A stretch of DNA of 64,000 bases from Bacteroidota bacterium (GTDB taxonomy: Bacteria > Bacteroidota > Bacteroidia > Bacteroidales > FEN-979), in the NCBI GenBank assembly GCA_026391835.1, contig JAPLDF010000073.1, forward strand, positions 1 to 64,000, read 5' to 3'. The notes beneath the pieces were generated by a model, which saw nothing but the letters and a program-made list of their open reading frames with translations, ran no database searches and was not told the DNA's origin. The stretch's first letter is position 1. The number at the start of each line of letters is the position of its first letter. Positions 1 to 64,000 of the stretch are shown here, one piece after another. The translations under genes and the position numbers were made by a program.

Positions 1-1
1 T

Positions 2-200
2 AATATGTATCAGATTACTTACACCCTTCCTGAATCAAAACACACCCAAGCGAAACTGCTGAAAATGGATAATGAGCAGGCTGAGCTATACCAAATTATC
101 AGCAAAAACTTTTAGGGTGTTGCAACGCTGAAAACAGGAAGGTATCAGCCCGCTCGACACGGCGAAATATATCCTCAAGGCAAGAAAAGCTATACAGTAA
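2..200 (+). pseudogene. possible decayed 3' end of a T9SS-exported protein gene
   Basis: The first 115 bases, read in the frame starting at base 2, give a peptide containing ITYTLPES followed by a segment like the strands of a T9SS sorting domain, and end at a stop at 113-115. A second frame ending at a stop at 198-200 reads ISPLDTAKYILKARK, which resembles the last strands of such a domain. Seen: two open pieces in different frames. Inference: one sorting domain broken by a frameshift and an internal stop. It could equally be an intact short C-terminus followed by chance coding. Confidence 0.28.
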
Positions 201-240
201 AGGAACCTGTTACAACAGCAATCTGTCAAATTTCAAGGAT

Positions 241-1260
241 TCATTTCTGTCCCTTTTCAAGTTTGCTGATCCTCTCAGCCAGTTCGGGCAGGTTCCGGAA
301 TAATACGGTTGATCTTCTGAATTTTGATACTTCCATTGCAGGGATGCCCAGGTAGGCCTGCCCCGGCTTGGTCAGGCTTTTCGAAACACCGGTTGCACCG
401 CCAAGGATGGTGCCATCGGCGATGGTGATGTGCCCGGTCATGGAAACATGTCCTGAGATCATACAGTTTTTTCCAACTTTGGTAGACCCTGCAATGCCCG
501 TAGCTGCAGCGATAACCGTATTTTGCCCGATTTCCACGTTGTGGGCTACATGCACAAGGTTGTCCAGTTTTACACCGCAACGGATGATGGTAGAACCGAA
601 TGTGGCACGGTCGATGGTGCAATTCGCACCCATTTCAACATCATCCCCGATGATCACGTTCCCGATCTGGGGTACTTTTACATTTTTACCATCCTGCTGG
701 TTGAACCTGAATCCATCGCTGCCAATCACGGTTCCTGCATGGAAGATGCAGTTTTTCCCGATGATGTTGTCTGAATAGATTTTGACACCGGGAAAAAGAA
801 TGGTGTTGTCGCCGATGGCGCTGTTGTCGCCGATGAACACCTGCGGATGGATTTTTACATTTTTCCCAAGAGTAACATTTTCGCCGATCACTGCAAAATC
901 GCCCACATAAACATTTTCACCCAGCGTGGCAGATGAGGAGATGGAACTGAGTTTTGAAATACCCTTTCTGTCATTTTTGATCTGGTTGTATACTTCCAGC
1001 AATTTCGCAAAGGCGATGTCGGCCGAGTCGACGCGGATCAGCGTGGAGCCAACAGGGTGTTCGGCAGAAAATGTTTTATTTACAATGACGATGGATGCCC
1101 TGGTGGAATAGATATACTGGGTATAGAGTGGGTTTGACAGGAATGACAGGGAGCCTGGTTCCCCTTCTTCAATTTTTGACAGCTTTGTGATGGATGCTTC
1201 AGGGTTTCCTTCAACGGTTCCGTTGAGCATCCCGGCAATCTGAATTGCGGAAAATTTCAT
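241..1260 (-). CDS. lpxD: UDP-3-O-(3-hydroxyacyl)glucosamine N-acyltransferase LpxD
   Basis: Third enzyme of lipid A synthesis: it adds a 3-hydroxyacyl chain from acyl-ACP to the 2-amino group of UDP-3-O-acyl-glucosamine in the cytoplasm. The 339-residue product has the usual length. An N-terminal LpxD domain (about 1-100) is followed by a left-handed beta-helix of hexapeptide repeats (about 105-285) and a C-terminal helix. The HVAHN motif supplies the catalytic histidine, His240 here and His239 in E. coli. ATG start. The gene is last in a minus-strand run behind a membrane protein (75-nt gap) and a TPR protein, so co-transcription is plausible. The usual lpxC-fabZ and lpxA neighbours are not in the 240 bases available downstream. 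Confidence 0.97.
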   Translation of the reverse strand: MKFSAIQIAGMLNGTVEGNPEASITKLSKIEEGEPGSLSFLSNPLYTQYIYSTRASIVIVNKTFSAEHPVGSTLIRVDSADIAFAKLLEVYNQIKNDRKGISKLSSISSSATLGENVYVGDFAVIGENVTLGKNVKIHPQVFIGDNSAIGDNTILFPGVKIYSDNIIGKNCIFHAGTVIGSDGFRFNQQDGKNVKVPQIGNVIIGDDVEMGANCTIDRATFGSTIIRCGVKLDNLVHVAHNVEIGQNTVIAAATGIAGSTKVGKNCMISGHVSMTGHITIADGTILGGATGVSKSLTKPGQAYLGIPAMEVSKFRRSTVLFRNLPELAERISKLEKGQK

Positions 1261-1335
1261 ATGATGATGGATTTTTAGGTTTGATCGTGCAAGATAATGC
1301 TTTCGGCTTTACTACGATTCATCTTAGGGAATTTG

Positions 1336-2973
1336 TCAGTTGACTCTTGCCAGGTTGTTCCGGTACAGGCAGCAGCTTTCAGTCTTATACACCCGGACAA
1401 AATTTTCGGACAATATTTTATCAAGGGTGCTGAAAAACCAGTCCTTTTGCGGATCGTAGTGACCGAGTACAAACACATAATCGAGCCTGAGCGAGGGATT
1501 TCCCTTGATGAGATCGAAATTGATAAATTTTTCGGGAGTAGCAGGGTTGCCCATGTAGTAATTCGGTTTCAATTTCATATTCCATTTTACAGGAAAGTAA
1601 CCCGACTCGCACTCATAGTTGTACACCATCACAATGGGTTTATCAACCGCCATGTAATCAACGAAATGGCCGGTAAACCAGTTGTCCATGCAATATATCG
1701 GAAGCACGATGCTGTTGGGTGCCACAAAGTCGGCCGCTTTGTTGCATGCGGAGGCCAGTTTTCCCATGTCCCTCAGGCTTGGCGTATAATAACGGATAAG
1801 CATGGTATTTACATAGAGGCTGATGACCAGGGCAACCATGCCGAAATACCATGGGATGCGAAAAGTCGAAATCCACAGGATGGCAAGGAGAAAAAACACA
1901 TAGCCGATCCTGTAGCTGGTATAGCTTGCGGTTCCATAGGCATCCGGAAGTGTGAAAAACAAGGCCAGGAGGATCACGACCGAAGAGAGAAGCCACCAGA
2001 AATTGAAGCGGGGAAGCAGTGGTTCCGCCTTTTCCGGTTCCGGCGAATTATTCTTGCTTAATTTACGGTACACACGGGCAATAAAAGCGGAAAATCCCGC
2101 AACTGCAAGGAATACAAACAAAAAGAAGAGAACGGTAAGCAGTTTCCCTTCAATGACCGGGTTCAGGGAGATCAAAGGGCGAATGGACGACAGGATATTT
2201 ATCAGTTCGTGCCGGCCGATAAATTTTATTTCCCGGGTTTCGGGTCGGGAGTAAAAGAAATAGGCAAAAAGGAAAAGTGGAACCAGGGCGGAAAGGGTGA
2301 TGGTGAGTGTTCTTACCAGGAATTGCCTTAAGATGAATTTCAGGTCATTCGTTTTGCAAAGCATGGCTGCAATGGCCCCGGAAATAATATGTACTGCAAT
2401 GACGATCAGAAGGATGCCGAAGATGACGATGTGCGAAAAATAGGTAAGCGCCACGAGGAGGGCCAGCAGGCCGGTTTGTTTGAGGTTCAGTGCCCGTGGT
2501 TCATGGCGCAGCCAGTAATTGAGTGTGACAAGGAAGAGCAGGATGGCCATACAGAAATTAAAGAATCCGAAGAAAAAAAACATCGAATGGGTAAAAGGGA
2601 AAATCAGGAGACTGTACAGCGTGTTTTTGGGCGAAACTGTTTGCATCAGGATCCGGAAGGCAAAAGGGGTACCGGTAAGGATAATGATTATCAGGATTTT
2701 TTCGGCAAGGAATGCAGGCATGATAAGGGTGAAGATGGAAACCAGCAGGTGCGAGGTCCAGTTGGGAACAGGTTCGGGATTGATCATGAAAAATTTGTGG
2801 AACAGGTCGTTGTTGTGAAAGACCAGCTGGCTGATGATGTTCGAATTGCTCAGATGTGATGCCCCGTCCATGCTTGGGAAAAACCGGGTTGCCACAAACG
2901 GCAGCATGTTCAGGATCGTAATGATCGTAAATATCAGCAATTCGGCACGCTGCCATCGTTTGGTAGTTTCCAT
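1336..2973 (-). CDS. polytopic membrane protein, GT-C glycosyltransferase-like
   Basis: A 545-residue protein with about 11-13 hydrophobic segments. The first is at about 12-30 and is followed by a loop containing an acidic residue (FPSMDG). A first-loop aspartate, many membrane helices and a soluble C-terminal part (about 405-545, with aromatic-rich stretches) recall GT-C enzymes that use lipid-linked sugars. That assignment is inference; I see no diagnostic motif for a named family. It starts 12 nt after the TPR gene and lies 75 nt before lpxD, so it may be part of an envelope-biogenesis operon. An O-antigen ligase-like or simply unknown membrane protein is the alternative. Confidence 0.6.
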   Translation of the reverse strand: METTKRWQRAELLIFTIITILNMLPFVATRFFPSMDGASHLSNSNIISQLVFHNNDLFHKFFMINPEPVPNWTSHLLVSIFTLIMPAFLAEKILIIIILTGTPFAFRILMQTVSPKNTLYSLLIFPFTHSMFFFFGFFNFCMAILLFLVTLNYWLRHEPRALNLKQTGLLALLVALTYFSHIVIFGILLIVIAVHIISGAIAAMLCKTNDLKFILRQFLVRTLTITLSALVPLFLFAYFFYSRPETREIKFIGRHELINILSSIRPLISLNPVIEGKLLTVLFFLFVFLAVAGFSAFIARVYRKLSKNNSPEPEKAEPLLPRFNFWWLLSSVVILLALFFTLPDAYGTASYTSYRIGYVFFLLAILWISTFRIPWYFGMVALVISLYVNTMLIRYYTPSLRDMGKLASACNKAADFVAPNSIVLPIYCMDNWFTGHFVDYMAVDKPIVMVYNYECESGYFPVKWNMKLKPNYYMGNPATPEKFINFDLIKGNPSLRLDYVFVLGHYDPQKDWFFSTLDKILSENFVRVYKTESCCLYRNNLARVN

Positions 2974-2985
2974 AAGGGGAATCGC

Positions 2986-5187
2986 TTACATTTCTGTCTG
3001 GAACATCAGGTAATCGCGGATCAGCGGGATCTCATTGGCCGGGATGCCATTTTTCACCAGGAACTGAGTGTCTTCATCAAATGCCTCCATGAGGTCGGAA
3101 GGGCCGGGGGAACTCTGCATCAGCGACTGGCGGTAAAGATGCAGCGCCTCCTTGCGTTGCCCGAGGCATAACCTTACATGTGCCGCATTCATCAGGTCGT
3201 ATGCTGACGGGTTGGAGGTAAGGCTCAGGATTTGCGCATAAAGTTCCACTGCCAGGTCTGTTTTTCCGAGTACGAACTGGCAATAGGCAATGGGGCGAAG
3301 TACTTTGAGGTTATCCGGGACATAGAACCGGAGCCTTGCATATTGATGCAGTGCATGTTCATACTCTTTCAGATGAAGGTAGCATTGTCCAACCTGCATC
3401 TGCAGGAAGGCATCCTCCGGCTGCAGTGCCGAAGCATCTTTGAAGTAGCCCAGGGCCAGGTGATAATCTTTAAGTTTCAGACAGCACCAACCCAGTTTTT
3501 TCAGGATCCACTGGCGGTCGGCATCATAAAGCTCTGCCTTCTTGTAATATTCAACGGCTTTTTTAAAGCGGCCTGTCTTTTGGTAACAGTAACCTATTTT
3601 TTCAAAGTATTCATTGCCGGGGCCGTTTTTTTCCATGATTCCTTCATAAATATCGATCGCATCGTAATAGTGATCATTGTCAAAATGGAAGGAGGCCAGC
3701 TTTTCATAATATCCGGCACGTTCAAAGCAGGTTTTATAGAAATAGAGGTCGGTGATCCGTATCCGGCGCTGGAAGATGTCGTCAAATTCCTGCCTTGAAG
3801 GGAAGAGTTTGAAAAAACGGTAAAGGTCCTGGATATACTGGATGAACACCGAGTTGTTTAACAGGGACTGATCAAGCAGTTGTTCTTCGGAGGCCATCTC
3901 CTTCATCTGGGCAAACTCAGCTTCAAAATTGGTGACGATCATCGAACGCTGCTGATCAGGTATGGCCCTGAAATTTATTGCAAAGGAGTATTTGTCGGAA
4001 TTGCAGATGTAAAATGCTTTTTCCAGGCTTTCCAGCAGCCGCGCATTGATATCCTCCTTATCGGAGAAACTGTTAACTATTTCGGGATGATCACGGTGGA
4101 ACGGGACGAACCAATTGCTCATGGAATTGAAGAAATCGAACCGTTTCAGCATCTGGAAGGTGCTCATAAAGACATCGCCGCCTTCCATCTGCATTTTTGA
4201 AAATTTTTCAATTTTCTCAAATAGTCCCGGCACCTCTTCGATCATATCCTTCCATCCGGGGTTTTTGCCTTCAAGCTCTTCATCTTCGGTAAGATCGTTG
4301 AGCTGGAGTTTGTCCTCAATTTTAGGCATCATTTTTTTCATCTCCGGCAGCACCTCTTCTTCAAATTCACGGGTGATCTTGTCGGTCTCGCGGGCCATGA
4401 GCAACTGTGTCAGGATCAGTTCAATTTCGGGAATGATCGATTCATCCTTGCTTAACTCTTTCAGTTTCTCAACAAGTTCAGGAAAATAGGCGAGGCGTTT
4501 GTCATATACAAGCAACCCGAGGATCAGTCCTGCAAGCGCGCGCTGGCATACCTGGTTTTCGCGGGCTTCGGCAAATTCCATGAGCAGGATCAGTTTGTTC
4601 GCATCAAAATAGTTGAGAACACTCAGTGTCAGGGCGCTTACAATCAGGCATTTTTCATGCCATTCAACTTGTTCTGACCGGTTAATTTGTTGGATCAGTG
4701 CGATATATTCTTTTGAAAGTTTCCCTGTAAGCCAGATAAGTTTGAATATCTGGTCTGCCTGCCTGAGCGGAAGCAGGTCAGTTTCTTCGATCAGTTTGTT
4801 CACCTCACGGTGGAAAAATATTTCCTCAATCCTGGCGGCAATACTTTGCTGATCGTCACCAAATTCAACCAGCAAGGCATTCTTTTCGAATCTTTTTGAG
4901 GCCAGTTCAGGGTCAAGGAGGGTTTGCCGGATATCATCGGCCATGTTTAGCATTGACGAACAAAGCCCGTCGAGGATATTTTGCTGTTGCGGATCATGAT
5001 AGCCGTCGAAGGCATAGCGCAGCAGGGTTTTATAATTCTCCGAAAATGTTTCCAGCTGGTAGTAGTAGTCACCTTTTGTTGTGAACCGCGACAGTTTTTC
5101 AAGTTCGGTCAAAGCACTTTTCAACTGCTGCGCAGATATCATTTCGCACACCTTGTGATAGCGTTGTTCAATTTCCTTGCGGGTCAT
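2986..5187 (-). CDS. tetratricopeptide repeat protein
   Basis: A 733-residue soluble protein without signal peptide or membrane segment. The N-terminal two thirds are helical, with a strongly acidic stretch near 270-320. From about 470 to 700 there are five or six TPR units with the usual small/aromatic pattern (for example EKIGYCYQKTGRFKKAVEYY and KKLGWCCLKLKDYHLALGYF). TPRs are protein-binding scaffolds; no catalytic motif is visible. It is followed after 12 nt by the GT-C-like membrane protein, and its start lies 32 nt after the end of the upstream beta-barrel gene, so one transcript may cover all four genes down to lpxD. Function unknown. Confidence 0.75.
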   Translation of the reverse strand: MTRKEIEQRYHKVCEMISAQQLKSALTELEKLSRFTTKGDYYYQLETFSENYKTLLRYAFDGYHDPQQQNILDGLCSSMLNMADDIRQTLLDPELASKRFEKNALLVEFGDDQQSIAARIEEIFFHREVNKLIEETDLLPLRQADQIFKLIWLTGKLSKEYIALIQQINRSEQVEWHEKCLIVSALTLSVLNYFDANKLILLMEFAEARENQVCQRALAGLILGLLVYDKRLAYFPELVEKLKELSKDESIIPEIELILTQLLMARETDKITREFEEEVLPEMKKMMPKIEDKLQLNDLTEDEELEGKNPGWKDMIEEVPGLFEKIEKFSKMQMEGGDVFMSTFQMLKRFDFFNSMSNWFVPFHRDHPEIVNSFSDKEDINARLLESLEKAFYICNSDKYSFAINFRAIPDQQRSMIVTNFEAEFAQMKEMASEEQLLDQSLLNNSVFIQYIQDLYRFFKLFPSRQEFDDIFQRRIRITDLYFYKTCFERAGYYEKLASFHFDNDHYYDAIDIYEGIMEKNGPGNEYFEKIGYCYQKTGRFKKAVEYYKKAELYDADRQWILKKLGWCCLKLKDYHLALGYFKDASALQPEDAFLQMQVGQCYLHLKEYEHALHQYARLRFYVPDNLKVLRPIAYCQFVLGKTDLAVELYAQILSLTSNPSAYDLMNAAHVRLCLGQRKEALHLYRQSLMQSSPGPSDLMEAFDEDTQFLVKNGIPANEIPLIRDYLMFQTEM

Positions 5188-5219
5188 ATCCTTGTTTTAT
5201 CGGTGATCACAAATTTACA

Positions 5220-6365
5220 TTAAAACCGCACACCGGTTGTAAAAATCAGTGCGTTCAGGTGATCGCTGGAATTGGAGTAATATACCTTATTGCCTTTGTT
5301 TGCGTGAAGGTACTTGTATTCCAGGCGGATATAGGCGATTCTGACAGGTTTATATTCAAGACTGACGGCCATTCCATTGGTGGTCAACCCTGTCGTTTTC
5401 CCGTCGTATGTATACGTGTCCGAGAGGAACCCATAGGGATCGTAGTAATATTCATAGCGGCCTGAGATAGAAAAGTGGTTCAGGAAGCTAAACCTGGCCT
5501 GCAGAAAACCGGAACACATTGCCGCAATTTTATTCGTGTCGGGAGCTGTCCGGGAATTGGTCTGGAAGCCGAAATCAAACTGCCCGATGAGGTTTAAATT
5601 TTTGTGCGGGTCATAGGTGACCAGTATGTCGTTATAGAGCAGGTTGTTATTAAGCTCGGCATTGTGCAGTGCCTGGTTGCCGAACAAATTGTTGTAGGAG
5701 ATGGTCAGGTTCTTCAATGGCAGGTAATTTAAAAAGAAGATTCCCGCCAGGTGGTTTCTTTGTTCGTAAGCAACAGAATAGGGATTCCCGAACATGAACC
5801 CCCCATCGAATTTGTCAGAAAATTTGTAGGAAAATTTCATGCCCAGTACAGCCCCGGGTTCAAAATAGGCACACATCGTGGCAGTGCTGATAACGTTAAC
5901 GACCGGCCACGCCGATTCACAGCCAACCGGGGTGAACATAAAACCAATATCTGCCCAGAGGTCTTTCGTGATCCTGAACCCGACAGTAGCCTGGCGTATG
6001 TTTTTAATCCACTGCTTTTCCGGAGCAGCCAGCAGGTTGGGAGCATCCCCATATTGCAGCTGCAGTTTGCCTCTGACTTTTTCAGCATCGTAATAGATCT
6101 CAACGGCTGCAACATTCAGCCTGATCTGATCCGTCATCGGGCAGTTGGCAAAGAACGGAATGATATTCGATGTGTCATTTTTTTTATTGAGTTCAATGTT
6201 GACATAAGCATCAACATAGAACCCGAACCTGAAATGTTTAAGGTTATTAAAGATAGTGGATTTAAGTTCATCTGTCAGGCTGTCGGCTTTATCCTGGGCC
6301 AATACAGGGGAAGGATAATAGCTGATTAACAGGCTGATAACTAGGAGTAGCGAGAATCTGTTCAT
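5220..6365 (-). CDS. outer-membrane beta-barrel protein (BBP2/porin-like)
   Basis: A 381-residue protein with a signal peptide cleaved after VLAQ (about residue 24). The rest is alternating amphipathic strands typical of a barrel, with tracts such as FRFGFYVDAYVNIELN near the N-terminus and a final strand ending in FTTGVRF, with the C-terminal aromatic residue recognised by the BAM machinery. The pattern fits the Bacteroidetes putative beta-barrel porin family 2 (OmpL-like). Substrate unknown. The upstream 364-nt gap holds a palindromic promoter candidate shared with the divergent lipoprotein gene. Confidence 0.75.
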   Translation of the reverse strand: MNRFSLLLVISLLISYYPSPVLAQDKADSLTDELKSTIFNNLKHFRFGFYVDAYVNIELNKKNDTSNIIPFFANCPMTDQIRLNVAAVEIYYDAEKVRGKLQLQYGDAPNLLAAPEKQWIKNIRQATVGFRITKDLWADIGFMFTPVGCESAWPVVNVISTATMCAYFEPGAVLGMKFSYKFSDKFDGGFMFGNPYSVAYEQRNHLAGIFFLNYLPLKNLTISYNNLFGNQALHNAELNNNLLYNDILVTYDPHKNLNLIGQFDFGFQTNSRTAPDTNKIAAMCSGFLQARFSFLNHFSISGRYEYYYDPYGFLSDTYTYDGKTTGLTTNGMAVSLEYKPVRIAYIRLEYKYLHANKGNKVYYSNSSDHLNALIFTTGVRF

Positions 6366-6581
6366 AATCAGATTTTTTTTTCCGATACTGGTTATGTTGG
6401 TAATCTGAAAATTTTTTAAATGTTTCCTGCCCGGGTACCGATCCTGGACAATTTATTCAAGTGATAAAGATATTGAAAAATTGATTCCGCTACCTATAGT
6501 ATTCATTTGTCACAAAGTAATCGATTCGTTTTTAGGGTTTTAAAAGGCATTGTTCCTGAAGCTGTCATGAAGACGGTCAAT

Positions 6582-6595
6582 CAAAAATATTTTTG
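6582..6595. promoter_or_regulatory. 14-bp palindrome carrying overlapping divergent -7 elements
   Basis: CAAAAATATTTTTG is a perfect palindrome. It reads as TATTTTTG (consensus TAnnTTTG) on both strands, at 6588-6595 plus and 6582-6589 minus. On the minus strand a TTG lies 19 nt upstream (6609-6611); no clear -33 is seen for the plus strand. It sits in the 364-nt gap between the divergent beta-barrel and lipoprotein genes (6366-6729). The rest of that gap is AT-rich and shows no other gene or clear structure. Confidence 0.4.
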
Positions 6596-6729
6596 TACTT
6601 TTATCGCACAACAAAGCAGATTTATATTAATTTTAGTGTCTGATCGCAATTTTGTCAATAAGGATACCTGATAATTTGTTAATGTTTCTGGTCTTAAATC
6701 CTCAATACGAAATTAAAAACAAAATATCT

Positions 6730-7221
6730 ATGAAAAACAAATTTCTGAAAGGAGTTTTTTACATCTATGCAATGTCTTTGCTGATTGCCTGTACTCCGAA
6801 GAGTGAAGAACCACTGGCACCGGTGGTTGACACGATCCAAATCAAAAAGGAAATCCAGGCCAAGGAAAATGAATTTGCTGCGACCTACAATGCCCGGGAA
6901 TTGAAAAATATCGGCTATTACGCCGAGGATGCGACAACCTTTCGTCAAAACAAACCACCATTGGTAGGCAAAGCAGCAATTGTAGCATTTTTAAAGGATG
7001 ATATAAATACCTTTTCCAAATCCAATAAGATTTCGTTTACAACCAACGAAATTTACGTGTCTGATGGGGGAGACCAGGTGGTGGAAATTGGCTATTATAA
7101 GGTAGTTGACGCTGCGAATACCGCCATTAATACAGGAAATTATATGAGCCTGTTTGTGAAAAAAGACGGCAAATATTTCTGCCTGAGAGATATGAGTGTT
7201 TCTGATATACCAATTGAATGA
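6730..7221 (+). CDS. small lipoprotein, DUF4440/SnoaL-like
   Basis: I chose the ATG at 6730 rather than an in-frame one at 6652. It gives a clean lipoprotein signal, MKNKFLKG... with lipobox LLIAC (Cys16), whereas the longer form puts 26 non-signal residues in front. The mature domain (about 35-160) has the helix-then-sheet pattern of DUF4440/NTF2-like proteins: an N-terminal helix with KENEFAATYNA, then YYAEDATTF and a series of strands. Members are small periplasmic or membrane-bound proteins of mostly unknown function. It is a solitary plus-strand gene, convergent with the next gene over an 18-nt gap. Confidence 0.75.
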   Translation: MKNKFLKGVFYIYAMSLLIACTPKSEEPLAPVVDTIQIKKEIQAKENEFAATYNARELKNIGYYAEDATTFRQNKPPLVGKAAIVAFLKDDINTFSKSNKISFTTNEIYVSDGGDQVVEIGYYKVVDAANTAINTGNYMSLFVKKDGKYFCLRDMSVSDIPIE

Positions 7222-7239
7222 ATCGGGATAACATAATTG

Positions 7240-8409
7240 TTATCGTCTTCCGCCGCCACCTCTGCCTCCGCCGCCACCTCGACTGCCACCGCCTCCACTA
7301 AAACCGCCGGCGCTTCGGCCACTGCCGCCTCCACTGTAACTTCCACCGTTGCGGCTACCCCCTCCGCGGCTCCCCCCGCCATATGAGTTTGATGAGGACG
7401 GACTGGATTGTCTGTTTGATACAGCCTGGTTTGATTGACGGTTTGACGGCTGTTGATTGGATTGCCGTGTCGAAGCAGAACCACCGCCTGATGGACGCGT
7501 CGAAGGAGAAGCACCACCTGTTGGACGAGTTGAAGCACCGGCTGACGGACGTGTCGAAGCAGAAGCCCCGCCAGACGGACGCGTCGAAGCATTATTGCGA
7601 TTATAATTACCATTGGCATTGTTGCGGTTCACCGTATTGGAGGTGTTTCTGGAGCTATTGTAATTGTTGTAATTATTTGTATTATGAATTACAGTCGTAT
7701 TCCCATGGTAACCATAACCGCCATAGCCACCATGGTAGGCATAACAATTATGACGATAAATGCCAACGGCCATTACTGAAAACGCTGCAAAATATGGTGG
7801 ATAGAATCCGTAATAATAAGGCGGAACGTATGGGACATATACGGGTGAATAGACATACTGTACGATCGGGGCTGATTCCACGATTACAGTGGTTGTGGAT
7901 GCCGGAACACTCACTTTAACCGGGTCAGAGCCGGTATACCCGGGATTGGCAGTAACAGCAGGAGTTGTCTGGGTTTTTGGCTCAACAATATAATCTTTGC
8001 CATATAGATCCTTGTCCCCGACAATCTGCATCGTAACTTTTTTATTTTTATCCTTTGATACTAAAATGACAGCAACATCCTGTTTTTCAGTAGCACTGAC
8101 ATCCACCTGGAGGATAAAGGTAAAATCATCCCCGTTTTTTTTTGTCACCACCTTGATGAAATCAACTTTCCCATCTAAATTCAAATCCAGGTTATTTATC
8201 GCGGTTTTTTCATCATTTAATGATTTTTCAAAGTCTTCAATGGTTTTTGACTTTTGAAAAAGTTCCAATACGGCATAAAGGTCCAGGTTGTCTCCCGGCA
8301 GGCCCAACAATGTCGAATCCTTTACAGTCTGATCTCCGGTTTGAGAAAAAACAGGAACGTTCAGCAAAAACATCATTATTGCCAGAACGGATAACATCCT
8401 CTTTTTCAT
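7240..8409 (-). CDS. secreted low-complexity protein with STRPSGG repeats
   Basis: A 389-residue protein with an N-terminal signal peptide (cleavage after VFSQ). Residues about 25-150 form a folded domain containing DLNLDGKVDF, an EF-hand-like acidic loop. A Tyr/Pro/Gly-rich hydrophobic stretch follows at about 185-235, then an Asn-rich linker, a run of ASTRPSGG-type decapeptides and a Gly/Arg/Ser-rich tail ending GGGGRR. I know of similar uncharacterised secreted proteins in Bacteroidetes but cannot name a function. The tail is repetitive at DNA level and probably varies in length between strains. It lies 25 nt after the efflux gene and could be read through from it. Confidence 0.7.
   Translation of the reverse strand: MKKRMLSVLAIMMFLLNVPVFSQTGDQTVKDSTLLGLPGDNLDLYAVLELFQKSKTIEDFEKSLNDEKTAINNLDLNLDGKVDFIKVVTKKNGDDFTFILQVDVSATEKQDVAVILVSKDKNKKVTMQIVGDKDLYGKDYIVEPKTQTTPAVTANPGYTGSDPVKVSVPASTTTVIVESAPIVQYVYSPVYVPYVPPYYYGFYPPYFAAFSVMAVGIYRHNCYAYHGGYGGYGYHGNTTVIHNTNNYNNYNSSRNTSNTVNRNNANGNYNRNNASTRPSGGASASTRPSAGASTRPTGGASPSTRPSGGGSASTRQSNQQPSNRQSNQAVSNRQSSPSSSNSYGGGSRGGGSRNGGSYSGGGSGRSAGGFSGGGGSRGGGGGRGGGGRR
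7461..7590 (-). repeat. 30-nt tandem repeats inside the low-complexity CDS
   Basis: The core GGACGCGTCGAAG and close variants recur at about 7464, 7493, 7523, 7547 and 7577, so units are 30 nt with one of 24 nt. They encode the STRPSGGAS-type repeats and stay in frame in every unit. Confidence 0.7.
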
Positions 8410-8434
8410 GGTTATATGATTAGGATTGTATTTA

Positions 8435-9811
8435 TTATTTCCACCCGCCTCCCAACGAACTGTAGAGGTTGATCACAGCGGTAAGTTCATTGCTTTGTGA
8501 CTGTGAAAGTGCAATCTGTGCCGAGAACAGCATTTGCTGCGCCTGGATGACATCCAGGTAACTTGCATATCCCGCGTTATATAGTTGGTTGGAGAGATCG
8601 AAAGCCGTTTGCGCGGCAGTGACCGTGGCCAACTGGCTTTGAACAATCTCTCCCTGCTTCTGGTATTCGAGCAATGCATTGGAGACCTCCCTGAGCGCAT
8701 TGATAATCGTATACTGGTAGGAATATAGCATTTGTTGTTTCTGGGCCTGGGCTTTTGCGACACCCTGGCGCAATTGCCCGCCCCCGAAAATGGGTGCAAC
8801 CAGGTTGCCCAATGCGCTATAGACCAGGTTTGTCGGGTTGAATGCAGCGCCGATACTTCCCGATATTCCGAGCGATGGCAGCATCATGGCGCGGGCTATT
8901 CCGATGTTGGCATTGGCTGCAACAAGTCCCTGTTCCGACTGGATAATATCCGGCCTGCGCAGGATCAGCTGGGAAGGAATACCCGGGGTAGTTATTTCCG
9001 GGGCATTGATCTGGTCGAGCATCTGATTGCCACGGCTGATTACATGGGGTGGCTCCCCCAGCAGGATGCTGAGATAATTTTCATTCTCGCCAATTGCCAT
9101 TTCAAGCATGGGCATTTTTGTCATGGTCTGGGCCAGTTCTGCTTCGGCCTGGGCCACAACCAACCCTGATGCGGTTCCGGCGATCATTTTATTCCTGACC
9201 AATTCCAGGGAAGTTTGCCGGATGACGATATTTTCTCGCGTGATCCGCAATTCATTGTCATATTCCAGCAAGTTGAAATAGTTGTTGACAATTTCATTGA
9301 TCAGGGTAATCCTCACAGCCTGCTGGTAGGCAACCTGTGCAAAGAGGTTGGCGCGGGCTGCCTCTTTGGCCCTCCTGAGTTTTCCCCACAAATCTATTTC
9401 CCAGCTTATCTGGCCGGTTGCTGCCAGGGTACTGTATTCCAGGGTGCCGCCTTTTGGGACGGCCTGCTGCTGCCAGCCACCACCCACCTGGGCTGAGAAC
9501 TGCGGCCATTGCTGACCACGCGATTGTTTAAAGGCTGCCTGTGCTTCTTCGATCCGGGCAAATGCAATTCGGATGTTGTAATTGTTTTTCAGTCCTGTCT
9601 GGATCAGCCGCTGTAAAACAGTATCCCTGAACAATTTGATCCATTCGATGTTGGCCATGCATGCAGTGTCAGAACTGCTGGCAAACCGGAACAGGCTGTC
9701 CGTTTTTACTGCTGGCCGCTGGTATTTTGGGCCTACCTTGCAACCGGTAATGTTCAAAAATGCAGCAAGTACGAACAGCGGAAGGAGGGTTTTGGAATAT
9801 TTATGGAACAT
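8435..9811 (-). CDS. RND efflux outer-membrane lipoprotein, NodT/OprM family
   Basis: Outer-membrane channel of a tripartite efflux pump. The 458-residue length is normal. The signal ends in a lipobox NITGC (about Cys24), followed by KVGPKYQRP, the typical start of mature NodT/OprM-type proteins. Two OEP repeats follow (about 65-250 and 265-455) with the long amphipathic helices of the periplasmic tunnel. It is the last gene of the operon after the MFP (13108-14253) and the RND permease (9875-13006). The 63-nt gap to the permease is filled with heptamer and octamer repeats. Confidence 0.92.
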   Translation of the reverse strand: MFHKYSKTLLPLFVLAAFLNITGCKVGPKYQRPAVKTDSLFRFASSSDTACMANIEWIKLFRDTVLQRLIQTGLKNNYNIRIAFARIEEAQAAFKQSRGQQWPQFSAQVGGGWQQQAVPKGGTLEYSTLAATGQISWEIDLWGKLRRAKEAARANLFAQVAYQQAVRITLINEIVNNYFNLLEYDNELRITRENIVIRQTSLELVRNKMIAGTASGLVVAQAEAELAQTMTKMPMLEMAIGENENYLSILLGEPPHVISRGNQMLDQINAPEITTPGIPSQLILRRPDIIQSEQGLVAANANIGIARAMMLPSLGISGSIGAAFNPTNLVYSALGNLVAPIFGGGQLRQGVAKAQAQKQQMLYSYQYTIINALREVSNALLEYQKQGEIVQSQLATVTAAQTAFDLSNQLYNAGYASYLDVIQAQQMLFSAQIALSQSQSNELTAVINLYSSLGGGWK

Positions 9812-9819
9812 GTTTTTTC

Positions 9820-9854
9820 GATTTACGATTTTCGATTTACGAATTACGATTCAC
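9820..9854. repeat. heptamer array, 5 units (GATTTAC type)
   Basis: Five consecutive 7-nt units: GATTTAC, GATTTTC, GATTTAC, GAATTAC, GATTCAC. It lies 8 nt upstream of the NodT-family start codon. Confidence 0.8.
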
Positions 9855-9870
9855 GGCGCCTAAACTTTAT

Positions 9871-9894
9871 TTCGCTACTTCGGTATTTCGCTGC
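9871..9894. repeat. octamer array, 3 units, running through a stop codon
   Basis: Three 8-nt units: TTCGCTAC, TTCGGTAT, TTCGCTGC. The stop codon of the RND permease (9875-9877) lies inside the first unit, so the array encodes the last residues of that protein. Confidence 0.65.
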
Positions 9895-12800
9895 TTTTTT
9901 TCTTTTTAAACTTATTCTCAATTGTCTGGAATGCCACATACAGGGATGGGACGACGAGTACGCCGCAGATGGTAGCCACGAGCATTCCACCAAAAACAGA
10001 GGTTCCAAGGGCATGGCGGCTTGCTGCACCTGCACCGGATGCGATGACAAGCGGCACAACACCCAGGATGAATGCAAATGAGGTCATCAGGATGGGGCGG
10101 AACCGTAATTTTGCGCCTTCCCTTGCCGCCGCCAGCAGTTCCATCCCCTCATCGTGTTTAAGTTTGGCAAATTCCACGATCAGAATGGCGTTTTTGGCAA
10201 CCAGGCCAATTAACATGATCAGCCCGATCTGTGCGTAAATATTGTTCTGAAGGCCACTCGCCCACTGCAAGCCAAATGCCCCGAACACGCCAAACGGAAT
10301 TGCGAGCAATACAGGGATCGGAAGCAGCCAGCTTTCGTATTTTGCTGCAAGGAGGAAATAGACGAATATGAAACAAAGTGTAAAGATATAGGGAGCCTGT
10401 CCACCGGAAATTATCTCTTCACGTGTCATCCCTGAATATTCATAACCAAAACCATACGGAAGGGCCTTGGCGCTTACTTCCTGGACGGCTTCAATGGCCT
10501 GCCCGGTGGAGTACCCGGGTGGCGTTGCAATCGTGAAGTCGGCTGAGCTGAACAAATTAAACCGTTTGACAATATCAGGGCCCTGGATAGGTATGATTTC
10601 CACCAGCGTTCCCAGCGGTATCATTTTCCCTGAATTGCTTTTAACATAAACGTTGCGTATATCCTCCTTGTTTGCGCGGTAAATGTCTTCAGCCTGCATG
10701 ATTACCCGGTAGGATTTTCCGAATTTGTTGAAATCATTGACATAAAAACTACCGAAAAGAGACTGCAGGGTTGTATAGATGGTGTTGACAGGTACACCGA
10801 GCACCTTGGCTTTTTCTTTATCCACGATCAGGCGAAGCTGGGGAACGTCATTCCTGAATGGTGTAAAAACGCTGGCGAACTCTTTTCTTTTCATGGCTTC
10901 GGCCTGGAATGCCAATGCAACCTCCGACAGTTTGTCGATCCCTGCACCGGTTTTGTCTTCCAGCTGAAATTCAAGTCCGCCCGTCTTGCCCAACCCGGAG
11001 ATTGCGGGTGCATTAAACGCCATACACACCCCGCCCGGGATCTTATTGAATTTTGCCTGCACTTCCCTGATTATTACGCCTACATTCCTCGCCTTTCCTC
11101 TCTCTTTCCAGTCTTTCAGTTTCACGAAAGCCATCCCATTGGTTGTACTGACTGAATTGTCAAGAATGCTGTACCCCGGAACCGTGGTGTAAGATTCAAC
11201 GCCTTCGGTTTTAGCAAGGATTTTCTCAACCTCAACCATCACCGCATCCGTTTTTTGAAGGGCATATGCCTTTGGCGTTGAAACATTGATAAAGAAATAT
11301 CCCTGGTCTTCGGCAGGTAAGAAGCCTGACGGTAAAAACTTCATGACAACCATTGCCATCACACAAACGATGGCAAGAAATAAAATCGGACGGGACAGGT
11401 GATGAGTAAAACCGTCTGAGATTTTGAGATACCCGTTGGTGGTTTTCTCAAATCCCCGGTCGAATGCCCTGAAGAATTTCCCAAGCAGCCCCTTTTTTTC
11501 TTTTTTCGGCTTCAGGAGCATGACACAGAGCGGGGGAGAAAGGGTAAGTGCGAGCAGAGCCGATATCAGGATAGACGAGATCAGCGTCAGCGCAAACTGT
11601 TTGTACATGACGCCGGTGGTGCCGCCGAGGAATGATACCGGGATGAAAACAGCACAGAGGACCATGGTAATGGTGACAATGGCAGGGGTGATCTCTTTCA
11701 TGGTATGTTTGGCCGCTTCAAGCGGGGTGAGCCCTTCCGCATCCATCTTCTCCTGGATGGCTTCAAGAACCACGATCGCATCATCCACAACAATACCAAT
11801 GGCGAGCACAAGTGCAAAGAGCGTCAGCATGTTGATGGTAAAACCCAGCAGTGAAAAAGCGGCTAGCGCACCTACAAGGGAGATCGGCACTGTAATGGCC
11901 GGGATCAGGGTGGCCCGCCAGTCCTGCAGGAAAACAAAAACCACGATAAACACCAGGACGAATGCTTCCATCAGGGTGATCAAAACTTCCTCAACAGACG
12001 CATTGACAAATTCGACCGTATCAAGCCCTTTGGTATAGGATATTCCAAGCGGGAATTCTTTTGCAAGTTCCTCCATGGTGGCATCCAGGGTCTTTTGGAG
12101 TTGCACGGCGTTGGAACCCGGTGCCTGGTAAACGGCAATTGCAGGGGCGGGCTTGCCATTAAACCTTCCATATGCGTCGTAGGTTTTAAGTCCCATTTCA
12201 ATCCTGGCAATTTCATTCATTCGAACCAGGGAGCCATCGGGGTTGGCTTTTATAATGATCTGCCCGAATTCCTTTTCATCCAGCAACCGGCCCTGGACGC
12301 GGATCACCAGCGACATTTCCTGCCCTTTTGCGGAAGGATTTTTGCCAATCTGCCCTGCTGCAGCCTGTACATTCTGATCCTTGATGGCACTCTGGACATC
12401 CTGAACACTTATACCGAGCCCGGCCATTTTTGCGGGATTCAGCCAGATCCGCATGGCATAGTCGTCACCGCCGAACAGGGTAACATCGCCTACGCCCTTG
12501 ATCCTTTTTAGTACGTTGACAATGTTAATATTCAGATAGTTTGCCAGGAATTTCGTGTCGTATGCCGTATCGTTCGAAATGAGTGAATATAGCATCAGAA
12601 TGCTGGGGTTCTTTTTCATAACGATGACCCCGCTCTGGATCACTTCCTGGGGAAGCACGTTCATTGCACGTTGAGTACGGTTCTGAACGTTGACCGTTGC
12701 CATATCCGGATCGGTACCCACCGAAAAATAGACGGTGATCGTGCAGGAACCATCATTCGCACATTGTGAAGTCATGTAGGTCATGTTGTCGACCCCGTTG

Positions 12801-13006
12801 ATCTGCTCTTCAAGTGGTACCGCAACCGTTTTTTGCACATCTTCTGCACTGGCACCAGGGTAAAAGGCGGTAACCGCAATTGTAGGTGGCACCACATCAG
12901 GGTATTGCGATATCGGCAGGGTAAAAAGGCTCAGGATCCCGACCAGTGCTATGAGAATAGCTATTACGGAGGCGAGGATCGGGCGGGTTATGAATTGCTG
13001 TAACAT
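9875..13006 (-). CDS. RND multidrug efflux permease, HAE1 (AcrB/MexB) family
   Basis: Proton-driven inner-membrane pump. The 1043-residue protein has the HAE1 length and twelve membrane helices in two groups, with large periplasmic domains after TM1 and TM7. The N-terminus FITRPILASVIAI and the segment GIVVDDAIVVLEAIQ in TM4, with the paired aspartates of the proton relay, are diagnostic. It sits between its MFP and its outer-membrane channel and should form an AcrAB-TolC-type complex. Substrates cannot be read from sequence, although the HAE1 branch usually exports hydrophobic drugs, dyes or bile salts. The last codons fall in a short octamer repeat. Confidence 0.95.
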   Translation of the reverse strand: MLQQFITRPILASVIAILIALVGILSLFTLPISQYPDVVPPTIAVTAFYPGASAEDVQKTVAVPLEEQINGVDNMTYMTSQCANDGSCTITVYFSVGTDPDMATVNVQNRTQRAMNVLPQEVIQSGVIVMKKNPSILMLYSLISNDTAYDTKFLANYLNINIVNVLKRIKGVGDVTLFGGDDYAMRIWLNPAKMAGLGISVQDVQSAIKDQNVQAAAGQIGKNPSAKGQEMSLVIRVQGRLLDEKEFGQIIIKANPDGSLVRMNEIARIEMGLKTYDAYGRFNGKPAPAIAVYQAPGSNAVQLQKTLDATMEELAKEFPLGISYTKGLDTVEFVNASVEEVLITLMEAFVLVFIVVFVFLQDWRATLIPAITVPISLVGALAAFSLLGFTINMLTLFALVLAIGIVVDDAIVVLEAIQEKMDAEGLTPLEAAKHTMKEITPAIVTITMVLCAVFIPVSFLGGTTGVMYKQFALTLISSILISALLALTLSPPLCVMLLKPKKEKKGLLGKFFRAFDRGFEKTTNGYLKISDGFTHHLSRPILFLAIVCVMAMVVMKFLPSGFLPAEDQGYFFINVSTPKAYALQKTDAVMVEVEKILAKTEGVESYTTVPGYSILDNSVSTTNGMAFVKLKDWKERGKARNVGVIIREVQAKFNKIPGGVCMAFNAPAISGLGKTGGLEFQLEDKTGAGIDKLSEVALAFQAEAMKRKEFASVFTPFRNDVPQLRLIVDKEKAKVLGVPVNTIYTTLQSLFGSFYVNDFNKFGKSYRVIMQAEDIYRANKEDIRNVYVKSNSGKMIPLGTLVEIIPIQGPDIVKRFNLFSSADFTIATPPGYSTGQAIEAVQEVSAKALPYGFGYEYSGMTREEIISGGQAPYIFTLCFIFVYFLLAAKYESWLLPIPVLLAIPFGVFGAFGLQWASGLQNNIYAQIGLIMLIGLVAKNAILIVEFAKLKHDEGMELLAAAREGAKLRFRPILMTSFAFILGVVPLVIASGAGAASRHALGTSVFGGMLVATICGVLVVPSLYVAFQTIENKFKKKKSSEIPK

Positions 13007-13013
13007 CTTTTTG

Positions 13014-13048
13014 GAATTACGAATGACGAATTACGAATGACGAATGAT
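13014..13048. repeat. heptamer array, 5 units (GAATTAC/GAATGAC)
   Basis: Alternating 7-nt units GAATTAC, GAATGAC, GAATTAC, GAATGAC, GAATGAT. The array begins 8 nt upstream of the RND permease start codon, in the 101-nt gap after the MFP gene. Confidence 0.8.
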
Positions 13049-13107
13049 GTCGTTCAGGTAGCCGGTTCCTTGTGAATTTTGCTGTTTCACGACTTAACGA
13101 ATTCTTT

Positions 13108-14253
13108 TTACGGCCTGGCAGGAACCGTGATTGTATCAGTTACCATCTCAGGGTTGATTTGCATTCCCTCCTTGAATTTCTGGAACCCTTCAAGCATGAT
13201 CCTGTCGCCGGGTTTTAATCCGTTCATGATCATGAAATTCTGGCCGATGCTCCTGCCAAGGATTACCGGGATACGGTTGACTTTGTTGTCTTTGTCAACC
13301 ATGAACACAAACGCTTTCCCCTGGATTTGCGTGGTGGCGCTTTGCGGGATTACGATCCCGTTGTCAAGTTCCATCAGGATGATATTGACTGTGGTGAAAT
13401 TTCCCGGTTTGATAAGTCCCTGCGGATTTGGGATGACAGCTCTCATCGCAATCGTTCCCGTGGTGGCATTGACCTGCCTGTCGACAAAGTCAATTTTCCC
13501 GGCATGATCATAATCCTGCCTGTCAGCCATCGACAGGTATATTTTTAATGAAGTGAGGTCACCTTTAAGATCAGGATGAGATTCCATGTACCGCATGATC
13601 CTGAGATAATCGGTTTCGTTCATCTGGAAATTGACATACATGGGGTCAACTGCCGACACGGTGGTGAGCAGGGTGGCTTCGCCCTTGCCGACAAGATTCC
13701 CCGGGTTGACATTGCATGCGCCTACAGCCCCGGTGATGGGAGAGGGCATCGTTGTATAGGAGAGATTTAGTTTCGACTGGTCGAGATTGGCTTTGGCGTT
13801 TGCAACGGCAGCACGGTCCTGCTGCTCGGTGGTGACAGCTTTGTCAAAATCGTTCTGGCTGATGGCGTTTGTGGAGAGCAGCGGCTTAAGCCTGGCCACA
13901 TCGAGCTTGGCTTTTTCCCATGCAGCATTCTTGTTGTCAAGGTCAGCTTTTGCAGAGGCGAGGTTGTTGATATATTCATCCTGCTCTATTGTAAAAAGAG
14001 TTTGTCCTTTATTTACGATGGAGCCTTCCCGGAAATCCCACGTTCTAAGGTAACCGGCAACACGCGCCCTGATCTCAACAGTGGGAATGCCCACAGCCTG
14101 CCCGACTGTTTGAATAAACAACGGCACTTTTACTGCTTTAATCTCCATTACTTTGAACGGGGGAGGTGCCGCTTCTTTCTTTACTTCGGATTTACAGGAA
14201 GGAATCATGTTCCAGACAAAAAGTACCAGAACTGCGAACAGCAATTTTTTCAT
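13108..14253 (-). CDS. RND efflux periplasmic adaptor (MFP, AcrA family) lipoprotein
   Basis: Periplasmic adaptor linking the RND permease to the outer-membrane channel. I chose the ATG at 14253, giving 381 residues, because it starts MKKLLFAVLVLF with lipobox PSC (Cys19). The frame stays open for 35 more residues upstream, but these are hydrophobic and not signal-like. Domains in order: lipoyl half (about 45-85), long coiled-coil hairpin (about 85-155, QNDFDKAVTTEQQDRAAVANAK), second lipoyl half, beta-barrel (about 195-275) and membrane-proximal domain. It is first in the operon MFP-permease-channel. No TetR/AraC regulator adjoins it. Confidence 0.93.
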   Translation of the reverse strand: MKKLLFAVLVLFVWNMIPSCKSEVKKEAAPPPFKVMEIKAVKVPLFIQTVGQAVGIPTVEIRARVAGYLRTWDFREGSIVNKGQTLFTIEQDEYINNLASAKADLDNKNAAWEKAKLDVARLKPLLSTNAISQNDFDKAVTTEQQDRAAVANAKANLDQSKLNLSYTTMPSPITGAVGACNVNPGNLVGKGEATLLTTVSAVDPMYVNFQMNETDYLRIMRYMESHPDLKGDLTSLKIYLSMADRQDYDHAGKIDFVDRQVNATTGTIAMRAVIPNPQGLIKPGNFTTVNIILMELDNGIVIPQSATTQIQGKAFVFMVDKDNKVNRIPVILGRSIGQNFMIMNGLKPGDRIMLEGFQKFKEGMQINPEMVTDTITVPARP

Positions 14254-14361
14254 GGGTAAGGAAGGTCTCATAAATTTTATTTTTATGATGGTCATTAGAA
14301 TTTTGGTGTAAAAATAAAAAAAAAACATTACATAATGCAAGATGAAAAAATCATACAACGA

Positions 14362-15048
14362 TCACTCTGATTTTCGCTGGGCTGCAAATTTCCCCACAAG
14401 AAGTGCTACGATTATCGCGATATAAAATTGCCCGGAGATGGCGATCCAGGTTGCAAAGGACCTGGTGTACGGTTTTAGCGGAACAATATCGCCATAGCCC
14501 ACCGTTGCCAGGGTAACATACCCGAAATAGAGGGGAGTGCTTACATTGAACTGATCATCAGGTGCCGGGATCCCGGGTTGAACGATGTTGAAGGCGGCCG
14601 GGTCTTTCTCCATAATAACGGTAAGGAAAATGGAATAGATGATGCCAAGCAGCAGGTAGCCGATGATGGATCCGAGAATAATCTCAGCATTTACCACCCT
14701 GGCGGTTGCGATTTGCTTCAACAGGAAAAAAACGATGACGATGAAAAAGAATACATTGACCGCTTTTGCAAAGATTAGGATCATGTTAAACCCAAGGATG
14801 CCGGAGACCCATTCGACAATGATTGTGACAGCGACTAGAACCAGCAGGGAAGTTGGTCTTTTGTCGAGGGAAAGTACGGCGGAAATGTAAATGAAGGTAT
14901 ACACGATACTAAACAACTTCCTATGCAATGCCAGGGGTAGGACAGGCAGGATGAACGCAGCAAAAACCAACGCTACAAGGAGAAGGATGTTCCAGATTTT
15001 AAGGGATGGTCTGAATTTCCGTTTCAAAGTTGACAAATTGGTGATCAA
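14362..15048 (-). CDS. two-TM potassium channel family protein
   Basis: A 228-residue protein with about six hydrophobic segments. The last pair encloses a pore loop with the selectivity filter TVGYGD (182-187), as in Ion_trans_2 potassium channels. No regulatory RCK/TrkA domain follows. The frame contains no ATG between the upstream stop and the membrane region, so TTG at 15048 is the only conventional start. A TATATTTG sequence overlaps that codon (15046-15053), leaving the true promoter and start uncertain. Likely role: K+ leak or membrane-potential control (family knowledge). It ends 108 nt before the efflux operon start. Confidence 0.85.
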   Translation of the reverse strand: MITNLSTLKRKFRPSLKIWNILLLVALVFAAFILPVLPLALHRKLFSIVYTFIYISAVLSLDKRPTSLLVLVAVTIIVEWVSGILGFNMILIFAKAVNVFFFIVIVFFLLKQIATARVVNAEIILGSIIGYLLLGIIYSIFLTVIMEKDPAAFNIVQPGIPAPDDQFNVSTPLYFGYVTLATVGYGDIVPLKPYTRSFATWIAISGQFYIAIIVALLVGKFAAQRKSE

Positions 15049-15168
15049 ATATATTGTTTTTTTTAACCTGTGTGGAAAAAATATTGATTCTGCCCCTGGA
15101 AAGGCTGTAAAATTGGAGATTCATTCCCGGGGTGTTCACAAAATCCGGATCCTGTCGATACTCACTGG

Positions 15169-15199
15169 TTTGATCAATTTGCAAAATAGGCTAATTTTG
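15169..15199 (+). promoter_or_regulatory. consensus Bacteroidetes primary-sigma promoter
   Basis: TTTG at 15169-15172, a 19-nt spacer, then TAATTTTG at 15192-15199. This matches the Bacteroidetes TTTG-N19-TAnnTTTG consensus exactly. The start codon at 15220 follows by 20 nt, implying a short leader. It is the best promoter match I found in the window. Confidence 0.65.
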
Positions 15200-15219
15200 C
15201 AAGCTGATAAATTTACTGA

Positions 15220-17922
15220 ATGGGTTTCCATAAAAAGCTTGTCATCCTGGTCATTCTTTCATTGCTTCCCCGGTTCCTGGGTGCACAGCAAACGATCTCA
15301 CGAACTTCGCACAAGGTGGATTACAGGATTCCTTACCGTACATCGGATGGAAAAACGTATGTTCACGGCAATTCACTCCTCCGCGAAATGGCGAAGGATG
15401 TGTTGCGGGAGCCCTGGCTTGTACGCATCCGGTTCACCTGTGAACTGGGGTTGTGTGTCGTAAAGGACAGCAGTCAGTATAAACTGCAGATTTCACTTGG
15501 GAATGAGGCGATTGGGGGCGATACGGTTTATCGTCATTTCCCGGTTACCGGGGTGTTGCTGCCGTCGCATATCAGCATGAAACTCAAATGGGCAAACCGT
15601 GCCGATACTTCAGGTTTTACCGAAGAGGCGCTTGCCGGGAAACGGGTACCCCGGGGAGACAGCCTGCTGTGCACCATCCCCATTGCCCCGTTCGATACCC
15701 TGGTCGACACCCTGATGGTGCGGGATGTTGAACTGTTTTATGACTCCCTGGCCTTGCAATCTTTCCTTGACAGGATAGAGCTGATCCATGATTATTACGC
15801 AGCTGTTTCGCTGCTTGATTCGTTGCAGCGTCTCACTTCCGACCTGAAAATTGACAATCCCGGGCTCCTGCCGGTAAACTATTTGAAGGTGGAGGAGCTG
15901 AACAGTGTTATTTCGCGGATTGATGCCCGGGATTTCCCCGGCAGGTTGCTGAACAACGGGTTTGATCCTTCGGGTTTTTTGGTGAAATACCGCCAGGTAT
16001 ACCGGAATACGCGGAGCCTTGTTTATAATTTGATGGATGAGGTGCATAAAACCGGCATCATCCCCTGGGATGGCGATGCAGACCGGCTTGCCGGCTATTT
16101 TACCTCCCGGGTGCTTTCCTATGTCAGCCGGTCGTTTTTAATGGATCAGCAGCAAGGCAGGATTTACGGCGACTGCCTGGACCATTTTTTTGACCGGGAC
16201 GCTTTCCCTCCCGAAGAACATGTTGCCTTGTCAATGCTGGCGAAGATGTACCCGGATGCCCGGCAGGATACCGTGGCACGGTATATTTCAACACGGATCT
16301 ATGCATCATACCGGGACATGGCACAGCAACTCATGGCGCAGAACCGGTATGCCGAAGCATTTTCGATGATGGAAAACGGGCGTCGGTTTTTAGCCGCGAA
16401 TCCTTCAATGAAAGGCATCTCCGCTGATAACAGGTTGCAGTCGCAGGCAGCCGAAGGTATCTGCAATTCATTTATTGGCATTGCTTCAACCTGCATCAGA
16501 AGCCATAAATATGAAATGGCCGAGACGTACCTTGCCAAAGCCGACCAGTATGCAACGGCACATGCCGGGTACATCAGTTCAGATTCGGCTTACCGCGCGG
16601 TATTCAGTGAACTGTTCTTTTTGCGCAATGTTGATTGTGATCAGCTGCTTGACCAGAAGAAATATGCAGAAGCACTCGATTGTTACCGCCAGTTTGAAGA
16701 TGCCTATTCGCCGCATGACCTTGCGCTTGTGGGCAGGCAACTGGATGAAAAAAAATCTGTTGCAAGGATGGGCCTGGGGAACCTGTCGGCCCTGCTCAGC
16801 CAGGATGCCCTGAACAGGAAGGAGCCCGATACGGCGTTGTTTTATTACAAACAGGCTACGTTGCTAAGGAAAGACGCAAAAATCCAGGAACCGGTTGATG
16901 CAAGGCTTGATTCGCTGGCGCCGCTCATGGCCCGCATCAGGTTTGAGCAGGTTGTCAGGGAAGGCACCATGGCCCTCGAAAAGCGGCAGTTTACCCTCTC
17001 GGTATCCCGTTTTAAGGATGCAAAAATCCTGGCCGGGAAATATGGGATCGATCGGAGCCGTGAATTTGATTCGCTCTACCGGCAGGCGATGAAAAATTTC
17101 CTGATCGTGCAGCTGAGTTCATCCCAGAAAAAAATCTGGGGAAACCAGTTTGATTCTGCGCAGCTGGCGCTTGAAAGAACTGAGACGGCCGGTTTTGACT
17201 TCGGGCTGCTGAACGATGCCGATTTTACGACAGCAATTGACCATTATAAGACAAAAATCACCGAGCAGTTGTGCAGGAACCTCCTTGATTCCGTCGACCT
17301 CAGGATGATCAGGGGCGACCGGGGCATTGCCCTCCATAATTTTGTGAAAGCCATGTTGTACATGCGGGAAGCCCTCTCTTTTTCTCGTTCCATGGCTGTG
17401 TGCGGAATTCCTCAACAGCCCATCCTCGATTCGCTTGCAAAATATGCTGATGCAGCCGTTTACCAGCAGAACCTTGCGGATGCAGGGTCGCTGGTGGCAT
17501 CGGGCAGCTATGCCGAAGCGGTAACCACGCTGGCCGGAAACCAGCAGGCTTATCAGCTTCAAAAGCTTGGCCGGTTTGGCATACAGATGGCGGATATCTA
17601 TGATTTTATCCGCGATCGCAACAATCCTTACTTTACCGAAAGGGCTGTTTCTTTTTACCTTGTCCAGGGAAAGTTACCGGAGGCTGTCAGGTTTTTACGA
17701 CTGGCCCGGGAGCAGGATTTACCGGCAGTCTACTGCGCGCTTTTACAGGAAGAACTGGGCGAAAAACTCGCCGTGCAGGATTACGCTGAAAGCCATGAAG
17801 CTGATGTTATCCAGAAGGTTGCTGCATATTTCCCGGCCGACAAGTGGTATGATGCATTCCGTAAATCATATCTTGGCAAGTGGAATGTCCTGGTTAAGAG
17901 CCAGGTAAAGGAGAATAAGTGA
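15220..17922 (+). CDS. secreted helical-repeat protein of unknown function
   Basis: A 900-residue protein with a signal peptide ending FLGAQ (about residue 22). Residues 25-190 look beta-rich. The rest is almost wholly helical, with TPR-like pairs such as NRYAEAFSMMENGRRFLAAN, KYEMAETYLAKADQYA and KKYAEALDCYRQFEDAY. There is no lipobox, membrane segment or T9SS tail, so the likely place is the periplasm. I do not recognise a named family. It is the only large plus-strand gene between 8 and 49 kb, has its own consensus promoter, and converges on the beta-barrel gene with a 13-nt gap. That isolation suggests an independent transcription unit. Confidence 0.65.
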   Translation: MGFHKKLVILVILSLLPRFLGAQQTISRTSHKVDYRIPYRTSDGKTYVHGNSLLREMAKDVLREPWLVRIRFTCELGLCVVKDSSQYKLQISLGNEAIGGDTVYRHFPVTGVLLPSHISMKLKWANRADTSGFTEEALAGKRVPRGDSLLCTIPIAPFDTLVDTLMVRDVELFYDSLALQSFLDRIELIHDYYAAVSLLDSLQRLTSDLKIDNPGLLPVNYLKVEELNSVISRIDARDFPGRLLNNGFDPSGFLVKYRQVYRNTRSLVYNLMDEVHKTGIIPWDGDADRLAGYFTSRVLSYVSRSFLMDQQQGRIYGDCLDHFFDRDAFPPEEHVALSMLAKMYPDARQDTVARYISTRIYASYRDMAQQLMAQNRYAEAFSMMENGRRFLAANPSMKGISADNRLQSQAAEGICNSFIGIASTCIRSHKYEMAETYLAKADQYATAHAGYISSDSAYRAVFSELFFLRNVDCDQLLDQKKYAEALDCYRQFEDAYSPHDLALVGRQLDEKKSVARMGLGNLSALLSQDALNRKEPDTALFYYKQATLLRKDAKIQEPVDARLDSLAPLMARIRFEQVVREGTMALEKRQFTLSVSRFKDAKILAGKYGIDRSREFDSLYRQAMKNFLIVQLSSSQKKIWGNQFDSAQLALERTETAGFDFGLLNDADFTTAIDHYKTKITEQLCRNLLDSVDLRMIRGDRGIALHNFVKAMLYMREALSFSRSMAVCGIPQQPILDSLAKYADAAVYQQNLADAGSLVASGSYAEAVTTLAGNQQAYQLQKLGRFGIQMADIYDFIRDRNNPYFTERAVSFYLVQGKLPEAVRFLRLAREQDLPAVYCALLQEELGEKLAVQDYAESHEADVIQKVAAYFPADKWYDAFRKSYLGKWNVLVKSQVKENK

Positions 17923-17935
17923 TTCGGGGCAGCGC

Positions 17936-18916
17936 CTAGAACCCAAAACCGATATTCATGTGAAAGCCGCCCAGGGATTTCCATTTGGAGGCATCACCTG
18001 TTGGCAGGGCCCCATGGTAATTGTTGACACTAATATCCCAGCCGAACAACAGGTCCAGGTAGTACCTGCCGTAAACGAAACACTTCAGGCCGGGGTTTAT
18101 GCCAAAGTAATACCCGGGGCTGATGCTGTTGATATGAAAAGGCATCGGATTGTTTGTATAGCTGAGCCCATCGGTGTTCATGTAGCTGATCGTATATGTC
18201 CCGTCGATCTGTTGAACGAGTGGGATGCTGCAGCCTATATCAAACGCGAAATAGGGAGAAACTTTTTTCTTCAGCATGTTCACCCTTATTTCGGCGAAAA
18301 CCGGGAGATAGGGTACCCAGAAAACCGATGACGTCATGGATCGGGTTTCTGTGTAAATAATGACAGTTTTGATAAATGTAGAATGAAAGTGTGAATAACT
18401 TTTAACGTACCCGAACCCGCCACCGAGCGAAAAATACGGGGAAAACTGGTAACCGGCAATGACCTGCCCGTAAAATGGAGATTCAGCATCACCGGTGGCT
18501 CCGGAGAACCCTATTTTTACAAGGCCGTATAGCCCTTTTTCAACAGGAATATAATAGGAGTGAAAATTCATCCGTGAATCCATGATCATCTTTCCCGGTT
18601 TTGAGGAGGTGATCACCGCACTATCGGACAGGACAAGGTAGGAGTCGGTCATCCCCGGTTTGACATGGAATTTATGATTTAGTTGCGCTGAACCAGATTT
18701 GAATGAAAGGGTATGTGCCCCGGTATCAATCCCTGTTACCACAACCAGGTGGCTTACCGTCATGGTTTTTACCGGCATGCGGTCAATCATCAGTGTGCCG
18801 CGCTTACTGGTCCTGATTTTGATTGTCCCGGTTTGATAACGTCGATGCTGGGCTGCAGCTTCACAACCGGCAAAGAGGATGATGGCAACAATGAAAAGGT
18901 TTACGGTGGTTTTCAT
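17936..18916 (-). CDS. outer-membrane protein: PEGA-like domain plus beta-barrel
   Basis: A 326-residue exported protein. The signal region contains a possible lipobox FAGC (Cys18), but the stretch continues to AAAQ, so ordinary cleavage is equally likely. Residues about 27-95 resemble a PEGA-type beta-sandwich (GTIKIRTSKRGTLMID... then DTGAHTLSFKSGSA). From about 110 the sequence is a series of amphipathic strands ending NIGFGF, a typical last barrel strand with terminal Phe. Role unknown. It is convergent with the 900-residue gene. The 221 nt upstream (18917-19137) show no clear promoter or structure. Confidence 0.6.
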   Translation of the reverse strand: MKTTVNLFIVAIILFAGCEAAAQHRRYQTGTIKIRTSKRGTLMIDRMPVKTMTVSHLVVVTGIDTGAHTLSFKSGSAQLNHKFHVKPGMTDSYLVLSDSAVITSSKPGKMIMDSRMNFHSYYIPVEKGLYGLVKIGFSGATGDAESPFYGQVIAGYQFSPYFSLGGGFGYVKSYSHFHSTFIKTVIIYTETRSMTSSVFWVPYLPVFAEIRVNMLKKKVSPYFAFDIGCSIPLVQQIDGTYTISYMNTDGLSYTNNPMPFHINSISPGYYFGINPGLKCFVYGRYYLDLLFGWDISVNNYHGALPTGDASKWKSLGGFHMNIGFGF

Positions 18917-19137
18917 ACCCTGGGTGTTTAATAATCCATGGTAAAGTTAACACACCGGGGATGTTTGGTCAAGTGACTTTTTACAACCAGGGAAGGCGGG
19001 TTGCGAAATGATACCAAAAACATCAGGTCTCTTAAAAGCTTTTCGGGTTTTTTGCAAAAAATACCGGCCTGCGATGTCCACGTTGATCTTTTAATAATTT
19101 TTCATGGAGCAACACGAGTTATTTGCGAAAAATGCAA

Positions 19138-22100
19138 TTAATCACCGGCCATCAATCTCTTTTGGTAACCTTTTCCCCTGGCGGTCAGCATCCATCTCAG
19201 GATGGATGGAAATACGAAGAGGAGCAGGGGAAGTGCCATCACGAATCCGCCGATGACGGCAATGGCAAGGGGTTGCTGCATCTGTGCCCCGACACCTATT
19301 CCCAAAGCCAGCGGGGTCAGCGCCAGGATGGCGCCGATGGCTGTCATCAGTTTGGGGCGGATACGCAGCGAGATGGCATAGTTGATGGAGGCATCCACAT
19401 CACCGGCAGATGACTTCATGTTCACCCAAAACTGGTTGACCGTGAATATGGCATTCTCGGCAATGATCCCCACGATCATGATGATCCCGGTGTAACTTCC
19501 TACGTTGAGCTGTATTCCCGTAAGGAAAAGGGCCCAGATACAGCCGGCTGTCCCGAGCACAGAGATAAAGATGACCAGCAGGGAGATCCTGAAATCCCGG
19601 AAAAGGAAGAGCAGTACCGTAAATACCAGGATGGTTGCAGCCAGCAGGATCATCAGCAACTCCCGGAATGACGATTGTTGCTGCGCCCATGTGCCGCCAT
19701 ATGAAATGTAGTACCCTGCCGGCAGCATCAGGTCCTTGTCAAGCGTACTTTTAATATCCCTGATGGCGCTGCCGAGGTCACGGTTTTCGAGCCTGGCGGT
19801 GAGGACGACGTTTGACTTGAGGTCTTCACGCGTCACATCCGGGGTGCCTTTCGACAATTCCACCCTTGCAAAATCTTTCAGCGGGCGGAATGAGCCATCG
19901 GGCGCAAAGATTGGCTGGCCGAGAATTTTTTCGAGGGAGTTGTCTTCAAAGCTGGTAAACCGCAGGAGGATCCGCAGCATCTGCTCCCCCGACTGCACTT
20001 CGCCAACCTGAACACCCTCATTATAGGCTTTTAACTGTGTTTGCAGATCAGCCGCGGTAAGTTTGAACCGGGCCAGCTTGGCTTCATCCGGAATAACCGA
20101 GATGGCAGGCCCCTCCACAATGATCCCGTTGTTGAGGTCGGTTACCCCTTTCACTTTTTCAAGCAGTTCCTGCGCGTGAAGGGCCAGGGTTCCAAGCACC
20201 GCCTTGTCGTCTCCGAAAATTTTTATCTCAACAGGTTCCGGTCTCCCGATCAGGTCACCGAGCAGATCGGCAATCCGCTGCCCGAATTCAATGTTCAGGG
20301 CGGGCTCCTGTGACGAGATCTTTTCCCTGAGTTCGGAAATAACATCCTCTGTTGACCTGTTGATGCCTGGTTTTAGCTGGATGAGGTAATCACCTTCGTT
20401 CGGGGGAATCACCCCGCTTGCCATGCTGATGCTTGAACTCATGTTGGTGCCGGTGCGCCGCATGTAAGTCGCAACGTCCGGGTGATGCAGCACAACCGTA
20501 TCAACCCGGCGCATCATGTCGTCGGAAGCATTGAGCGCTGTTCCGGGCGGTGTGAGGTAATCAAGCACGATGGTGCCTTCATCGAGAACCGGTAAAAAAC
20601 CGGTATTCAGTTTTGGAATGAGCAAAAGTGCGCTCAGGCCAAGAAGGAGGATGAAGCCGAGGGCGAATAACGGTTTGTCGAAAAACCACACAAGCCATTT
20701 CAGGTTCATGCCTTTATCCTGTTTGCCCGCGGAAAGATTTTTTTTACGGTGCTTATAGCCCAGGGCCAGGTGCAGCGCCGGCAAACCGAGCCAGGTGGTT
20801 AAAAAACTGCATACAAGGGTGATCTCCATGGTGGTGGTGAGTTCCCTGAAGAAACTTCCTGCCACACCGCTCATCAGCACAAAAGGAAAGAAAATTACGA
20901 CGGTGCTCAGGGAGGATCCCACCATGGCCGGAAACAACATCCGCATGGTTTCACCGACCACCTCACGCAATCCTTTTTCAGGATTTTCTTCATGAACCCT
21001 GTGAATCTGCTCGATCACAACAATGGCATCGTCGATGATCAGCCCGATGGACGCCGCGATGGCGCCCAGCGACATGATGTTGAGCGTGATGCCTGCCAGG
21101 TACAGCACGGTGAGGGTGAGGGCCAGGGTCACAGGAATGATGATGATCACGTTGAGACTGGCGCGGAAGGAGCGAAGGAACAGGATCACGACCAGCAGGG
21201 CCAGGAAAAGCCCTTCAAAAATTGCCCGGAGCACACTGCTGATCGAATCGCTCACAAAGACCGACTGGTTGTAATAAGGTTTGAGAACCATTCCACCGGG
21301 CAGCTGTTTTTGAATCTCCCCGGCCTTTTCCACGACCTTATCGGCAAAATCGACCAGGTTTGTTCCTTTTTGCTTGACCAGGTCGAGGATTACTGCATCG
21401 TGCCCGTTCGCATTGATCCGGATAAACTCCTGTTGTTCCTGGAATTCGACAGTGGCCAGGTCGCGCAGGCGGATGACCCGGTTGCGATCGCTGCTGATCA
21501 CCGTGTTCTGCAAATCATTGAGTGTGTTGATGCGGCTGTCGGTCACTGAAAGGTACAACCTGCGGTAATCGGAGAGCAACCCGTTGGATTCGATGAAGTT
21601 GGTGCTGCCCAGCTGGTCGATCAGGTTTTGCGGTGTCAGCCCCAGCTGGACCATCTTCATGGGATCGGGGATGATCACAAACTCCTTGGTCTTGCCACCC
21701 CTGACCACCACATTCGAGATGCCCGGGACCTCCGCAAAACGAGGCCTTGCAAAGAACATGGCCATATTCCGCAATTCCACCTGCCCCGAATGGTCACTTT
21801 CGAGGGTATAGCCGATCACAGGATAGATGTTCTGGCTCATTGCTTCGATGGTCAGGCTGGTGGTAGACGGAAGCGTTTGTTTGATCTCGTTGATCCTCGC
21901 TTCCAGCTGCATCCTGGCAATATCAATGTCGGTGTTCCAATCAAAATAGGCTTCAATGGTGCAGCTGCCGCGGTTTGTTGAGCTGCGCACGGTTTCAATT
22001 CCGTTCACCCTTTTGATGGCAATTTCAAGCGGACGGGTCACCGTGATCAGCATCTTGTCGATGGGCTGTTCCCCGTTGTCTGCGATGATGCGGATTTTCG

Positions 22101-22209
22101 GGAACACCACATCGGGGAACAGCAGGGTTTCCATCTTCCGGTAGGCAAATCCACCCATGAAAAGAACCACCAGGAGTACAAATATCGTTGGTTTGGTGAA
22201 TCGTGCCAT
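19138..22209 (-). CDS. RND efflux permease (CzcA/AcrB superfamily)
   Basis: I chose the ATG at 22209, giving 1023 residues (MARFTKPTIFVLLVVLF). A longer in-frame version adds 60 residues that are only the reading-frame shadow of the upstream gene. Twelve membrane helices in two halves are visible. TM4 carries GLIIDDAIVVIEQIH with the two relay aspartates, and the C-terminal half has the matching VGIIAENAIFTVNQF. The start overlaps the stop of the upstream MFP gene by one base (TAATG), implying translational coupling. Substrate is unresolved: it could be metal or organic solute, and I see no His/Met-rich metal-binding stretch. Confidence 0.92.
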   Translation of the reverse strand: MARFTKPTIFVLLVVLFMGGFAYRKMETLLFPDVVFPKIRIIADNGEQPIDKMLITVTRPLEIAIKRVNGIETVRSSTNRGSCTIEAYFDWNTDIDIARMQLEARINEIKQTLPSTTSLTIEAMSQNIYPVIGYTLESDHSGQVELRNMAMFFARPRFAEVPGISNVVVRGGKTKEFVIIPDPMKMVQLGLTPQNLIDQLGSTNFIESNGLLSDYRRLYLSVTDSRINTLNDLQNTVISSDRNRVIRLRDLATVEFQEQQEFIRINANGHDAVILDLVKQKGTNLVDFADKVVEKAGEIQKQLPGGMVLKPYYNQSVFVSDSISSVLRAIFEGLFLALLVVILFLRSFRASLNVIIIIPVTLALTLTVLYLAGITLNIMSLGAIAASIGLIIDDAIVVIEQIHRVHEENPEKGLREVVGETMRMLFPAMVGSSLSTVVIFFPFVLMSGVAGSFFRELTTTMEITLVCSFLTTWLGLPALHLALGYKHRKKNLSAGKQDKGMNLKWLVWFFDKPLFALGFILLLGLSALLLIPKLNTGFLPVLDEGTIVLDYLTPPGTALNASDDMMRRVDTVVLHHPDVATYMRRTGTNMSSSISMASGVIPPNEGDYLIQLKPGINRSTEDVISELREKISSQEPALNIEFGQRIADLLGDLIGRPEPVEIKIFGDDKAVLGTLALHAQELLEKVKGVTDLNNGIIVEGPAISVIPDEAKLARFKLTAADLQTQLKAYNEGVQVGEVQSGEQMLRILLRFTSFEDNSLEKILGQPIFAPDGSFRPLKDFARVELSKGTPDVTREDLKSNVVLTARLENRDLGSAIRDIKSTLDKDLMLPAGYYISYGGTWAQQQSSFRELLMILLAATILVFTVLLFLFRDFRISLLVIFISVLGTAGCIWALFLTGIQLNVGSYTGIIMIVGIIAENAIFTVNQFWVNMKSSAGDVDASINYAISLRIRPKLMTAIGAILALTPLALGIGVGAQMQQPLAIAVIGGFVMALPLLLFVFPSILRWMLTARGKGYQKRLMAGD

Positions 22210-23132
22210 TACTGCTGCCTGATTATTCTTACAATAGCTGTATCTCCCAGCCCGTAATTTCCGCTGTTGAGGATACGGTCGGCAGCGCCGAATACCGGGG
22301 AAACAATCTCGATGCTGTCGGTTCCCCTGATACCGGTAGCCACCGGAATTTTCACAGCCATTGTATCGTTGATCAGTTTCATCACCCATGCATTTTTCAG
22401 GACCTCGTCATTCAGCAGGCAGCTTTTCGGGAGGATGACAGCGTTGTTTTTAGCATTCCTGACAATTTTCACCCTGGCCATCAGGTTTTCGGGGATATCC
22501 CTGGCAAAACGGGGCTTGAGGACCATGCGCTGGGTTTGGGAAGCCCCCGACATGGAAGGCAACACCGACTTCACGTTGGCAATAACTTCGGTATTGTCCG
22601 GCAATATCAGCGTACATTCCTGCCCGCTGCGGATCAATTTGTTCAGTTCAAACGGTACTTCAAGGAGAAATACGAGGCTCCCTGGTTCGATAAGGGTCGC
22701 CAGTACATCGCCTTCCTGCACAAAATCGCCCTGAGGATGATCAATCGTTGCAACAATTCCATTCATTTTTGATTTCACCGGCACCATGCCCCGGAGGCTC
22801 ATGGAACCAAGGCTGTCCTGGTTCAACGCGTCCGATTCCTTGGTACGAAGCTGGAACAGGACCTGGTTGTTAACTGTTTTATCCCCGGGCGACAGTGAAC
22901 ACTTTTCAACATATCCCGCTACCGGCGATTGTATCACCGCCTTCACCAGGAATGCTGAAGTGGCAATCAACTCGGTATACTCGGTCATTTTCCCGGTGTG
23001 GGGCGAGGATACTGTGACCGGGACAACCGTACGGATCGTTTTTTCGGGCTGGTCCTGGCTGCTGCTGCAGGAGGTGAAGTTTGCCAGGCAGGCGAGCCCG
23101 GTATATAATGGTATCAAAACCCTGTTCATCAT
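22209..23132 (-). CDS. RND periplasmic adaptor (HlyD/MFP family) lipoprotein
   Basis: A 307-residue adaptor. The signal ends FTSC (Cys22), so it is probably a lipoprotein. Lipoyl-like strands (about 40-80 and 115-150, with VAGYVEKCSLSPGD and MNGIVATIDHPQGDFVQEGD) enclose only a short linker rather than a long coiled-coil hairpin. The beta-barrel domain (about 155-230) and a membrane-proximal part follow. The short hairpin makes it smaller than typical AcrA. It overlaps the TolC-type gene by 4 nt upstream and the permease by 1 nt downstream, so channel, adaptor and permease form one tightly coupled operon. Confidence 0.88.
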   Translation of the reverse strand: MMNRVLIPLYTGLACLANFTSCSSSQDQPEKTIRTVVPVTVSSPHTGKMTEYTELIATSAFLVKAVIQSPVAGYVEKCSLSPGDKTVNNQVLFQLRTKESDALNQDSLGSMSLRGMVPVKSKMNGIVATIDHPQGDFVQEGDVLATLIEPGSLVFLLEVPFELNKLIRSGQECTLILPDNTEVIANVKSVLPSMSGASQTQRMVLKPRFARDIPENLMARVKIVRNAKNNAVILPKSCLLNDEVLKNAWVMKLINDTMAVKIPVATGIRGTDSIEIVSPVFGAADRILNSGNYGLGDTAIVRIIRQQ

Positions 23133-24376
23133 TGTTTGCGGAAGTTGATCTCGTTTACGATGTATTGTGTCCTGATCCTGTACAGCAATCCGGCATGCCG
23201 GGCTTCCACCAGGTTTTTCAGTGCAAGGATATAATCAGAAATGGGCAGGGAGCCCGAGTTCAGGAGGATATGGTCGGCATCGACAAGCTGCTGCACCAGC
23301 GAAACCTGTTTTTCATTTTCCCTGGCCGACTTGCGGGTTACCTCGAGTTCTGCCTGCAACTGCTTCAATTGTGTTTGATACAGGAACCGGAAATTCTCCT
23401 CGTAATTTCTCCTCGTTTCCTCACGCATCCTGATCTTGTTGTAACTGATCTTTCGCTGGTTACCGTCAAACACAGGAAGGGTCATGCTGATCCCGCCGCT
23501 GATCCCTACATTCTGGTATAGGTAGCGGGGCTCATTGTTGACGATACCGCCATCGGCAAACCAGCTCACGACAGGCTGGTACCTTCGGTCGATGAGCAGT
23601 TGCTCATTTCTTATGAGCAAACTGTCGATCATGAACCTTCTGAAAAACAATGAGTTTTCTATAGGTTTTGTTACGGTATCCTGCACGACCGGCAATGTAA
23701 GGCTGCAGGCAGCCGTATCCCCGATCCCGCAAATCAGGTTAAGGTTCCAGAATTCCTTACGGTACAGGAGGTCAAGGTCGCGGATGTTTCGCTCCAGGTT
23801 CAATATTTCAACCTGCAGCGACAGGTAATCGGTTTGCCGGTAGATCCCTTTTTCGGTCCAGGCTTTCAATACCCGCGCTTCATCGAGCAGCGTGCCCCGG
23901 ATCTCCTGCTGGAACCTGAGCTCCTCCAGGGCAGCGAAGGCTGCCAGGTACTGTGCGGTGATAGCTTTTTTCAGTTCGCCCAGGCTGATATTCCTGTCGT
24001 TGGCCAGGTTTCCCGCTTCCAGTCCGTACTTTTCAAGATTCGCCTTCCGGTTTTTCGTGTTGAAAATCTGCTGGCTTACATTGATGGTCCCGGCCAGGCT
24101 CTGGCCGTTGGTGATCACCTCGCTGTATCCCCAGCCGTTGGCTGAAGGAGCGTACATCATGGAAATGTTGAAGTTGACCTGCGGGAGATAGGAGGCCCGC
24201 GCAACCAGGCTGTCGCATTGGTTTGCCAGCACCTGGTTTGCCAGGTCTTTCAGTACCGGGCTGTTTGAGACACCTTTGTCGAGGTAACCGGAAAGGCTGC
24301 ACTCCTGGCCATAAACATGCACGCAAAACACCAGGCTTAAAAGAGAAACGATGCAACTGCGGACATGGTTATGCAC
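23129..24376 (-). CDS. TolC-family outer-membrane efflux protein
   Basis: First gene of the second efflux operon; 415 residues. The frame starts with GTG at 24376, because no ATG lies between the upstream in-frame stop and the signal peptide (HNHVRSCIVSLLSLVFCVHVYGQ). Two OEP repeats with long amphipathic helices (about 30-215 and 225-410) identify the TolC family. Unlike the NodT protein of the first operon it has no lipobox. The last 4 nt overlap the adaptor start (ATGA-type). Confidence 0.88.
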   Translation of the reverse strand: MHNHVRSCIVSLLSLVFCVHVYGQECSLSGYLDKGVSNSPVLKDLANQVLANQCDSLVARASYLPQVNFNISMMYAPSANGWGYSEVITNGQSLAGTINVSQQIFNTKNRKANLEKYGLEAGNLANDRNISLGELKKAITAQYLAAFAALEELRFQQEIRGTLLDEARVLKAWTEKGIYRQTDYLSLQVEILNLERNIRDLDLLYRKEFWNLNLICGIGDTAACSLTLPVVQDTVTKPIENSLFFRRFMIDSLLIRNEQLLIDRRYQPVVSWFADGGIVNNEPRYLYQNVGISGGISMTLPVFDGNQRKISYNKIRMREETRRNYEENFRFLYQTQLKQLQAELEVTRKSARENEKQVSLVQQLVDADHILLNSGSLPISDYILALKNLVEARHAGLLYRIRTQYIVNEINFRKQ

Positions 24377-24435
24377 TGGTGCGTTCTTTGTTTTCAGGAT
24401 TTCAGTGATCTGATCGTTGAATTACTCCAGGATTG

Positions 24436-27276
24436 TCATTCTACCAGGAGTTTACCGCTTAATACAACTCCTCCGGCTTCGAGGGTGTAAATATAAAACC
24501 CGGGAGTCATTTTTTTCTCTTTGCCCTGGGTAATATCTACGGTAAAATTGTTGATTCCCTGTTTGAACCGGACCGGAGCCGGCCGTAGGACTGTTTCGCC
24601 ATAGACATTATAAACAGTAACGATTCCCGAAGATGGCTGCGATAAATTGACTTCGAAATTGAACAGCCCGCCTGACGGGTTCGGATAGACTGTTACATTC
24701 CCCAGGGTGGTTGTTCCTGGGGCCAGGTGTTCATCAAGGCTTGTGAAATATGGTTTTTGCAACCTGGTGGTGGTATAAAGCCTGTATTCACCAGCATTAA
24801 AAACCAGGGCTGCAGCGGTATCCGCCACATTGAGCGAATCTCCCGTAAAAAATTCATACCACATCCCTCTCCTGGTGAAACCCGGTACAACATTCACCGC
24901 ATTCACATCAAAATTTCCCAGGACTGTTACATCCATGGTGCTGTGCCGCAACCAGATCCGTTTGACGGCCCCGGCTACATCCAGGGTATAGGTCGTGGTT
25001 GAGAATGCAGGCTGATTTTTTTTCAGCGCGATGAGTGCGGCAAAAATATTTTTGGTGTATCTCCTGCGCCAGTCATTCTGATAATCCCAGCGGACAGGCT
25101 TGGGAGCAAGCCGGCCACCACCGGAATCGATGGAGTAATCATAGCCAAGTTCGCCAAACTGCCAGATCATCTTCGGGCCGGGGATTGTAAAAAAGAAGGT
25201 GGCAGCCAGTTCCATCCGTTTAAGCGAAGTCCCGGTATCTTTGACATTGTAATTGGCAGAGGCATTGCCATACTTAATATTTTTAAATGGAAGCCGTTCT
25301 TCGTCATGGCTTTCCATAAACCCGACCGCATGCGGCTGAGACCAGCCCCGCTCCTTGTATGAAATCCATGAGAAATTGGAGTTTGCACCCGTGTTCCAGC
25401 CCATGGTTGCCTCATTGTATTTGCCATTCATATTTCCCCAAAGCAGCATGTTGTTGGAAGAGAGGACTGTTTCTTCAGAGTTGTCGGCAAAGTGTTCCAT
25501 AATGGCATAGGCATTCGGGTTGACCGAATGGATAAGCATGGTGTAACTGGTGAGGATGTTTATCCTGGCCGGATCTTTTTGTCCCCATAGCGACACATTA
25601 TCCGGGTAGGAGTCCTTTTGTGTGAATCCTTTTGAAAGATCGAAGCGGTAACCGTCAACATGGTATTCCGTGAGCCAGTAACGGATAAGCCTTTTCATAT
25701 AGTAGTTGGTGTAGGCGCTTTCGTGGTTGAAATCGTTGCCCACATTGTAAGGATGTTTCGGGATGGGGTTGAACCAGGGATTGTTTGCTGCAGGCCGCTG
25801 GGCCGGGCCATCCCAGAACAACCGTGCAAGCGGGGAGCTGCCGAAGTGGTGGTTGCATACAATGTCGAGGATCACCGCGATGCCACGGAGATGCGCTGCT
25901 TCGACAAACTGTTTCAAGCCATTTTTGGTGCCATAATATTTGTCGACTGCGAATGAAAAATTGGGATTGTATCCCCAGCTCTCATTCCCTTCAAACTCCA
26001 TGACAGGCATTAATTCGATGGCATTGATTCCCAAATGTTTCAGGTAATCTAGCGTGTCGATCAGCGACGGATAATCATGATCAGCGGTAAAATCGCGGAT
26101 AAGCAGCTCATAAACAACAAGGTCTGTAACTGCAGGCGGTGTAAAGGGGGTCATGTTCCATGGATAGGAATCCTGGCCGGTTTGCAGGTAGGTGGCAATG
26201 CCGTTTGCTTTTCCGGCAGGATAGGGCATGAGGTTCGGATAGGTTTTAGCGGTGATATACTTGTCATCCGGGTCGCTCACCTTGTCTGCGTAAGGATCGC
26301 CGATCCGCAGGTTCCCGTCGACCAGGTATTGGAATATGTATTCCTGTTTCGGCACCAGGTTTTTGATTTGCACCCAGAAGCGGGTGCTGTCGGGCGTAAG
26401 GTTCATGTAGTATGCCGAATCGGTTTGCCAGTTGTTGAAGTCGCCGACCACAAAGGCGTTGTCTTTTTTAGGGGCACACAGGCATAAAATGACTGTCGCT
26501 GAATCGATGTAATTGATGCCGTCATCTATGCCGGAGGGCAGCAGGGCAATGCGGGCGGGGGGAATCACCGTATACGAAAAGGAATCAGCCGCACTCCCGG
26601 TATTGTTCAGGGCGACGATCTTAACCCATTGCTTAGCCCAGTTGGTCCCGAAGTTATTCGCTGTAAGCGTGTCGGTGATAAACTGCCCGGCATTGGTTTT
26701 CACTTCAACGCCGTTGACCAGGATCTTCATCGAGGTAGCCGTGGGACTGATGGCAGAAACAGGTATCGGATCATTCAGTTTCAGGAAAAGTGATTTTACT
26801 GCCGGCAGCACAATGTTCACATTGAATGTGTTGGAATACATATCGACGAAAATGTCGGAACCATCTGCATTTTTACCGGTCTTGCTGCCATCGGCATTGC
26901 GGAATACGAAGGCCATCTTTTCGATCTGCTCAGATACGGGCACACCATAGTAACTGCGCACAGCGGGTTTTACCTTCAGCTGGTATTTATTGTTCCCGAG
27001 CGGTGTCATCAAAGCCTTCGGGAGGTTTTCTGCCCATCCCGCAACCACATATTTCCAGTCGGAAGAGGTGGTGCTCAGGTTTGTGATCACGCCGGTATGG
27101 GCATAAATGGGTGGGGAAACATTGTTCAACCCTCCGTTTCCCAGGGCTGCATCGAAAATGACGGTGCAGGAATCGTTGTCGGTCGGGAAGATCGGGCTGG
27201 TCACTATGACCTGCGCCAGGCCGGCATGCGAAAGGAGCAGAAAAGCCGTAAACAGGAGCACGTAAAATCGTTTCAT
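24436..27276 (-). CDS. T9SS-exported GH13 alpha-amylase-family enzyme
   Basis: A 946-residue secreted glycosidase acting on alpha-1,4-glucans. It starts at the ATG at 27276; the GTG just before it is ignored. Signal peptide to GLAQ; N-terminal starch-binding-like sandwich (about 25-165); CBM48-like domain (about 265-345, with VVGDFNNWQ); GH13 barrel (about 385-760). The conserved regions are DIVCNHH, DGYRFD (nucleophile Asp546), MEHF (acid/base Glu594) and ESHDEE (Asp658). A type A T9SS sorting domain closes the protein (VYPNPSGG to the end), so it should be released or attached at the surface. It is the distal gene of the starch locus. Confidence 0.92.
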   Translation of the reverse strand: MKRFYVLLFTAFLLLSHAGLAQVIVTSPIFPTDNDSCTVIFDAALGNGGLNNVSPPIYAHTGVITNLSTTSSDWKYVVAGWAENLPKALMTPLGNNKYQLKVKPAVRSYYGVPVSEQIEKMAFVFRNADGSKTGKNADGSDIFVDMYSNTFNVNIVLPAVKSLFLKLNDPIPVSAISPTATSMKILVNGVEVKTNAGQFITDTLTANNFGTNWAKQWVKIVALNNTGSAADSFSYTVIPPARIALLPSGIDDGINYIDSATVILCLCAPKKDNAFVVGDFNNWQTDSAYYMNLTPDSTRFWVQIKNLVPKQEYIFQYLVDGNLRIGDPYADKVSDPDDKYITAKTYPNLMPYPAGKANGIATYLQTGQDSYPWNMTPFTPPAVTDLVVYELLIRDFTADHDYPSLIDTLDYLKHLGINAIELMPVMEFEGNESWGYNPNFSFAVDKYYGTKNGLKQFVEAAHLRGIAVILDIVCNHHFGSSPLARLFWDGPAQRPAANNPWFNPIPKHPYNVGNDFNHESAYTNYYMKRLIRYWLTEYHVDGYRFDLSKGFTQKDSYPDNVSLWGQKDPARINILTSYTMLIHSVNPNAYAIMEHFADNSEETVLSSNNMLLWGNMNGKYNEATMGWNTGANSNFSWISYKERGWSQPHAVGFMESHDEERLPFKNIKYGNASANYNVKDTGTSLKRMELAATFFFTIPGPKMIWQFGELGYDYSIDSGGGRLAPKPVRWDYQNDWRRRYTKNIFAALIALKKNQPAFSTTTYTLDVAGAVKRIWLRHSTMDVTVLGNFDVNAVNVVPGFTRRGMWYEFFTGDSLNVADTAAALVFNAGEYRLYTTTRLQKPYFTSLDEHLAPGTTTLGNVTVYPNPSGGLFNFEVNLSQPSSGIVTVYNVYGETVLRPAPVRFKQGINNFTVDITQGKEKKMTPGFYIYTLEAGGVVLSGKLLVE

Positions 27277-27297
27277 CACAATTGTTTTTTGTACTTA

Positions 27298-27305
27298 CAA
27301 ATGTA
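27298..27305 (-). promoter_or_regulatory. -7 promoter element candidate for the T9SS amylase
   Basis: On the minus strand this reads TACATTTG (TAnnTTTG), 21 nt upstream of the amylase start. No matching TTTG is seen 19-21 nt further upstream. Confidence 0.35.
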
Positions 27306-27382
27306 CGAAAAATGAAACGGAAAGTGAGGATTGACGGATAATTTGAGTTTTCCGCGGTGCTGAAGCCCTTAAATGAAACAGT

Positions 27383-29434
27383 TTAGGGGAGTAATAAGTT
27401 GGGATTTGCATCGGTCGCCCATTTGGGAATCGGGAAAGTCCTTCTTTCCGTGCCATGAACCAGTTTTTCCCACCAGGCCGACTCCCATTTTCCGAACCTG
27501 ATGAGGTCCTGCCGGCGGAGGCCTTCGCAATAGAGTTCGCGGCCCCTTTCGGCCAGCAGGTCGGATAGTGTTGCGCCGGTATAAGGTGATACGCCCGCCC
27601 GGGTCCTGACGGGGTTGATCCAGCTATCTCCGGATGCTCCCAGCCTGATCATTGCTTCGGCTTTCATCAGGTAAAAATCGGTCAGCCTGAAAATGGGAAA
27701 ATCGTTGCTGAGATTTTCCTTTGCCCCGAGTTTAATTTCATACTTCATCACCCTGGCACCGGTTGTCCTTATCTGTGCCATTGTGTATTGCGGCGACTGC
27801 ATGTTCAGTGCAGGCAGGTATGGATCAATGTCCAAAGGAAGGTGTGTAATTCCATCCTGGATCACATTCCCGTAAACATCATATTGCAGTCCATAAATGT
27901 TGTATCCTTCGCGTCTTTTATCAGTTGGTTCATAGGTGTCAAAAAAGGTTGGAACGATGGCGAAGCCATTCCATGGACCCACCATCAGGTTAAACCGCAG
28001 GTTGTGCTGGTAGTGCAGGGTCCTCATGTGCAGCCGGAATCCCAGGAAATTGTTTTCATCATACGGGATTGAAAATATGATCTCCGTCGAGTTTTGGTTA
28101 TTTGTTTTGAAGGGTGCAAGGAGATCCTGTTCGAGGGAATAGGGGCCGGTGATGACCGTGTCACAATATAAATTTGCCTCATCCCACCGGGGGGTGCCGG
28201 TATAGACCCCGGCGTTGAGACAGAGTTTTGCCAGCAATGCATACCCCATATATTTCGTGGCAGTATATTTGAGGTCGGTATTTTTCAGGTACGGCAGAGC
28301 TGACCTGATGGTCCCCACCAGGCTGTCGAAGATGGCGGCTTTCCTGGTTTTAAAAGGCATTGCAGGCGCATTCCTGTATGTTGTCAGGTAAGGTGCATCA
28401 CCGTAGTTGTCTATCAGTAAATAATAGTAGAAAGACCGCAACACCTGCAGTTCTTTCATTTTCGAAACCATTCCGGCGGTTTGAGGCAGTTGCCGCATGG
28501 AGTCCAGTGCGATGTTGCAGGTATTGATTCCATTCCAGAATGCGCCCCACATGCGGCTTACACTTTCATCGTCATTCGACCATGTATGCCGGTACATGTT
28601 GCGCCATTTGCCGCCGTCATCCCAGTCGCCACCCCGTGTCGGTGCGCAGAGTTCATCGGAGGTGATCTCCTGTGCAAGGAACCACCACCCTTCATCATCG
28701 GCCATGGGCTTTAGTTTCAGGTAGGCCTCTACGGTATGTGATGTCATCTGAAACACATATGTTGCACTTTGAACCGGGGAGGCAATGATGGTTTCATTAT
28801 CGTAACCAATGGAGTATGCTGAAAAACTAAGCACATCGCCCATCCGGAAGATGAACCGGGAAGTCACACCTGATTTATACGCATTTTCCAGGTTTTTTTC
28901 CATGAGCCCGGTATACACGATCTCATTTTTTACTCCGTCAGGGGTAATGTTTATTAATTTTTTTGACGCTGAGGCATGGCCGTCGGATGCATTCAGGATC
29001 AGCAGTCCGGCTTGCGGGGAAGTAATTTTGAATTTGTGCAGGCCGGCAGGAAATTCACCTGTTAAAGTTGCAAGGTTTTTCCCGCGCGCATCTGCAATGA
29101 TCAGCTTCAGCATCTCTTTGCGGGCCATTTGAATAAAAACATCCGTTGATCCGTGGAACGGATTTGTACCGCCGGGCATCAGCGTGAAGGATCCCGGACT
29201 GTTCGGGTTGTTCTCCCGGATGCCCAGCGAATTTGTTAAAATGATCGAAGGGTTTGGCCCGTAGACGGTTGTATCACAACCTGCAGAGAGGTTCCGGATC
29301 AGCACCGATTGCAGAACGAGGATGGTGTGCGTTTGCGCATCATTTCCTGCGAATGTGAGGGTAATCTTGTTGGTTTGCGAAAAACCCATAATTACGGACA
29401 GACTGAGCTGGATGAGCAGAAAAATCTTTTTCAT
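27383..29434 (-). CDS. SusD-like glycan-binding protein with an N-terminal T9SS-CTD-like module (SusD2)
   Basis: I chose the ATG at 29434 (683 residues), which starts a clean signal peptide ending GFSQ. Residues 21-230 align without gaps to the N-terminus of the neighbouring SusE2 (29734-31515). Within them, about 88-162 resemble a T9SS sorting domain (NPFHGSTDVF, then ADARGKNLA, FPAGLHKF, ILNASDG). From about 233 to the end it is a RagB/SusD protein closely similar to SusD1 (33055-34560): both share DDGGKWRN, RSFYYYLLIDNYGDAPYL, GRELYCEG and PIPKWATDAN. The first 45 or so residues of SusD1, including its lipobox, are absent. It should bind glucan, but by an anchor other than a lipid. No SusC partner of its own is present. 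Confidence 0.88.
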   Translation of the reverse strand: MKKIFLLIQLSLSVIMGFSQTNKITLTFAGNDAQTHTILVLQSVLIRNLSAGCDTTVYGPNPSIILTNSLGIRENNPNSPGSFTLMPGGTNPFHGSTDVFIQMARKEMLKLIIADARGKNLATLTGEFPAGLHKFKITSPQAGLLILNASDGHASASKKLINITPDGVKNEIVYTGLMEKNLENAYKSGVTSRFIFRMGDVLSFSAYSIGYDNETIIASPVQSATYVFQMTSHTVEAYLKLKPMADDEGWWFLAQEITSDELCAPTRGGDWDDGGKWRNMYRHTWSNDDESVSRMWGAFWNGINTCNIALDSMRQLPQTAGMVSKMKELQVLRSFYYYLLIDNYGDAPYLTTYRNAPAMPFKTRKAAIFDSLVGTIRSALPYLKNTDLKYTATKYMGYALLAKLCLNAGVYTGTPRWDEANLYCDTVITGPYSLEQDLLAPFKTNNQNSTEIIFSIPYDENNFLGFRLHMRTLHYQHNLRFNLMVGPWNGFAIVPTFFDTYEPTDKRREGYNIYGLQYDVYGNVIQDGITHLPLDIDPYLPALNMQSPQYTMAQIRTTGARVMKYEIKLGAKENLSNDFPIFRLTDFYLMKAEAMIRLGASGDSWINPVRTRAGVSPYTGATLSDLLAERGRELYCEGLRRQDLIRFGKWESAWWEKLVHGTERRTFPIPKWATDANPNLLLP

Positions 29435-29538
29435 AATGCGTGGATTTGAATTTTGTATTTGGGTTACCTGCTCCAGGTTAATTAGGGTAAAGATACATAT
29501 ATTTCTGATTCTAATACTGGTTGGCATAAATAAATAGA

Positions 29539-29733
29539 TTGATCACAATTGTGCCAATGCCTGAGAAATTGCGGGACCTGGTGAACGAAGCAACCGAACT
29601 GCCGGCAATATTTGGTGCGAGCATTAAAACGGCTAAGTTGGATACCGGGGAAAAGTACTTCGTCATTCGTACCTCGTACTTCGCGGTGTACCGCACCAGA
29701 TGTCATAAGTCAGGAAATAAAGTCCTGTTTTAA
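29539..29733 (+). pseudogene. possible remnant of a four-helix-bundle (S23-type) gene
   Basis: A 64-codon plus-strand frame contains LVNEATELPAIFGASIKTAK, which resembles the last helix of four-helix-bundle (23S intervening-sequence) proteins. Downstream it runs into the GTACTTC heptamer array, which it reads as YFVIRTSYF. There is no intact N-terminus. Such genes are often found beside short tandem repeats (recollection). It occupies the 299-nt gap between SusE2 and SusD2 and is probably not translated. It may be chance. Confidence 0.2.
29655..29682. repeat. heptamer array, 4 units (GTACTTC type)
   Basis: Four 7-nt units: GTACTTC, GTCATTC, GTACCTC, GTACTTC. It lies in the gap between the SusE2 and SusD2 genes. 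Confidence 0.7.
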
Positions 29734-31515
29734 TTAGTTTTTAGTAGCGGTAAGGTTATAGGTCTCAGTTGCGGCTTCAATTTTAAGTACAAGTTTGTAA
29801 TTTCCTTCAGTACTTATATGGATGTTGCCACCATTGTTGGTAAAATAGGATGCAGCCGTGCCGGCCCAGGTTACGTCGCCATACCCGATCGATTTACCCG
29901 ACCAGTCATAGCCCTGCCTGAATTTAAACTCTTTGCCGCCAAAGAGGTATATGTTGTATGTCCAGGTGTAATCTGTACCGCTCACAGCCGGCAGCGATGT
30001 TCCAAAATTCTCATCCCAATAGGCAGGCGTTCCATCCTGCTTCAGGTAAGCGTCACCTATAATCCCCATCAGGTAGGTTGAATAGTTGATAGGGGGGATG
30101 TTCCCTGTCCTCGTTAGTGTAGCCGTATATCCTGCACCAAGGTTGTAGGTCAGGTCGCAGGTATAGATACCGGGGTCTGAATTCATGATGTTATATCCCC
30201 CGGGAACAAGTGCTTCGATGGTGCCACCCATGTTGGTGTTGACTTTCACCCATTTCGTAGGGTCGGAGTTTGTTGTATCGATGTCAACTTTCCAGCCCTG
30301 GGAATAGCGGAATTTCCAATCGCCGTTGTTAAGCGTAAGGCCGGAGATGGCATACGACATGGTCGAAAGACTGAAAGCCGATTCAGTCATGAACGTATCG
30401 TTACCCCATCCACCGGGTGTGGCGCCGCCAATCATGCCCCAGACTACCTTCATAATGGCGACCTTTTTATGCTGGGTGTCAAATACAACATGGTAGAATC
30501 CGTCGGAAGGTACGGTGAATACGGCAGTGCTTGTTGAAGAGACCGGGCCACGCTGGAAAGGGAGTTTCGGTTCGTCGGTGCCTGGCGCTGTTACAACGCC
30601 AAAACCGGAAACCGGGCCGTAGGTGGTATTTACAGCACCGGCAACCCTGGTGATGGTGAATCCTGCTGCACCGGCCTTAACAGGGAGGTATAGTTCAAAT
30701 AATGCGGGATCCAGTGTCTGGCCAACTTCATTGTATGTGATTTTCATCTGGGCATTTGCGTTTAACCCGGCATAAGCGGTAACCGCCCCTTTCACATAAT
30801 ATCCGTCGGGTGCTACATAGGGGGTCATCTGGAAAGTATAGGAAGTGCTTTGCATCGGCGTACCAGAAATTGTTGCATTGCTGTAACCATCAGCACTGGC
30901 TTCATATGTGAGTTGGTCGCCCAGATGAAATACAAACCCTGAAGTTGCGCCTGATTTAAAGGTATTCATGGTGTTTTCTTCAGAAGTCCCTGCATAGATG
31001 ATCCCATTCTTCTCTCCGCCTTGGGGGAGATTGATGAGTTTTACAGCTGTCGAAGTTTGCCCGTCGGATACATTCAGGATCAATAATTGCCGGGCCGGCG
31101 AAGAAATCTCAAATTTATGAAGGCCAGCCTGGAAATCCTGGTCATACGCTGCAATCTTTTTTCCCTGTGAATTTGACAGGGAGAGGTTCAGTTTTACTTT
31201 CCTGGTCACTTTTACATAAATATTCGTAGTACCGGCAAAAGGGTTAGGAATATTTGTCAGCAGCGCAAAAGATGCCGGTCCCTGGTTTACAGTTTCATTT
31301 AGCCCCAGGGAATTAACCAGTAGAACGGAAGGGGCGGCCCCATAAATGGTGGTATCGCAGCCCTGGGTGATATTCCTGATCCAGACACTTAGCAACGGCA
31401 CGTTGCTTTGGGTTACAGAATTCTGGGCGGCAAAGGAGAGGGTAATGTTGTTGGTTTGCGAAAAACCCATCATTACCGACAGGCTAAGCTGGATGAACAG
31501 AAAAAGCTTTTTCAT
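29734..31515 (-). CDS. SusE/SusF-like starch-binding protein with an N-terminal T9SS-CTD-like module (SusE2)
   Basis: A 593-residue protein with signal peptide to GFSQ. Residues 21-230 are the same module as in SusD2, including GCDTTIYG, NPFAGTTNIY, SNSQGKKIAA and AGLHKFEIS. From about 237 (DGYYVKG) the protein matches SusE1 (31742-33013), with the SusE-type fold followed by tandem starch-binding units (MIGGATPGGWGND and MGIIGDAYLKQ... each begin a module). The SusE1 lipobox region is missing, so the module exactly replaces the lipid anchor. It has its own promoter and lies after the SusE1 terminator, so it is probably transcribed separately from susCDE. Confidence 0.82.
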   Translation of the reverse strand: MKKLFLFIQLSLSVMMGFSQTNNITLSFAAQNSVTQSNVPLLSVWIRNITQGCDTTIYGAAPSVLLVNSLGLNETVNQGPASFALLTNIPNPFAGTTNIYVKVTRKVKLNLSLSNSQGKKIAAYDQDFQAGLHKFEISSPARQLLILNVSDGQTSTAVKLINLPQGGEKNGIIYAGTSEENTMNTFKSGATSGFVFHLGDQLTYEASADGYSNATISGTPMQSTSYTFQMTPYVAPDGYYVKGAVTAYAGLNANAQMKITYNEVGQTLDPALFELYLPVKAGAAGFTITRVAGAVNTTYGPVSGFGVVTAPGTDEPKLPFQRGPVSSTSTAVFTVPSDGFYHVVFDTQHKKVAIMKVVWGMIGGATPGGWGNDTFMTESAFSLSTMSYAISGLTLNNGDWKFRYSQGWKVDIDTTNSDPTKWVKVNTNMGGTIEALVPGGYNIMNSDPGIYTCDLTYNLGAGYTATLTRTGNIPPINYSTYLMGIIGDAYLKQDGTPAYWDENFGTSLPAVSGTDYTWTYNIYLFGGKEFKFRQGYDWSGKSIGYGDVTWAGTAASYFTNNGGNIHISTEGNYKLVLKIEAATETYNLTATKN

Positions 31516-31570
31516 GATGTGTGGATTGATGTTTTACGTTTCGATTACCTGGATACTTCCGTATTCCGGG

Positions 31571-31601
31571 TAAAAATACACATTGTTCTGATCCAAACAA
31601 A
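31571..31601 (-). promoter_or_regulatory. promoter of the SusE2 gene
   Basis: Minus strand: TTTG (31598-31601), a 19-nt spacer, then TATTTTTA (31571-31578). This departs from TTTG-N19-TAnnTTTG only at the last base. It ends 55 nt before the SusE2 start. A related block with TATCTTTA lies upstream of SusD2 (29488-29495), suggesting the leader was duplicated along with the coding region. Confidence 0.45.
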
Positions 31602-31691
31602 ATCGGTTCCGGTTACTGCTGGTAACATGGAACCATAATTCTGTGTACAGTCGCCGGCAATGCTGTCGGGAACCGTCCGCTGCCTGGTCGC

Positions 31692-31729
31692 AAAAAAAAA
31701 GCGCTCCAAAATGGAACGCTTTTTTTTTT
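31692..31729 (-). terminator. Rho-independent terminator of the susCDE operon
   Basis: On the minus strand, GCGTTCCA, the loop TTT and TGGAGCGC form an 8-bp stem with one G-U pair, flanked by A and T runs, and end in about nine T. On the plus strand the same stem has a C-A mismatch, so it is suited to minus-strand transcription. It starts 12 nt after the SusE1 stop codon. Confidence 0.7.
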
Positions 31730-31741
31730 GACAAGATTTAA

Positions 31742-33013
31742 TTACTGGGTAATAACGATCTCTTTTTTATCGCTGTTAGCAGCATCAATGGTCAATTTTA
31801 TGGTGAAAGTTCCTTTTGCTGAAGCTTTCAGGTTTCCACCGCCGCCATCAACAATGATTGAAGAACTCAGTGTTGTGTTTAAGGCTGCAAAACCAACATC
31901 GAAATTGGCGCCACCAACCGGAGGAGCAACACCATTTTCAGTCCTTACTTTAAATCCTTTATCTGCTTCCAGAACAACATTTGTCCATAACCAGGTATAA
32001 ACACTCCCTGATTTGGTTGGAGCACCGCCGCCATCGGCAAGCAGTTTATTGCCCCATGCCCATCCGCTGGGGTCTGGGATTGCACTTGTATTGTCGGAGC
32101 TGATGCCATCACCAACTGCATCGCATTTCACACCTGTCCAGTCAGTCAAAGGAAGTTCGCCGGTTTTGGTTAAAGTTGCTTTGTAACCTGATCCAAGTGT
32201 ATAGCTTAACTTTACGGTATAGATTGCAGGTACTGCGTTTGCAATGTTTTTACCACCAGGTAACAGGGTGTCTTTAGAATATCCAAAATTCGTATTTACA
32301 TTAACACCTTTTTTTCCTCCTCCGAGGTCAAGAACGGTATCCACAACGATTTTCCATCCAAAGGAATAGCGGAATTTATATTCATTGCCTGTTAAGGTGA
32401 CATTGGTGAGTTCCCATGACATGGTGGTAGCGTTAAATGCAGATTCTGTCATTGGGGTAGAAGTCCATCCAAGAGCCGTAGCAGAACCAATAATTTGCCA
32501 GTTAGCCTTTGTTACAACAACTTTGTTCAGACCATAATCCAGAACGACATGGTACAATCCGTCTTCAGTAACTGTAAATTTGTTGGCAGTTTCAATGTAA
32601 GAACCTTTTTTAAAGAAAACATCGTGTGGCTCATCGCCTGTAGGAGTAGCAACTGTAACAAAATCAGTACCCGGACCATAGGTCTTGGTTACTGATCCGG
32701 CAATCTGAACAATGCTAAAGCCTTCAGCACCAGCTTTTACCGGAATGTAAAGTTCTAACAATTGATCACGTTTTACTGATGCGGGAGTAACACCATCACC
32801 ATTGAGAATTTCATTGTAGGTTGATTTCATCATTGCTTTGTCATTTACAGCAGTATAGGCTGTTCCAGCGCCAACCACATAATATCCATCCAGAACAATG
32901 GTTGGAGGTGTAGTCGTTGTGTCGTCCTTTTTACAGGAACTAACACCGAAGACAATGGCAAATATGGCTGCCAAAGCCATCATTGTTGAAAGTTTGATCA
33001 TCAGATTTTTCAT
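31742..33013 (-). CDS. SusE/SusF-family outer-membrane starch-binding lipoprotein (SusE1)
   Basis: A 423-residue lipoprotein. The signal ends GVSSC (about Cys27), followed by KKDD, the acidic run that marks Bacteroidetes lipoproteins sent to the surface. A SusE-type N-terminal domain (about 40-165) and two starch-binding modules (about 170-290 and 295-423) follow, with aromatic residues in IGSATALGWTS and SGWAWGN that could stack on glucose rings. SusE/SusF proteins bind starch at the cell surface and are not enzymes. It is third in the susC-susD-susE operon, 41 nt after SusD, and ends at a terminator. Confidence 0.85.
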   Translation of the reverse strand: MKNLMIKLSTMMALAAIFAIVFGVSSCKKDDTTTTPPTIVLDGYYVVGAGTAYTAVNDKAMMKSTYNEILNGDGVTPASVKRDQLLELYIPVKAGAEGFSIVQIAGSVTKTYGPGTDFVTVATPTGDEPHDVFFKKGSYIETANKFTVTEDGLYHVVLDYGLNKVVVTKANWQIIGSATALGWTSTPMTESAFNATTMSWELTNVTLTGNEYKFRYSFGWKIVVDTVLDLGGGKKGVNVNTNFGYSKDTLLPGGKNIANAVPAIYTVKLSYTLGSGYKATLTKTGELPLTDWTGVKCDAVGDGISSDNTSAIPDPSGWAWGNKLLADGGGAPTKSGSVYTWLWTNVVLEADKGFKVRTENGVAPPVGGANFDVGFAALNTTLSSSIIVDGGGGNLKASAKGTFTIKLTIDAANSDKKEIVITQ

Positions 33014-33054
33014 GATAATTTAGTTTAAATGATTAATAAATGGTTAAAATAGAT

Positions 33055-34560
33055 TTATTTAACTGGTTCTAGCAATAAATTTTCATTGGCATCAGTTGCC
33101 CATTTTGGAATTGGGAAGATAAGCCGATCATCACCATCCGTAGCTGTTTTTTCCCATTTGGGGTTTTTAAATTTTCCTCCTCTGATAAGGTCTTGCCTGC
33201 GTACTCCTTCACAATAGAGTTCTCTGCCTCTTTCTGCCAACAGGCTGTCCAGCTGATTAGCGCCTCCATTAAAAGGTCCAATACCTGCCCTGGTGCGGAT
33301 TGGGTTGATCCATTCGTCACCGGTTCCACCTAATCTAATCAACAATTCAGCTTTGATCAGGTAAAAATCGGATAATCTGAATAACGGGAAATCGTTGGAT
33401 AAATTTTCTTTGGCACCTTTTTTTATTTCATATTTACCAACGCGGGCTCCCGTGCAACGTAATTCAAAGGGGGTAGAATTCGAAGCGTCCATTTTAAGGT
33501 GCTTCAAATGAGGTGCAATATCAAGGCCCTGGTGGGTTAAACCATCAATGATGATATTGCCTTTGGTATCATACTGTTTTCCAAAAAGGTGATAACCTTC
33601 CCTTCTTTTATCCACAACCTGGTATGTGTCGAAAAAATCCGGGACAACGGCAAACCCGTTCCATGGGCCAACAGTCATATCATATTTCAGGTTCATCTGG
33701 TAATGCAGTGTACGCATGTGCAGACGGAATCCCTGGAAAGTGTTTTCATCGTAAGGTATAGAGAATATGATTTCCGTGGAACTCTCATTATTCGTCAGGA
33801 ATGGTGCCAGGAAATTGGGTTCCAGCGAGTAGGCTGAGTTGGCAAGCAAACTGTCGCAGTTATCAAGTGCATCCTGCCATTTTGGAGTGCCTGTGTAGAC
33901 CTCCGCGTTCAGGTACAATTTGGTAAGCAGGGCGAAGGCCATGCTTTTTGTTGCCATGTACTTTTTATCCCCTTTGTTGAGGTAAGGAAGTGCTTGTTTC
34001 ACAGTACTTACAAGACTGTCAAAAATCACAGCACGTTTTACCTTATATGGTTTTGCAGGTGCATTGGCAGCGCTGGTCAAATAAGGGGCGTCGCCGTAAT
34101 TATCTATCAACAGGTAATAGTAAAATGAACGCAGAACCATCACCTCTTTCTGCTTTTTAAGTAGTGCATCATTCTGGGGTAGCTGGCTCATAAGGTCAAG
34201 AATCTGGTTACATGTAGTAATACCAGACCACATCACGCCCCACATACGGTTTACACCTTCATCGTCATTTGTCCAGGTGTGCAGATATATGTTACGCCAC
34301 TTGCCACCATCGTCCCAGTCGCCACCCCGGGTAGGGCCGCATAATTCATCAGAGGATATTTCCTGGGCGAGAAACCACCAACCGTTGTCATCGGCAAATG
34401 GTTTCAATTGTGCATAAGCATCAACAGTTAAATTTGCGATCTGGTTAGCCGTCTCAGGGTAAATGTTTCCCGGAATCTTGTCATAAACAGTTTCGTCAAG
34501 TTTTGTACAGGAGAGGACGGATAAGAAAAGTGCTGAAAGGAAAAAATATTTTATCTTCAT
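33055..34560 (-). CDS. SusD/RagB-family glycan-binding lipoprotein (SusD1)
   Basis: I chose the ATG at 34560 (501 residues). A TTG three codons earlier is in frame, but ATG gives MKIKYFFLSALFLSVLSC with the lipid-bearing Cys18. The helical SusD fold with N-terminal SusD-like and C-terminal RagB regions is evident (RSFYYYLLIDNYGDAP, GRELYCEGVRRQDLIRGGK, FPIPKWATDANENLLL). It forms the lid of the SusC transporter and binds maltooligosaccharide at the cell surface. It starts 12 nt after susC, the normal arrangement, and is closely paralogous to the C-terminal 450 residues of SusD2. Confidence 0.93.
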   Translation of the reverse strand: MKIKYFFLSALFLSVLSCTKLDETVYDKIPGNIYPETANQIANLTVDAYAQLKPFADDNGWWFLAQEISSDELCGPTRGGDWDDGGKWRNIYLHTWTNDDEGVNRMWGVMWSGITTCNQILDLMSQLPQNDALLKKQKEVMVLRSFYYYLLIDNYGDAPYLTSAANAPAKPYKVKRAVIFDSLVSTVKQALPYLNKGDKKYMATKSMAFALLTKLYLNAEVYTGTPKWQDALDNCDSLLANSAYSLEPNFLAPFLTNNESSTEIIFSIPYDENTFQGFRLHMRTLHYQMNLKYDMTVGPWNGFAVVPDFFDTYQVVDKRREGYHLFGKQYDTKGNIIIDGLTHQGLDIAPHLKHLKMDASNSTPFELRCTGARVGKYEIKKGAKENLSNDFPLFRLSDFYLIKAELLIRLGGTGDEWINPIRTRAGIGPFNGGANQLDSLLAERGRELYCEGVRRQDLIRGGKFKNPKWEKTATDGDDRLIFPIPKWATDANENLLLEPVK

Positions 34561-34572
34561 GGCTTTCAAGTA

Positions 34573-37500
34573 TTAAAAAGTAACCTTTACACCGGCAGTA
34601 TATGCACGGGTTTTTGGATAAACATTGAACTGGTCAATGCCGAATGCGAGTCCGTTTACAGTAGTTTCCGGATCAACACCGGAATAACCTGTAATGGTAA
34701 AGATATTATTGGCTGAAGCATATAGTGACAGCTTCTTCAGCCAGGAGATCTTCGATACATTGAAATCATAGGAAATCGATATGTAATCCAGTTTCAGGAA
34801 CGATGCATCTTCAACATAAATATCTGCAATGAAAGGGCTTGAGGTCCGGCCCTGACTAGCCCAGTCGAGGGCTTCTGGCACGGCATTCAGATCGGGAAGA
34901 TTTCCGTTGAAGTCAAAAATCATCTTGGTTGCATTGTAAACATGGTTGCCGATCCAGGCGCGGAAAGCGAGGTCGAGGGTCCAGTGTTTACCATATGTGA
35001 GTGTGTTGGACCAACCAAGTTCAACTTTAGGAGCTGCAGTAGCAACCACCGTTCTCTGGGCCTTGCTCAGGTCATCGGTGTAGCCACCCGTATTTGATTT
35101 GTAGATGACTTTGCCATCTTTCAAGGCGACGTAGGTGGGAAGATAAAATGATCCGATCTCTTCACCTACCATGATTCCTGTTACATAGTTCTGGTCACCG
35201 ACCATTCCACGTCCGGATACATAACCTTCTTTTCTGACTCCGTCCTTGTCATTGAAATACTCGCCAAGATCCAGCACCTTTGTCTTGTTGTGTGACGCCG
35301 TCAGCGCTGTTTTCCAGGTGAATTTTTTTGTTGAAACAGGATAGGCCTGTATAAAGAGCTCGATACCGGTATTCGACATGGATCCTGAATTTGCAAAAGT
35401 GGTCCTGGCAAGGTTCGGAGGAACGGGTACATTGTACTGTCCAAGCAGGTCATTGGTTTCCTTGTAGTAAACCTCAATGCTGCCGCTCAGGCGGCTGTTG
35501 AAGAAGCCGAAGTCAATACCTCCGTTGTACTCCGTGGTCTGTTCCCATTTAAGGTTGGGGTTGGCATTCCAGGCCGGGCTGAAGGTGACAACCTCCTGGC
35601 CGGTTTCCGGGTTTGTCGCTTTTCCACTGGGTTGATAAAGTAAAAGGCTTCTGTATTCGCCGATTTCCTGGTTTCCGGAGATGCCATAGCTGCCACGTAT
35701 TTTCAATTGGCTCAGCCATTTTACATCGGAGAGCCATTTCTCCTGGTCAAGGCTCCAGCCGATCGCGGCTGTTGGGAACCATCCCCATTTGTTATTGGCG
35801 CCAAATTTGGATGAACCGTCACGACGAAGTGATGCCGATATAAAATACCTGCTTTTGTAATTATATTGGACACGGCCAAAGAGACCGATCAGATTCCACT
35901 GACCTTTATACGAGCCTACGTCGCCCCATGCTTTCATGTCATTTAATACTTGCAGGTTATCGGGTCCGGCATAATTGGATTGTGCGTCACGACCACCAGC
36001 CCAGAAACCATTGTTAACAGATTCCTGCCATGAATAACCAAGGAGGGCATTCAGGTTGTGACTCTTCTTGAAGGTTTTGGTATAAGTTCCGGTAATCTCC
36101 ATCATCTTTTGCGTCACGGCATTGTAAGATTTTGATCCTGCGCCGTTGTCCGCTGATGCATAAAGGCTTGCTGGCCTGAAGTAATTGAACGTATTGTCGT
36201 CATGGGTGTATCCGAGATTCACGCTGGCGATTAGTCCGCTTAATATCTCGAAATCAGCTTTCAGGCTGCCAAGGAATTTCTTTGCAGAACGGTTGTTGGT
36301 AACCTTGTCGATGATGGCGATGGGATTCTCATAATTGAAAACACGGTTCGACTGGTAATAGTTTCCCGAAGCATCATATACAGGGTCGGTCGGGTTCCTT
36401 GAGATTGCCTGGTAAATGATGTCTGACTGTCCCCATCCGCCGTAATTTTCATAGTCATTTTTTTCAAATGCTCCCATGATATTGGCCTGAAGTGTCAGCT
36501 TGTCATTGATGGCTTTCTGGGTTGCGCTTATATGGGCTGTTGTCAGGTCTTTGGCGGTTCCTTTCATGGTCCCCTGCCAGTTCGAATTTGTAACTGCAGC
36601 AAGATATGAATTGTGCTTGTTTCCACCTGAAAAACTCAACGCGTTTGTATAGGCGATACCCGTACGATAGATCTGGTCCTGCCAGTCAGTGGTTGCGCCA
36701 CCGTCGATGAAAACATCTTCCATCGTAATCGTGTCGTTGGTTTGCTGTTTCTGCAGTAAAAGTTTGTTGGCATAGTCGCGAATGTCACTTGCATTCAGGA
36801 GTTTCATTTTTTTCGCCACATTTTCAATGGAAATCTGTGATGAGAACTCTATATTGCTATAAGAACCATCATCTTTGCCACCATCCTTTGCAGCAGCCGT
36901 TCCTTTCCCTTTCTTGGTGGTAATGATGATAACGCCGTTGGAACCTCTTGATCCATAGATGGCCGTAGAAGCCGCATCTTTCAGGATGTTGAACGACTCG
37001 ATGTCGTCGGGGGAGACAATGTTCGGGTCGGCGCCGGGAATCCCGTCAATTACATAAAGTGGCTGGGTGTTCGATTCAAAACCCGAAGCACCACGTATTC
37101 TTACCTTGTAATCTGCGCTGGGGTCACCCCCGCTTTTTGATACCAGCACCCCTGCAGCTTTTCCCTGCATCGACTGGATGGCATTGGTTATGACCCCGCC
37201 GTTCAGGTCATCCGATTTGACCGTGCTCACCGCACCGGTTTTATCTGTTTTTTTCTGGGTACTGTACCCGATTACGATCAGGTCGTTGAGGGTGGTCACC
37301 TGCACAGACATGACAACATCAAGCTGGCCTTCTTTTTCCACCGTAACTTCTTTTGTCAGGTAACCAATCAGGGAAAATCTCAGGACTGCTCCTTTTGGAA
37401 CGCTGATCTTGTATTTTCCGTTCACATCGCACACGGTTCCGTTGGTGGTTCCTTTTTGCAGCACGGTGGCTCCGATGAGCAACTCCCCTGTACCGGCTTC

Positions 37501-37611
37501 AGAAACAACACCTGTTACTTCAAGGTTCTGGGCAGCAAGGCTCAGCGAACCTCCCAGCAACAGAAAAGCAATTAACAGGTTTTTAAATTTCAGGTGTAAT
37601 TTTCTTTTCAT
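34573..37611 (-). CDS. SusC/RagA-family TonB-dependent outer-membrane transporter
   Basis: A 1012-residue protein that imports oligosaccharides across the outer membrane using TonB energy. Signal peptide to LAAQ; carboxypeptidase-regulatory-like domain (about 31-110, EAGTGELLIGATVLQKGTTNGTV); TonB box and plug (about 112-235, ending in NGVIIITTKKGKG, the usual SusC plug signature); then a 22-strand barrel to the last strand AGVKVTF. It is first in the operon with SusD1 and SusE1. With only one SusC encoded here, both SusD proteins would have to share it or SusD2 acts alone. Confidence 0.96.
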   Translation of the reverse strand: MKRKLHLKFKNLLIAFLLLGGSLSLAAQNLEVTGVVSEAGTGELLIGATVLQKGTTNGTVCDVNGKYKISVPKGAVLRFSLIGYLTKEVTVEKEGQLDVVMSVQVTTLNDLIVIGYSTQKKTDKTGAVSTVKSDDLNGGVITNAIQSMQGKAAGVLVSKSGGDPSADYKVRIRGASGFESNTQPLYVIDGIPGADPNIVSPDDIESFNILKDAASTAIYGSRGSNGVIIITTKKGKGTAAAKDGGKDDGSYSNIEFSSQISIENVAKKMKLLNASDIRDYANKLLLQKQQTNDTITMEDVFIDGGATTDWQDQIYRTGIAYTNALSFSGGNKHNSYLAAVTNSNWQGTMKGTAKDLTTAHISATQKAINDKLTLQANIMGAFEKNDYENYGGWGQSDIIYQAISRNPTDPVYDASGNYYQSNRVFNYENPIAIIDKVTNNRSAKKFLGSLKADFEILSGLIASVNLGYTHDDNTFNYFRPASLYASADNGAGSKSYNAVTQKMMEITGTYTKTFKKSHNLNALLGYSWQESVNNGFWAGGRDAQSNYAGPDNLQVLNDMKAWGDVGSYKGQWNLIGLFGRVQYNYKSRYFISASLRRDGSSKFGANNKWGWFPTAAIGWSLDQEKWLSDVKWLSQLKIRGSYGISGNQEIGEYRSLLLYQPSGKATNPETGQEVVTFSPAWNANPNLKWEQTTEYNGGIDFGFFNSRLSGSIEVYYKETNDLLGQYNVPVPPNLARTTFANSGSMSNTGIELFIQAYPVSTKKFTWKTALTASHNKTKVLDLGEYFNDKDGVRKEGYVSGRGMVGDQNYVTGIMVGEEIGSFYLPTYVALKDGKVIYKSNTGGYTDDLSKAQRTVVATAAPKVELGWSNTLTYGKHWTLDLAFRAWIGNHVYNATKMIFDFNGNLPDLNAVPEALDWASQGRTSSPFIADIYVEDASFLKLDYISISYDFNVSKISWLKKLSLYASANNIFTITGYSGVDPETTVNGLAFGIDQFNVYPKTRAYTAGVKVTF

Positions 37612-37669
37612 CTCATTTGGATTTATGTAATGTTATTGCGCTGGCATTGATTTTCTTTGAAAAGTGCTG

Positions 37670-37677
37670 CAAAAATA
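37670..37677 (-). promoter_or_regulatory. -7 promoter element candidate for susC
   Basis: Minus strand TATTTTTG, matching TAnnTTTG, 58 nt upstream of the SusC start. The -33 region is poor (CTGG at a 21-nt spacing). The rest of 37612-37798 is AT-rich, with no other clear element. Confidence 0.38.
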
Positions 37678-37798
37678 GTAAAAATAAACAAAATATTTCC
37701 AGATTCCGTATATTTTTGATAATCAACTCACCCTAACCAGTTCCTTTATGAAAAAGTATCGGCCTTTTACATACAGGAGTAAGGGTTAGAGAAAAAGA

Positions 37799-39151
37799 TC
37801 AATTCGTATAAACCTGGTAAGCCCAGGCGTTCAGCGTGATCTTTTCGCCTGTGTTAAAATTGTGTTTGGTCCCTGTGAAGGTTTCTTCGTAGTTGCCCGG
37901 AAAACCTGTCCCTTTCAATATTACCGTTTGCGGCTGGGCCGACAGATTGAGCACCACAAACATCCTGTGTTCCGGTGTTTTTCTCAGGAAAGCATAAACA
38001 GCCTGGTCATTTGAGGTAGGGACTTTGATAAATTCCCCGCCAGCATCGCCGGCATCAAGAAGTTTGTCTTTGGCTTTAAGATCATTGAGTTTCTCATAGA
38101 ATGACTCCAGGGGGTAGTTGCCCCAGGGAATGGTATCCTTGTCGAAGAACCGTAACCTTTTGTTCATGGCTGATTCCTGCCCGCTATATATTAGTGGTAT
38201 GCCCGGCATGGTGAAACTGAGTACCGCAAATGTCCTGGCGCCTTCGCCCATCCGTTCAAATTCGGTTCCGTTCCAGGAGTTCTCATCGTGGTTGGATGTG
38301 AAGCACATGCGGTAGGCATCCTTTGGGAATTTTTTCAGGTCGGCCGCATAAAGAGAATCGATGACGGTGGCTGGTTTTTTCCCTTGCGCCACATTGTTCA
38401 TCGCATGGAACAACTGCCAGGAGTATGTCGCATCGAAAAATCCGGTATCGTGCATTTTAGGTGTTTCGTCTTCTGCCAGCATGAAAACCGGCTTTATTTT
38501 CCTGATCTCAGGTATGGCCTGGTGCCAGAAATCAACCGGAAGCATCCCGGCAACATCGCACCGGTACCCGTCAATATCCGCCTCCCTGATCCAGTAAAGC
38601 AGTGCATCAGTCATGTATTCCCGCAACCCGGGCTGGCTGTAATCGAGCCCGGCAACATCGGTCCAGTCGGCAACCGGCGGCACAATTTTACCCGTCGAGT
38701 CTTTCCTGTACCATTCGGGGTGTTTGGTGATCAGGTTGTTGTCCCAGGAGGTATGGTTCGCAACCCAGTCAACAATCACCTTCATTCCCAGTTCGTGTGC
38801 TTTTTTCACCACGTCGACAAAATCCTGTTTGGTGCCGTATTCGGGGTTTACGGCCAGGTAATCGGATACGGAATAGTAGCTGCCCAGGGTGCCCTTGCGG
38901 TTTTTTACCCCCAGCGGATTGATCGGCATCAGCCAGAGAATGTCAACCCCCATTTTCTGAAGCCTGGGCAACTCCTGCTCAAAGGCTTTGAAAGTACCCT
39001 GCGGGGTATATTGCCTGATATTCACTTCGTAAATCGTAGCGTTCCTGCTCCAGTCGGCATGGGTGCCGGGCCCGGTACCTGTCGTTCCCGGTCCTTTGCA
39101 GCCGGTAAATGCCAGGATTGCACCAGCCAGCAGAAATGACAATTCTTTCAT
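37799..39151 (-). CDS. GH13 alpha-amylase lipoprotein
   Basis: A 450-residue alpha-glucan hydrolase with lipobox FTGC (Cys18) followed by KGPG. The catalytic barrel fills the protein. Its conserved regions are DWVANH, GYRCD (nucleophile Asp199), LAED (acid/base Glu227) and TSNHDE (Asp289). A short beta domain closes it, and there is no binding module. Length and single domain fit maltodextrin-active GH13 enzymes rather than large SusG-type amylases. It follows the 796-residue GH13 gene by 6 nt and ends 187 nt before susC, so it is the last gene of a five-gene run from 44287. Confidence 0.92.
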   Translation of the reverse strand: MKELSFLLAGAILAFTGCKGPGTTGTGPGTHADWSRNATIYEVNIRQYTPQGTFKAFEQELPRLQKMGVDILWLMPINPLGVKNRKGTLGSYYSVSDYLAVNPEYGTKQDFVDVVKKAHELGMKVIVDWVANHTSWDNNLITKHPEWYRKDSTGKIVPPVADWTDVAGLDYSQPGLREYMTDALLYWIREADIDGYRCDVAGMLPVDFWHQAIPEIRKIKPVFMLAEDETPKMHDTGFFDATYSWQLFHAMNNVAQGKKPATVIDSLYAADLKKFPKDAYRMCFTSNHDENSWNGTEFERMGEGARTFAVLSFTMPGIPLIYSGQESAMNKRLRFFDKDTIPWGNYPLESFYEKLNDLKAKDKLLDAGDAGGEFIKVPTSNDQAVYAFLRKTPEHRMFVVLNLSAQPQTVILKGTGFPGNYEETFTGTKHNFNTGEKITLNAWAYQVYTN

Positions 39152-39157
39152 GATCCC

Positions 39158-41548
39158 TTAATTTGATAATATTTCAAATGAATTGCCCGGAAGTTCCAAG
39201 CTTACTTTTCCCTTTTCCATGGTGAATTTATTGCCAAACTGTGCAAGAACTTTGGCATCCGTAAACCGTTCCGGCAAATCGAATTCGATTTTTTTCGATG
39301 ATTTGTCCTTGTTGAAAATGACCACCACCGCTTTGTCAAAATAGGAGCGGAGGTACACAAAGACCTTCTCGTTGACCCTGAGCGTGGCGAAGTCGCCATA
39401 AACGAGCGCCAGGTTCGAATTTCTCAGGTGGGCCAGTTTAGCCGTGATCTCTTTCAGTGATTTCTCATGGATGTTCAGGCTGTCGAACTTCATCATCCTG
39501 CGGTTGTCAGGATCGCCCACGCCGGCCATTCCCTGTTCATCTCCATAATAAATGACCGGGATGCCCGGGATGGTCATGTTGAAGGCTTCAAGCGATGCAA
39601 GTTTATGATATCCAAGGGTGTCTTTTACCTGGATGTCGCGTTTCCAGCCGGCTTCGTGTTCGTCTTCATTCACGTTGAGCGCTCCGCCGGCATATGAGAT
39701 AAACCGCGTCATATCCTGGTTCCCCGTGATATTCCCCATCAGGTTGTGTTCGCCGAAATAGCTGAAACTCTGCTGCAGGGAGTAGTTCAGGTCGCGGAAG
39801 GAGGTATTGTCAAACGCAAAGGATGACTTGGCATCCCAGTAGAGGTTGAATTCGAACTGGGCATCGAGCATCCCCGGGTTGATGTAGCTCCCGATCAGTT
39901 CTCGGCTTCCAAAGGTTTCGCCGATCTGAAAAACAGTCCGCTTTTCGGGAACCTCCACCCCGCTGGTGAGTTTCTGAGTCAGCATTCTCCAATAGTTTTC
40001 AGGGACATGCTTGGCTGCATCGTGGCGAAATCCGTCGAGTTTGTACTCTTTGATCCAGAAGGTTGCTGAGTCGGAAACCATGTTTGCCACTTCGGGTTTG
40101 GTAAGGTCGAACGTGGGAAGGAATACATCAAACCAGGTGGTCAGGCGCTGTTCGTCCCAGAGCCGCAGGTTTTTCCGCTTCCCGGGAAGGTCGATCTGCG
40201 TCACCCAGTCGGGATGGGCTTTCAGAACCGCGTAATCCTGGTGAACATGATGCGATACAAAGTCGAGGATGACGTTGATGTTGTTGCTGTGGGCCTCCTT
40301 TACGAGTTTGTGCAATTCTTCAGCGTTGCCGAAGCGGGAATCCACGGTGGTAAGGGTGATGGGCCAGTACCCGTGATACCCAGAAAATTTGCGGTGCGGG
40401 GCAGGATATTCCACAAAGCCCACCAGCGGGTTCTGCGTAATAGGTGAAATCCAGATCGTGTTGATGCCAAGGTTTGAAAAATAGCCGTCTTCGATCTCTT
40501 TGGTAATCCCGGCGAGATCTCCGCCCATATAGTTCACCTTCGGATCTATATCTTTGTCTTTTACGGGGGCGTCATTCTCCGGTTTCCCGTTTTTGAACCG
40601 GTCGACCATCAGGAAATACATGATCATCGCCTCCCGGTCGGAACGGGTAAGTTCTTTGGCATCTGTAAGTACCTTCCCGTCCTGCAAGGGCACGAGGATC
40701 TGGTTGGAGGTGCCTATGCTGTTGCAGGCAAACACCCGTATAAAACTGCGGTCGAACTCTTTTGCTTTACGCGGAACTTCAATGATGATGCCTGAACTGT
40801 CCTTTTTCCAGAATTTCTGGTCGAGCAGGTAGTTCTGCCAGAAAACAAAGACAGTATCGGCTTTGTTTTTAACCCCTATCACGATTTTTCTCCCGTCGGC
40901 AGCAGAGGTAAACAACGTTGTCAACCCCGAAGGATTGAGGTTCCCGAGTGTAAGGAGCGAGTTGTACCCGCCATTGTTGTTGCTTACCGAATCGCGGTTG
41001 CCGGGATCTGACTTTTCCTTCCCGTCGAGGATCAGCTTGTACTGGTATTTGCCAGGGAACAGCTGGAAGTCGATGTGCCATTTGCCCTCTTTTTCAAAAA
41101 GATAGCCCGATGAAGCATTCCATTCATTCATCTGGCCTTTGATCTGGACGTGTTTGTATTTCTTGTTCTTTGGATCAAAGGTAAACCGGTACCGCAGTTT
41201 GGTCGATTTTTCAAGCAACAGGGAGTAGGCGAAACCCTTCGACCAGATCTTCAGGACAGAAAGTTTTGGAAAATCCCTGTCAGCCGGTTTGATCACCATC
41301 CGGGTTGAGTCGGCCGAAATTGCTGCCGTGAGCGATTTATCAAGTTCCATTGAATCAATCCGGGTTGGCTGCACAAAATAATCGGCAAGCTCGATCATGG
41401 TTGAATCAGCATTGATCAGGATCGGGGCGGACAATTTGAGCATCTGCGGCTCTTTGGCAACCGGGAAGTCGTTGCTGGAGGAACAGCTCCAGAGTGACAG
41501 GGCAAGGCCTGCTGCGATAATTGGTAGATGATTGATTTTCATATTCAT
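39158..41548 (-). CDS. GH13 alpha-amylase lipoprotein with an N-terminal CBM48-like domain
   Basis: A 796-residue lipoprotein with lipobox SLWSC (Cys22). A carbohydrate-binding E-set domain at about 115-200 (VQIKGQMNEWNASSG, PGKYQYKLILDG) precedes the catalytic barrel (from about 305, MYFLMVDRF). Conserved regions are DFVSHH, DGFRHD (nucleophile Asp510), GETF (acid/base Glu544) and GNQDMTR (Asp612). The last has Gln where most GH13 enzymes have His (NHD), a variation that may mark a subfamily. The start overlaps the stop of the esterase gene (ATGA). Probable role: depolymerising starch at the surface or in the periplasm, SusG-like. Confidence 0.9.
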   Translation of the reverse strand: MNMKINHLPIIAAGLALSLWSCSSSNDFPVAKEPQMLKLSAPILINADSTMIELADYFVQPTRIDSMELDKSLTAAISADSTRMVIKPADRDFPKLSVLKIWSKGFAYSLLLEKSTKLRYRFTFDPKNKKYKHVQIKGQMNEWNASSGYLFEKEGKWHIDFQLFPGKYQYKLILDGKEKSDPGNRDSVSNNNGGYNSLLTLGNLNPSGLTTLFTSAADGRKIVIGVKNKADTVFVFWQNYLLDQKFWKKDSSGIIIEVPRKAKEFDRSFIRVFACNSIGTSNQILVPLQDGKVLTDAKELTRSDREAMIMYFLMVDRFKNGKPENDAPVKDKDIDPKVNYMGGDLAGITKEIEDGYFSNLGINTIWISPITQNPLVGFVEYPAPHRKFSGYHGYWPITLTTVDSRFGNAEELHKLVKEAHSNNINVILDFVSHHVHQDYAVLKAHPDWVTQIDLPGKRKNLRLWDEQRLTTWFDVFLPTFDLTKPEVANMVSDSATFWIKEYKLDGFRHDAAKHVPENYWRMLTQKLTSGVEVPEKRTVFQIGETFGSRELIGSYINPGMLDAQFEFNLYWDAKSSFAFDNTSFRDLNYSLQQSFSYFGEHNLMGNITGNQDMTRFISYAGGALNVNEDEHEAGWKRDIQVKDTLGYHKLASLEAFNMTIPGIPVIYYGDEQGMAGVGDPDNRRMMKFDSLNIHEKSLKEITAKLAHLRNSNLALVYGDFATLRVNEKVFVYLRSYFDKAVVVIFNKDKSSKKIEFDLPERFTDAKVLAQFGNKFTMEKGKVSLELPGNSFEILSN

Positions 41549-42975
41549 AATGCCTGTATAATTTTACTGTCCATGAATGTTTCACCTTCCTTCAGGGTTA
41601 GGATGTATCCCCCTGCCGGTTGTGTATGACGATACTCAATAATATTGTTTGATGTTGAAACTGATCCTGAAAAGATCGTTTCAACTTTTCTGCCATTCAG
41701 ATCAAACAATGTCAGCTCAACTGTTGATCCTGCAGGGGCTGAAAACGGAATCATGGTGTGGCCGTGAAAGGGGTTTGGCCGGTTTTGGTCCAGTTTCAGC
41801 CCGCGGTTTCCGGGTGTGTCATTCAGCCCGCTTGACCAGGGAAAAAACTGCATCAAAACAAGTCCCAGGTGCCCTTTCCAGTTGCCCCAGCTGTGCCCTT
41901 CGTGCCATTCTCGGAACTGGTAATTGTATCCCTTTGCCTGCAGGATATCACGCAGCCCATGCACCATCGGGATCAATGCTGCAATGTCGTAAGTGCCGAT
42001 GTCAATATAAAGTTCCAGGTTCAATTTTGGCCCGGTGGAAAAGGTCTGGCTGATGACCGGGATGACATCGCTTGACTGGGCGGCGATTTTTCCGAACTGC
42101 TCCGGGTGTTTCATCCCGATGTAAAGGGAGATGTTGCCTCCGTCGGATGCACCGGCCATGGCCCGTCGTGATGGATCTTTGCTTGTTTTGTACCGGGCAT
42201 CTATCACAGGCATCAGCTCACCGTTAATGAATTCGGTGAACTTGTCGATTTTGCTTCCGGCATATTCAGCGCTGCGGTCAACCGGGGGCACAAATACACC
42301 GATCACCGGGGTCATCAGGTGTTCGGAGATCAGGTAATCAAAAATGTTGGCGGTTTTACCCAGGCCGAGGTACTCCGGGCCGTCGTGAAATAAGATCACC
42401 GGGTAGGCATTGCTTCCGGAAGGATAGCCGGGAGGAAGGTAAACCTTTACCGGCCGGCTGTTGCCAAGGCTGCTGCTGTAAAAAGTGGTGTCACTGATGG
42501 TCCCGTGCGGAATAACCGCGTAAAAGGCGATCTCCGGGGGAAGGAGGTAACCGGGCATGCGCAATTCGGAATTGGGACCGTATCCCCCTATACACGTGTT
42601 TGGATTTCTAGGATCAAGGATCCAGTTCGAGCCATTGATGACGAACTTGTAGTCGAGGCGTGCATCAGTTTCATAGTTCGTGGAAAAGTACCTGAAGGTG
42701 GTTCCCGGAATGTTGGTGAAGGAGATGTTTGGGTTCCAGCCTGTGGCATCCCCGGCCATGTCCACGGATTGTGCCGCTGAATTATACACGAAATGGACCA
42801 GGGTGTCTTCCTCGGTAAATGGAAACGAACTCCCGGCATTCATAAAACTGTCGGCAACAGCTTGCCGCTGGCCTTCAGGGAGCGAATTTATCCGGGTTAA
42901 AAACCGGGCAAAGGTCTGCCCCTGCACATGAATTCCAAAAGCTGCAAAAAGAACCAGGATGAGTAATTTTTTCAT
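41545..42975 (-). CDS. T9SS-exported esterase (enterochelin-esterase-like) with a CBM48-like N-terminus
   Basis: I chose the ATG at 42975 (476 residues). The frame stays open 38 codons further up, but only this start gives a signal peptide (MKKLLILVLFAAFGIHVQGQ). An E-set/CBM48-like domain at about 60-145 (VDMAGDATGWNP, LDYKFVINGSNW) precedes an alpha/beta-hydrolase fold of the esterase D family. Its nucleophile Ser lies in AGASDGG and a likely catalytic His in EGHSWGNW. A type A T9SS domain (NRPNPFHGHTMI to the end) closes it. Family members include enterochelin, feruloyl and acetyl esterases. In a starch locus, removal of acyl groups from glucans is a possible role (inference). Confidence 0.85.
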   Translation of the reverse strand: MKKLLILVLFAAFGIHVQGQTFARFLTRINSLPEGQRQAVADSFMNAGSSFPFTEEDTLVHFVYNSAAQSVDMAGDATGWNPNISFTNIPGTTFRYFSTNYETDARLDYKFVINGSNWILDPRNPNTCIGGYGPNSELRMPGYLLPPEIAFYAVIPHGTISDTTFYSSSLGNSRPVKVYLPPGYPSGSNAYPVILFHDGPEYLGLGKTANIFDYLISEHLMTPVIGVFVPPVDRSAEYAGSKIDKFTEFINGELMPVIDARYKTSKDPSRRAMAGASDGGNISLYIGMKHPEQFGKIAAQSSDVIPVISQTFSTGPKLNLELYIDIGTYDIAALIPMVHGLRDILQAKGYNYQFREWHEGHSWGNWKGHLGLVLMQFFPWSSGLNDTPGNRGLKLDQNRPNPFHGHTMIPFSAPAGSTVELTLFDLNGRKVETIFSGSVSTSNNIIEYRHTQPAGGYILTLKEGETFMDSKIIQAL

Positions 42976-42991
42976 TGTTTTCCGGGATGAA

Positions 42992-44287
42992 TTAAGCCTT
43001 GTTTTTTTCGGATACAAACAGCCACAGGGCGGCGGATATGGCCAGTGAAACACCGCTGATGATGAAGATGATTCCCTTGTCGCCTGCATTTTTAATGATG
43101 GTGCCGATCAGCGAACTCGCGATGAGCTGGGGCAGTACGACCGAGAGGTTGAAAATTCCCATGAAAAAGCCCATGCGGCTTTTATCCACCTTTTCCGACA
43201 TGATGGCAAAGGGGAGGCTTACAACGGCAGCCCAGCCGAGTGTGAGTACGCACATCATGGAGTAGAGCATGATGGCGCTGGAGGCGAACAGTACGATGCC
43301 GAAATACCCGAGGGCCATGATGGCTACCATCATTGCATGGGTTCGCACCCGGCCCAGTTTTTTGCTCATCGGTTCAAGCAGGAAAGCTGGCCAGATAGCC
43401 CCGACCGCGTTGAGGATGAAAAAGGACCAGCCGATCATCTGCCCGAGCCGCATGTTGCGGTCAGCCTCCGGCATGCCATTCATGGCAGGCAGTTTCTGTT
43501 CCAGGAATGCGAACATGTAAACGAACATGGTTTGAATGCCCAGCCAGGAAAAACCGTGGGCAAAATAGAGTTTGAACAGCTCTCCCCACTGGGTGGGGGC
43601 TGCGGCCGCTTTTTCTACAGTTTTTCCCTTCGCTGAAGCTCCTTTGGCGTCGTCGCCTGATGCACTTGCCGCGAGAACACGCGGTTCTTCGATAAAGAGC
43701 AGCGGCCCGATCGAGAAAATAAGCACAATAAAAACCCCGGCGTAAATCAGGAAATAGTTGCCGATCAATGCCCCCATGAGGTAGGCCCCGCTTCCGAAGA
43801 GGTTCGAGATGGATTGCATCCAGGTATAGCCCTTGGTGCGGGGCTGGCCGTCGGGAGTTACATCGGCGATGATCGAACGCGTCGGGTTGAAACTGATGTT
43901 GATGGAAAGATCAAGCGTGAGTGCAACGGTGATGGCCACCGCCATGATGCTGGCGATGCCGAAAAAGTTGCTGATCTTGTCGATATTGGGCAGTGCAAAG
44001 ATCATCAGGGCAGCCAGGATCCCGCCGATGATGATGAACGGTTTGCGCCTTCCTCCCCAAAACCAGGCCTTGTCGCTGATCAGCCCGATGATGGGCTGAC
44101 CCAGGATGCCGGCAATGGGGCCGGCAGCCCAAACAATCCCGATCTGGTCGATCTCCAGGTTGTATTTTGTCCGCAGGATCCAGCTCAGCACGGCAATTTG
44201 GATTGACAGTGCAAAACCCATGGCCGTGCTGGGGAGACCCAGGATGATGTAGAAGATGTTGCTGAGACGTTTTTGGATTCCTAACAT
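42992..44287 (-). CDS. MFS sugar transporter (SLC45/maltodextrin type)
   Basis: A 431-residue inner-membrane protein with 12 hydrophobic helices. GQPIIGLISDKAWFWGGRRKPFI between TM2 and TM3 has the MFS loop motif with the doubled Arg seen in SLC45-type sucrose and maltose transporters. A loop rich in Ala/Lys divides the two halves (about 205-225). It likely imports maltose or maltodextrins with protons. It starts just after a heptamer array and is followed by the esterase and two GH13 genes with gaps or overlaps of 16, -4 and 6 nt, so they form an operon. Confidence 0.88.
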   Translation of the reverse strand: MLGIQKRLSNIFYIILGLPSTAMGFALSIQIAVLSWILRTKYNLEIDQIGIVWAAGPIAGILGQPIIGLISDKAWFWGGRRKPFIIIGGILAALMIFALPNIDKISNFFGIASIMAVAITVALTLDLSINISFNPTRSIIADVTPDGQPRTKGYTWMQSISNLFGSGAYLMGALIGNYFLIYAGVFIVLIFSIGPLLFIEEPRVLAASASGDDAKGASAKGKTVEKAAAAPTQWGELFKLYFAHGFSWLGIQTMFVYMFAFLEQKLPAMNGMPEADRNMRLGQMIGWSFFILNAVGAIWPAFLLEPMSKKLGRVRTHAMMVAIMALGYFGIVLFASSAIMLYSMMCVLTLGWAAVVSLPFAIMSEKVDKSRMGFFMGIFNLSVVLPQLIASSLIGTIIKNAGDKGIIFIISGVSLAISAALWLFVSEKNKA

Positions 44288-44294
44288 GTTGGGG

Positions 44295-44336
44295 GATTTA
44301 TGATTTACGATTTACGAATTACGAATTACGATTTCA
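44295..44336. repeat. heptamer array, 6 units (GATTTAC/GAATTAC)
   Basis: Six 7-nt units: GATTTAT, GATTTAC, GATTTAC, GAATTAC, GAATTAC, GATTTCA. The array begins 8 nt upstream of the MFS start codon. Confidence 0.8.
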
Positions 44337-44350
44337 GATCTGTTTTGCCT

Positions 44351-44430
44351 TTTACCCTGTTACTCTGTCACCCTGTTACCTTGTTACCTTGTTACCTTGT
44401 TACCTTGTTACCTTGTTACCTTGTCACCCT
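44351..44430. repeat. octamer array, 10 units (GTTACCTT type)
   Basis: Ten consecutive 8-nt units, six of them exactly GTTACCTT and the others variants such as GTCACCCT. It fills the gap between the end of the neopullulanase gene (44435) and the heptamer array upstream of the MFS gene. Confidence 0.85.
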
Positions 44431-44434
44431 CTCA

Positions 44435-46282
44435 CTATTTCAATTCAATGATCTCAACTGATTTTCCCGGGATGCTTATTTTTGACAGATCATCCAGCGA
44501 ATTCCCGGAGATGATTGCCGTACCGGATTTGTACTTTTTCAGAAACTCGTTATAGCGGCTGGTTTCAATGGTTTTGGTCTCTTCATTGTTGTTCATGACG
44601 ACCATAATCGTGGTTTTGGTGTTGAACCTGAAAAAGACATAAATTCCATCGGCAGGGATGAAGTGCCGGAATTTGCCTGTATGGATGACTTCGTTTGCAT
44701 TTCGCCAGTGTATCAGTTTTTTAAGATAGCTATACATGTCGGCCTCGGCAGTAGTGCGCCCTTGTTCGGTGAATGCATTCCTTGCATCACCTGGCCATCC
44801 TCCGGGAAAATCCCTGCGTTTGTTGCCGTCGCCCGATTTATCCGCGCCAGTGGTCATCAGGATTTCGGTGCCATAATAGATTTCAGGTATGCCCCTGGTG
44901 GTCAGTATATAGGCCATGGCCATTTTAAGCTTGCGTACATCATCATTTTGTGTATCAAGGTAACGGTTCACATCGTGGTTGTCGGCAAACACGACGATGT
45001 TGTTTGGATCAGGGTATGAAAAATCCTGGGCAAGAATTTCATACAGCCTGGTAATCCCGGTATTCCAGCCATCCTTTTCGCCAAAGGCTTTGTTGAGTGC
45101 GTCATACAGCGGAAAGTCGAACACGCTGGGCAGTTGTGATTCGTACCCGTCCTTGTTTTTTGACCCTTTCTGCCAGTAAGCCACAGAGGCAGGGTAGTTG
45201 AGCCAGCATTCGCCCACCACGTTGAACCCGGGATACTCTTCGAGCAGCCTTGTTCCCCATTCCGCCATCATTTCCTTGAACGGATAAGGGTAGGTATCCT
45301 GCCTGATCCCGTCGAGCCCGGCATATTCAATCCACCAGATGCTGTTCTGAATGAGATAGTTTTTTACATATGGGTTGGCCTGGTTCAGGTCGGGCATGGT
45401 CTGGTCAAACCAGCCCCGTACAAAAAGGTTGCTGTCGGACTGTGACACATAAGGATCGGTAAAGGTGCCTGCCCGGTAGTTGGTGCGCGTAAACGCGGGC
45501 CACTGGTTCACCCAGTCGGCTGTGGGCAGGTCTTGCATCCACCAGTGCCCGCTGCCGCAGTGGTTGAAGATCATGTCCATGATCAGTTTGATCCCCCGCT
45601 GATGAAGGGCATCGCTGAGTTTGAGATAATCTTCATTGGTGCCGAACCGGGGGTCAACCCTGTAATAATTGGTTGTGGAATACCCGTGGTACGAGTAGAT
45701 GGGCTGGTCATTTTCAAGCAGCGGGTTGATCCATAAAGCTGTTGCACCCAAATCCCGGATGTAATCCAGGTGATGCATGATCCCCTGCAGGTCGCCGCCA
45801 TGGCGGCCATCCTTGTTGGCCCGGTTCACCTGTTCGGCCATGCCGGGGATTACATCGTTGGAAGTATCACCGTTTGCAAACCGGTCGGGCATCAGCAGGT
45901 ACATCACATCATGGGAGTTGAAGCTTTTTCGCTGGGCCGAACCTTTTTTTCTCGCCTTCAGCTCATAAAGATATTTGCCGGCGATTTTGTCTTTGAGTTT
46001 AAACTGGATCGTGGCAATGCCTGGGCGGGTGCCGTTGCTGAGGGTAAAGTCAAGAAACAGGTAGTTGGGATTCGAAACTTTGTGAACTTTCTTGAGCAGG
46101 AAGCCCGGATAATCAACAGAAACCGAGGTGGAGGCAATATTTTTTCCATAGATAAGCAACTGGAGATCTGCATTTTTAAACCCGGTCCACCAAAACGGAG
46201 GCTCAACCTTGTCAACGCTGACTACCTGTGAGAAAATACAAGCAGGAATAATTATGAAGATAAAAAGGGTTATTCGATGCAT
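44435..46282 (-). CDS. GH13 neopullulanase/cyclomaltodextrinase (SusA-like)
   Basis: A 615-residue exported enzyme with signal peptide to CIFSQ (about 19). The N-terminal cyclomaltodextrinase domain (about 22-110) precedes the GH13 barrel and an all-beta C-terminal domain (about 525-615). Conserved regions are DMIFNHCG, DGIRQD (nucleophile Asp329), VGECW (acid/base Glu358) and FADNHDVNR (Asp437). By length and domain order it resembles SusA of Bacteroides, which trims maltooligosaccharides in the periplasm. No T9SS tail or lipobox, consistent with the periplasm. It lies downstream of the GxxExxY gene and its repeats. Confidence 0.92.
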   Translation of the reverse strand: MHRITLFIFIIIPACIFSQVVSVDKVEPPFWWTGFKNADLQLLIYGKNIASTSVSVDYPGFLLKKVHKVSNPNYLFLDFTLSNGTRPGIATIQFKLKDKIAGKYLYELKARKKGSAQRKSFNSHDVMYLLMPDRFANGDTSNDVIPGMAEQVNRANKDGRHGGDLQGIMHHLDYIRDLGATALWINPLLENDQPIYSYHGYSTTNYYRVDPRFGTNEDYLKLSDALHQRGIKLIMDMIFNHCGSGHWWMQDLPTADWVNQWPAFTRTNYRAGTFTDPYVSQSDSNLFVRGWFDQTMPDLNQANPYVKNYLIQNSIWWIEYAGLDGIRQDTYPYPFKEMMAEWGTRLLEEYPGFNVVGECWLNYPASVAYWQKGSKNKDGYESQLPSVFDFPLYDALNKAFGEKDGWNTGITRLYEILAQDFSYPDPNNIVVFADNHDVNRYLDTQNDDVRKLKMAMAYILTTRGIPEIYYGTEILMTTGADKSGDGNKRRDFPGGWPGDARNAFTEQGRTTAEADMYSYLKKLIHWRNANEVIHTGKFRHFIPADGIYVFFRFNTKTTIMVVMNNNEETKTIETSRYNEFLKKYKSGTAIISGNSLDDLSKISIPGKSVEIIELK

Positions 46283-46326
46283 TCCTAATTTATTAATGTA
46301 GGTACGATTATCTATTTCAAAATTTT

Positions 46327-46366
46327 ACCGCGGAGAACGCGGAGTAAGCCGCAGAGAGCCGCAGAG
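46327..46366. repeat. GC-rich repeat, left copy of an inverted pair around the GxxExxY gene
   Basis: The array ACCGCGGAGAACGCGGAG and following GCAGAG-type units directly abut the GxxExxY stop codon. Its first 18 nt match the reverse complement of 46777-46794 at 17 of 18 positions. Confidence 0.75.
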
Positions 46367-46747
46367 TTAATAGTTGTTTACGACACGTTTTATTCCGTTT
46401 GCTAATTTTACGACATTGAAATTAATTAGAAGGCCTACCTTGCATTTTGACAGGCGCAGATAAGTTAAAATTTGTGCAAGGTGAATGTCGTTCAATGCTT
46501 CAACAGATTTGATTTCCAGAATTACTTTTTTGCTCACGATAAAGTCCAGCCTGTATCCACAGTCCAGCCTTACCTCTTCGTAAATCAGTGGCAATGGTTT
46601 TTGTCTTTCAATTTCCAGGACAGTCTTAAGCATCTCATAATGCAAACACTCTTCATATGCCGACTCCAGTAACCCGGGTCCAAGAGCTTTATGCACATTG
46701 ATGGCACAGCCTATAATAATTTCTGTGATTTCATTTTCATTCATCAT
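46367..46747 (-). CDS. GxxExxY family protein
   Basis: A 126-residue protein of the GxxExxY family, named for a motif seen here as GPGLLESAYEECL (about residues 22-34). It is followed by a central LDCGYRLDFIVSKKVILEIKS block, which has the look of a PD-(D/E)XK-type nuclease core (D, then ExK). Function is not established. Family members are small, widespread in bacterial genomes and often flanked by short repeats (general recollection). Here a GC-rich repeat lies on each side in inverted orientation. The gene interrupts an otherwise functional starch operon between malQ and the neopullulanase, so I read it as an inserted element. Confidence 0.88.
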   Translation of the reverse strand: MMNENEITEIIIGCAINVHKALGPGLLESAYEECLHYEMLKTVLEIERQKPLPLIYEEVRLDCGYRLDFIVSKKVILEIKSVEALNDIHLAQILTYLRLSKCKVGLLINFNVVKLANGIKRVVNNY

Positions 46748-46765
46748 TCACTCTTTTCTGACGAT

Positions 46766-46795
46766 CTCCGCGCCTTCTCCGCGTTCTCTGCGGTT
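46766..46795. repeat. GC-rich repeat, right copy of an inverted pair around the GxxExxY gene
   Basis: CTCCGCG, CTTCTCCGCG and TTCTCTGCGG units lie 18 nt upstream of the GxxExxY start. Their reverse complement begins ACCGCAGAGAACGCGGAG, matching the left copy with one difference in 18. Confidence 0.75.
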
Positions 46796-48305
46796 ACATT
46801 TTAATTTTTAATTTTTTGGTCCTTCCGAACAAGACAGTTAAATGTGCCAGTTTTGCAGCCAGTTCAGGTGTGAAGACACTGCCGTCGACCCTCCATTGCC
46901 AGTTGTTCTGGGTTGTGCCGGGCAGGTTCATCCGTGCCGAAGTGTCAAGCCCGAGCAGGTCCTGCATCGGAACGATGGCAGTATAAGCCACCGATGCCCA
47001 TGCAAGGCGGATAAACGACCAGTGAATGTCATGGTCGCCGGTATTGAGGTAATCCAGCACATATTTCCGGTCGTAGGGGGTCGCATTGTTAAACCAGCCC
47101 ACAACAGTGTCGTTGTCGTGGGTGCCGGTATAAACCAGGCAGTTTTTTACATAGTTGTGCGGGATATAGTCGTTGGCTTCTGATGAGTCGAAGGCAAACT
47201 GAAGGATCTTCATGCCGGGAAGGCCGAACCCGTCGCGGAGTTCTTCCACATCCGGGGTGATCACGCCAAGGTCTTCGGCAATGATAGGCAGGTCGCCGAA
47301 TTCGACACGAAGCGCATCGAAGAAATCTTTGCCCGGGCAGGTGATCCATTCACCTTTTATAGCGGTTTTTTCAGCGTACGGCACCGCCCAGTAGGCAGCA
47401 AACCCGCGGAAATGGTCGATGCGGATGATGTCGTACAGGAAGAGGCTCGTCCTGATACGGTCAATCCACCACTGGTAGCCGGTCGCTTTCAGCACATCCC
47501 AGCGGAAAAGGGGATTCCCCCACAACTGACCGGTTTCACTGAAATAATCGGGTGGGACCCCGCCGACGCGGACTGGGTTCAGGTTTTCGTCAAACTCGAA
47601 AATTTCAGGATTGCCCCATGCATCAGCGCTGTCGAGTGCCACATACAATGGGATATCCCCGATGATCTTTACGTTATGGTTGTGGGCATACTCCTTGACA
47701 GCATTCCACTGCCTGAAAAAGAGGAACTGCATGAATTTATGAAAGTCGATCTCCTCATGAAGCATCGTCTGGATGGCTTTTATGGCTTCGTTCTCCCTCG
47801 TTTTCAACGGATTTTCCCAGAGATACCACGGCTTTTGGTCGCGGTTTGCCTTGATGGCCCTGAAGAGTGCATAATCGTTGATCCATTTCGCCTGGTCTTT
47901 CAGGAAATTGCGGTAAGCCATTTTTTCGAGGTTATCCGCATACAGGGTAAACGCGTGATGGGCCTTTTGCAACAAGGTGAGCCTTGTTTTCTGAACATTC
48001 TCGAAATCAACGCGTTCATTTGAGAAATGAGGATAATCTGCCAGGTCGTCGGCATGAAGCAGGCGGGATTTTACCAGGATATCGAGGTCGATCAGATTCG
48101 GGTTGCCGGCATGTGCCGAGAAACACTGGTAAGGTGAATCGGCATACCCGGTTGGCCCGAGGGGAAGGATTTGCCAGTATTGCTGTTTTGCATTCGCAAG
48201 GAAATCAATAAACTCAAAAGCTGCCTTTCCAAGGGTTCCGATCCCATATTTACCGGGAAGCGAAGTTGGGTGCATTAAAATTCCGCTTGATCTTTCTTTA
48301 AGCAT
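46794..48305 (-). CDS. malQ: 4-alpha-glucanotransferase (GH77)
   Basis: Cytoplasmic disproportionating enzyme (amylomaltase) that transfers maltosyl units between maltodextrins and releases glucose. I chose the ATG at 48305 (503 residues) because it starts MLKERSSGILMHPTSLPG, the usual N-terminus; the 106 residues upstream in frame are non-homologous shadow. Conserved GH77 residues are IRIDHF (nucleophile Asp297), IIAEDLG (acid/base Glu344) and TGTHDND (Asp397). Length is that of the plain bacterial/plant D-enzyme type without the long CBM20-bearing N-terminus common in Bacteroides. It follows the MFS gene 48368-49693 and should act on what that transporter brings in. Confidence 0.96.
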   Translation of the reverse strand: MLKERSSGILMHPTSLPGKYGIGTLGKAAFEFIDFLANAKQQYWQILPLGPTGYADSPYQCFSAHAGNPNLIDLDILVKSRLLHADDLADYPHFSNERVDFENVQKTRLTLLQKAHHAFTLYADNLEKMAYRNFLKDQAKWINDYALFRAIKANRDQKPWYLWENPLKTRENEAIKAIQTMLHEEIDFHKFMQFLFFRQWNAVKEYAHNHNVKIIGDIPLYVALDSADAWGNPEIFEFDENLNPVRVGGVPPDYFSETGQLWGNPLFRWDVLKATGYQWWIDRIRTSLFLYDIIRIDHFRGFAAYWAVPYAEKTAIKGEWITCPGKDFFDALRVEFGDLPIIAEDLGVITPDVEELRDGFGLPGMKILQFAFDSSEANDYIPHNYVKNCLVYTGTHDNDTVVGWFNNATPYDRKYVLDYLNTGDHDIHWSFIRLAWASVAYTAIVPMQDLLGLDTSARMNLPGTTQNNWQWRVDGSVFTPELAAKLAHLTVLFGRTKKLKIKM

Positions 48306-48339
48306 TTTATCTTTGATTAGGTACGTAAAATAAATAATG

Positions 48340-48384
48340 AAGACAATGGAAACAATGCAAGCATTGTTTACATTGTTTGCATTT
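48340..48384. repeat. nonamer array with internal palindrome, running through an MFS stop codon
   Basis: Five 9-nt units: AAGACAATG, GAAACAATG, CAAGCATTG, TTTACATTG, TTTGCATTT. The middle forms a near-palindrome (AAACAATGC-AA-GCATTGTTT). The stop codon of the MFS gene (48368-48370) lies in the fourth unit, so the repeat encodes its last residues. Confidence 0.6.
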
Positions 48385-49693
48385 TTTTTTCCTTTATGAA
48401 CATCGCGCTGATCGCTCCAAGGAACATGCTTACCCCGGCCATCACAAGGCACAGGATGGGGTTGTCGGCAAAGAAATACTTCAGGATCAGACCGCTTACA
48501 ACGCCGCTTACAATTTGCGGTATGGTAATGGACATGTTGAACAGACCCATGTACACGCCCATTTTTTTCGGGGGAATGGAACTGGCGAGCATGGCGTAAG
48601 GCATGGCCAGAATACTTCCCCATGCGATACCGATACCGATCATCGGGATGATAAGGTAATGCGGATCACTGATGATGAGGAAAGACAGCAATGACAGGCC
48701 ACCTGCGCACAGGGCGAGGGCATGGGTCACCTTTTTTGAAAGCTTTTTTGCAACGACAGGAAGGAACATCGCGATGATGGCTGAAACACCATTGTAAATG
48801 CCAAACAAAATTCCGACCCAGTTGCCGGCTTCCTGGAACGCCACCGCGTTGGCATCGGTGGTATGATAGAATTTAAGTGCGACTGCAGGTGTCGTGAACA
48901 CCCACATCGAAAACAGGGCGAACCACGAAAAAAACTGCACAAGCAGCAGTTTGAGCATGATGGGCGGTATGATGAACTTACCGGGTTTCACCTCTGCTTC
49001 CTGCGTGCCCGGTTCTTCGGGAGGATATTCAGAGGTGGTAAATACAGTCCACAAAATCGTGGAAAGCAATATGAAGGCCCCGAAATAGAATGAATAGGTT
49101 ACGTTGTCAGGAACCAGCCCGTTTGCACTGGCATTTTTTGAAATCCCCATCCAGTTGCCCAGGATATACGGAAGCCAGGACCCGATCACCGCCCCGATCC
49201 CGATGAGGAGAGTTTGGACAGAAAAACCAAGCGTATGCTGTTCCTCCGGAAGTTTATCTGCAACGAGCGCCCGGAAGGGTTCCATGGAAATGTTGATGGA
49301 AGCATCCATGATCATGAGGAGTCCCCCGCCGATAAACATCGGGGCTATGAAGGATGCCAGGTGTGGCGCATTGGGCATGAGGACGAGTGCGATGCTGGTT
49401 AAAAATGCGCCTACCAGGAAGTAGGGCCTCCTGCGGCCGAGCCGGCACCATGTTTTATCGCTCATGTACCCGATGATCGGCTGAATGATCATCCCTGTGA
49501 TGGGTGCAACCAGCCAGAACCAGCTCAGCTGGTGCACGTCGGCGCCAAAAGTCAGTAAAATCCGGGAGGCGTTCCCGTTCTGCAATGCAAACCCAAACTG
49601 GATCCCCAGGAATCCGAAACTCATGTTCCACACCTGCCAGAATCGCAGGGGGGGCTTGATTTTGCCCGGATTCTTGATTTTTATTTTTTCCAT
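48368..49693 (-). CDS. MFS sugar transporter (SLC45/maltodextrin type), second copy
   Basis: A 441-residue, 12-helix MFS protein with a cytoplasmic start KPPLRFWQVWNMSFGFLGIQFGFALQ. The loop motif GYMSDKTWCRLGRRRPYFLVG between TM2 and TM3 is of SLC45/glycoside transporter type. It is distantly similar to the other MFS protein of the locus (42992-44287), so two different maltodextrin importers may be encoded. It heads a minus-strand run with malQ 62 nt downstream. A TACTTTTG -7 candidate lies only 5 nt before the ATG, so the message may be leaderless. Confidence 0.88.
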   Translation of the reverse strand: MEKIKIKNPGKIKPPLRFWQVWNMSFGFLGIQFGFALQNGNASRILLTFGADVHQLSWFWLVAPITGMIIQPIIGYMSDKTWCRLGRRRPYFLVGAFLTSIALVLMPNAPHLASFIAPMFIGGGLLMIMDASINISMEPFRALVADKLPEEQHTLGFSVQTLLIGIGAVIGSWLPYILGNWMGISKNASANGLVPDNVTYSFYFGAFILLSTILWTVFTTSEYPPEEPGTQEAEVKPGKFIIPPIMLKLLLVQFFSWFALFSMWVFTTPAVALKFYHTTDANAVAFQEAGNWVGILFGIYNGVSAIIAMFLPVVAKKLSKKVTHALALCAGGLSLLSFLIISDPHYLIIPMIGIGIAWGSILAMPYAMLASSIPPKKMGVYMGLFNMSITIPQIVSGVVSGLILKYFFADNPILCLVMAGVSMFLGAISAMFIKEKKMQTM

Positions 49694-49697
49694 GGTT

Positions 49698-49705
49698 CAA
49701 AAGTA
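49698..49705 (-). promoter_or_regulatory. -7 element 5 nt before the MFS start codon
   Basis: Minus strand TACTTTTG matches TAnnTTTG. Its distance to the ATG at 49693 would put the transcription start at or next to the start codon. A related TACTTTTA faces the other way at 49718-49725, toward pepE. Confidence 0.35.
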
Positions 49706-49742
49706 AGAACTTTCTATTACTTTTATGCCCCAAATTAACCGT

Positions 49743-50486
49743 ATGATCCGAAATCTTTTATTGATCAGCAATTCAACCAATGCCGGCGAGGAATATCTTG
49801 CCTGGCCCCGTACCCATATCAAGGATTTCCTGTCGGGATTCGGTGTGCGCAATGTCCTGTTCATCCCGTATGCCGGCGTAAACCTCACTGCATCAAGTGT
49901 TGAAAAATCATTTGACCTGTATGAGGACCGGGTGAAGAAAATTTTCAGGGAGATGGGTTTTTTGCTGCATTCCATCCACCGGGAATCCAATCCGGTTGTT
50001 GCCGTGAACGAAGCTGAAGCCATTGTGATCGGGGGAGGCAATACTTTTCACCTGGCACTGGCGATGCAGGAATACGGTTTGATGGAGGCGATCCGCCGGA
50101 AAGTTTTTCGCGGAATACCTTTCGTTGGCTGGAGTGCAGGTGCCAACGTGGCCTGCCCGACGATGAAAACTACCAACGACATGCCTATCTGTGAGCCGCC
50201 ATCATTTAACTGTCTTAAATTCATTCCGTTCCAGATCAACCCGCACTACCTGGATGTCAATCCCGAAGGCCATGCCGGTGAGACCCGCGAGCAGCGGATC
50301 CTGGAATTTCTCACGGTGAACCGCGAAACTACGGTGGTCGGGCTGCGCGAAGGCTGCCTGCTGAAGGTTATCGGCGATACCATGAACCTGGTAGGAAGCC
50401 GCCCCCTGCGCCTCTTCCGTTTTGGCATGGAAGCCCAGGAGTTCAAGGAGAACGAAAACCTGGATTTTTTGCTGGCGCAATCCTGA
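49743..50486 (+). CDS. pepE: alpha-aspartyl dipeptidase PepE (peptidase family S51)
   Basis: Cytoplasmic serine peptidase that splits dipeptides with N-terminal aspartate. I chose the ATG at 49743 (247 residues), because it aligns with the E. coli start (LLLISNST against LLLLSNST) and leaves room for a promoter. An in-frame ATG at 49725 would add six residues. The nucleophile Ser lies in GWSAGAN, with NDMPI and QINPH giving the Asp and His of the triad. GGGNTF and EGHAGETREQR are family signatures. It is divergent from the MFS gene across a very short gap and is not obviously part of starch metabolism. Confidence 0.95.
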   Translation: MIRNLLLISNSTNAGEEYLAWPRTHIKDFLSGFGVRNVLFIPYAGVNLTASSVEKSFDLYEDRVKKIFREMGFLLHSIHRESNPVVAVNEAEAIVIGGGNTFHLALAMQEYGLMEAIRRKVFRGIPFVGWSAGANVACPTMKTTNDMPICEPPSFNCLKFIPFQINPHYLDVNPEGHAGETREQRILEFLTVNRETTVVGLREGCLLKVIGDTMNLVGSRPLRLFRFGMEAQEFKENENLDFLLAQS

Positions 50487-50511
50487 AATGACTCCCTCTG
50501 AAGGGTTCCGG

Positions 50512-50928
50512 CTACATCAACCCTGCGTTTTTCAAGATCTCTCTTAATTTTGGCTGGTGTTCGGCAAATTCGCGCAGGGCATTGAGTGTTTTAAGGTTAT
50601 CTCTTTTCATTGGTGCAAGAGAAAGTTTTCGGTCCCAGAATGCAAAACCAAAAACACTTACCATCATGGAAGTGAATATACCAACGATGGCCCAGAGGAA
50701 ATTGAAAAGCTGGTCGAACCGCTTGTTCATAGCCTCGAACCGTTTGTCTATCGACTCGAAACGTTGGTCTATCGACTCGAAACGCTGGTTAATTGCTTCA
50801 ACCTTTTGTTCTGTCCTGATGATCCGGTCACGGTCTTCCAGTGTGAATGGGATCTCCTTAGTTTCTGCCATGGAGAATGATGGCAATACCAATAAGAAAA
50901 ACACGAGAATTTTCAGGATTGTTTTCAT
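50512..50928 (-). CDS. small coiled-coil membrane protein with heptad repeats
   Basis: A 138-residue protein with signal peptide or first membrane helix (to SMAET, about 21). Residues about 45-75 form a coiled coil of repeated RFESIDQ-type heptads, followed by one membrane helix (about 77-98, FLWAIVGIFTSMMVSVFGFAFW) and a charged C-terminus. Similar proteins occur widely in bacteria and archaea without known function. If the first segment is cleaved, the coiled coil is periplasmic and the tail cytoplasmic. The heptads are encoded by a 21-nt tandem repeat. It lies between pepE (convergent) and the T9SS protein, with a promoter candidate and a perfect palindrome upstream. Confidence 0.7.
   Translation of the reverse strand: MKTILKILVFFLLVLPSFSMAETKEIPFTLEDRDRIIRTEQKVEAINQRFESIDQRFESIDKRFEAMNKRFDQLFNFLWAIVGIFTSMMVSVFGFAFWDRKLSLAPMKRDNLKTLNALREFAEHQPKLREILKNAGLM
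50715..50798 (-). repeat. 21-nt tandem repeat, 4 units, encoding the coiled-coil heptads
   Basis: Four 21-nt units, each starting CGAA[AC]CG and each encoding one heptad (RFDQ/ESI type). The two middle units differ at only two positions (50736-50756 and 50757-50777). The frame and heptad phase survive any gain or loss of units. Confidence 0.85.
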
Positions 50929-50972
50929 TTTTTTCCGGATTTAAGTTTTGTTGCTTAATCCGTTATCCAATG

Positions 50973-50980
50973 CAAAGGTA
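50973..50980 (-). promoter_or_regulatory. -7 element for the coiled-coil gene
   Basis: Minus strand TACCTTTG (TAnnTTTG), 44 nt upstream of the start codon. The palindrome at 50992-51014 covers the position of the -33 element. Confidence 0.4.
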
Positions 50981-50991
50981 ATACAGAAATT

Positions 50992-51014
50992 GTGAAAAGT
51001 TGACAACTTTTCAC
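50992..51014. promoter_or_regulatory. perfect 23-bp palindrome: operator or stem-loop
   Basis: GTGAAAAGTTG, one central base, then CAACTTTTCAC: two perfect 11-nt arms. It sits 11 nt upstream of the -7 candidate of the coiled-coil gene and 28 nt after the stop of the T9SS gene. It could therefore bind a dimeric regulator or act as a weak terminator (low GC, poor T tract). Confidence 0.5.
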
Positions 51015-51042
51015 CACGATCCGAATTTTAAAGGGCGTGAAT

Positions 51043-52668
51043 CTAATACTTCATCACCCTGGCAACGCCCCGCTGTCCTGACTTTGTTGAAACCCTGAGC
51101 AGGTATAATCCGGCCGGCAGGGATCCAACTTCAAACCGGGTTGATTTGGATCCGATATTTTCCTTCATGAGAACTTCCTGGTCCAGGTAATTGATCAGTG
51201 CGACCTGGTCAATCTCTTTCCCGGATTCAACCGTGACGTAATCGCTGGCAGGATTGGGATAAACCCGTGTGATCAATGCGCCATGCTCATTCATGCCAAC
51301 ATCCCATGCCGAAATGCTGTTGGATGAAACAACGCGGACAGGATTCCCGGTAGCCGAGTCGCCGCTGGCGGCCCTCGGGGTTATTTCAAAAACCAGCCAT
51401 TTCCCTATATCCAGGGTGTCGACCACGTAGGTGATTTTCGTGGCGGAAGGAATAAAAGTGGTGTCGGTGCCGAGGGCGTTGTTGCTGCGAAGCCACCGGT
51501 AGGAGGAGATGCCTTCGGGGATGCCATTCACGTTTTCGTAGGAGTACGTCCCGCTAAGGAATTTATTGATGATTAAAAGCCCCTGGATGTTGACATCATA
51601 CGCCCACGGTGCCGTCGGTACGGATGGGTTGAGGTTGTTGTACTGGCATCCGAAGATGTTAGGATTTTGATTGATGGTATCGTGGAAAGCGTAAACCCGG
51701 TTTGGCTTTCCCGTTAATTCGGCGGTATTCCAGTTCCCGTTGATGCGGAATTTAAAGGAAAGGGGACCCTGGTTTATCCAGGCGGTATCCATAAACGTTT
51801 CAAGGGTGTACACGGTATCCTTGTCTGTGTCAAACAATACATCATTGGCGCCACTCCCGTTGAAATTGCCTGCAACGTCAAGGTAATCGGCGGTGATGTC
51901 AAAATGGTGTGCTTTCACATAATACCCCATGTCGCATTGAAAGGTCATCAGCCGTTTTGCTGGGTTGTAATTGTTGAAATCACTCGTAACTGTAAGCAGT
52001 GTGTCGGGTATCCTGACGATGCGGTTGGTGGTGTACTCCATTCCGCCTGTAGCGGCATTGATGCGGTATTTGTACTTTTGAACCGAGCCGGGAACCAGGA
52101 GGGTGTCTACATAGGAATAACTGAGCGTCGTATCGATGCGCTGCATTTTGGGCGAATCAGCCAGGGGGTTCATGGTTCCCACAATATAAACCGAGTCCGA
52201 CGCAGGGTTGAACATGCCGAATTGCGCGGCATACCGCATGTTGACGATGAAAGTGGTGACGTTGAGCGGCTCATTGTTCCACCATGCGGTCACACTCATA
52301 ACGCCCGGAAGTGCTTTCAAACTGCGACGGACTGTTTCTGGAACCGAATCGTTTATGCTGAAATGATAGTTGTATACAGTGCCTGAATCAAGCCGGTCCA
52401 AAAGGGTTGCTGTATAGATGTTACCGGGACCTGGGAGCAACCGCAAAGGTTCAACACTGTCCATTATGAGGTAAACATAACCTGAATCGGGGACGAAGAT
52501 GTGTTGATTTACAGCCCTGGTCATATTCAAACGGAAAGAGACGAACCCGGTTGTATCAGGGTTTGCTGAAAAGGCATTGAGGGAAAAAAACAAAATAAAT
52601 ACGGCAGGTACCAGCGCCATCATCAGCAGGGCTCTCCGGATGATGGCAGGGCGAATGAAAAGATTCAT
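51043..52668 (-). CDS. T9SS-exported protein with three starch-binding-like modules
   Basis: A 541-residue secreted protein with a long signal region to AFSAN (about 35). Three related beta-sandwich modules follow at about 40-125, 135-235 and 240-345. Each has a VNM-type first strand, a VYIVGTMN or LDVAGNFNG-type strand, a YKYRIN or FKFRING strand and a closing NR motif. I associate this pattern with E-set/CBM20-48-like modules on Bacteroidetes amylases. An Ig-like stretch and a type A T9SS tail (VYPNPASDYV to the end) complete it. No catalytic domain is visible, so a surface or released starch-binding protein is likely (inference from context). A TATCTTTG element (52700-52707) lies 32 nt upstream. 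Confidence 0.72.
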   Translation of the reverse strand: MNLFIRPAIIRRALLMMALVPAVFILFFSLNAFSANPDTTGFVSFRLNMTRAVNQHIFVPDSGYVYLIMDSVEPLRLLPGPGNIYTATLLDRLDSGTVYNYHFSINDSVPETVRRSLKALPGVMSVTAWWNNEPLNVTTFIVNMRYAAQFGMFNPASDSVYIVGTMNPLADSPKMQRIDTTLSYSYVDTLLVPGSVQKYKYRINAATGGMEYTTNRIVRIPDTLLTVTSDFNNYNPAKRLMTFQCDMGYYVKAHHFDITADYLDVAGNFNGSGANDVLFDTDKDTVYTLETFMDTAWINQGPLSFKFRINGNWNTAELTGKPNRVYAFHDTINQNPNIFGCQYNNLNPSVPTAPWAYDVNIQGLLIINKFLSGTYSYENVNGIPEGISSYRWLRSNNALGTDTTFIPSATKITYVVDTLDIGKWLVFEITPRAASGDSATGNPVRVVSSNSISAWDVGMNEHGALITRVYPNPASDYVTVESGKEIDQVALINYLDQEVLMKENIGSKSTRFEVGSLPAGLYLLRVSTKSGQRGVARVMKY

Positions 52669-52699
52669 AGGATCGTAAATTTAGCTCAGGATTGTGTGG

Positions 52700-52707
52700 C
52701 AAAGATA
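52700..52707 (-). promoter_or_regulatory. -7 element for the T9SS starch-binding-like gene
   Basis: Minus strand TATCTTTG (TAnnTTTG) in the short gap after glgB, 32 nt upstream of the start. No -33 match at the right distance. Confidence 0.38.
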
Positions 52708-52722
52708 CGAAAATATTGAAGG

Positions 52723-54753
52723 CTAGGTTATATGTTCAAAGACAAGCGCCGTGCGGTTTGGGTTGTAAATCATCAGGTGGTGGGTGTCATCTGCAGGTTT
52801 GTACAGTGTGGTATACACAAGTTCATCATTCACCCTGTTGTGCCCCCCGAATTCAGGCCTGTCGGTGTTGAGGATGATGCGGTAATCGCCCGGCAGGGGA
52901 ACTGTAAACTGGTAATCGGGCACTGACTTGTTTACGTGGAAGTTGAAAATGAAGATCAACCCCTGCCGCTTGAAGATGATGGTCTGGTTTTCACCGTCCA
53001 TGTTTAACTGGTCGCCAAAACCGGCATCAAACAACCTGTAATTTTTGACCATCGCAATCATTGCCCGGTCGAAAGCGGCAAGGAACCTGTATTTCAGGTC
53101 GGGGTTTGCAAGCAAGGACCATTGGCGGCGGGCATACTGGAAACTCCAGTTGTTTCCCTCGCGGGGAAAGTCAACCCAGTCGGGATGGCCGAACTCATTG
53201 CCGATAAAGTTCAGGTAAGCCTGGCCGCCCAGGCTGATGGTGATCAGCCTGATCATTTTGTGCAGGGCGATGCCGCGGTCGATAACATAACTTTCATCTT
53301 TCCGGCTCATCTTGAAATAGATCTCGCTCTGCATCAGCCTGAAGGCGATGGTCTGGTCGCCAACAAGCGCCTGGTCGTGCGATTCGCAATATGCCACGGT
53401 TTTAACATCGGGCAGCCGGTCGGTCATGACCGACCATAATTCATGGATATCCCACTCTTCATCTTTCTTTTCTTTCAGCACCTTGATCCAGTAATCGGGA
53501 ATGGCCATGGCCAGGCGGTAATCAAAACCGATGCCGCCTTCGCGCACCGGGCGGCAAAGACCAGGCATCCCGCTAACGTCTTCAGCAATGGTCACGGCAT
53601 GGGGCCTCACCTTGTGCGTGAGCGTATTGGCGAGTTGGAGGTAGGTCAGGGCATCCCATTCAACGCCGTCCTTAAAGTAGCCGTCACGGTCCCATACTTC
53701 ACGGTATCCATGGTCAAAGTACATCATGGAGGTAACACCGTCGAACCTGAACCCGTCGAAATGAAACTCCTTCAGCCAGTATTTGAGGTTGGAAAGGAGA
53801 AATTGCATTACTTCCCGCTTGCCGTAGTTAAAGCATTTTGAATCCCAATGGGGGTGGTTTCCGCGGTCGCCCGGATGAAAATACTGGTCGTCGGAGCCGT
53901 CGAACTGGTTGAGTCCTTCCATGGTATTCTTGGCTGAATGCGAGTGAACCACATCCATCAAAACGGCGATACCCTGTTCATGTGCTTTTTTGATCAGGTA
54001 CTTCAGCTCTTCAGGTGTTCCGAAACGGGAGGAGACAGCATAAAAATTCGTGACATGATATCCAAAGGAGCCGTAGTATGGATGCTCGGCGATGGCCATC
54101 AGCTGGATGGTGTTGTACCCTGAGTTTTTAATGTAAGGGATAAGGTAATCGGCAAATTCGGCAAATGTGCCAACCGACTCCTGCTCCTGTGCCATGCCGA
54201 CGTGACACTCGTAAATAAGCATTTCGTTCAAATCACGGAGGTCGAACCGGTCGCCCGACCAGTCGAAGGCGCGGGGAGGAGCCCAGTGTTGTCCCGAGAA
54301 GCCCAGCGTTGCCGGATCCTGGATCACCCGGTGGATGTAGGCAGGGATTTTTTCGTGCCAGCCTGCTTCGGAATGAACCATCACCTTAACCCGGCTTTGA
54401 TGGGTAAACAGCTCTTTGTAGTGTTCATCAGCCAGGAAAATTTCCCATTGGCCGTATTTGTTCGGGGTAAGCCGGTGCGAATATCGCTGCCAGTTGTTGA
54501 AATCGCCAAAAAGATAAAGGTCCTGGGCTTTGGGCGCCCATTCGCGGTAATGCCACCCTTTGAGTGAACGGTCATAATGGAACCCATAGAACTGGTAGGC
54601 ATCGGCAAACTCGGTCAGGCTGTTCCAGGTCTGTTCGATCTCCTGCAGGGTTTGCTGGTAGCGTTCATACCGCGCGGTGATTTCTTCGGCAACGGGTTCA
54701 AGCCAGGGGTCATTCCGGACAAGTGCAATGGGCTTAATCTTCTTTTCTTTCAT
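52723..54753 (-). CDS. glgB: 1,4-alpha-glucan branching enzyme (GH13)
   Basis: Cytoplasmic enzyme that makes alpha-1,6 branches in glycogen. The 676 residues comprise an N-terminal helix, a CBM48 domain (about 55-160, LYLFGDFNNWQR), a GH13 barrel and an all-beta C-terminal domain. Conserved regions are DVVHSH, GFRFD (nucleophile Asp338), IAEDVS (acid/base Glu391) and CESHDQ (Asp460). Length, the short N-terminus and the YGSFGYHVTNFYA segment fit the eukaryote-like GH13_8 type common in Bacteroidetes rather than the E. coli type. Downstream of a small tail-anchored protein gene (26-nt gap), probably one transcript. It links starch uptake to glycogen storage. Confidence 0.96.
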   Translation of the reverse strand: MKEKKIKPIALVRNDPWLEPVAEEITARYERYQQTLQEIEQTWNSLTEFADAYQFYGFHYDRSLKGWHYREWAPKAQDLYLFGDFNNWQRYSHRLTPNKYGQWEIFLADEHYKELFTHQSRVKVMVHSEAGWHEKIPAYIHRVIQDPATLGFSGQHWAPPRAFDWSGDRFDLRDLNEMLIYECHVGMAQEQESVGTFAEFADYLIPYIKNSGYNTIQLMAIAEHPYYGSFGYHVTNFYAVSSRFGTPEELKYLIKKAHEQGIAVLMDVVHSHSAKNTMEGLNQFDGSDDQYFHPGDRGNHPHWDSKCFNYGKREVMQFLLSNLKYWLKEFHFDGFRFDGVTSMMYFDHGYREVWDRDGYFKDGVEWDALTYLQLANTLTHKVRPHAVTIAEDVSGMPGLCRPVREGGIGFDYRLAMAIPDYWIKVLKEKKDEEWDIHELWSVMTDRLPDVKTVAYCESHDQALVGDQTIAFRLMQSEIYFKMSRKDESYVIDRGIALHKMIRLITISLGGQAYLNFIGNEFGHPDWVDFPREGNNWSFQYARRQWSLLANPDLKYRFLAAFDRAMIAMVKNYRLFDAGFGDQLNMDGENQTIIFKRQGLIFIFNFHVNKSVPDYQFTVPLPGDYRIILNTDRPEFGGHNRVNDELVYTTLYKPADDTHHLMIYNPNRTALVFEHIT

Positions 54754-54779
54754 GGGTTATTTTTTCGCTGCCGTGATTA

Positions 54780-55052
54780 TTAAACCAGCAGGGCAATGGC
54801 AACTATCAGGATGATGACCAGCGGCGCAACCACCAGTACCGTTTTGCGATCGCGGGAGATGTTACTGTTCATCACATCGATTTGCCTGAGGCATTCTGCA
54901 TCTCCCGGCTTGTACTGCAAGGCAGCATTGTATTCCTCGCGTGCCGACCTGAAGAGGTCGATTTTGATAAAATGGCCGGCCCTTTCCGTATGTTCCCTGA
55001 ATTTCAGTTCATCGTGGGTAAGATGTCCGGTTTGTTCTGAATGATGTGCCAT
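54780..55052 (-). CDS. small tail-anchored protein with one TPR-like motif
   Basis: A 90-residue protein. The soluble N-terminal part has a helix pair (AGHFIKIDLFRSAREEYNAAL, QYKPGDAECLRQID) resembling one TPR. The C-terminus is a single hydrophobic helix (about 70-90, VLVVAPLVIILIVAIALLV) that ends the protein, so it should be anchored by its tail with the N-terminus in the cytoplasm. Function unknown. It is the first gene before glgB and has its own promoter candidate just after the terminator of the preceding gene. Confidence 0.65.
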   Translation of the reverse strand: MAHHSEQTGHLTHDELKFREHTERAGHFIKIDLFRSAREEYNAALQYKPGDAECLRQIDVMNSNISRDRKTVLVVAPLVIILIVAIALLV

Positions 55053-55070
55053 GTTGCTTTCCTTTTTTCA

Positions 55071-55078
55071 CAAAAATA
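55071..55078 (-). promoter_or_regulatory. -7 element for the tail-anchored protein and glgB
   Basis: Minus strand TATTTTTG, 18 nt upstream of the start at 55052 and directly after the terminator at 55090-55124. The order terminator then promoter supports a new transcription unit here. Confidence 0.42.
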
Positions 55079-55089
55079 CAGAATATATC

Positions 55090-55124
55090 AATAAAAAATA
55101 CCCGCTGTGTTCCAACGGGTATTT
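55090..55124 (-). terminator. Rho-independent terminator of the DUF3078 gene
   Basis: Minus strand AAATACCCG, an 11-nt loop, then CGGGTATTT form a perfect 9-bp stem followed by further T (TTTAT). It begins 21 nt after the stop codon of the DUF3078 gene. Confidence 0.7.
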
Positions 55125-55145
55125 AAAATTCATTTAATTAACCGG

Positions 55146-56129
55146 CTACTTGAATTTATACGTAAGTCCTACTCCCAGCAACTCTTTAAATTGTGTCCGC
55201 GGACCGCCTTGCGGCTGCTTCACTTCATCGGTTACGATCATGACATCATTGTCGTAGATCAGCTGGGTTTGAATGGATGCGGCCAGCCATTTGTTTACCT
55301 TCAAACTAAGCAGCAAACTCCAGTTGACGTCAATATTCCCGAATTGTTTCAGGTAATCGGTGAAAAGTTCGACGGTTGAAGAGAGGTTGATGTTTTTGGC
55401 AAGGTCGGCGTTAAGATCTGCGCGAACGTAAGGTCCAAATTCACCGCGTATGTTTGAGCCGTGATGGTAGGTGTTGGCTGATATCCATTTCCCTCCTTCC
55501 AGCCCGAAAGCACCCGAGTCGGCCAGTTTCTGGTCGGTAACGAATGTGAAACGTCCGGATCCGGGCGAAACATAAACATAGAACCATTTCGCAGGTGCGT
55601 AGGTGATACCCAGGCCGGCTACAAGGTAACCGGGAGACATGAATGTGGAGACGACTGTACTGTCGTCGGGATAATTGTACCCATCTGTAAACTGAGAACG
55701 GAAATTGGCCAGGACAGTCAGGTACCACTTCTTATTCTTGTGAAGTTCATAACCATATGCCGTGGTGAGTTCAATTTTGTCGTTGGTTTTGTTGTACTGG
55801 GCATCATTGCCTTTTCCAAGGATGTTGAATCCGTAGCCCAGGTCAACGGTATTTCCCCATATATGTTTGCCGTTCTTGTAGTTCGCTTTGAAATTCACCC
55901 AGGCAACCAGCCCGACGGAATTTTGTCCGCCGGCCGACCAGTTCGTAAAGGAGGCTTGTGTAAACTGCAGCGAACCGTTCCCCTGGATCAGCCAGTGCTT
56001 CGCCGTTGAATCGGCAGGAACCTCCGACAATACATCAGCTTTGGCTTTTGCAATCTTCTGGATCTCCTGGGCAAAGATGCCCGCAGAGAACAACATCATC
56101 ACAACTAAAATGGTATACTTTCTCATCAT
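55146..56129 (-). CDS. DUF3078 domain-containing outer-membrane protein
   Basis: A 327-residue exported protein with signal peptide to IFAQ (about 21). FTQASFTNWSAGGQNS near residue 57 is the DUF3078 hallmark. The rest is alternating strands of a beta-barrel (WVNFKANYKNGKHIWGNTVDLGYG and onward) ending VGLTYKFK. The family is common in Bacteroidetes and has no established function. It appears to be a single-gene unit, with the mscL gene upstream (43-nt T-rich gap) and a terminator downstream. Confidence 0.88.
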   Translation of the reverse strand: MMRKYTILVVMMLFSAGIFAQEIQKIAKAKADVLSEVPADSTAKHWLIQGNGSLQFTQASFTNWSAGGQNSVGLVAWVNFKANYKNGKHIWGNTVDLGYGFNILGKGNDAQYNKTNDKIELTTAYGYELHKNKKWYLTVLANFRSQFTDGYNYPDDSTVVSTFMSPGYLVAGLGITYAPAKWFYVYVSPGSGRFTFVTDQKLADSGAFGLEGGKWISANTYHHGSNIRGEFGPYVRADLNADLAKNINLSSTVELFTDYLKQFGNIDVNWSLLLSLKVNKWLAASIQTQLIYDNDVMIVTDEVKQPQGGPRTQFKELLGVGLTYKFK

Positions 56130-56172
56130 CTTTCTGAATTTTTCTTTTTGATTTTTCTTTTTGCTTTTTGAT

Positions 56173-56595
56173 TTACTTCTTCAAAAGGTCCCTGATCTCG
56201 GTGAGCAGTTCCTGGTCCTTTGTGGGGGCAGGCGGCGGTGCCGGGGCCTCTTCTGTTTTCTTTTTACTGAGGTTCATCACCGCTTTGACCATCATGAAGA
56301 TCGCGAAGGCGACAATGGTGAAATCGACCAGTGTCTGGATGAAATTGCCATACTTTAATGTGACGGCCTCTTTGGCCACCTTGCCCGTAGCAGGATCCAT
56401 CACTGCCTCACGGATGGTGAAGGCCAGGCTTTTAAAATCCATTCCGCCTACCAGCACCCCGATCGGGGGCATGATGATGTCGTTTACCAGCGATCCGACA
56501 ACCTTTCCGAAGGCCGCCCCGATGATCACACCGACCGCGAGGTCAATCACATTGCCCCGCATTGCGAATTCTTTGAATTCCTTTACTATTTTCAT
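56173..56595 (-). CDS. mscL: large-conductance mechanosensitive channel MscL
   Basis: Releases solutes when membrane tension rises after osmotic downshock. I chose the ATG at 56595 (140 residues), because it starts [26 protein letters not shown], the conserved N-terminal helix and TM1; nine more in-frame residues lie upstream. TM1 has the glycine-rich pore lining ([19 protein letters not shown]) and TM2 is at about 88-108. The C-terminal helix carries an Ala/Pro-rich linker, [12 protein letters not shown], before the terminal bundle. Standalone gene with a good promoter. Confidence 0.97.
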
Positions 56596-56619
56596 TTGAC
56601 ATGTTTGTTTTAGGAGCGG

Positions 56620-56651
56620 CAAAAATAATCACTATCCGGACAAAATCCAAA
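56620..56651 (-). promoter_or_regulatory. promoter of mscL
   Basis: Minus strand TTTG (56648-56651), a 20-nt spacer, then TATTTTTG (56620-56627), a full match to the Bacteroidetes consensus with spacing 20. It ends 24 nt before the chosen mscL start. Confidence 0.55.
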
Positions 56652-56710
56652 TAAGATAGCCGATTTGGGGTGTTTTGAGATGAAAAAAAGAATTTTAACT
56701 GTGGGAACAA

Positions 56711-58909
56711 TTAGCTTTTTCCGCTCCAGCTGGTTGTTACCCGGGGGGCGCATGCAGGTTTGATGTCGACTGGGATGCCGGTAAGCACAGCCATACCGCT
56801 GACTTTGTCAATGTTTCCGGGGCCGTCGGCTGCCAGGATGTTTACATTTACACCCAGGGTTTCTTTAGCGATCTGCATGCCCGAATGCTGGTGTCCCCAT
56901 CCATGCGGCAGGGCAACAGTCAGCGGGCCAATATCCCCGGTAATCCGCACAGGAAGTCTTACCATGCCGGTTTCACTCTTCACATCGGCCATATCTCCGT
57001 CGGCAAGGTCCAGGTTTGCCGCATCCGAAGGCGACATGTATAAATAGTTGGTATTGTCGGGGGCCTTCACGAATGCTTCGTAATTGTGCGTCCAGCTGTT
57101 ATGGGTCGTAACCGAGCGCTTTGTGATGAGTTTGAACTTCCCTGAGTTACAGGTTTCAACCTGGAACAGCATGCCGATGGTTTCTGAAGCTTCTAAAAGC
57201 AACGCGGGGGCAAGGTGCACCTTGTGATCACCGGTGACGATCCTGCCGGGAAGGAAATCCTGTTTATGCCCGGGCCTGAGGATGCCATGCGGATGTTTCA
57301 GGAGATTCGTGAAGGATGATTGGCCGCACACCCGTAAAAGCAAATTCATGATCCCGGTTTGCGGCACTTCTCTCAATGTTTCACCTTCCGCCATTCTCTT
57401 TTTTGAGAACAATGTCAGCAGTTTCTGGGTGATGAATGAGCCGAACAGCGCGATACCGCTGTAGCGGCAAAGGTCCAGGTAGATCGATGACTCGTCGCGT
57501 TGTGCTTCGGCAGCCCGGATGACTGCCCGTGTTGCCTGCAGGTAGGGACGGTGCTGCAATCCGAGCATCAATGGGAAAATAAACGGAAGGTCGGGGCGTT
57601 CGAGCGGGGAGGTGCAGGGGAGTGCGTAATGTGCGAGCGAGGCGGTTTCAGTTGGTTGAATATCAAGGGCCACAAGCAGGTCGAGTTGTTTGAACGCCGT
57701 CATGAGCCGCTCCGAGCCGGGCATGGTAATCAGCGGGTTTCCGCCGGTGACGAACAACGCGCGGACCTGCTCCCTTCCCGGGGTAAGGATCTCATCGGCC
57801 AGGATGGCACCCGGGAAAGCGTCGTTTACCGAACGGCAGCTGCCTACTCTTGAACGGGCAGTCCGGGTGAGGATGCCGTGTTTTTTCCCAAACTTGGGGA
57901 AGTCGATGATCCCCTTGCTGACCAGGGTGCCGCCTTTGCGGTTGAGGTTGCCTGTAACTGCATTGATGCACTCCTGGATCCAGAATGCCAGCGTACCATG
58001 CGCCCCCATGTTGACCCCGGTGGAACAGTACAATGCTGCGCCATCAGCAGTAAGATAGTCTGCAACCATCTGCCTTAAAAGATATGGAGCAATGCCGGTT
58101 ACCACACTGGTCCGTTCCGCCGGCCATTCTTCCGCCAGTTTGGCGATTTTCGGGTAACCTGTCATATGTTTTGCAACATGTGCAGTTTTTACACCATGCT
58201 GGTGTATCACCTCGTAAAGGAATGAAAGGTAAAAAAACAGGTCTGTTCCTGGGCGGATAAAGACATGTGTGCCTGTAATTTTAGAGGTTTCTGTCCGCCG
58301 CGGGTCGACAATGTAGATTTTTCCGCCGGCCGATGTGATGGCCCTCAGCTTTTTGCCGGGATCGGGCACCTGCAGGAAGCTCCATTTTGAGATCATGGGG
58401 TTGGCACCCACGATGACCAGGCATTTTATATTGGTGAGGTCAGGGAAGGGCTGGGTAAATGGAAATCCGTACATTTCGCCAGCCACGGCAAACTTGTTGC
58501 TGCAGTCCTGGGTGGAGGAGGAGAACATGTTCGCAGAGCCGATGCCGGTCATGAACCCCTGGGCAAATATGGGGTGGAGCGTGCTGAACCCCGCAGCTGT
58601 GCCCACATACATCGCAACCGCGTTGGGATGGTGTTCCCTCCTTATCGACTGCACTTTAGTCCCGATCTCTTCCAATGCCTGGTGCCACGAAATGCGCTCC
58701 CACTTCGTACCGGTGCGTTTCATCGGGTACTTTAACCTGTCGGGGGAACTGTAAAGATGGTGCTGTTTCAAGCCCTTCGGGCAGGCAAACCCTTCGGTGG
58801 CCACATGGTTGCGGTCGGGCCGGATCGATACGACCCGGTTGTCTTCGGTATTGACTTCAAGGCCGCAGAGAACTTCACAGATCCTGCAAAAGGTATGGTG
58901 GACGGGCAT
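56711..58909 (-). CDS. orphan molybdopterin-dependent oxidoreductase (BisC/FdhF superfamily)
   Basis: A 732-residue cytoplasmic protein; no twin-arginine signal is present. The N-terminal [4Fe-4S] motif has Cys8, Cys11, Cys15 and Cys43 (CRICEVLC ... ACPKG). Molybdopterin oxidoreductase domains follow (about 55-480), and a molydopterin-dinucleotide-binding beta-barrel is at the C-terminus (about 610-720, NLADGDMADV-like strands). The likely metal-ligand region is SSTQDCSNK; whether that Cys is the ligand I cannot say. No electron-transfer subunit, FdhD or cofactor gene adjoins, so the partner and substrate are unknown. Assimilatory nitrate reductase-like and formate dehydrogenase-like are both possible. 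Confidence 0.85.
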   Translation of the reverse strand: MPVHHTFCRICEVLCGLEVNTEDNRVVSIRPDRNHVATEGFACPKGLKQHHLYSSPDRLKYPMKRTGTKWERISWHQALEEIGTKVQSIRREHHPNAVAMYVGTAAGFSTLHPIFAQGFMTGIGSANMFSSSTQDCSNKFAVAGEMYGFPFTQPFPDLTNIKCLVIVGANPMISKWSFLQVPDPGKKLRAITSAGGKIYIVDPRRTETSKITGTHVFIRPGTDLFFYLSFLYEVIHQHGVKTAHVAKHMTGYPKIAKLAEEWPAERTSVVTGIAPYLLRQMVADYLTADGAALYCSTGVNMGAHGTLAFWIQECINAVTGNLNRKGGTLVSKGIIDFPKFGKKHGILTRTARSRVGSCRSVNDAFPGAILADEILTPGREQVRALFVTGGNPLITMPGSERLMTAFKQLDLLVALDIQPTETASLAHYALPCTSPLERPDLPFIFPLMLGLQHRPYLQATRAVIRAAEAQRDESSIYLDLCRYSGIALFGSFITQKLLTLFSKKRMAEGETLREVPQTGIMNLLLRVCGQSSFTNLLKHPHGILRPGHKQDFLPGRIVTGDHKVHLAPALLLEASETIGMLFQVETCNSGKFKLITKRSVTTHNSWTHNYEAFVKAPDNTNYLYMSPSDAANLDLADGDMADVKSETGMVRLPVRITGDIGPLTVALPHGWGHQHSGMQIAKETLGVNVNILAADGPGNIDKVSGMAVLTGIPVDIKPACAPRVTTSWSGKS

Positions 58910-58936
58910 CGGGGGGAGAGTGGGGTGGGAGGGTTA

Positions 58937-58971
58937 GATTTACGATTTACGATTTGGGATTTACGATTTGG
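58937..58971. repeat. heptamer array, 5 units, containing a kinase stop codon
   Basis: Five 7-nt units: GATTTAC, GATTTAC, GATTTGG, GATTTAC, GATTTGG. The histidine-kinase stop codon (58961-58963) lies in the fourth unit. Confidence 0.8.
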
Positions 58972-60442
58972 CGGTTTTGTCAAGGGGCAGGGAAAAATAG
59001 AAGGAGGCCCCCGCGTCCACTTCCCCTTCGGCCCACACCTCGCCGCCGTGACGATGCACGATCCGCTGAACAATGGCCAGGCCGACACCGGTTCCGTCAA
59101 ACTCTTTTTCGCTGTGGAGGCGCTGGAAAACCCCGAATAACTTGCCGGCATATTTCATGTCGAATCCGGCGCCGTTATCCCTGATGCAATAGATACATTT
59201 CCCGTTTTCGCAATGCGAGGATATTGTAATGAGGGTTTTTTCCCGTTTTGAACTGTACTTGATGGCATTGGAAACCAGGTTTGACCATACCTGGCGCAGC
59301 ATTACCGGGTCGGCGGGAGCATTGCAGAGGTCTTCTACCTGCAGCATGATCCGTTTCTTCATCCCTGCATCGGCAATTTCCTGGAAGGTTGACTTAACCA
59401 GTTTATTCATTTGAATAACAGACAGTTGTATTTCTGCACGGCTGAGCCTGGAAAATGCCAGGAGGTCGTCAACCAGGTGCCCCATCTTCAGTGAATTATC
59501 CCGGATGATTTTACAAATTCTTTGTCCTTCGTTATCAATTTTATCCGCATAATCGTCCATCAGTATCTGGGTAAAACCATGGATACCCCGCAGGGGCGCA
59601 CGAAGGTCGTGCGAAACGGAATATGAAAAGGCCTCCATCTCCTTGTTGGCGGCCAATAGCTCTTCGGTTCTTTCGTTCACCCTCTGTTCCAGGGTTTCAT
59701 TGAGTTTTTTAATCTCCTCCTCGGCATTTTTCCGATCGGTTATATCGCGGAAGTTTATCACGAGCGATTCAACGTTCTGATCTCCGAGCAGATTGCTGAA
59801 GGTGCTTTCAACCCATCTCCAATTTCCGTTTTTATCACTGAAACGGTATTGCAGGGTAGGAACATAGCCGGGTTCCTGGAAAAGCCTGCCCAGTTCCGAC
59901 AACACCATTGGCAGATCCTCGGGATGCGTATATTCTGCCGGATTCCCCAGGAGTTCATCTTGCGGCCCAAATCCGAACATTTTTTTTGCGGCCGGGCTGG
60001 CAAACTTGAAGTTCCCGCCGGCGTTCAGCAGCACAAATCCATCAGGGGCATTTTCGATGATCGCCTGGTGAAATTTTCCTGTTTGCTCAAGTTGGTCCAC
60101 AACCTGTTTATGTTCAAGGATTTCCTTCATCAACATGTTGTTGGAAACCAGCAACTCGTCGGTCCTCTCCTTGATGCGGAGTTCCATCCCGGCGTATGCC
60201 TTCTGCAATTCCTGCCGGGTATGTTCCAGCTTGTCTTTTTCCTTTTGCAATTCATTGGTTACCGTATTCAATTGCAACGGGCCGGGCAACTGCTCAAATG
60301 TCATGATCAGGTTCTCACCCGCCGGATCAATACTGACGTCGGTTATCCCCGGCAGCCTGCGCGCATTCTGCTCGATTGCAAGTTTGCATTTGGAACAGGA
60401 CATGCCTGTTAGTGGTAATATGAGGGTGTTGGGGGGGACCAT
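58961..60442 (-). CDS. histidine kinase with an N-terminal heavy-metal-associated (HMA) domain
   Basis: A 493-residue protein with no membrane helix, so a cytoplasmic sensor. Residues about 5-52 are an HMA domain with the metal-binding loop GMSCSKC (Cys16, Cys19), then DVSIDPAGENLIMTFE as in copper-chaperone folds. A coiled coil (about 62-118) leads to a PAS domain (about 120-240). Then come HisKA with the phosphorylated His278 in SHDLRAPLRG, and a HATPase_c domain with DNGAGF and GTGVGLAI. The last 221 residues align without gaps to the kinase 60558-63326. No response regulator adjoins. Metal or redox sensing is inferred from the HMA domain. Confidence 0.88.
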   Translation of the reverse strand: MVPPNTLILPLTGMSCSKCKLAIEQNARRLPGITDVSIDPAGENLIMTFEQLPGPLQLNTVTNELQKEKDKLEHTRQELQKAYAGMELRIKERTDELLVSNNMLMKEILEHKQVVDQLEQTGKFHQAIIENAPDGFVLLNAGGNFKFASPAAKKMFGFGPQDELLGNPAEYTHPEDLPMVLSELGRLFQEPGYVPTLQYRFSDKNGNWRWVESTFSNLLGDQNVESLVINFRDITDRKNAEEEIKKLNETLEQRVNERTEELLAANKEMEAFSYSVSHDLRAPLRGIHGFTQILMDDYADKIDNEGQRICKIIRDNSLKMGHLVDDLLAFSRLSRAEIQLSVIQMNKLVKSTFQEIADAGMKKRIMLQVEDLCNAPADPVMLRQVWSNLVSNAIKYSSKREKTLITISSHCENGKCIYCIRDNGAGFDMKYAGKLFGVFQRLHSEKEFDGTGVGLAIVQRIVHRHGGEVWAEGEVDAGASFYFSLPLDKTAKS

Positions 60443-60446
60443 TAAT

Positions 60447-60516
60447 GATTTACGATTTACGATTTACGATTTACGATTTACGATTTACGATTTTCGATTT
60501 TCGATTTTCGATTTTC
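60447..60516. repeat. heptamer array, 10 units (6 GATTTAC then 4 GATTTTC)
   Basis: Six perfect GATTTAC units (60447-60488) followed by four perfect GATTTTC units (60489-60516), with further degenerate units to about 60536. It fills the gap between the two kinase genes and begins 5 nt upstream of the HMA-kinase start codon. Confidence 0.95.
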
Positions 60517-60557
60517 GGGTTGCAATTTACGATTTTGCCAGTTAACAGGCGTGTTTT

Positions 60558-63326
60558 TTAGTTGTCGAGTGGCAGGGAAAAATAGAAAGAGGCACCAATA
60601 TCTGTTTCACCCTCAGCCCATACTTCACCGCCGTGGCGTTTGACAATATGCTGTACAATTGCCAGTCCTACTCCTGTTCCTTCAAAATCTTTCACGCTGT
60701 GCAGCCGCTGGAAAACACCGAAAAGCTTATGAATATACTGCATGTCAAACCCTGCACCGTTATCTTTTATGCAGAAGATGCACTTCCCCTTTTCGATGCT
60801 GGAAGTGATGGAAATAATCGATTTTTCCTTTTTTGAGCTGTATTTTATTGCATTAGAAAGCAGATTTGACCATACCTGCCGCATCATGACGGCGTCGGTT
60901 TTAACCTTGCAAAGCTTGTCGATGTTCAGGGTAATGCGTTCCCGTGTGACCGCGTCGGTCATTTCCAGGAAAACGGAATCAACCAGTGTCTTCATGTTTA
61001 TTGCGGTGAGTTGCATCTCCGTGCGGCCCAGCCGTGAAAATTCCAGCAGGTCTTCGATAAGGTTTCCCATCTTCAGGGAGTTTTCCTGGATGATGGAACA
61101 TATTCTCCGGCCTTCCTCATCAAGTTTGCAGGCATAATCGTCGAGCAGTATCTGGGTAAATCCATGAATCCCCCGCAGTGGTGCGCGCAGATCGTGGGAT
61201 ACCGTGTACGAAAACGCCTCTAACTCTTTATTCGCCTCCATAAGCTGGGAAGTCCGCTGGCGTACCCGTTCTTCCAGTTCAGCCGCATAACGTTTCGACT
61301 CCTTGAGCAGCCGGGCCTGTTCGATCGCAATGGCAACCTGTCCGGCAACCTCCCCCGAAATATCTTTTTCTTCAGCGGTAATGATTCGCGGAGAGTCCCA
61401 CCCGACATGTAAAATACCCATCAACCCCTTCTCTGCCTGGAGAGGTACATTGATGCAGGATTTTATCTCTCCATCAGTCAACATATTGCAAGCACATGCA
61501 GAAGAAGACACATTCGTCATATCCTCCACAATCTCTGTTTTCCCCTGCCGGAGAAGTTCCATCTCCCCGAGTACCGTTTTAGAAAGCATTTTCTCCGGCT
61601 GAACGGGCTCTCCGCTTTTCAGTTCTGCGGCGAAAACCTGTAACTCTTGTGTTTCAGCATCCAGGAGTCTTACGCTGGTAATGTCACACTGCAGCAGGAT
61701 CAGCAATTGTTTGAGGGCAGCCTGAACGATGGCTTCGGGTGTTTCGGTTGCACGGAGGATGGCCAGGTCGATCTCATGGAGGTTACGCAGCCGTACCGAG
61801 TGGTTGAGCAGGGCATCTTCTACCTGTTTACGGTCGGTGATGTCCAGAACGGCAGACTGGTAGCCGATTACCTTGCCTTTTCCATCCATGACCACCGATG
61901 CCATTCCATGGGCGATAAAAACAGACCCATCCCGCCGCTTTGCTTCAAAATCGCCTTCCCATGCTCCATTTGCATCGAGCATGTCCATGATGTTGCCTGC
62001 ATCCGCGGGGTTCCAGAAGAAATTTACCAGGGGACGGCCTATGACCTCCTCTTTGGATGTGTAACCCCAGGTGCGCAAAAATGTGTTGTTGGCTTCGGTT
62101 AATACCCCCACCGGGCTGGCAATGCTGTTGGCGGCAATGGAAGCGTCGAAAACAAGGTTTTTGAGCCATAAAGCTGTTTCCGCCAGTTTGATCTGCGTGA
62201 TATCAAAAAATGTCACGATGACTTGCTGCAATTCACCATCTGCATTCCGTTCTGCATGGGTGCTGCATTGCACCCAGGTCGGGCTTTCGCGGTCGGGCCG
62301 TACGATGCCCAGCACGATTTCTGAAACCGGTCGGGCAGTTGACATTGCAAGGCTTACCGGGTACTCTTCTGTCGTTATGCGTGTTCCGTCTTCCATGATA
62401 AAGAACCAGGCAGGGTCAATGGATTTTTTCCCCTGCAGTTGCTCCTCAGTCAGGCCAAGAAGTTCGGAAGCCTTAGGGTTTGAAAATATTATGCTGGTAT
62501 CCGGGGCATGCACCACAACCCCGGTATGGAGGTTCCAGAGCAATGCCCGGTACTTCTCTTCACCTTCCCTGAGCGCATTTTCCGCCGCTTTAAGTTCGGA
62601 AATATCGACAAAAACCCCTTCAATCCTCTGGGGGCGAAAGTCTTTATCTTTAACCATATGGGCACTTGCCATAATGGTTATTCTTTTTCCCGTTTTCGTG
62701 GTGAGGTCAACAGGGTACTTGGAAATAAAACCATCCGATGCCAGGGAAGCAAGGTATTCTGCACGTTGATCAGGCCGCAGCCAGAAATCGGGTAAAAAAA
62801 GTCCTCTCAGGTCTTCTGTTGTTTCGAACCCAAGGATGCGGTTGAATGCCTGGTTGTGCGCAAGAAGGCGGCCTTCGGGTGTGATACTGTAAAATCCCTC
62901 GTCAAGGTTGAAAATCGTTTCACGGAATTTCTGCTCACTTTCACGCAGGGCACGTTCTGCTGTTTTTCGTTCGGTGATATCGATGGAAAAGATATATACA
63001 CCTTCCGGTGCTGGCTGTATGCTGAGTTCGAACCATCCCACCTTCCCGTCGGGATACGAAAACTCATTTTCAATACGATGGGGAACACGGTCCCTGAGTG
63101 TATGGTCAATTAATCTGAATAGTTCCGTCTGCTCGCAGCCGGGCCAGGTGTCCTGGTATTTCCTGCCAGGCAAGTATCCCCCGGGGAGGCGGCTATGTTC
63201 CTCTGCAACATGGTTGAGATAAATGTATCTCCAGTCGAAACCGATGATCTGGCAGCCTTCCAGGATGTTGTCAAGCATCGACCGGAAACGTTCTTCATTG
63301 ATTCGCAGTGATTCAATATCCATCAT
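60558..63326 (-). CDS. multi-PAS/GAF sensor histidine kinase
   Basis: A 922-residue soluble sensor kinase. Four PAS domains in tandem (about 10-120, 125-245, 250-375 and 380-505; three end in the ITERK/ITDRK-type linker) are followed by a GAF domain (about 520-670), HisKA with His711 in SHDLRAPLRG and a C-terminal HATPase_c (DNGAGF, GTGVGLAI). No membrane helices. Ligands unknown. The kinase core is about 158/221 identical (hand count) to that of the HMA kinase downstream, so the pair arose by duplication and domain shuffling at the sensor end. A TATATTTG element (63355-63362) lies 28 nt upstream. Confidence 0.92.
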   Translation of the reverse strand: MMDIESLRINEERFRSMLDNILEGCQIIGFDWRYIYLNHVAEEHSRLPGGYLPGRKYQDTWPGCEQTELFRLIDHTLRDRVPHRIENEFSYPDGKVGWFELSIQPAPEGVYIFSIDITERKTAERALRESEQKFRETIFNLDEGFYSITPEGRLLAHNQAFNRILGFETTEDLRGLFLPDFWLRPDQRAEYLASLASDGFISKYPVDLTTKTGKRITIMASAHMVKDKDFRPQRIEGVFVDISELKAAENALREGEEKYRALLWNLHTGVVVHAPDTSIIFSNPKASELLGLTEEQLQGKKSIDPAWFFIMEDGTRITTEEYPVSLAMSTARPVSEIVLGIVRPDRESPTWVQCSTHAERNADGELQQVIVTFFDITQIKLAETALWLKNLVFDASIAANSIASPVGVLTEANNTFLRTWGYTSKEEVIGRPLVNFFWNPADAGNIMDMLDANGAWEGDFEAKRRDGSVFIAHGMASVVMDGKGKVIGYQSAVLDITDRKQVEDALLNHSVRLRNLHEIDLAILRATETPEAIVQAALKQLLILLQCDITSVRLLDAETQELQVFAAELKSGEPVQPEKMLSKTVLGEMELLRQGKTEIVEDMTNVSSSACACNMLTDGEIKSCINVPLQAEKGLMGILHVGWDSPRIITAEEKDISGEVAGQVAIAIEQARLLKESKRYAAELEERVRQRTSQLMEANKELEAFSYTVSHDLRAPLRGIHGFTQILLDDYACKLDEEGRRICSIIQENSLKMGNLIEDLLEFSRLGRTEMQLTAINMKTLVDSVFLEMTDAVTRERITLNIDKLCKVKTDAVMMRQVWSNLLSNAIKYSSKKEKSIISITSSIEKGKCIFCIKDNGAGFDMQYIHKLFGVFQRLHSVKDFEGTGVGLAIVQHIVKRHGGEVWAEGETDIGASFYFSLPLDN

Positions 63327-63354
63327 GCGGCTGGTTGTATCCCTTTAAGCACAT

Positions 63355-63362
63355 CAAATATA
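63355..63362 (-). promoter_or_regulatory. -7 element for the multi-PAS kinase
   Basis: Minus strand TATATTTG (TAnnTTTG), 28 nt upstream of the start codon; no clear -33. Confidence 0.38.
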
Positions 63363-63474
63363 CTCTTTTATAATGGAATATGACCGATTCCGGACGTTTT
63401 TTCCGTCGCAGGTTAATTTTCCGGAACCAGGAACCGATTTCTGCCGGGCTCACCATAACATACAGGATTTTTGT

Positions 63475-63482
63475 TACCTTTG
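63475..63482 (+). promoter_or_regulatory. -7 element for the truncated secreted-protein gene
   Basis: TACCTTTG (TAnnTTTG), 27 nt upstream of the ATG at 63510; no clear TTTG at 19-21 nt upstream. Confidence 0.4.
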
Positions 63483-63509
63483 CAGAACACTTCACCAAAC
63501 CAACAAACT

Positions 63510-64000
63510 ATGGCACGAAACTTACTTTTTACGGCACTCTTATCGTTGTTCATGCTGGCATTGCAGGCACAGGACCGGCCCATTCACCCCACCGACATCA
63601 CAACCGGCACCTATTACGGTTTGAGCCGGCCATTGCGGGATATTCCTGCCATGACGGCAGATGAATTCCATCAGTTGGAATTGAAAGGGCTTAAACGTAC
63701 CCTGAACAAGGATCTGAAAAACCGTATTTTCCCTTTTGCAGAAACGGCATTGCCCAAGGGCACCGATCCTGCCTGGCAGGATTTTATGGGTGCCACCATG
63801 GGCAACAAGGCCCCCATCAAGAATTTTGACGGACAAACCTCTCCATATTATCCCCCCGATTGCAACGGCACTGCAGGCCCCAACCACTTCATGCAGACCA
63901 TCAATACCGTTTACGCCATTTATGACAAGGCGGGAGCCCTTGTGGCAGGTCCTACAAATATGAACCAACTGTTTGGCAATGTACCGGGTTCCAACCGCAA
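63510..64000 (+). CDS. secreted protein, N-terminal part only (cut by window end)
   Basis: An ATG at 63510 opens a frame that runs off the window after 163 codons. The start gives a signal peptide (MARNLLFTALLSLFMLALQAQ). The mature part includes PPDCNGTAGPNHFMQTINTVYAIYDK, a pattern I associate with large secreted Bacteroidetes proteins that often end in a T9SS domain; the C-terminus is outside the window. Function unknown. It is divergent from the multi-PAS kinase. Confidence 0.8.
   Translation, partial: MARNLLFTALLSLFMLALQAQDRPIHPTDITTGTYYGLSRPLRDIPAMTADEFHQLELKGLKRTLNKDLKNRIFPFAETALPKGTDPAWQDFMGATMGNKAPIKNFDGQTSPYYPPDCNGTAGPNHFMQTINTVYAIYDKAGALVAGPTNMNQLFGNVPGSNR

Follow-up and report, generated by a model that had tools for sequence, protein, structure and literature searches.

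One N-terminal module with a T9SS-CTD-like domain stands in for the lipoprotein leader of a SusE-type and a SusD-type protein

Two proteins of an uncultured Bacteroidales-type bacterium, here called SusE2 and SusD2, carry SusE/SusF- and SusD/RagB-type bodies behind one and the same N-terminal module. The original prediction, that a shared module containing a CTD-like domain had taken the place of the lipid leaders in one SusE and one SusD, is upheld by the comparisons presented here. As an N-terminus the module is generic; the unusual point is the SusE or SusD that follows it. Both reading frames lie where they had been predicted in the window, the stretch of 64,000 nucleotides that was analysed (Table 1).

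Table 1. Features of the SusE2/SusD2 locus, in window positions
Feature	Position	Strand	Remarks
Alpha-amylase-family protein with C-terminal T9SS CTD	24436..27279	(-)	
SusD2	27383..29434	(-)	module, residues 1-231; SusD/RagB body, residues 232-683
SusD2 N-terminal module	28742..29434	(-)	type-I-like signal peptide by eye, no lipobox Cys
CTD-like stretch of SusD2 module, residues 88-162	28949..29173	(-)	by alignment
SusD2 upstream and start region matching SusE2	29349..29509	(-)	TATCTTTA 61 nt before ATG
SusE2	29734..31515	(-)	module, residues 1-231; SusE/SusF-like body, residues 232-593
SusE2 N-terminal module	30823..31515	(-)	
CTD-like stretch of SusE2 module, residues 88-162	31030..31254	(-)	
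SusE2 upstream and start region common to SusD2	31430..31592	(-)	TATTTTTA 63 nt before ATG
Hairpin with flanking A- and U-runs, directly after SusE1	31692..31728	(-)	-20.7 kcal/mol, z -5.84
SusE1, SusE-like lipoprotein	31742..33013	(-)	by eye, SSCKKDD
SusD1, SusD with lipobox	33055..34560	(-)	by eye, LSCTKLDE
SusC-like transporter	34573..37611	(-)	named from sequence

The N-termini of SusE2 and SusD2 align without gaps, as had been noticed before. A search against the source genome gives a match over 231 residues at 51% identity (E 2.0e-72), which is far beyond chance, and five Sus modules (those of four SusE proteins and SusD2) align over 231 columns without a single gap. SusE2 starts with MKKLFLFIQLSLSVMMGFSQ and, judged by eye, has no lipobox, its first Cys being at position 53, so that the signal of the SusE/SusF outer-membrane lipoproteins is absent. 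The N-terminal lipoprotein signal of the SusD/RagB family is likewise missing from SusD2, whose residues 1-52 contain no Cys, and SusD1 has LSC at 16-18 (both read from the sequence by eye). The module had been expected to end where the leader of the normal copy would end. In the alignments this is true for SusE2, where the junction coincides with the end of the linker in the lipoprotein SusE1. It is not true for SusD2, where the junction lies about 25 residues beyond the lipidated Cys of SusD1, so that the initial stretch of mature SusD is missing. The common block already begins upstream of the reading frames: at the DNA level a stretch of 165 nt, running from about -76 to about +86, is 78% identical. 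The shared unit is a cassette of start region, signal and module.

As predicted, SusE2 and SusD2 come without a dedicated SusC; in the ORF listings of the locus the single SusC noticed is the one next to SusD1. The hairpin behind SusE1 is a probable terminator, and hairpins follow SusE1 also in G017 (L064, z -5.36) and G002 (L063, z -3.06). Because this terminator is strong, SusE2 and SusD2 are likely transcribed separately from SusC, SusD1 and SusE1. Each of the -7-like motifs is weak, with a shuffle P of 0.07-0.08, and a sigma-70 scan with 29 sites against 25 expected is uninformative. In G002, G017 and G027 the second-SusE slot carries a module-SusE as well, and an alpha-amylase-family gene follows directly.

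From 75 candidate module reading frames, five cut ones were exchanged for their full forms and eight were left out (three that were short or lay at contig ends, one fragment in the window, three of L065 and one of L006), leaving 67 proteins, 50 of them complete; module loci were read for 30 of 85 matches in 42 genomes. All 67 could be aligned, and the homology to the N-termini of FISUMP proteins extends over most of the module. FISUMP is the most common partner (44/67), which agrees with the similar N-termini of other secreted proteins mentioned in the original prediction; others carry FN3-like repeats. The source genome itself encodes two FISUMP proteins with the module elsewhere (L003, L004), and its module relatives include the C1 copy (query 43-229, E 1.2e-9) and the C12 copy (13-228, E 1.6e-8). 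A generic domain commonly fused to SusD had been named in the original prediction as a possible objection. Generic it is, but SusD is the partner in only one of the 67 proteins, SusD2 of the window. Nor were SusD and SusE exchanged as a set, as had been suggested, given that module-SusE is found in four of 43 family genomes and module-SusD in the window only. A profile search in 395 genomes sampled from the phylum returned only the own genome at E 1e-13 and no rows for the other module-SusE genomes, which therefore lie outside that sample. Among the literature matches listed, covered by titles and the openings of abstracts and including few subscription papers, none describes this N-terminus on a SusE or SusD.

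The body of SusE2 matches PF16411 with 39.3 bits (cut-off 27.5). Foldseek with the SusE2 model retrieves SusF (4fe9) first (E 1.1e-7) and SusE next, with whole-chain TM-scores of only 0.16/0.21, and phmmer against the PDB found no relative of SusE2. The Sus modules form one clade (support 97/95). For the four SusE bodies attached to them a single clade is rejected (p-AU 2.6e-5), and therefore heads and bodies have been reshuffled. There were at least four changes between lipid leader and module among the SusE proteins, a count that omits the G022 fragment; the G005 fragment is outside the SusE tree, in which 10 of 16 inner branches are without resolution. Further variants are the second SusE proteins of G030 and G022, both of which have a lipoprotein leader and an FN3-like domain (44-55% and 27-34% identity, respectively, to the repeats behind other modules), and the SusE proteins of G008 and G014 with two extra C-terminal domains. 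Apparently, parts of the Sus uptake machine can be mixed and matched.

How could such proteins work? A ready-made 5' cassette of upstream region, type I signal peptide and a 230-residue beta-rich module would have been joined to SusE and SusD bodies. The products would be exported by Sec, cleaved by signal peptidase I and left without a lipid. The module may consist of an Ig-like relative of the CTD, no longer active in sorting, together with flanking strands, and act as N-terminal spacer or assembly head, and the bodies, putative starch binders by their family membership, would add binding capacity at the second-SusE (SusF-like) position beside a single SusC-SusD1 transporter. We consider it about an even chance that SusE2 and SusD2 are such Sec-exported, lipid-free accessory starch-binding proteins. 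Having neither a lipid nor a C-terminal CTD they might also remain periplasmic and retain maltodextrins in that compartment, which is possible although less probable. The type-I-like signals without lipobox fit such a location, as does the lack of a C-terminal CTD in all 50 complete module proteins. So does the loss in SusE2 of the CKKDD that follows the lipobox of SusE1 and resembles a surface-lipoprotein export signal. However, the bodies belong to families whose known members, SusE/SusF and SusD, are surface proteins according to PMC7618045. In addition, the majority of the module proteins scanned have a FISUMP domain, which occurs among the variable proteins of DGRs (PMC4159848), and exposure is therefore suggested. 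A rather doubtful extension of the accessory-protein reading is that the cassette is mobile and turns Sus parts lipid-free, so that one SusC would be served by two kinds of SusD lid, tethered and untethered, and by a matching untethered glycan-binding protein, pairing via the common module.

The likeness of residues 88-162 to a T9SS CTD, as first proposed, is genuine. Residues 90-161 of SusE2 score 20.2 bits with Por_Secre_tail and SusE2 15.7 bits with TIGR04183, below the curated cut-offs of 27 and 23, and SusD2 has no match to either in the same scans. A profile of 16 modules (A1), however, matches nine real C-terminal CTDs over 74 columns with an hhalign probability of 97.6 and a pairwise E of 2.8e-12, thus confirming the homology. 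The SusE2 AF2 model has a mean pLDDT of 67 and, except in the CTD-like part, falls below 50 in large stretches of the module, including most strands there. No PDB sequence relatives were found with the five-Sus-module alignment and no convincing ones with A1 (best E 0.016). The idea that this remainder is a single transthyretin-like (CarboxypepD_reg) domain into which the CTD was inserted gained no support: the profile did not match that of the N-terminal domains from six SusC proteins, five sequences spliced accordingly had no meaningful Pfam hit (best E 0.085, unrelated), and the model is of low confidence in most strands of that region.

An N-terminal signal for T9SS sorting or surface attachment is improbable in spite of this homology. 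None of the 50 complete module proteins, SusE2 and SusD2 included, ends in a CTD, and the module could therefore be their only such signal. SprA is encoded in the source genome and in 45/45 genomes queried (a strong module was the reason for including 43 of them, a second SusE for G022 and G030), but this says little because 371/393 genomes of the order have it regardless. T9SS signals act at the very C-terminus: in the review PMC5445135 the signal is narrowed to the last 22 residues, and the loss of two C-terminal residues hinders export. The CTD-like domain is instead followed by 431 residues in SusE2 and 521 in SusD2. The GxY motif near the end of all nine real CTDs is found in none of the five Sus modules and in 14 of the 67 modules overall. 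Because the module is at the wrong end and lacks GxY in the Sus proteins, sorting by it is unlikely, and the predicted surface attachment via T9SS is not supported.

An assembly error, which had been named as a possible objection, is unlikely for SusE2 because its architecture recurs in three other MAGs. Module-SusD is known from one assembly, that is from one of the 43 family genomes, and SusD2 has lost the start of mature SusD; nevertheless, a chimera or a decaying by-product of duplication is very improbable, the module being too unlike that of SusE2 for an easy misassembly (at most 78% DNA and 51% protein identity), the reading frame intact, pN well below pS in both halves, and the downstream amylase the same as in relatives. 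For the body against the G022 SusD, pS is 0.74 and pN 0.19, and for the modules of SusE2 and SusD2 0.64 and 0.31, with synonymous sites near saturation in both cases. The body matches PF07980 with 74.7 bits (cut-off 23.1); the AF2 model is poor (pLDDT 44) and was not used. A recent copy of SusD1 can be ruled out, as the two bodies are 67% identical and SusD1 groups with G017 (100/99) whereas SusD2 does not.

PMC7618045 and PMC12611786 present SusD- and SusE-type proteins as lipoproteins of the cell surface. A lipid-free SusE that occurs naturally and is kept in several genomes, together with a lipid-free SusD, would reveal what purpose the anchor truly serves, and they would offer a way into the function of an N-terminal module that is widespread but uncharacterised and that FISUMP proteins also have.

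Compared with known systems, FISUMP proteins (PF09603, Fib_succ_major) have the same module, but SusE2 and SusD2 carry SusE or SusD instead and the Sus modules form their own clade. SusE2 shares its body with the SusE/SusF surface glycan-binding proteins (PF16411; 4fe9, 4fem) and the position after SusD1 and SusE1, but has the module in place of the lipobox-containing leader. Similarly, SusD2 resembles the SusD/RagB family (PF07980; 3ck7) in its body but has no lipobox, no first mature segment and no own SusC. Residues 88-162 are homologous to the T9SS C-terminal sorting domain (PF18962, TIGR04183) but are N-terminal and without GxY. The DUF1735/BACON spacers of PUL proteins are also beta-rich N-terminal units with varied C-termini at the susE-F position (PMC11216935); they belong to other families and mostly have lipoprotein signals, whereas the module holds a CTD-like domain.

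The two genes of the original prediction, SusE2 and SusD2, were found as described, and their gapless match extends over the first 231 residues (the module; 51% identity, E 2e-72). Both start with a stretch that, judged by eye, is type-I-like as a signal peptide and ends in GFSQ, and inspection of the sequences revealed no cysteine before residue 53 in either protein; lipoboxes are present in the adjoining SusD1 and SusE1. The body of SusE2 is SusE/SusF-like and that of SusD2 is a SusD. A Foldseek search with the SusE2 model ranked Bacteroides thetaiotaomicron SusF first and SusE next, with low whole-chain TM-scores, while phmmer did not identify any PDB relatives of SusE2 and matched SusD2 to 16 SusD-type sequences including 3ck7. 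The two genes also have DNA in common from about -76 to +86 (78% over 165 nt), which contains, at -63 and -61, a TAnnTTTA element whose resemblance to the Bacteroides -7 box is weak by shuffling.

Module residues 88-162 had been proposed to resemble a T9SS sorting domain. Their homology to T9SS C-terminal domains (CTDs) was confirmed by a profile comparison of 16 modules with nine real CTDs from the window locus and relatives (probability 97.6, pairwise E 2.8e-12), the single-sequence matches being under the curated cut-offs. The proposed T9SS sorting or surface attachment through the module is unlikely, because the domain stands N-terminally instead of at the C-terminus and GxY, a motif of the signal stretch that 9/9 real CTDs carry, is found in none of the five modules on Sus proteins. 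Over all 67 different module proteins a regular expression detects GxY in 14, counting at least two off-register cases. None of the 50 complete module proteins has a C-terminal CTD, so an unusual N-terminal signal is conceivable. The window's genome encodes SprA, and so do all 45 genomes queried (43 picked for their strong module, two for having a second SusE), but this co-occurrence says little given that SprA is so common in the order (371/393). The best reading is that SusE2 and SusD2 would be Sec-exported, lipid-free, predicted starch-binding proteins at the surface or in the periplasm, the module serving as a spacer or as an assembly head.

The module also starts two further proteins of the window's genome, one followed by a clear FISUMP domain (PF09603, E 6.5e-41) and one by a weak match to it (17.5 bits, cut-off 33.9). 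At E up to 0.001, the partner domains in the 67 proteins, drawn from the window's genome and related genomes at loci among the matches listed (one search: 30 loci listed, 85 matches), are FISUMP (44), Lcl_C (7), fn3 (6), SusF_SusE (4), and SusD (1); 17 of the 67 run off the end of their stretch and may hide a further domain. Five loci (L040, L041, L042, L046, L047) encode long exported proteins with many FN3-like repeats behind the module and, in some and by eye, FISUMP-like or Lcl_C-like stretches.

Across the 43 genomes of the family, the SusD2 module was found at E 1e-28 in 20 places in 14 genomes, all covered by the sequences examined: on four SusE (G000, the window's own genome, G002, G017, and G027), one SusD (the window's), and 15 other proteins. 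SusE bodies occur in 13 of the 43 genomes, and the comparison covers loci of each of the 12 other than the window's own. At these loci SusC, SusD, and SusE are always together where the contig allows, and amylases usually adjoin them, with rearrangements in some genomes. The module-SusE2 of G002 and that of G017 each have the lipoprotein SusE1 on one side and the CTD-bearing amylase on the other. The G027 copy is upstream of this amylase, with the contig starting 332 bases upstream and SusE1 at the end of a different contig. A SusD2 between SusE2 and amylase is unique to the window.

In the module tree the five Sus modules group together (97/95), nested in a larger clade (100/98) with modules of L039, L040, and L041, which have FN3-like domains behind them. 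In the SusE body tree, in which 10 of 16 inner branches are without resolution, the window SusE2 groups with four lipoprotein SusE1s from other genomes (97/99) and the window SusE1 with that of G017 (100/99). A single group of the four module-SusE bodies is rejected (p-AU 2.6e-5), as is one of the window and G027 bodies (p 1e-4), and the tree requires four or more switches between lipid and module, the G022 fragment being dropped and the G005 fragment absent. Leader and body have therefore parted several times, either because leaders were exchanged or because the bodies underwent gene conversion. Recent copying of SusD1 does not account for the SusD2 body.

The second SusE takes other forms in relatives. 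In G022 and G030 it has a lipoprotein leader and an FN3-like domain (27-34% and 44-55% identity, respectively, to repeats behind other modules), and in G005 it is a fragment. G008 and G014 have a single, enlarged-SusF-like (by eye) SusE with tandem extra repeats. Reach or binding capacity thus varies at this position, and the module is one solution there.

Coordinates of the features discussed
Feature	Sequence	Position	Strand	Remark
SusE2	window	29734-31515	minus	
SusD2	window	27383-29434	minus	
TACATTTG element	window	within 27279-27382		26 nt upstream of CTD-bearing amylase
Putative esterase (PF00756)	window	41545-42972		C-terminal T9SS CTD (TIGR04183 27.1 bits, cut-off 23)
Second SusE	L115 (G022)	5806-7600	minus	one in-frame stop near start
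Extended SusE	L122 (G008)	7832-9676		two extra C-terminal repeats
Extended SusE	L124 (G014)	8218-10068		two extra C-terminal repeats

In the window as well as in G017 and G002, a strong hairpin lies 3' of SusE1 and suggests that the downstream genes are transcribed separately. The TACATTTG element lies within a 22-29 nt block kept in G002, G017, and G027 (83-88% identity), and this conservation suggests that the CTD-bearing amylase may have its own promoter. The putative esterase is at the opposite end of the starch locus.

No title or abstract start among those listed by the literature searches mentions a SusE or SusD with the module N-terminus. In the genome searches, four MAGs, all from one family, were the sole carriers of the combination, the three besides the window being uncultured (two Bacteroidales bacterium, one Bacteroidetes bacterium from Lac Pavin). 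Module, SusE body, SusD body, and CTD homology each belong to a known kind, and it is their combination that is new.
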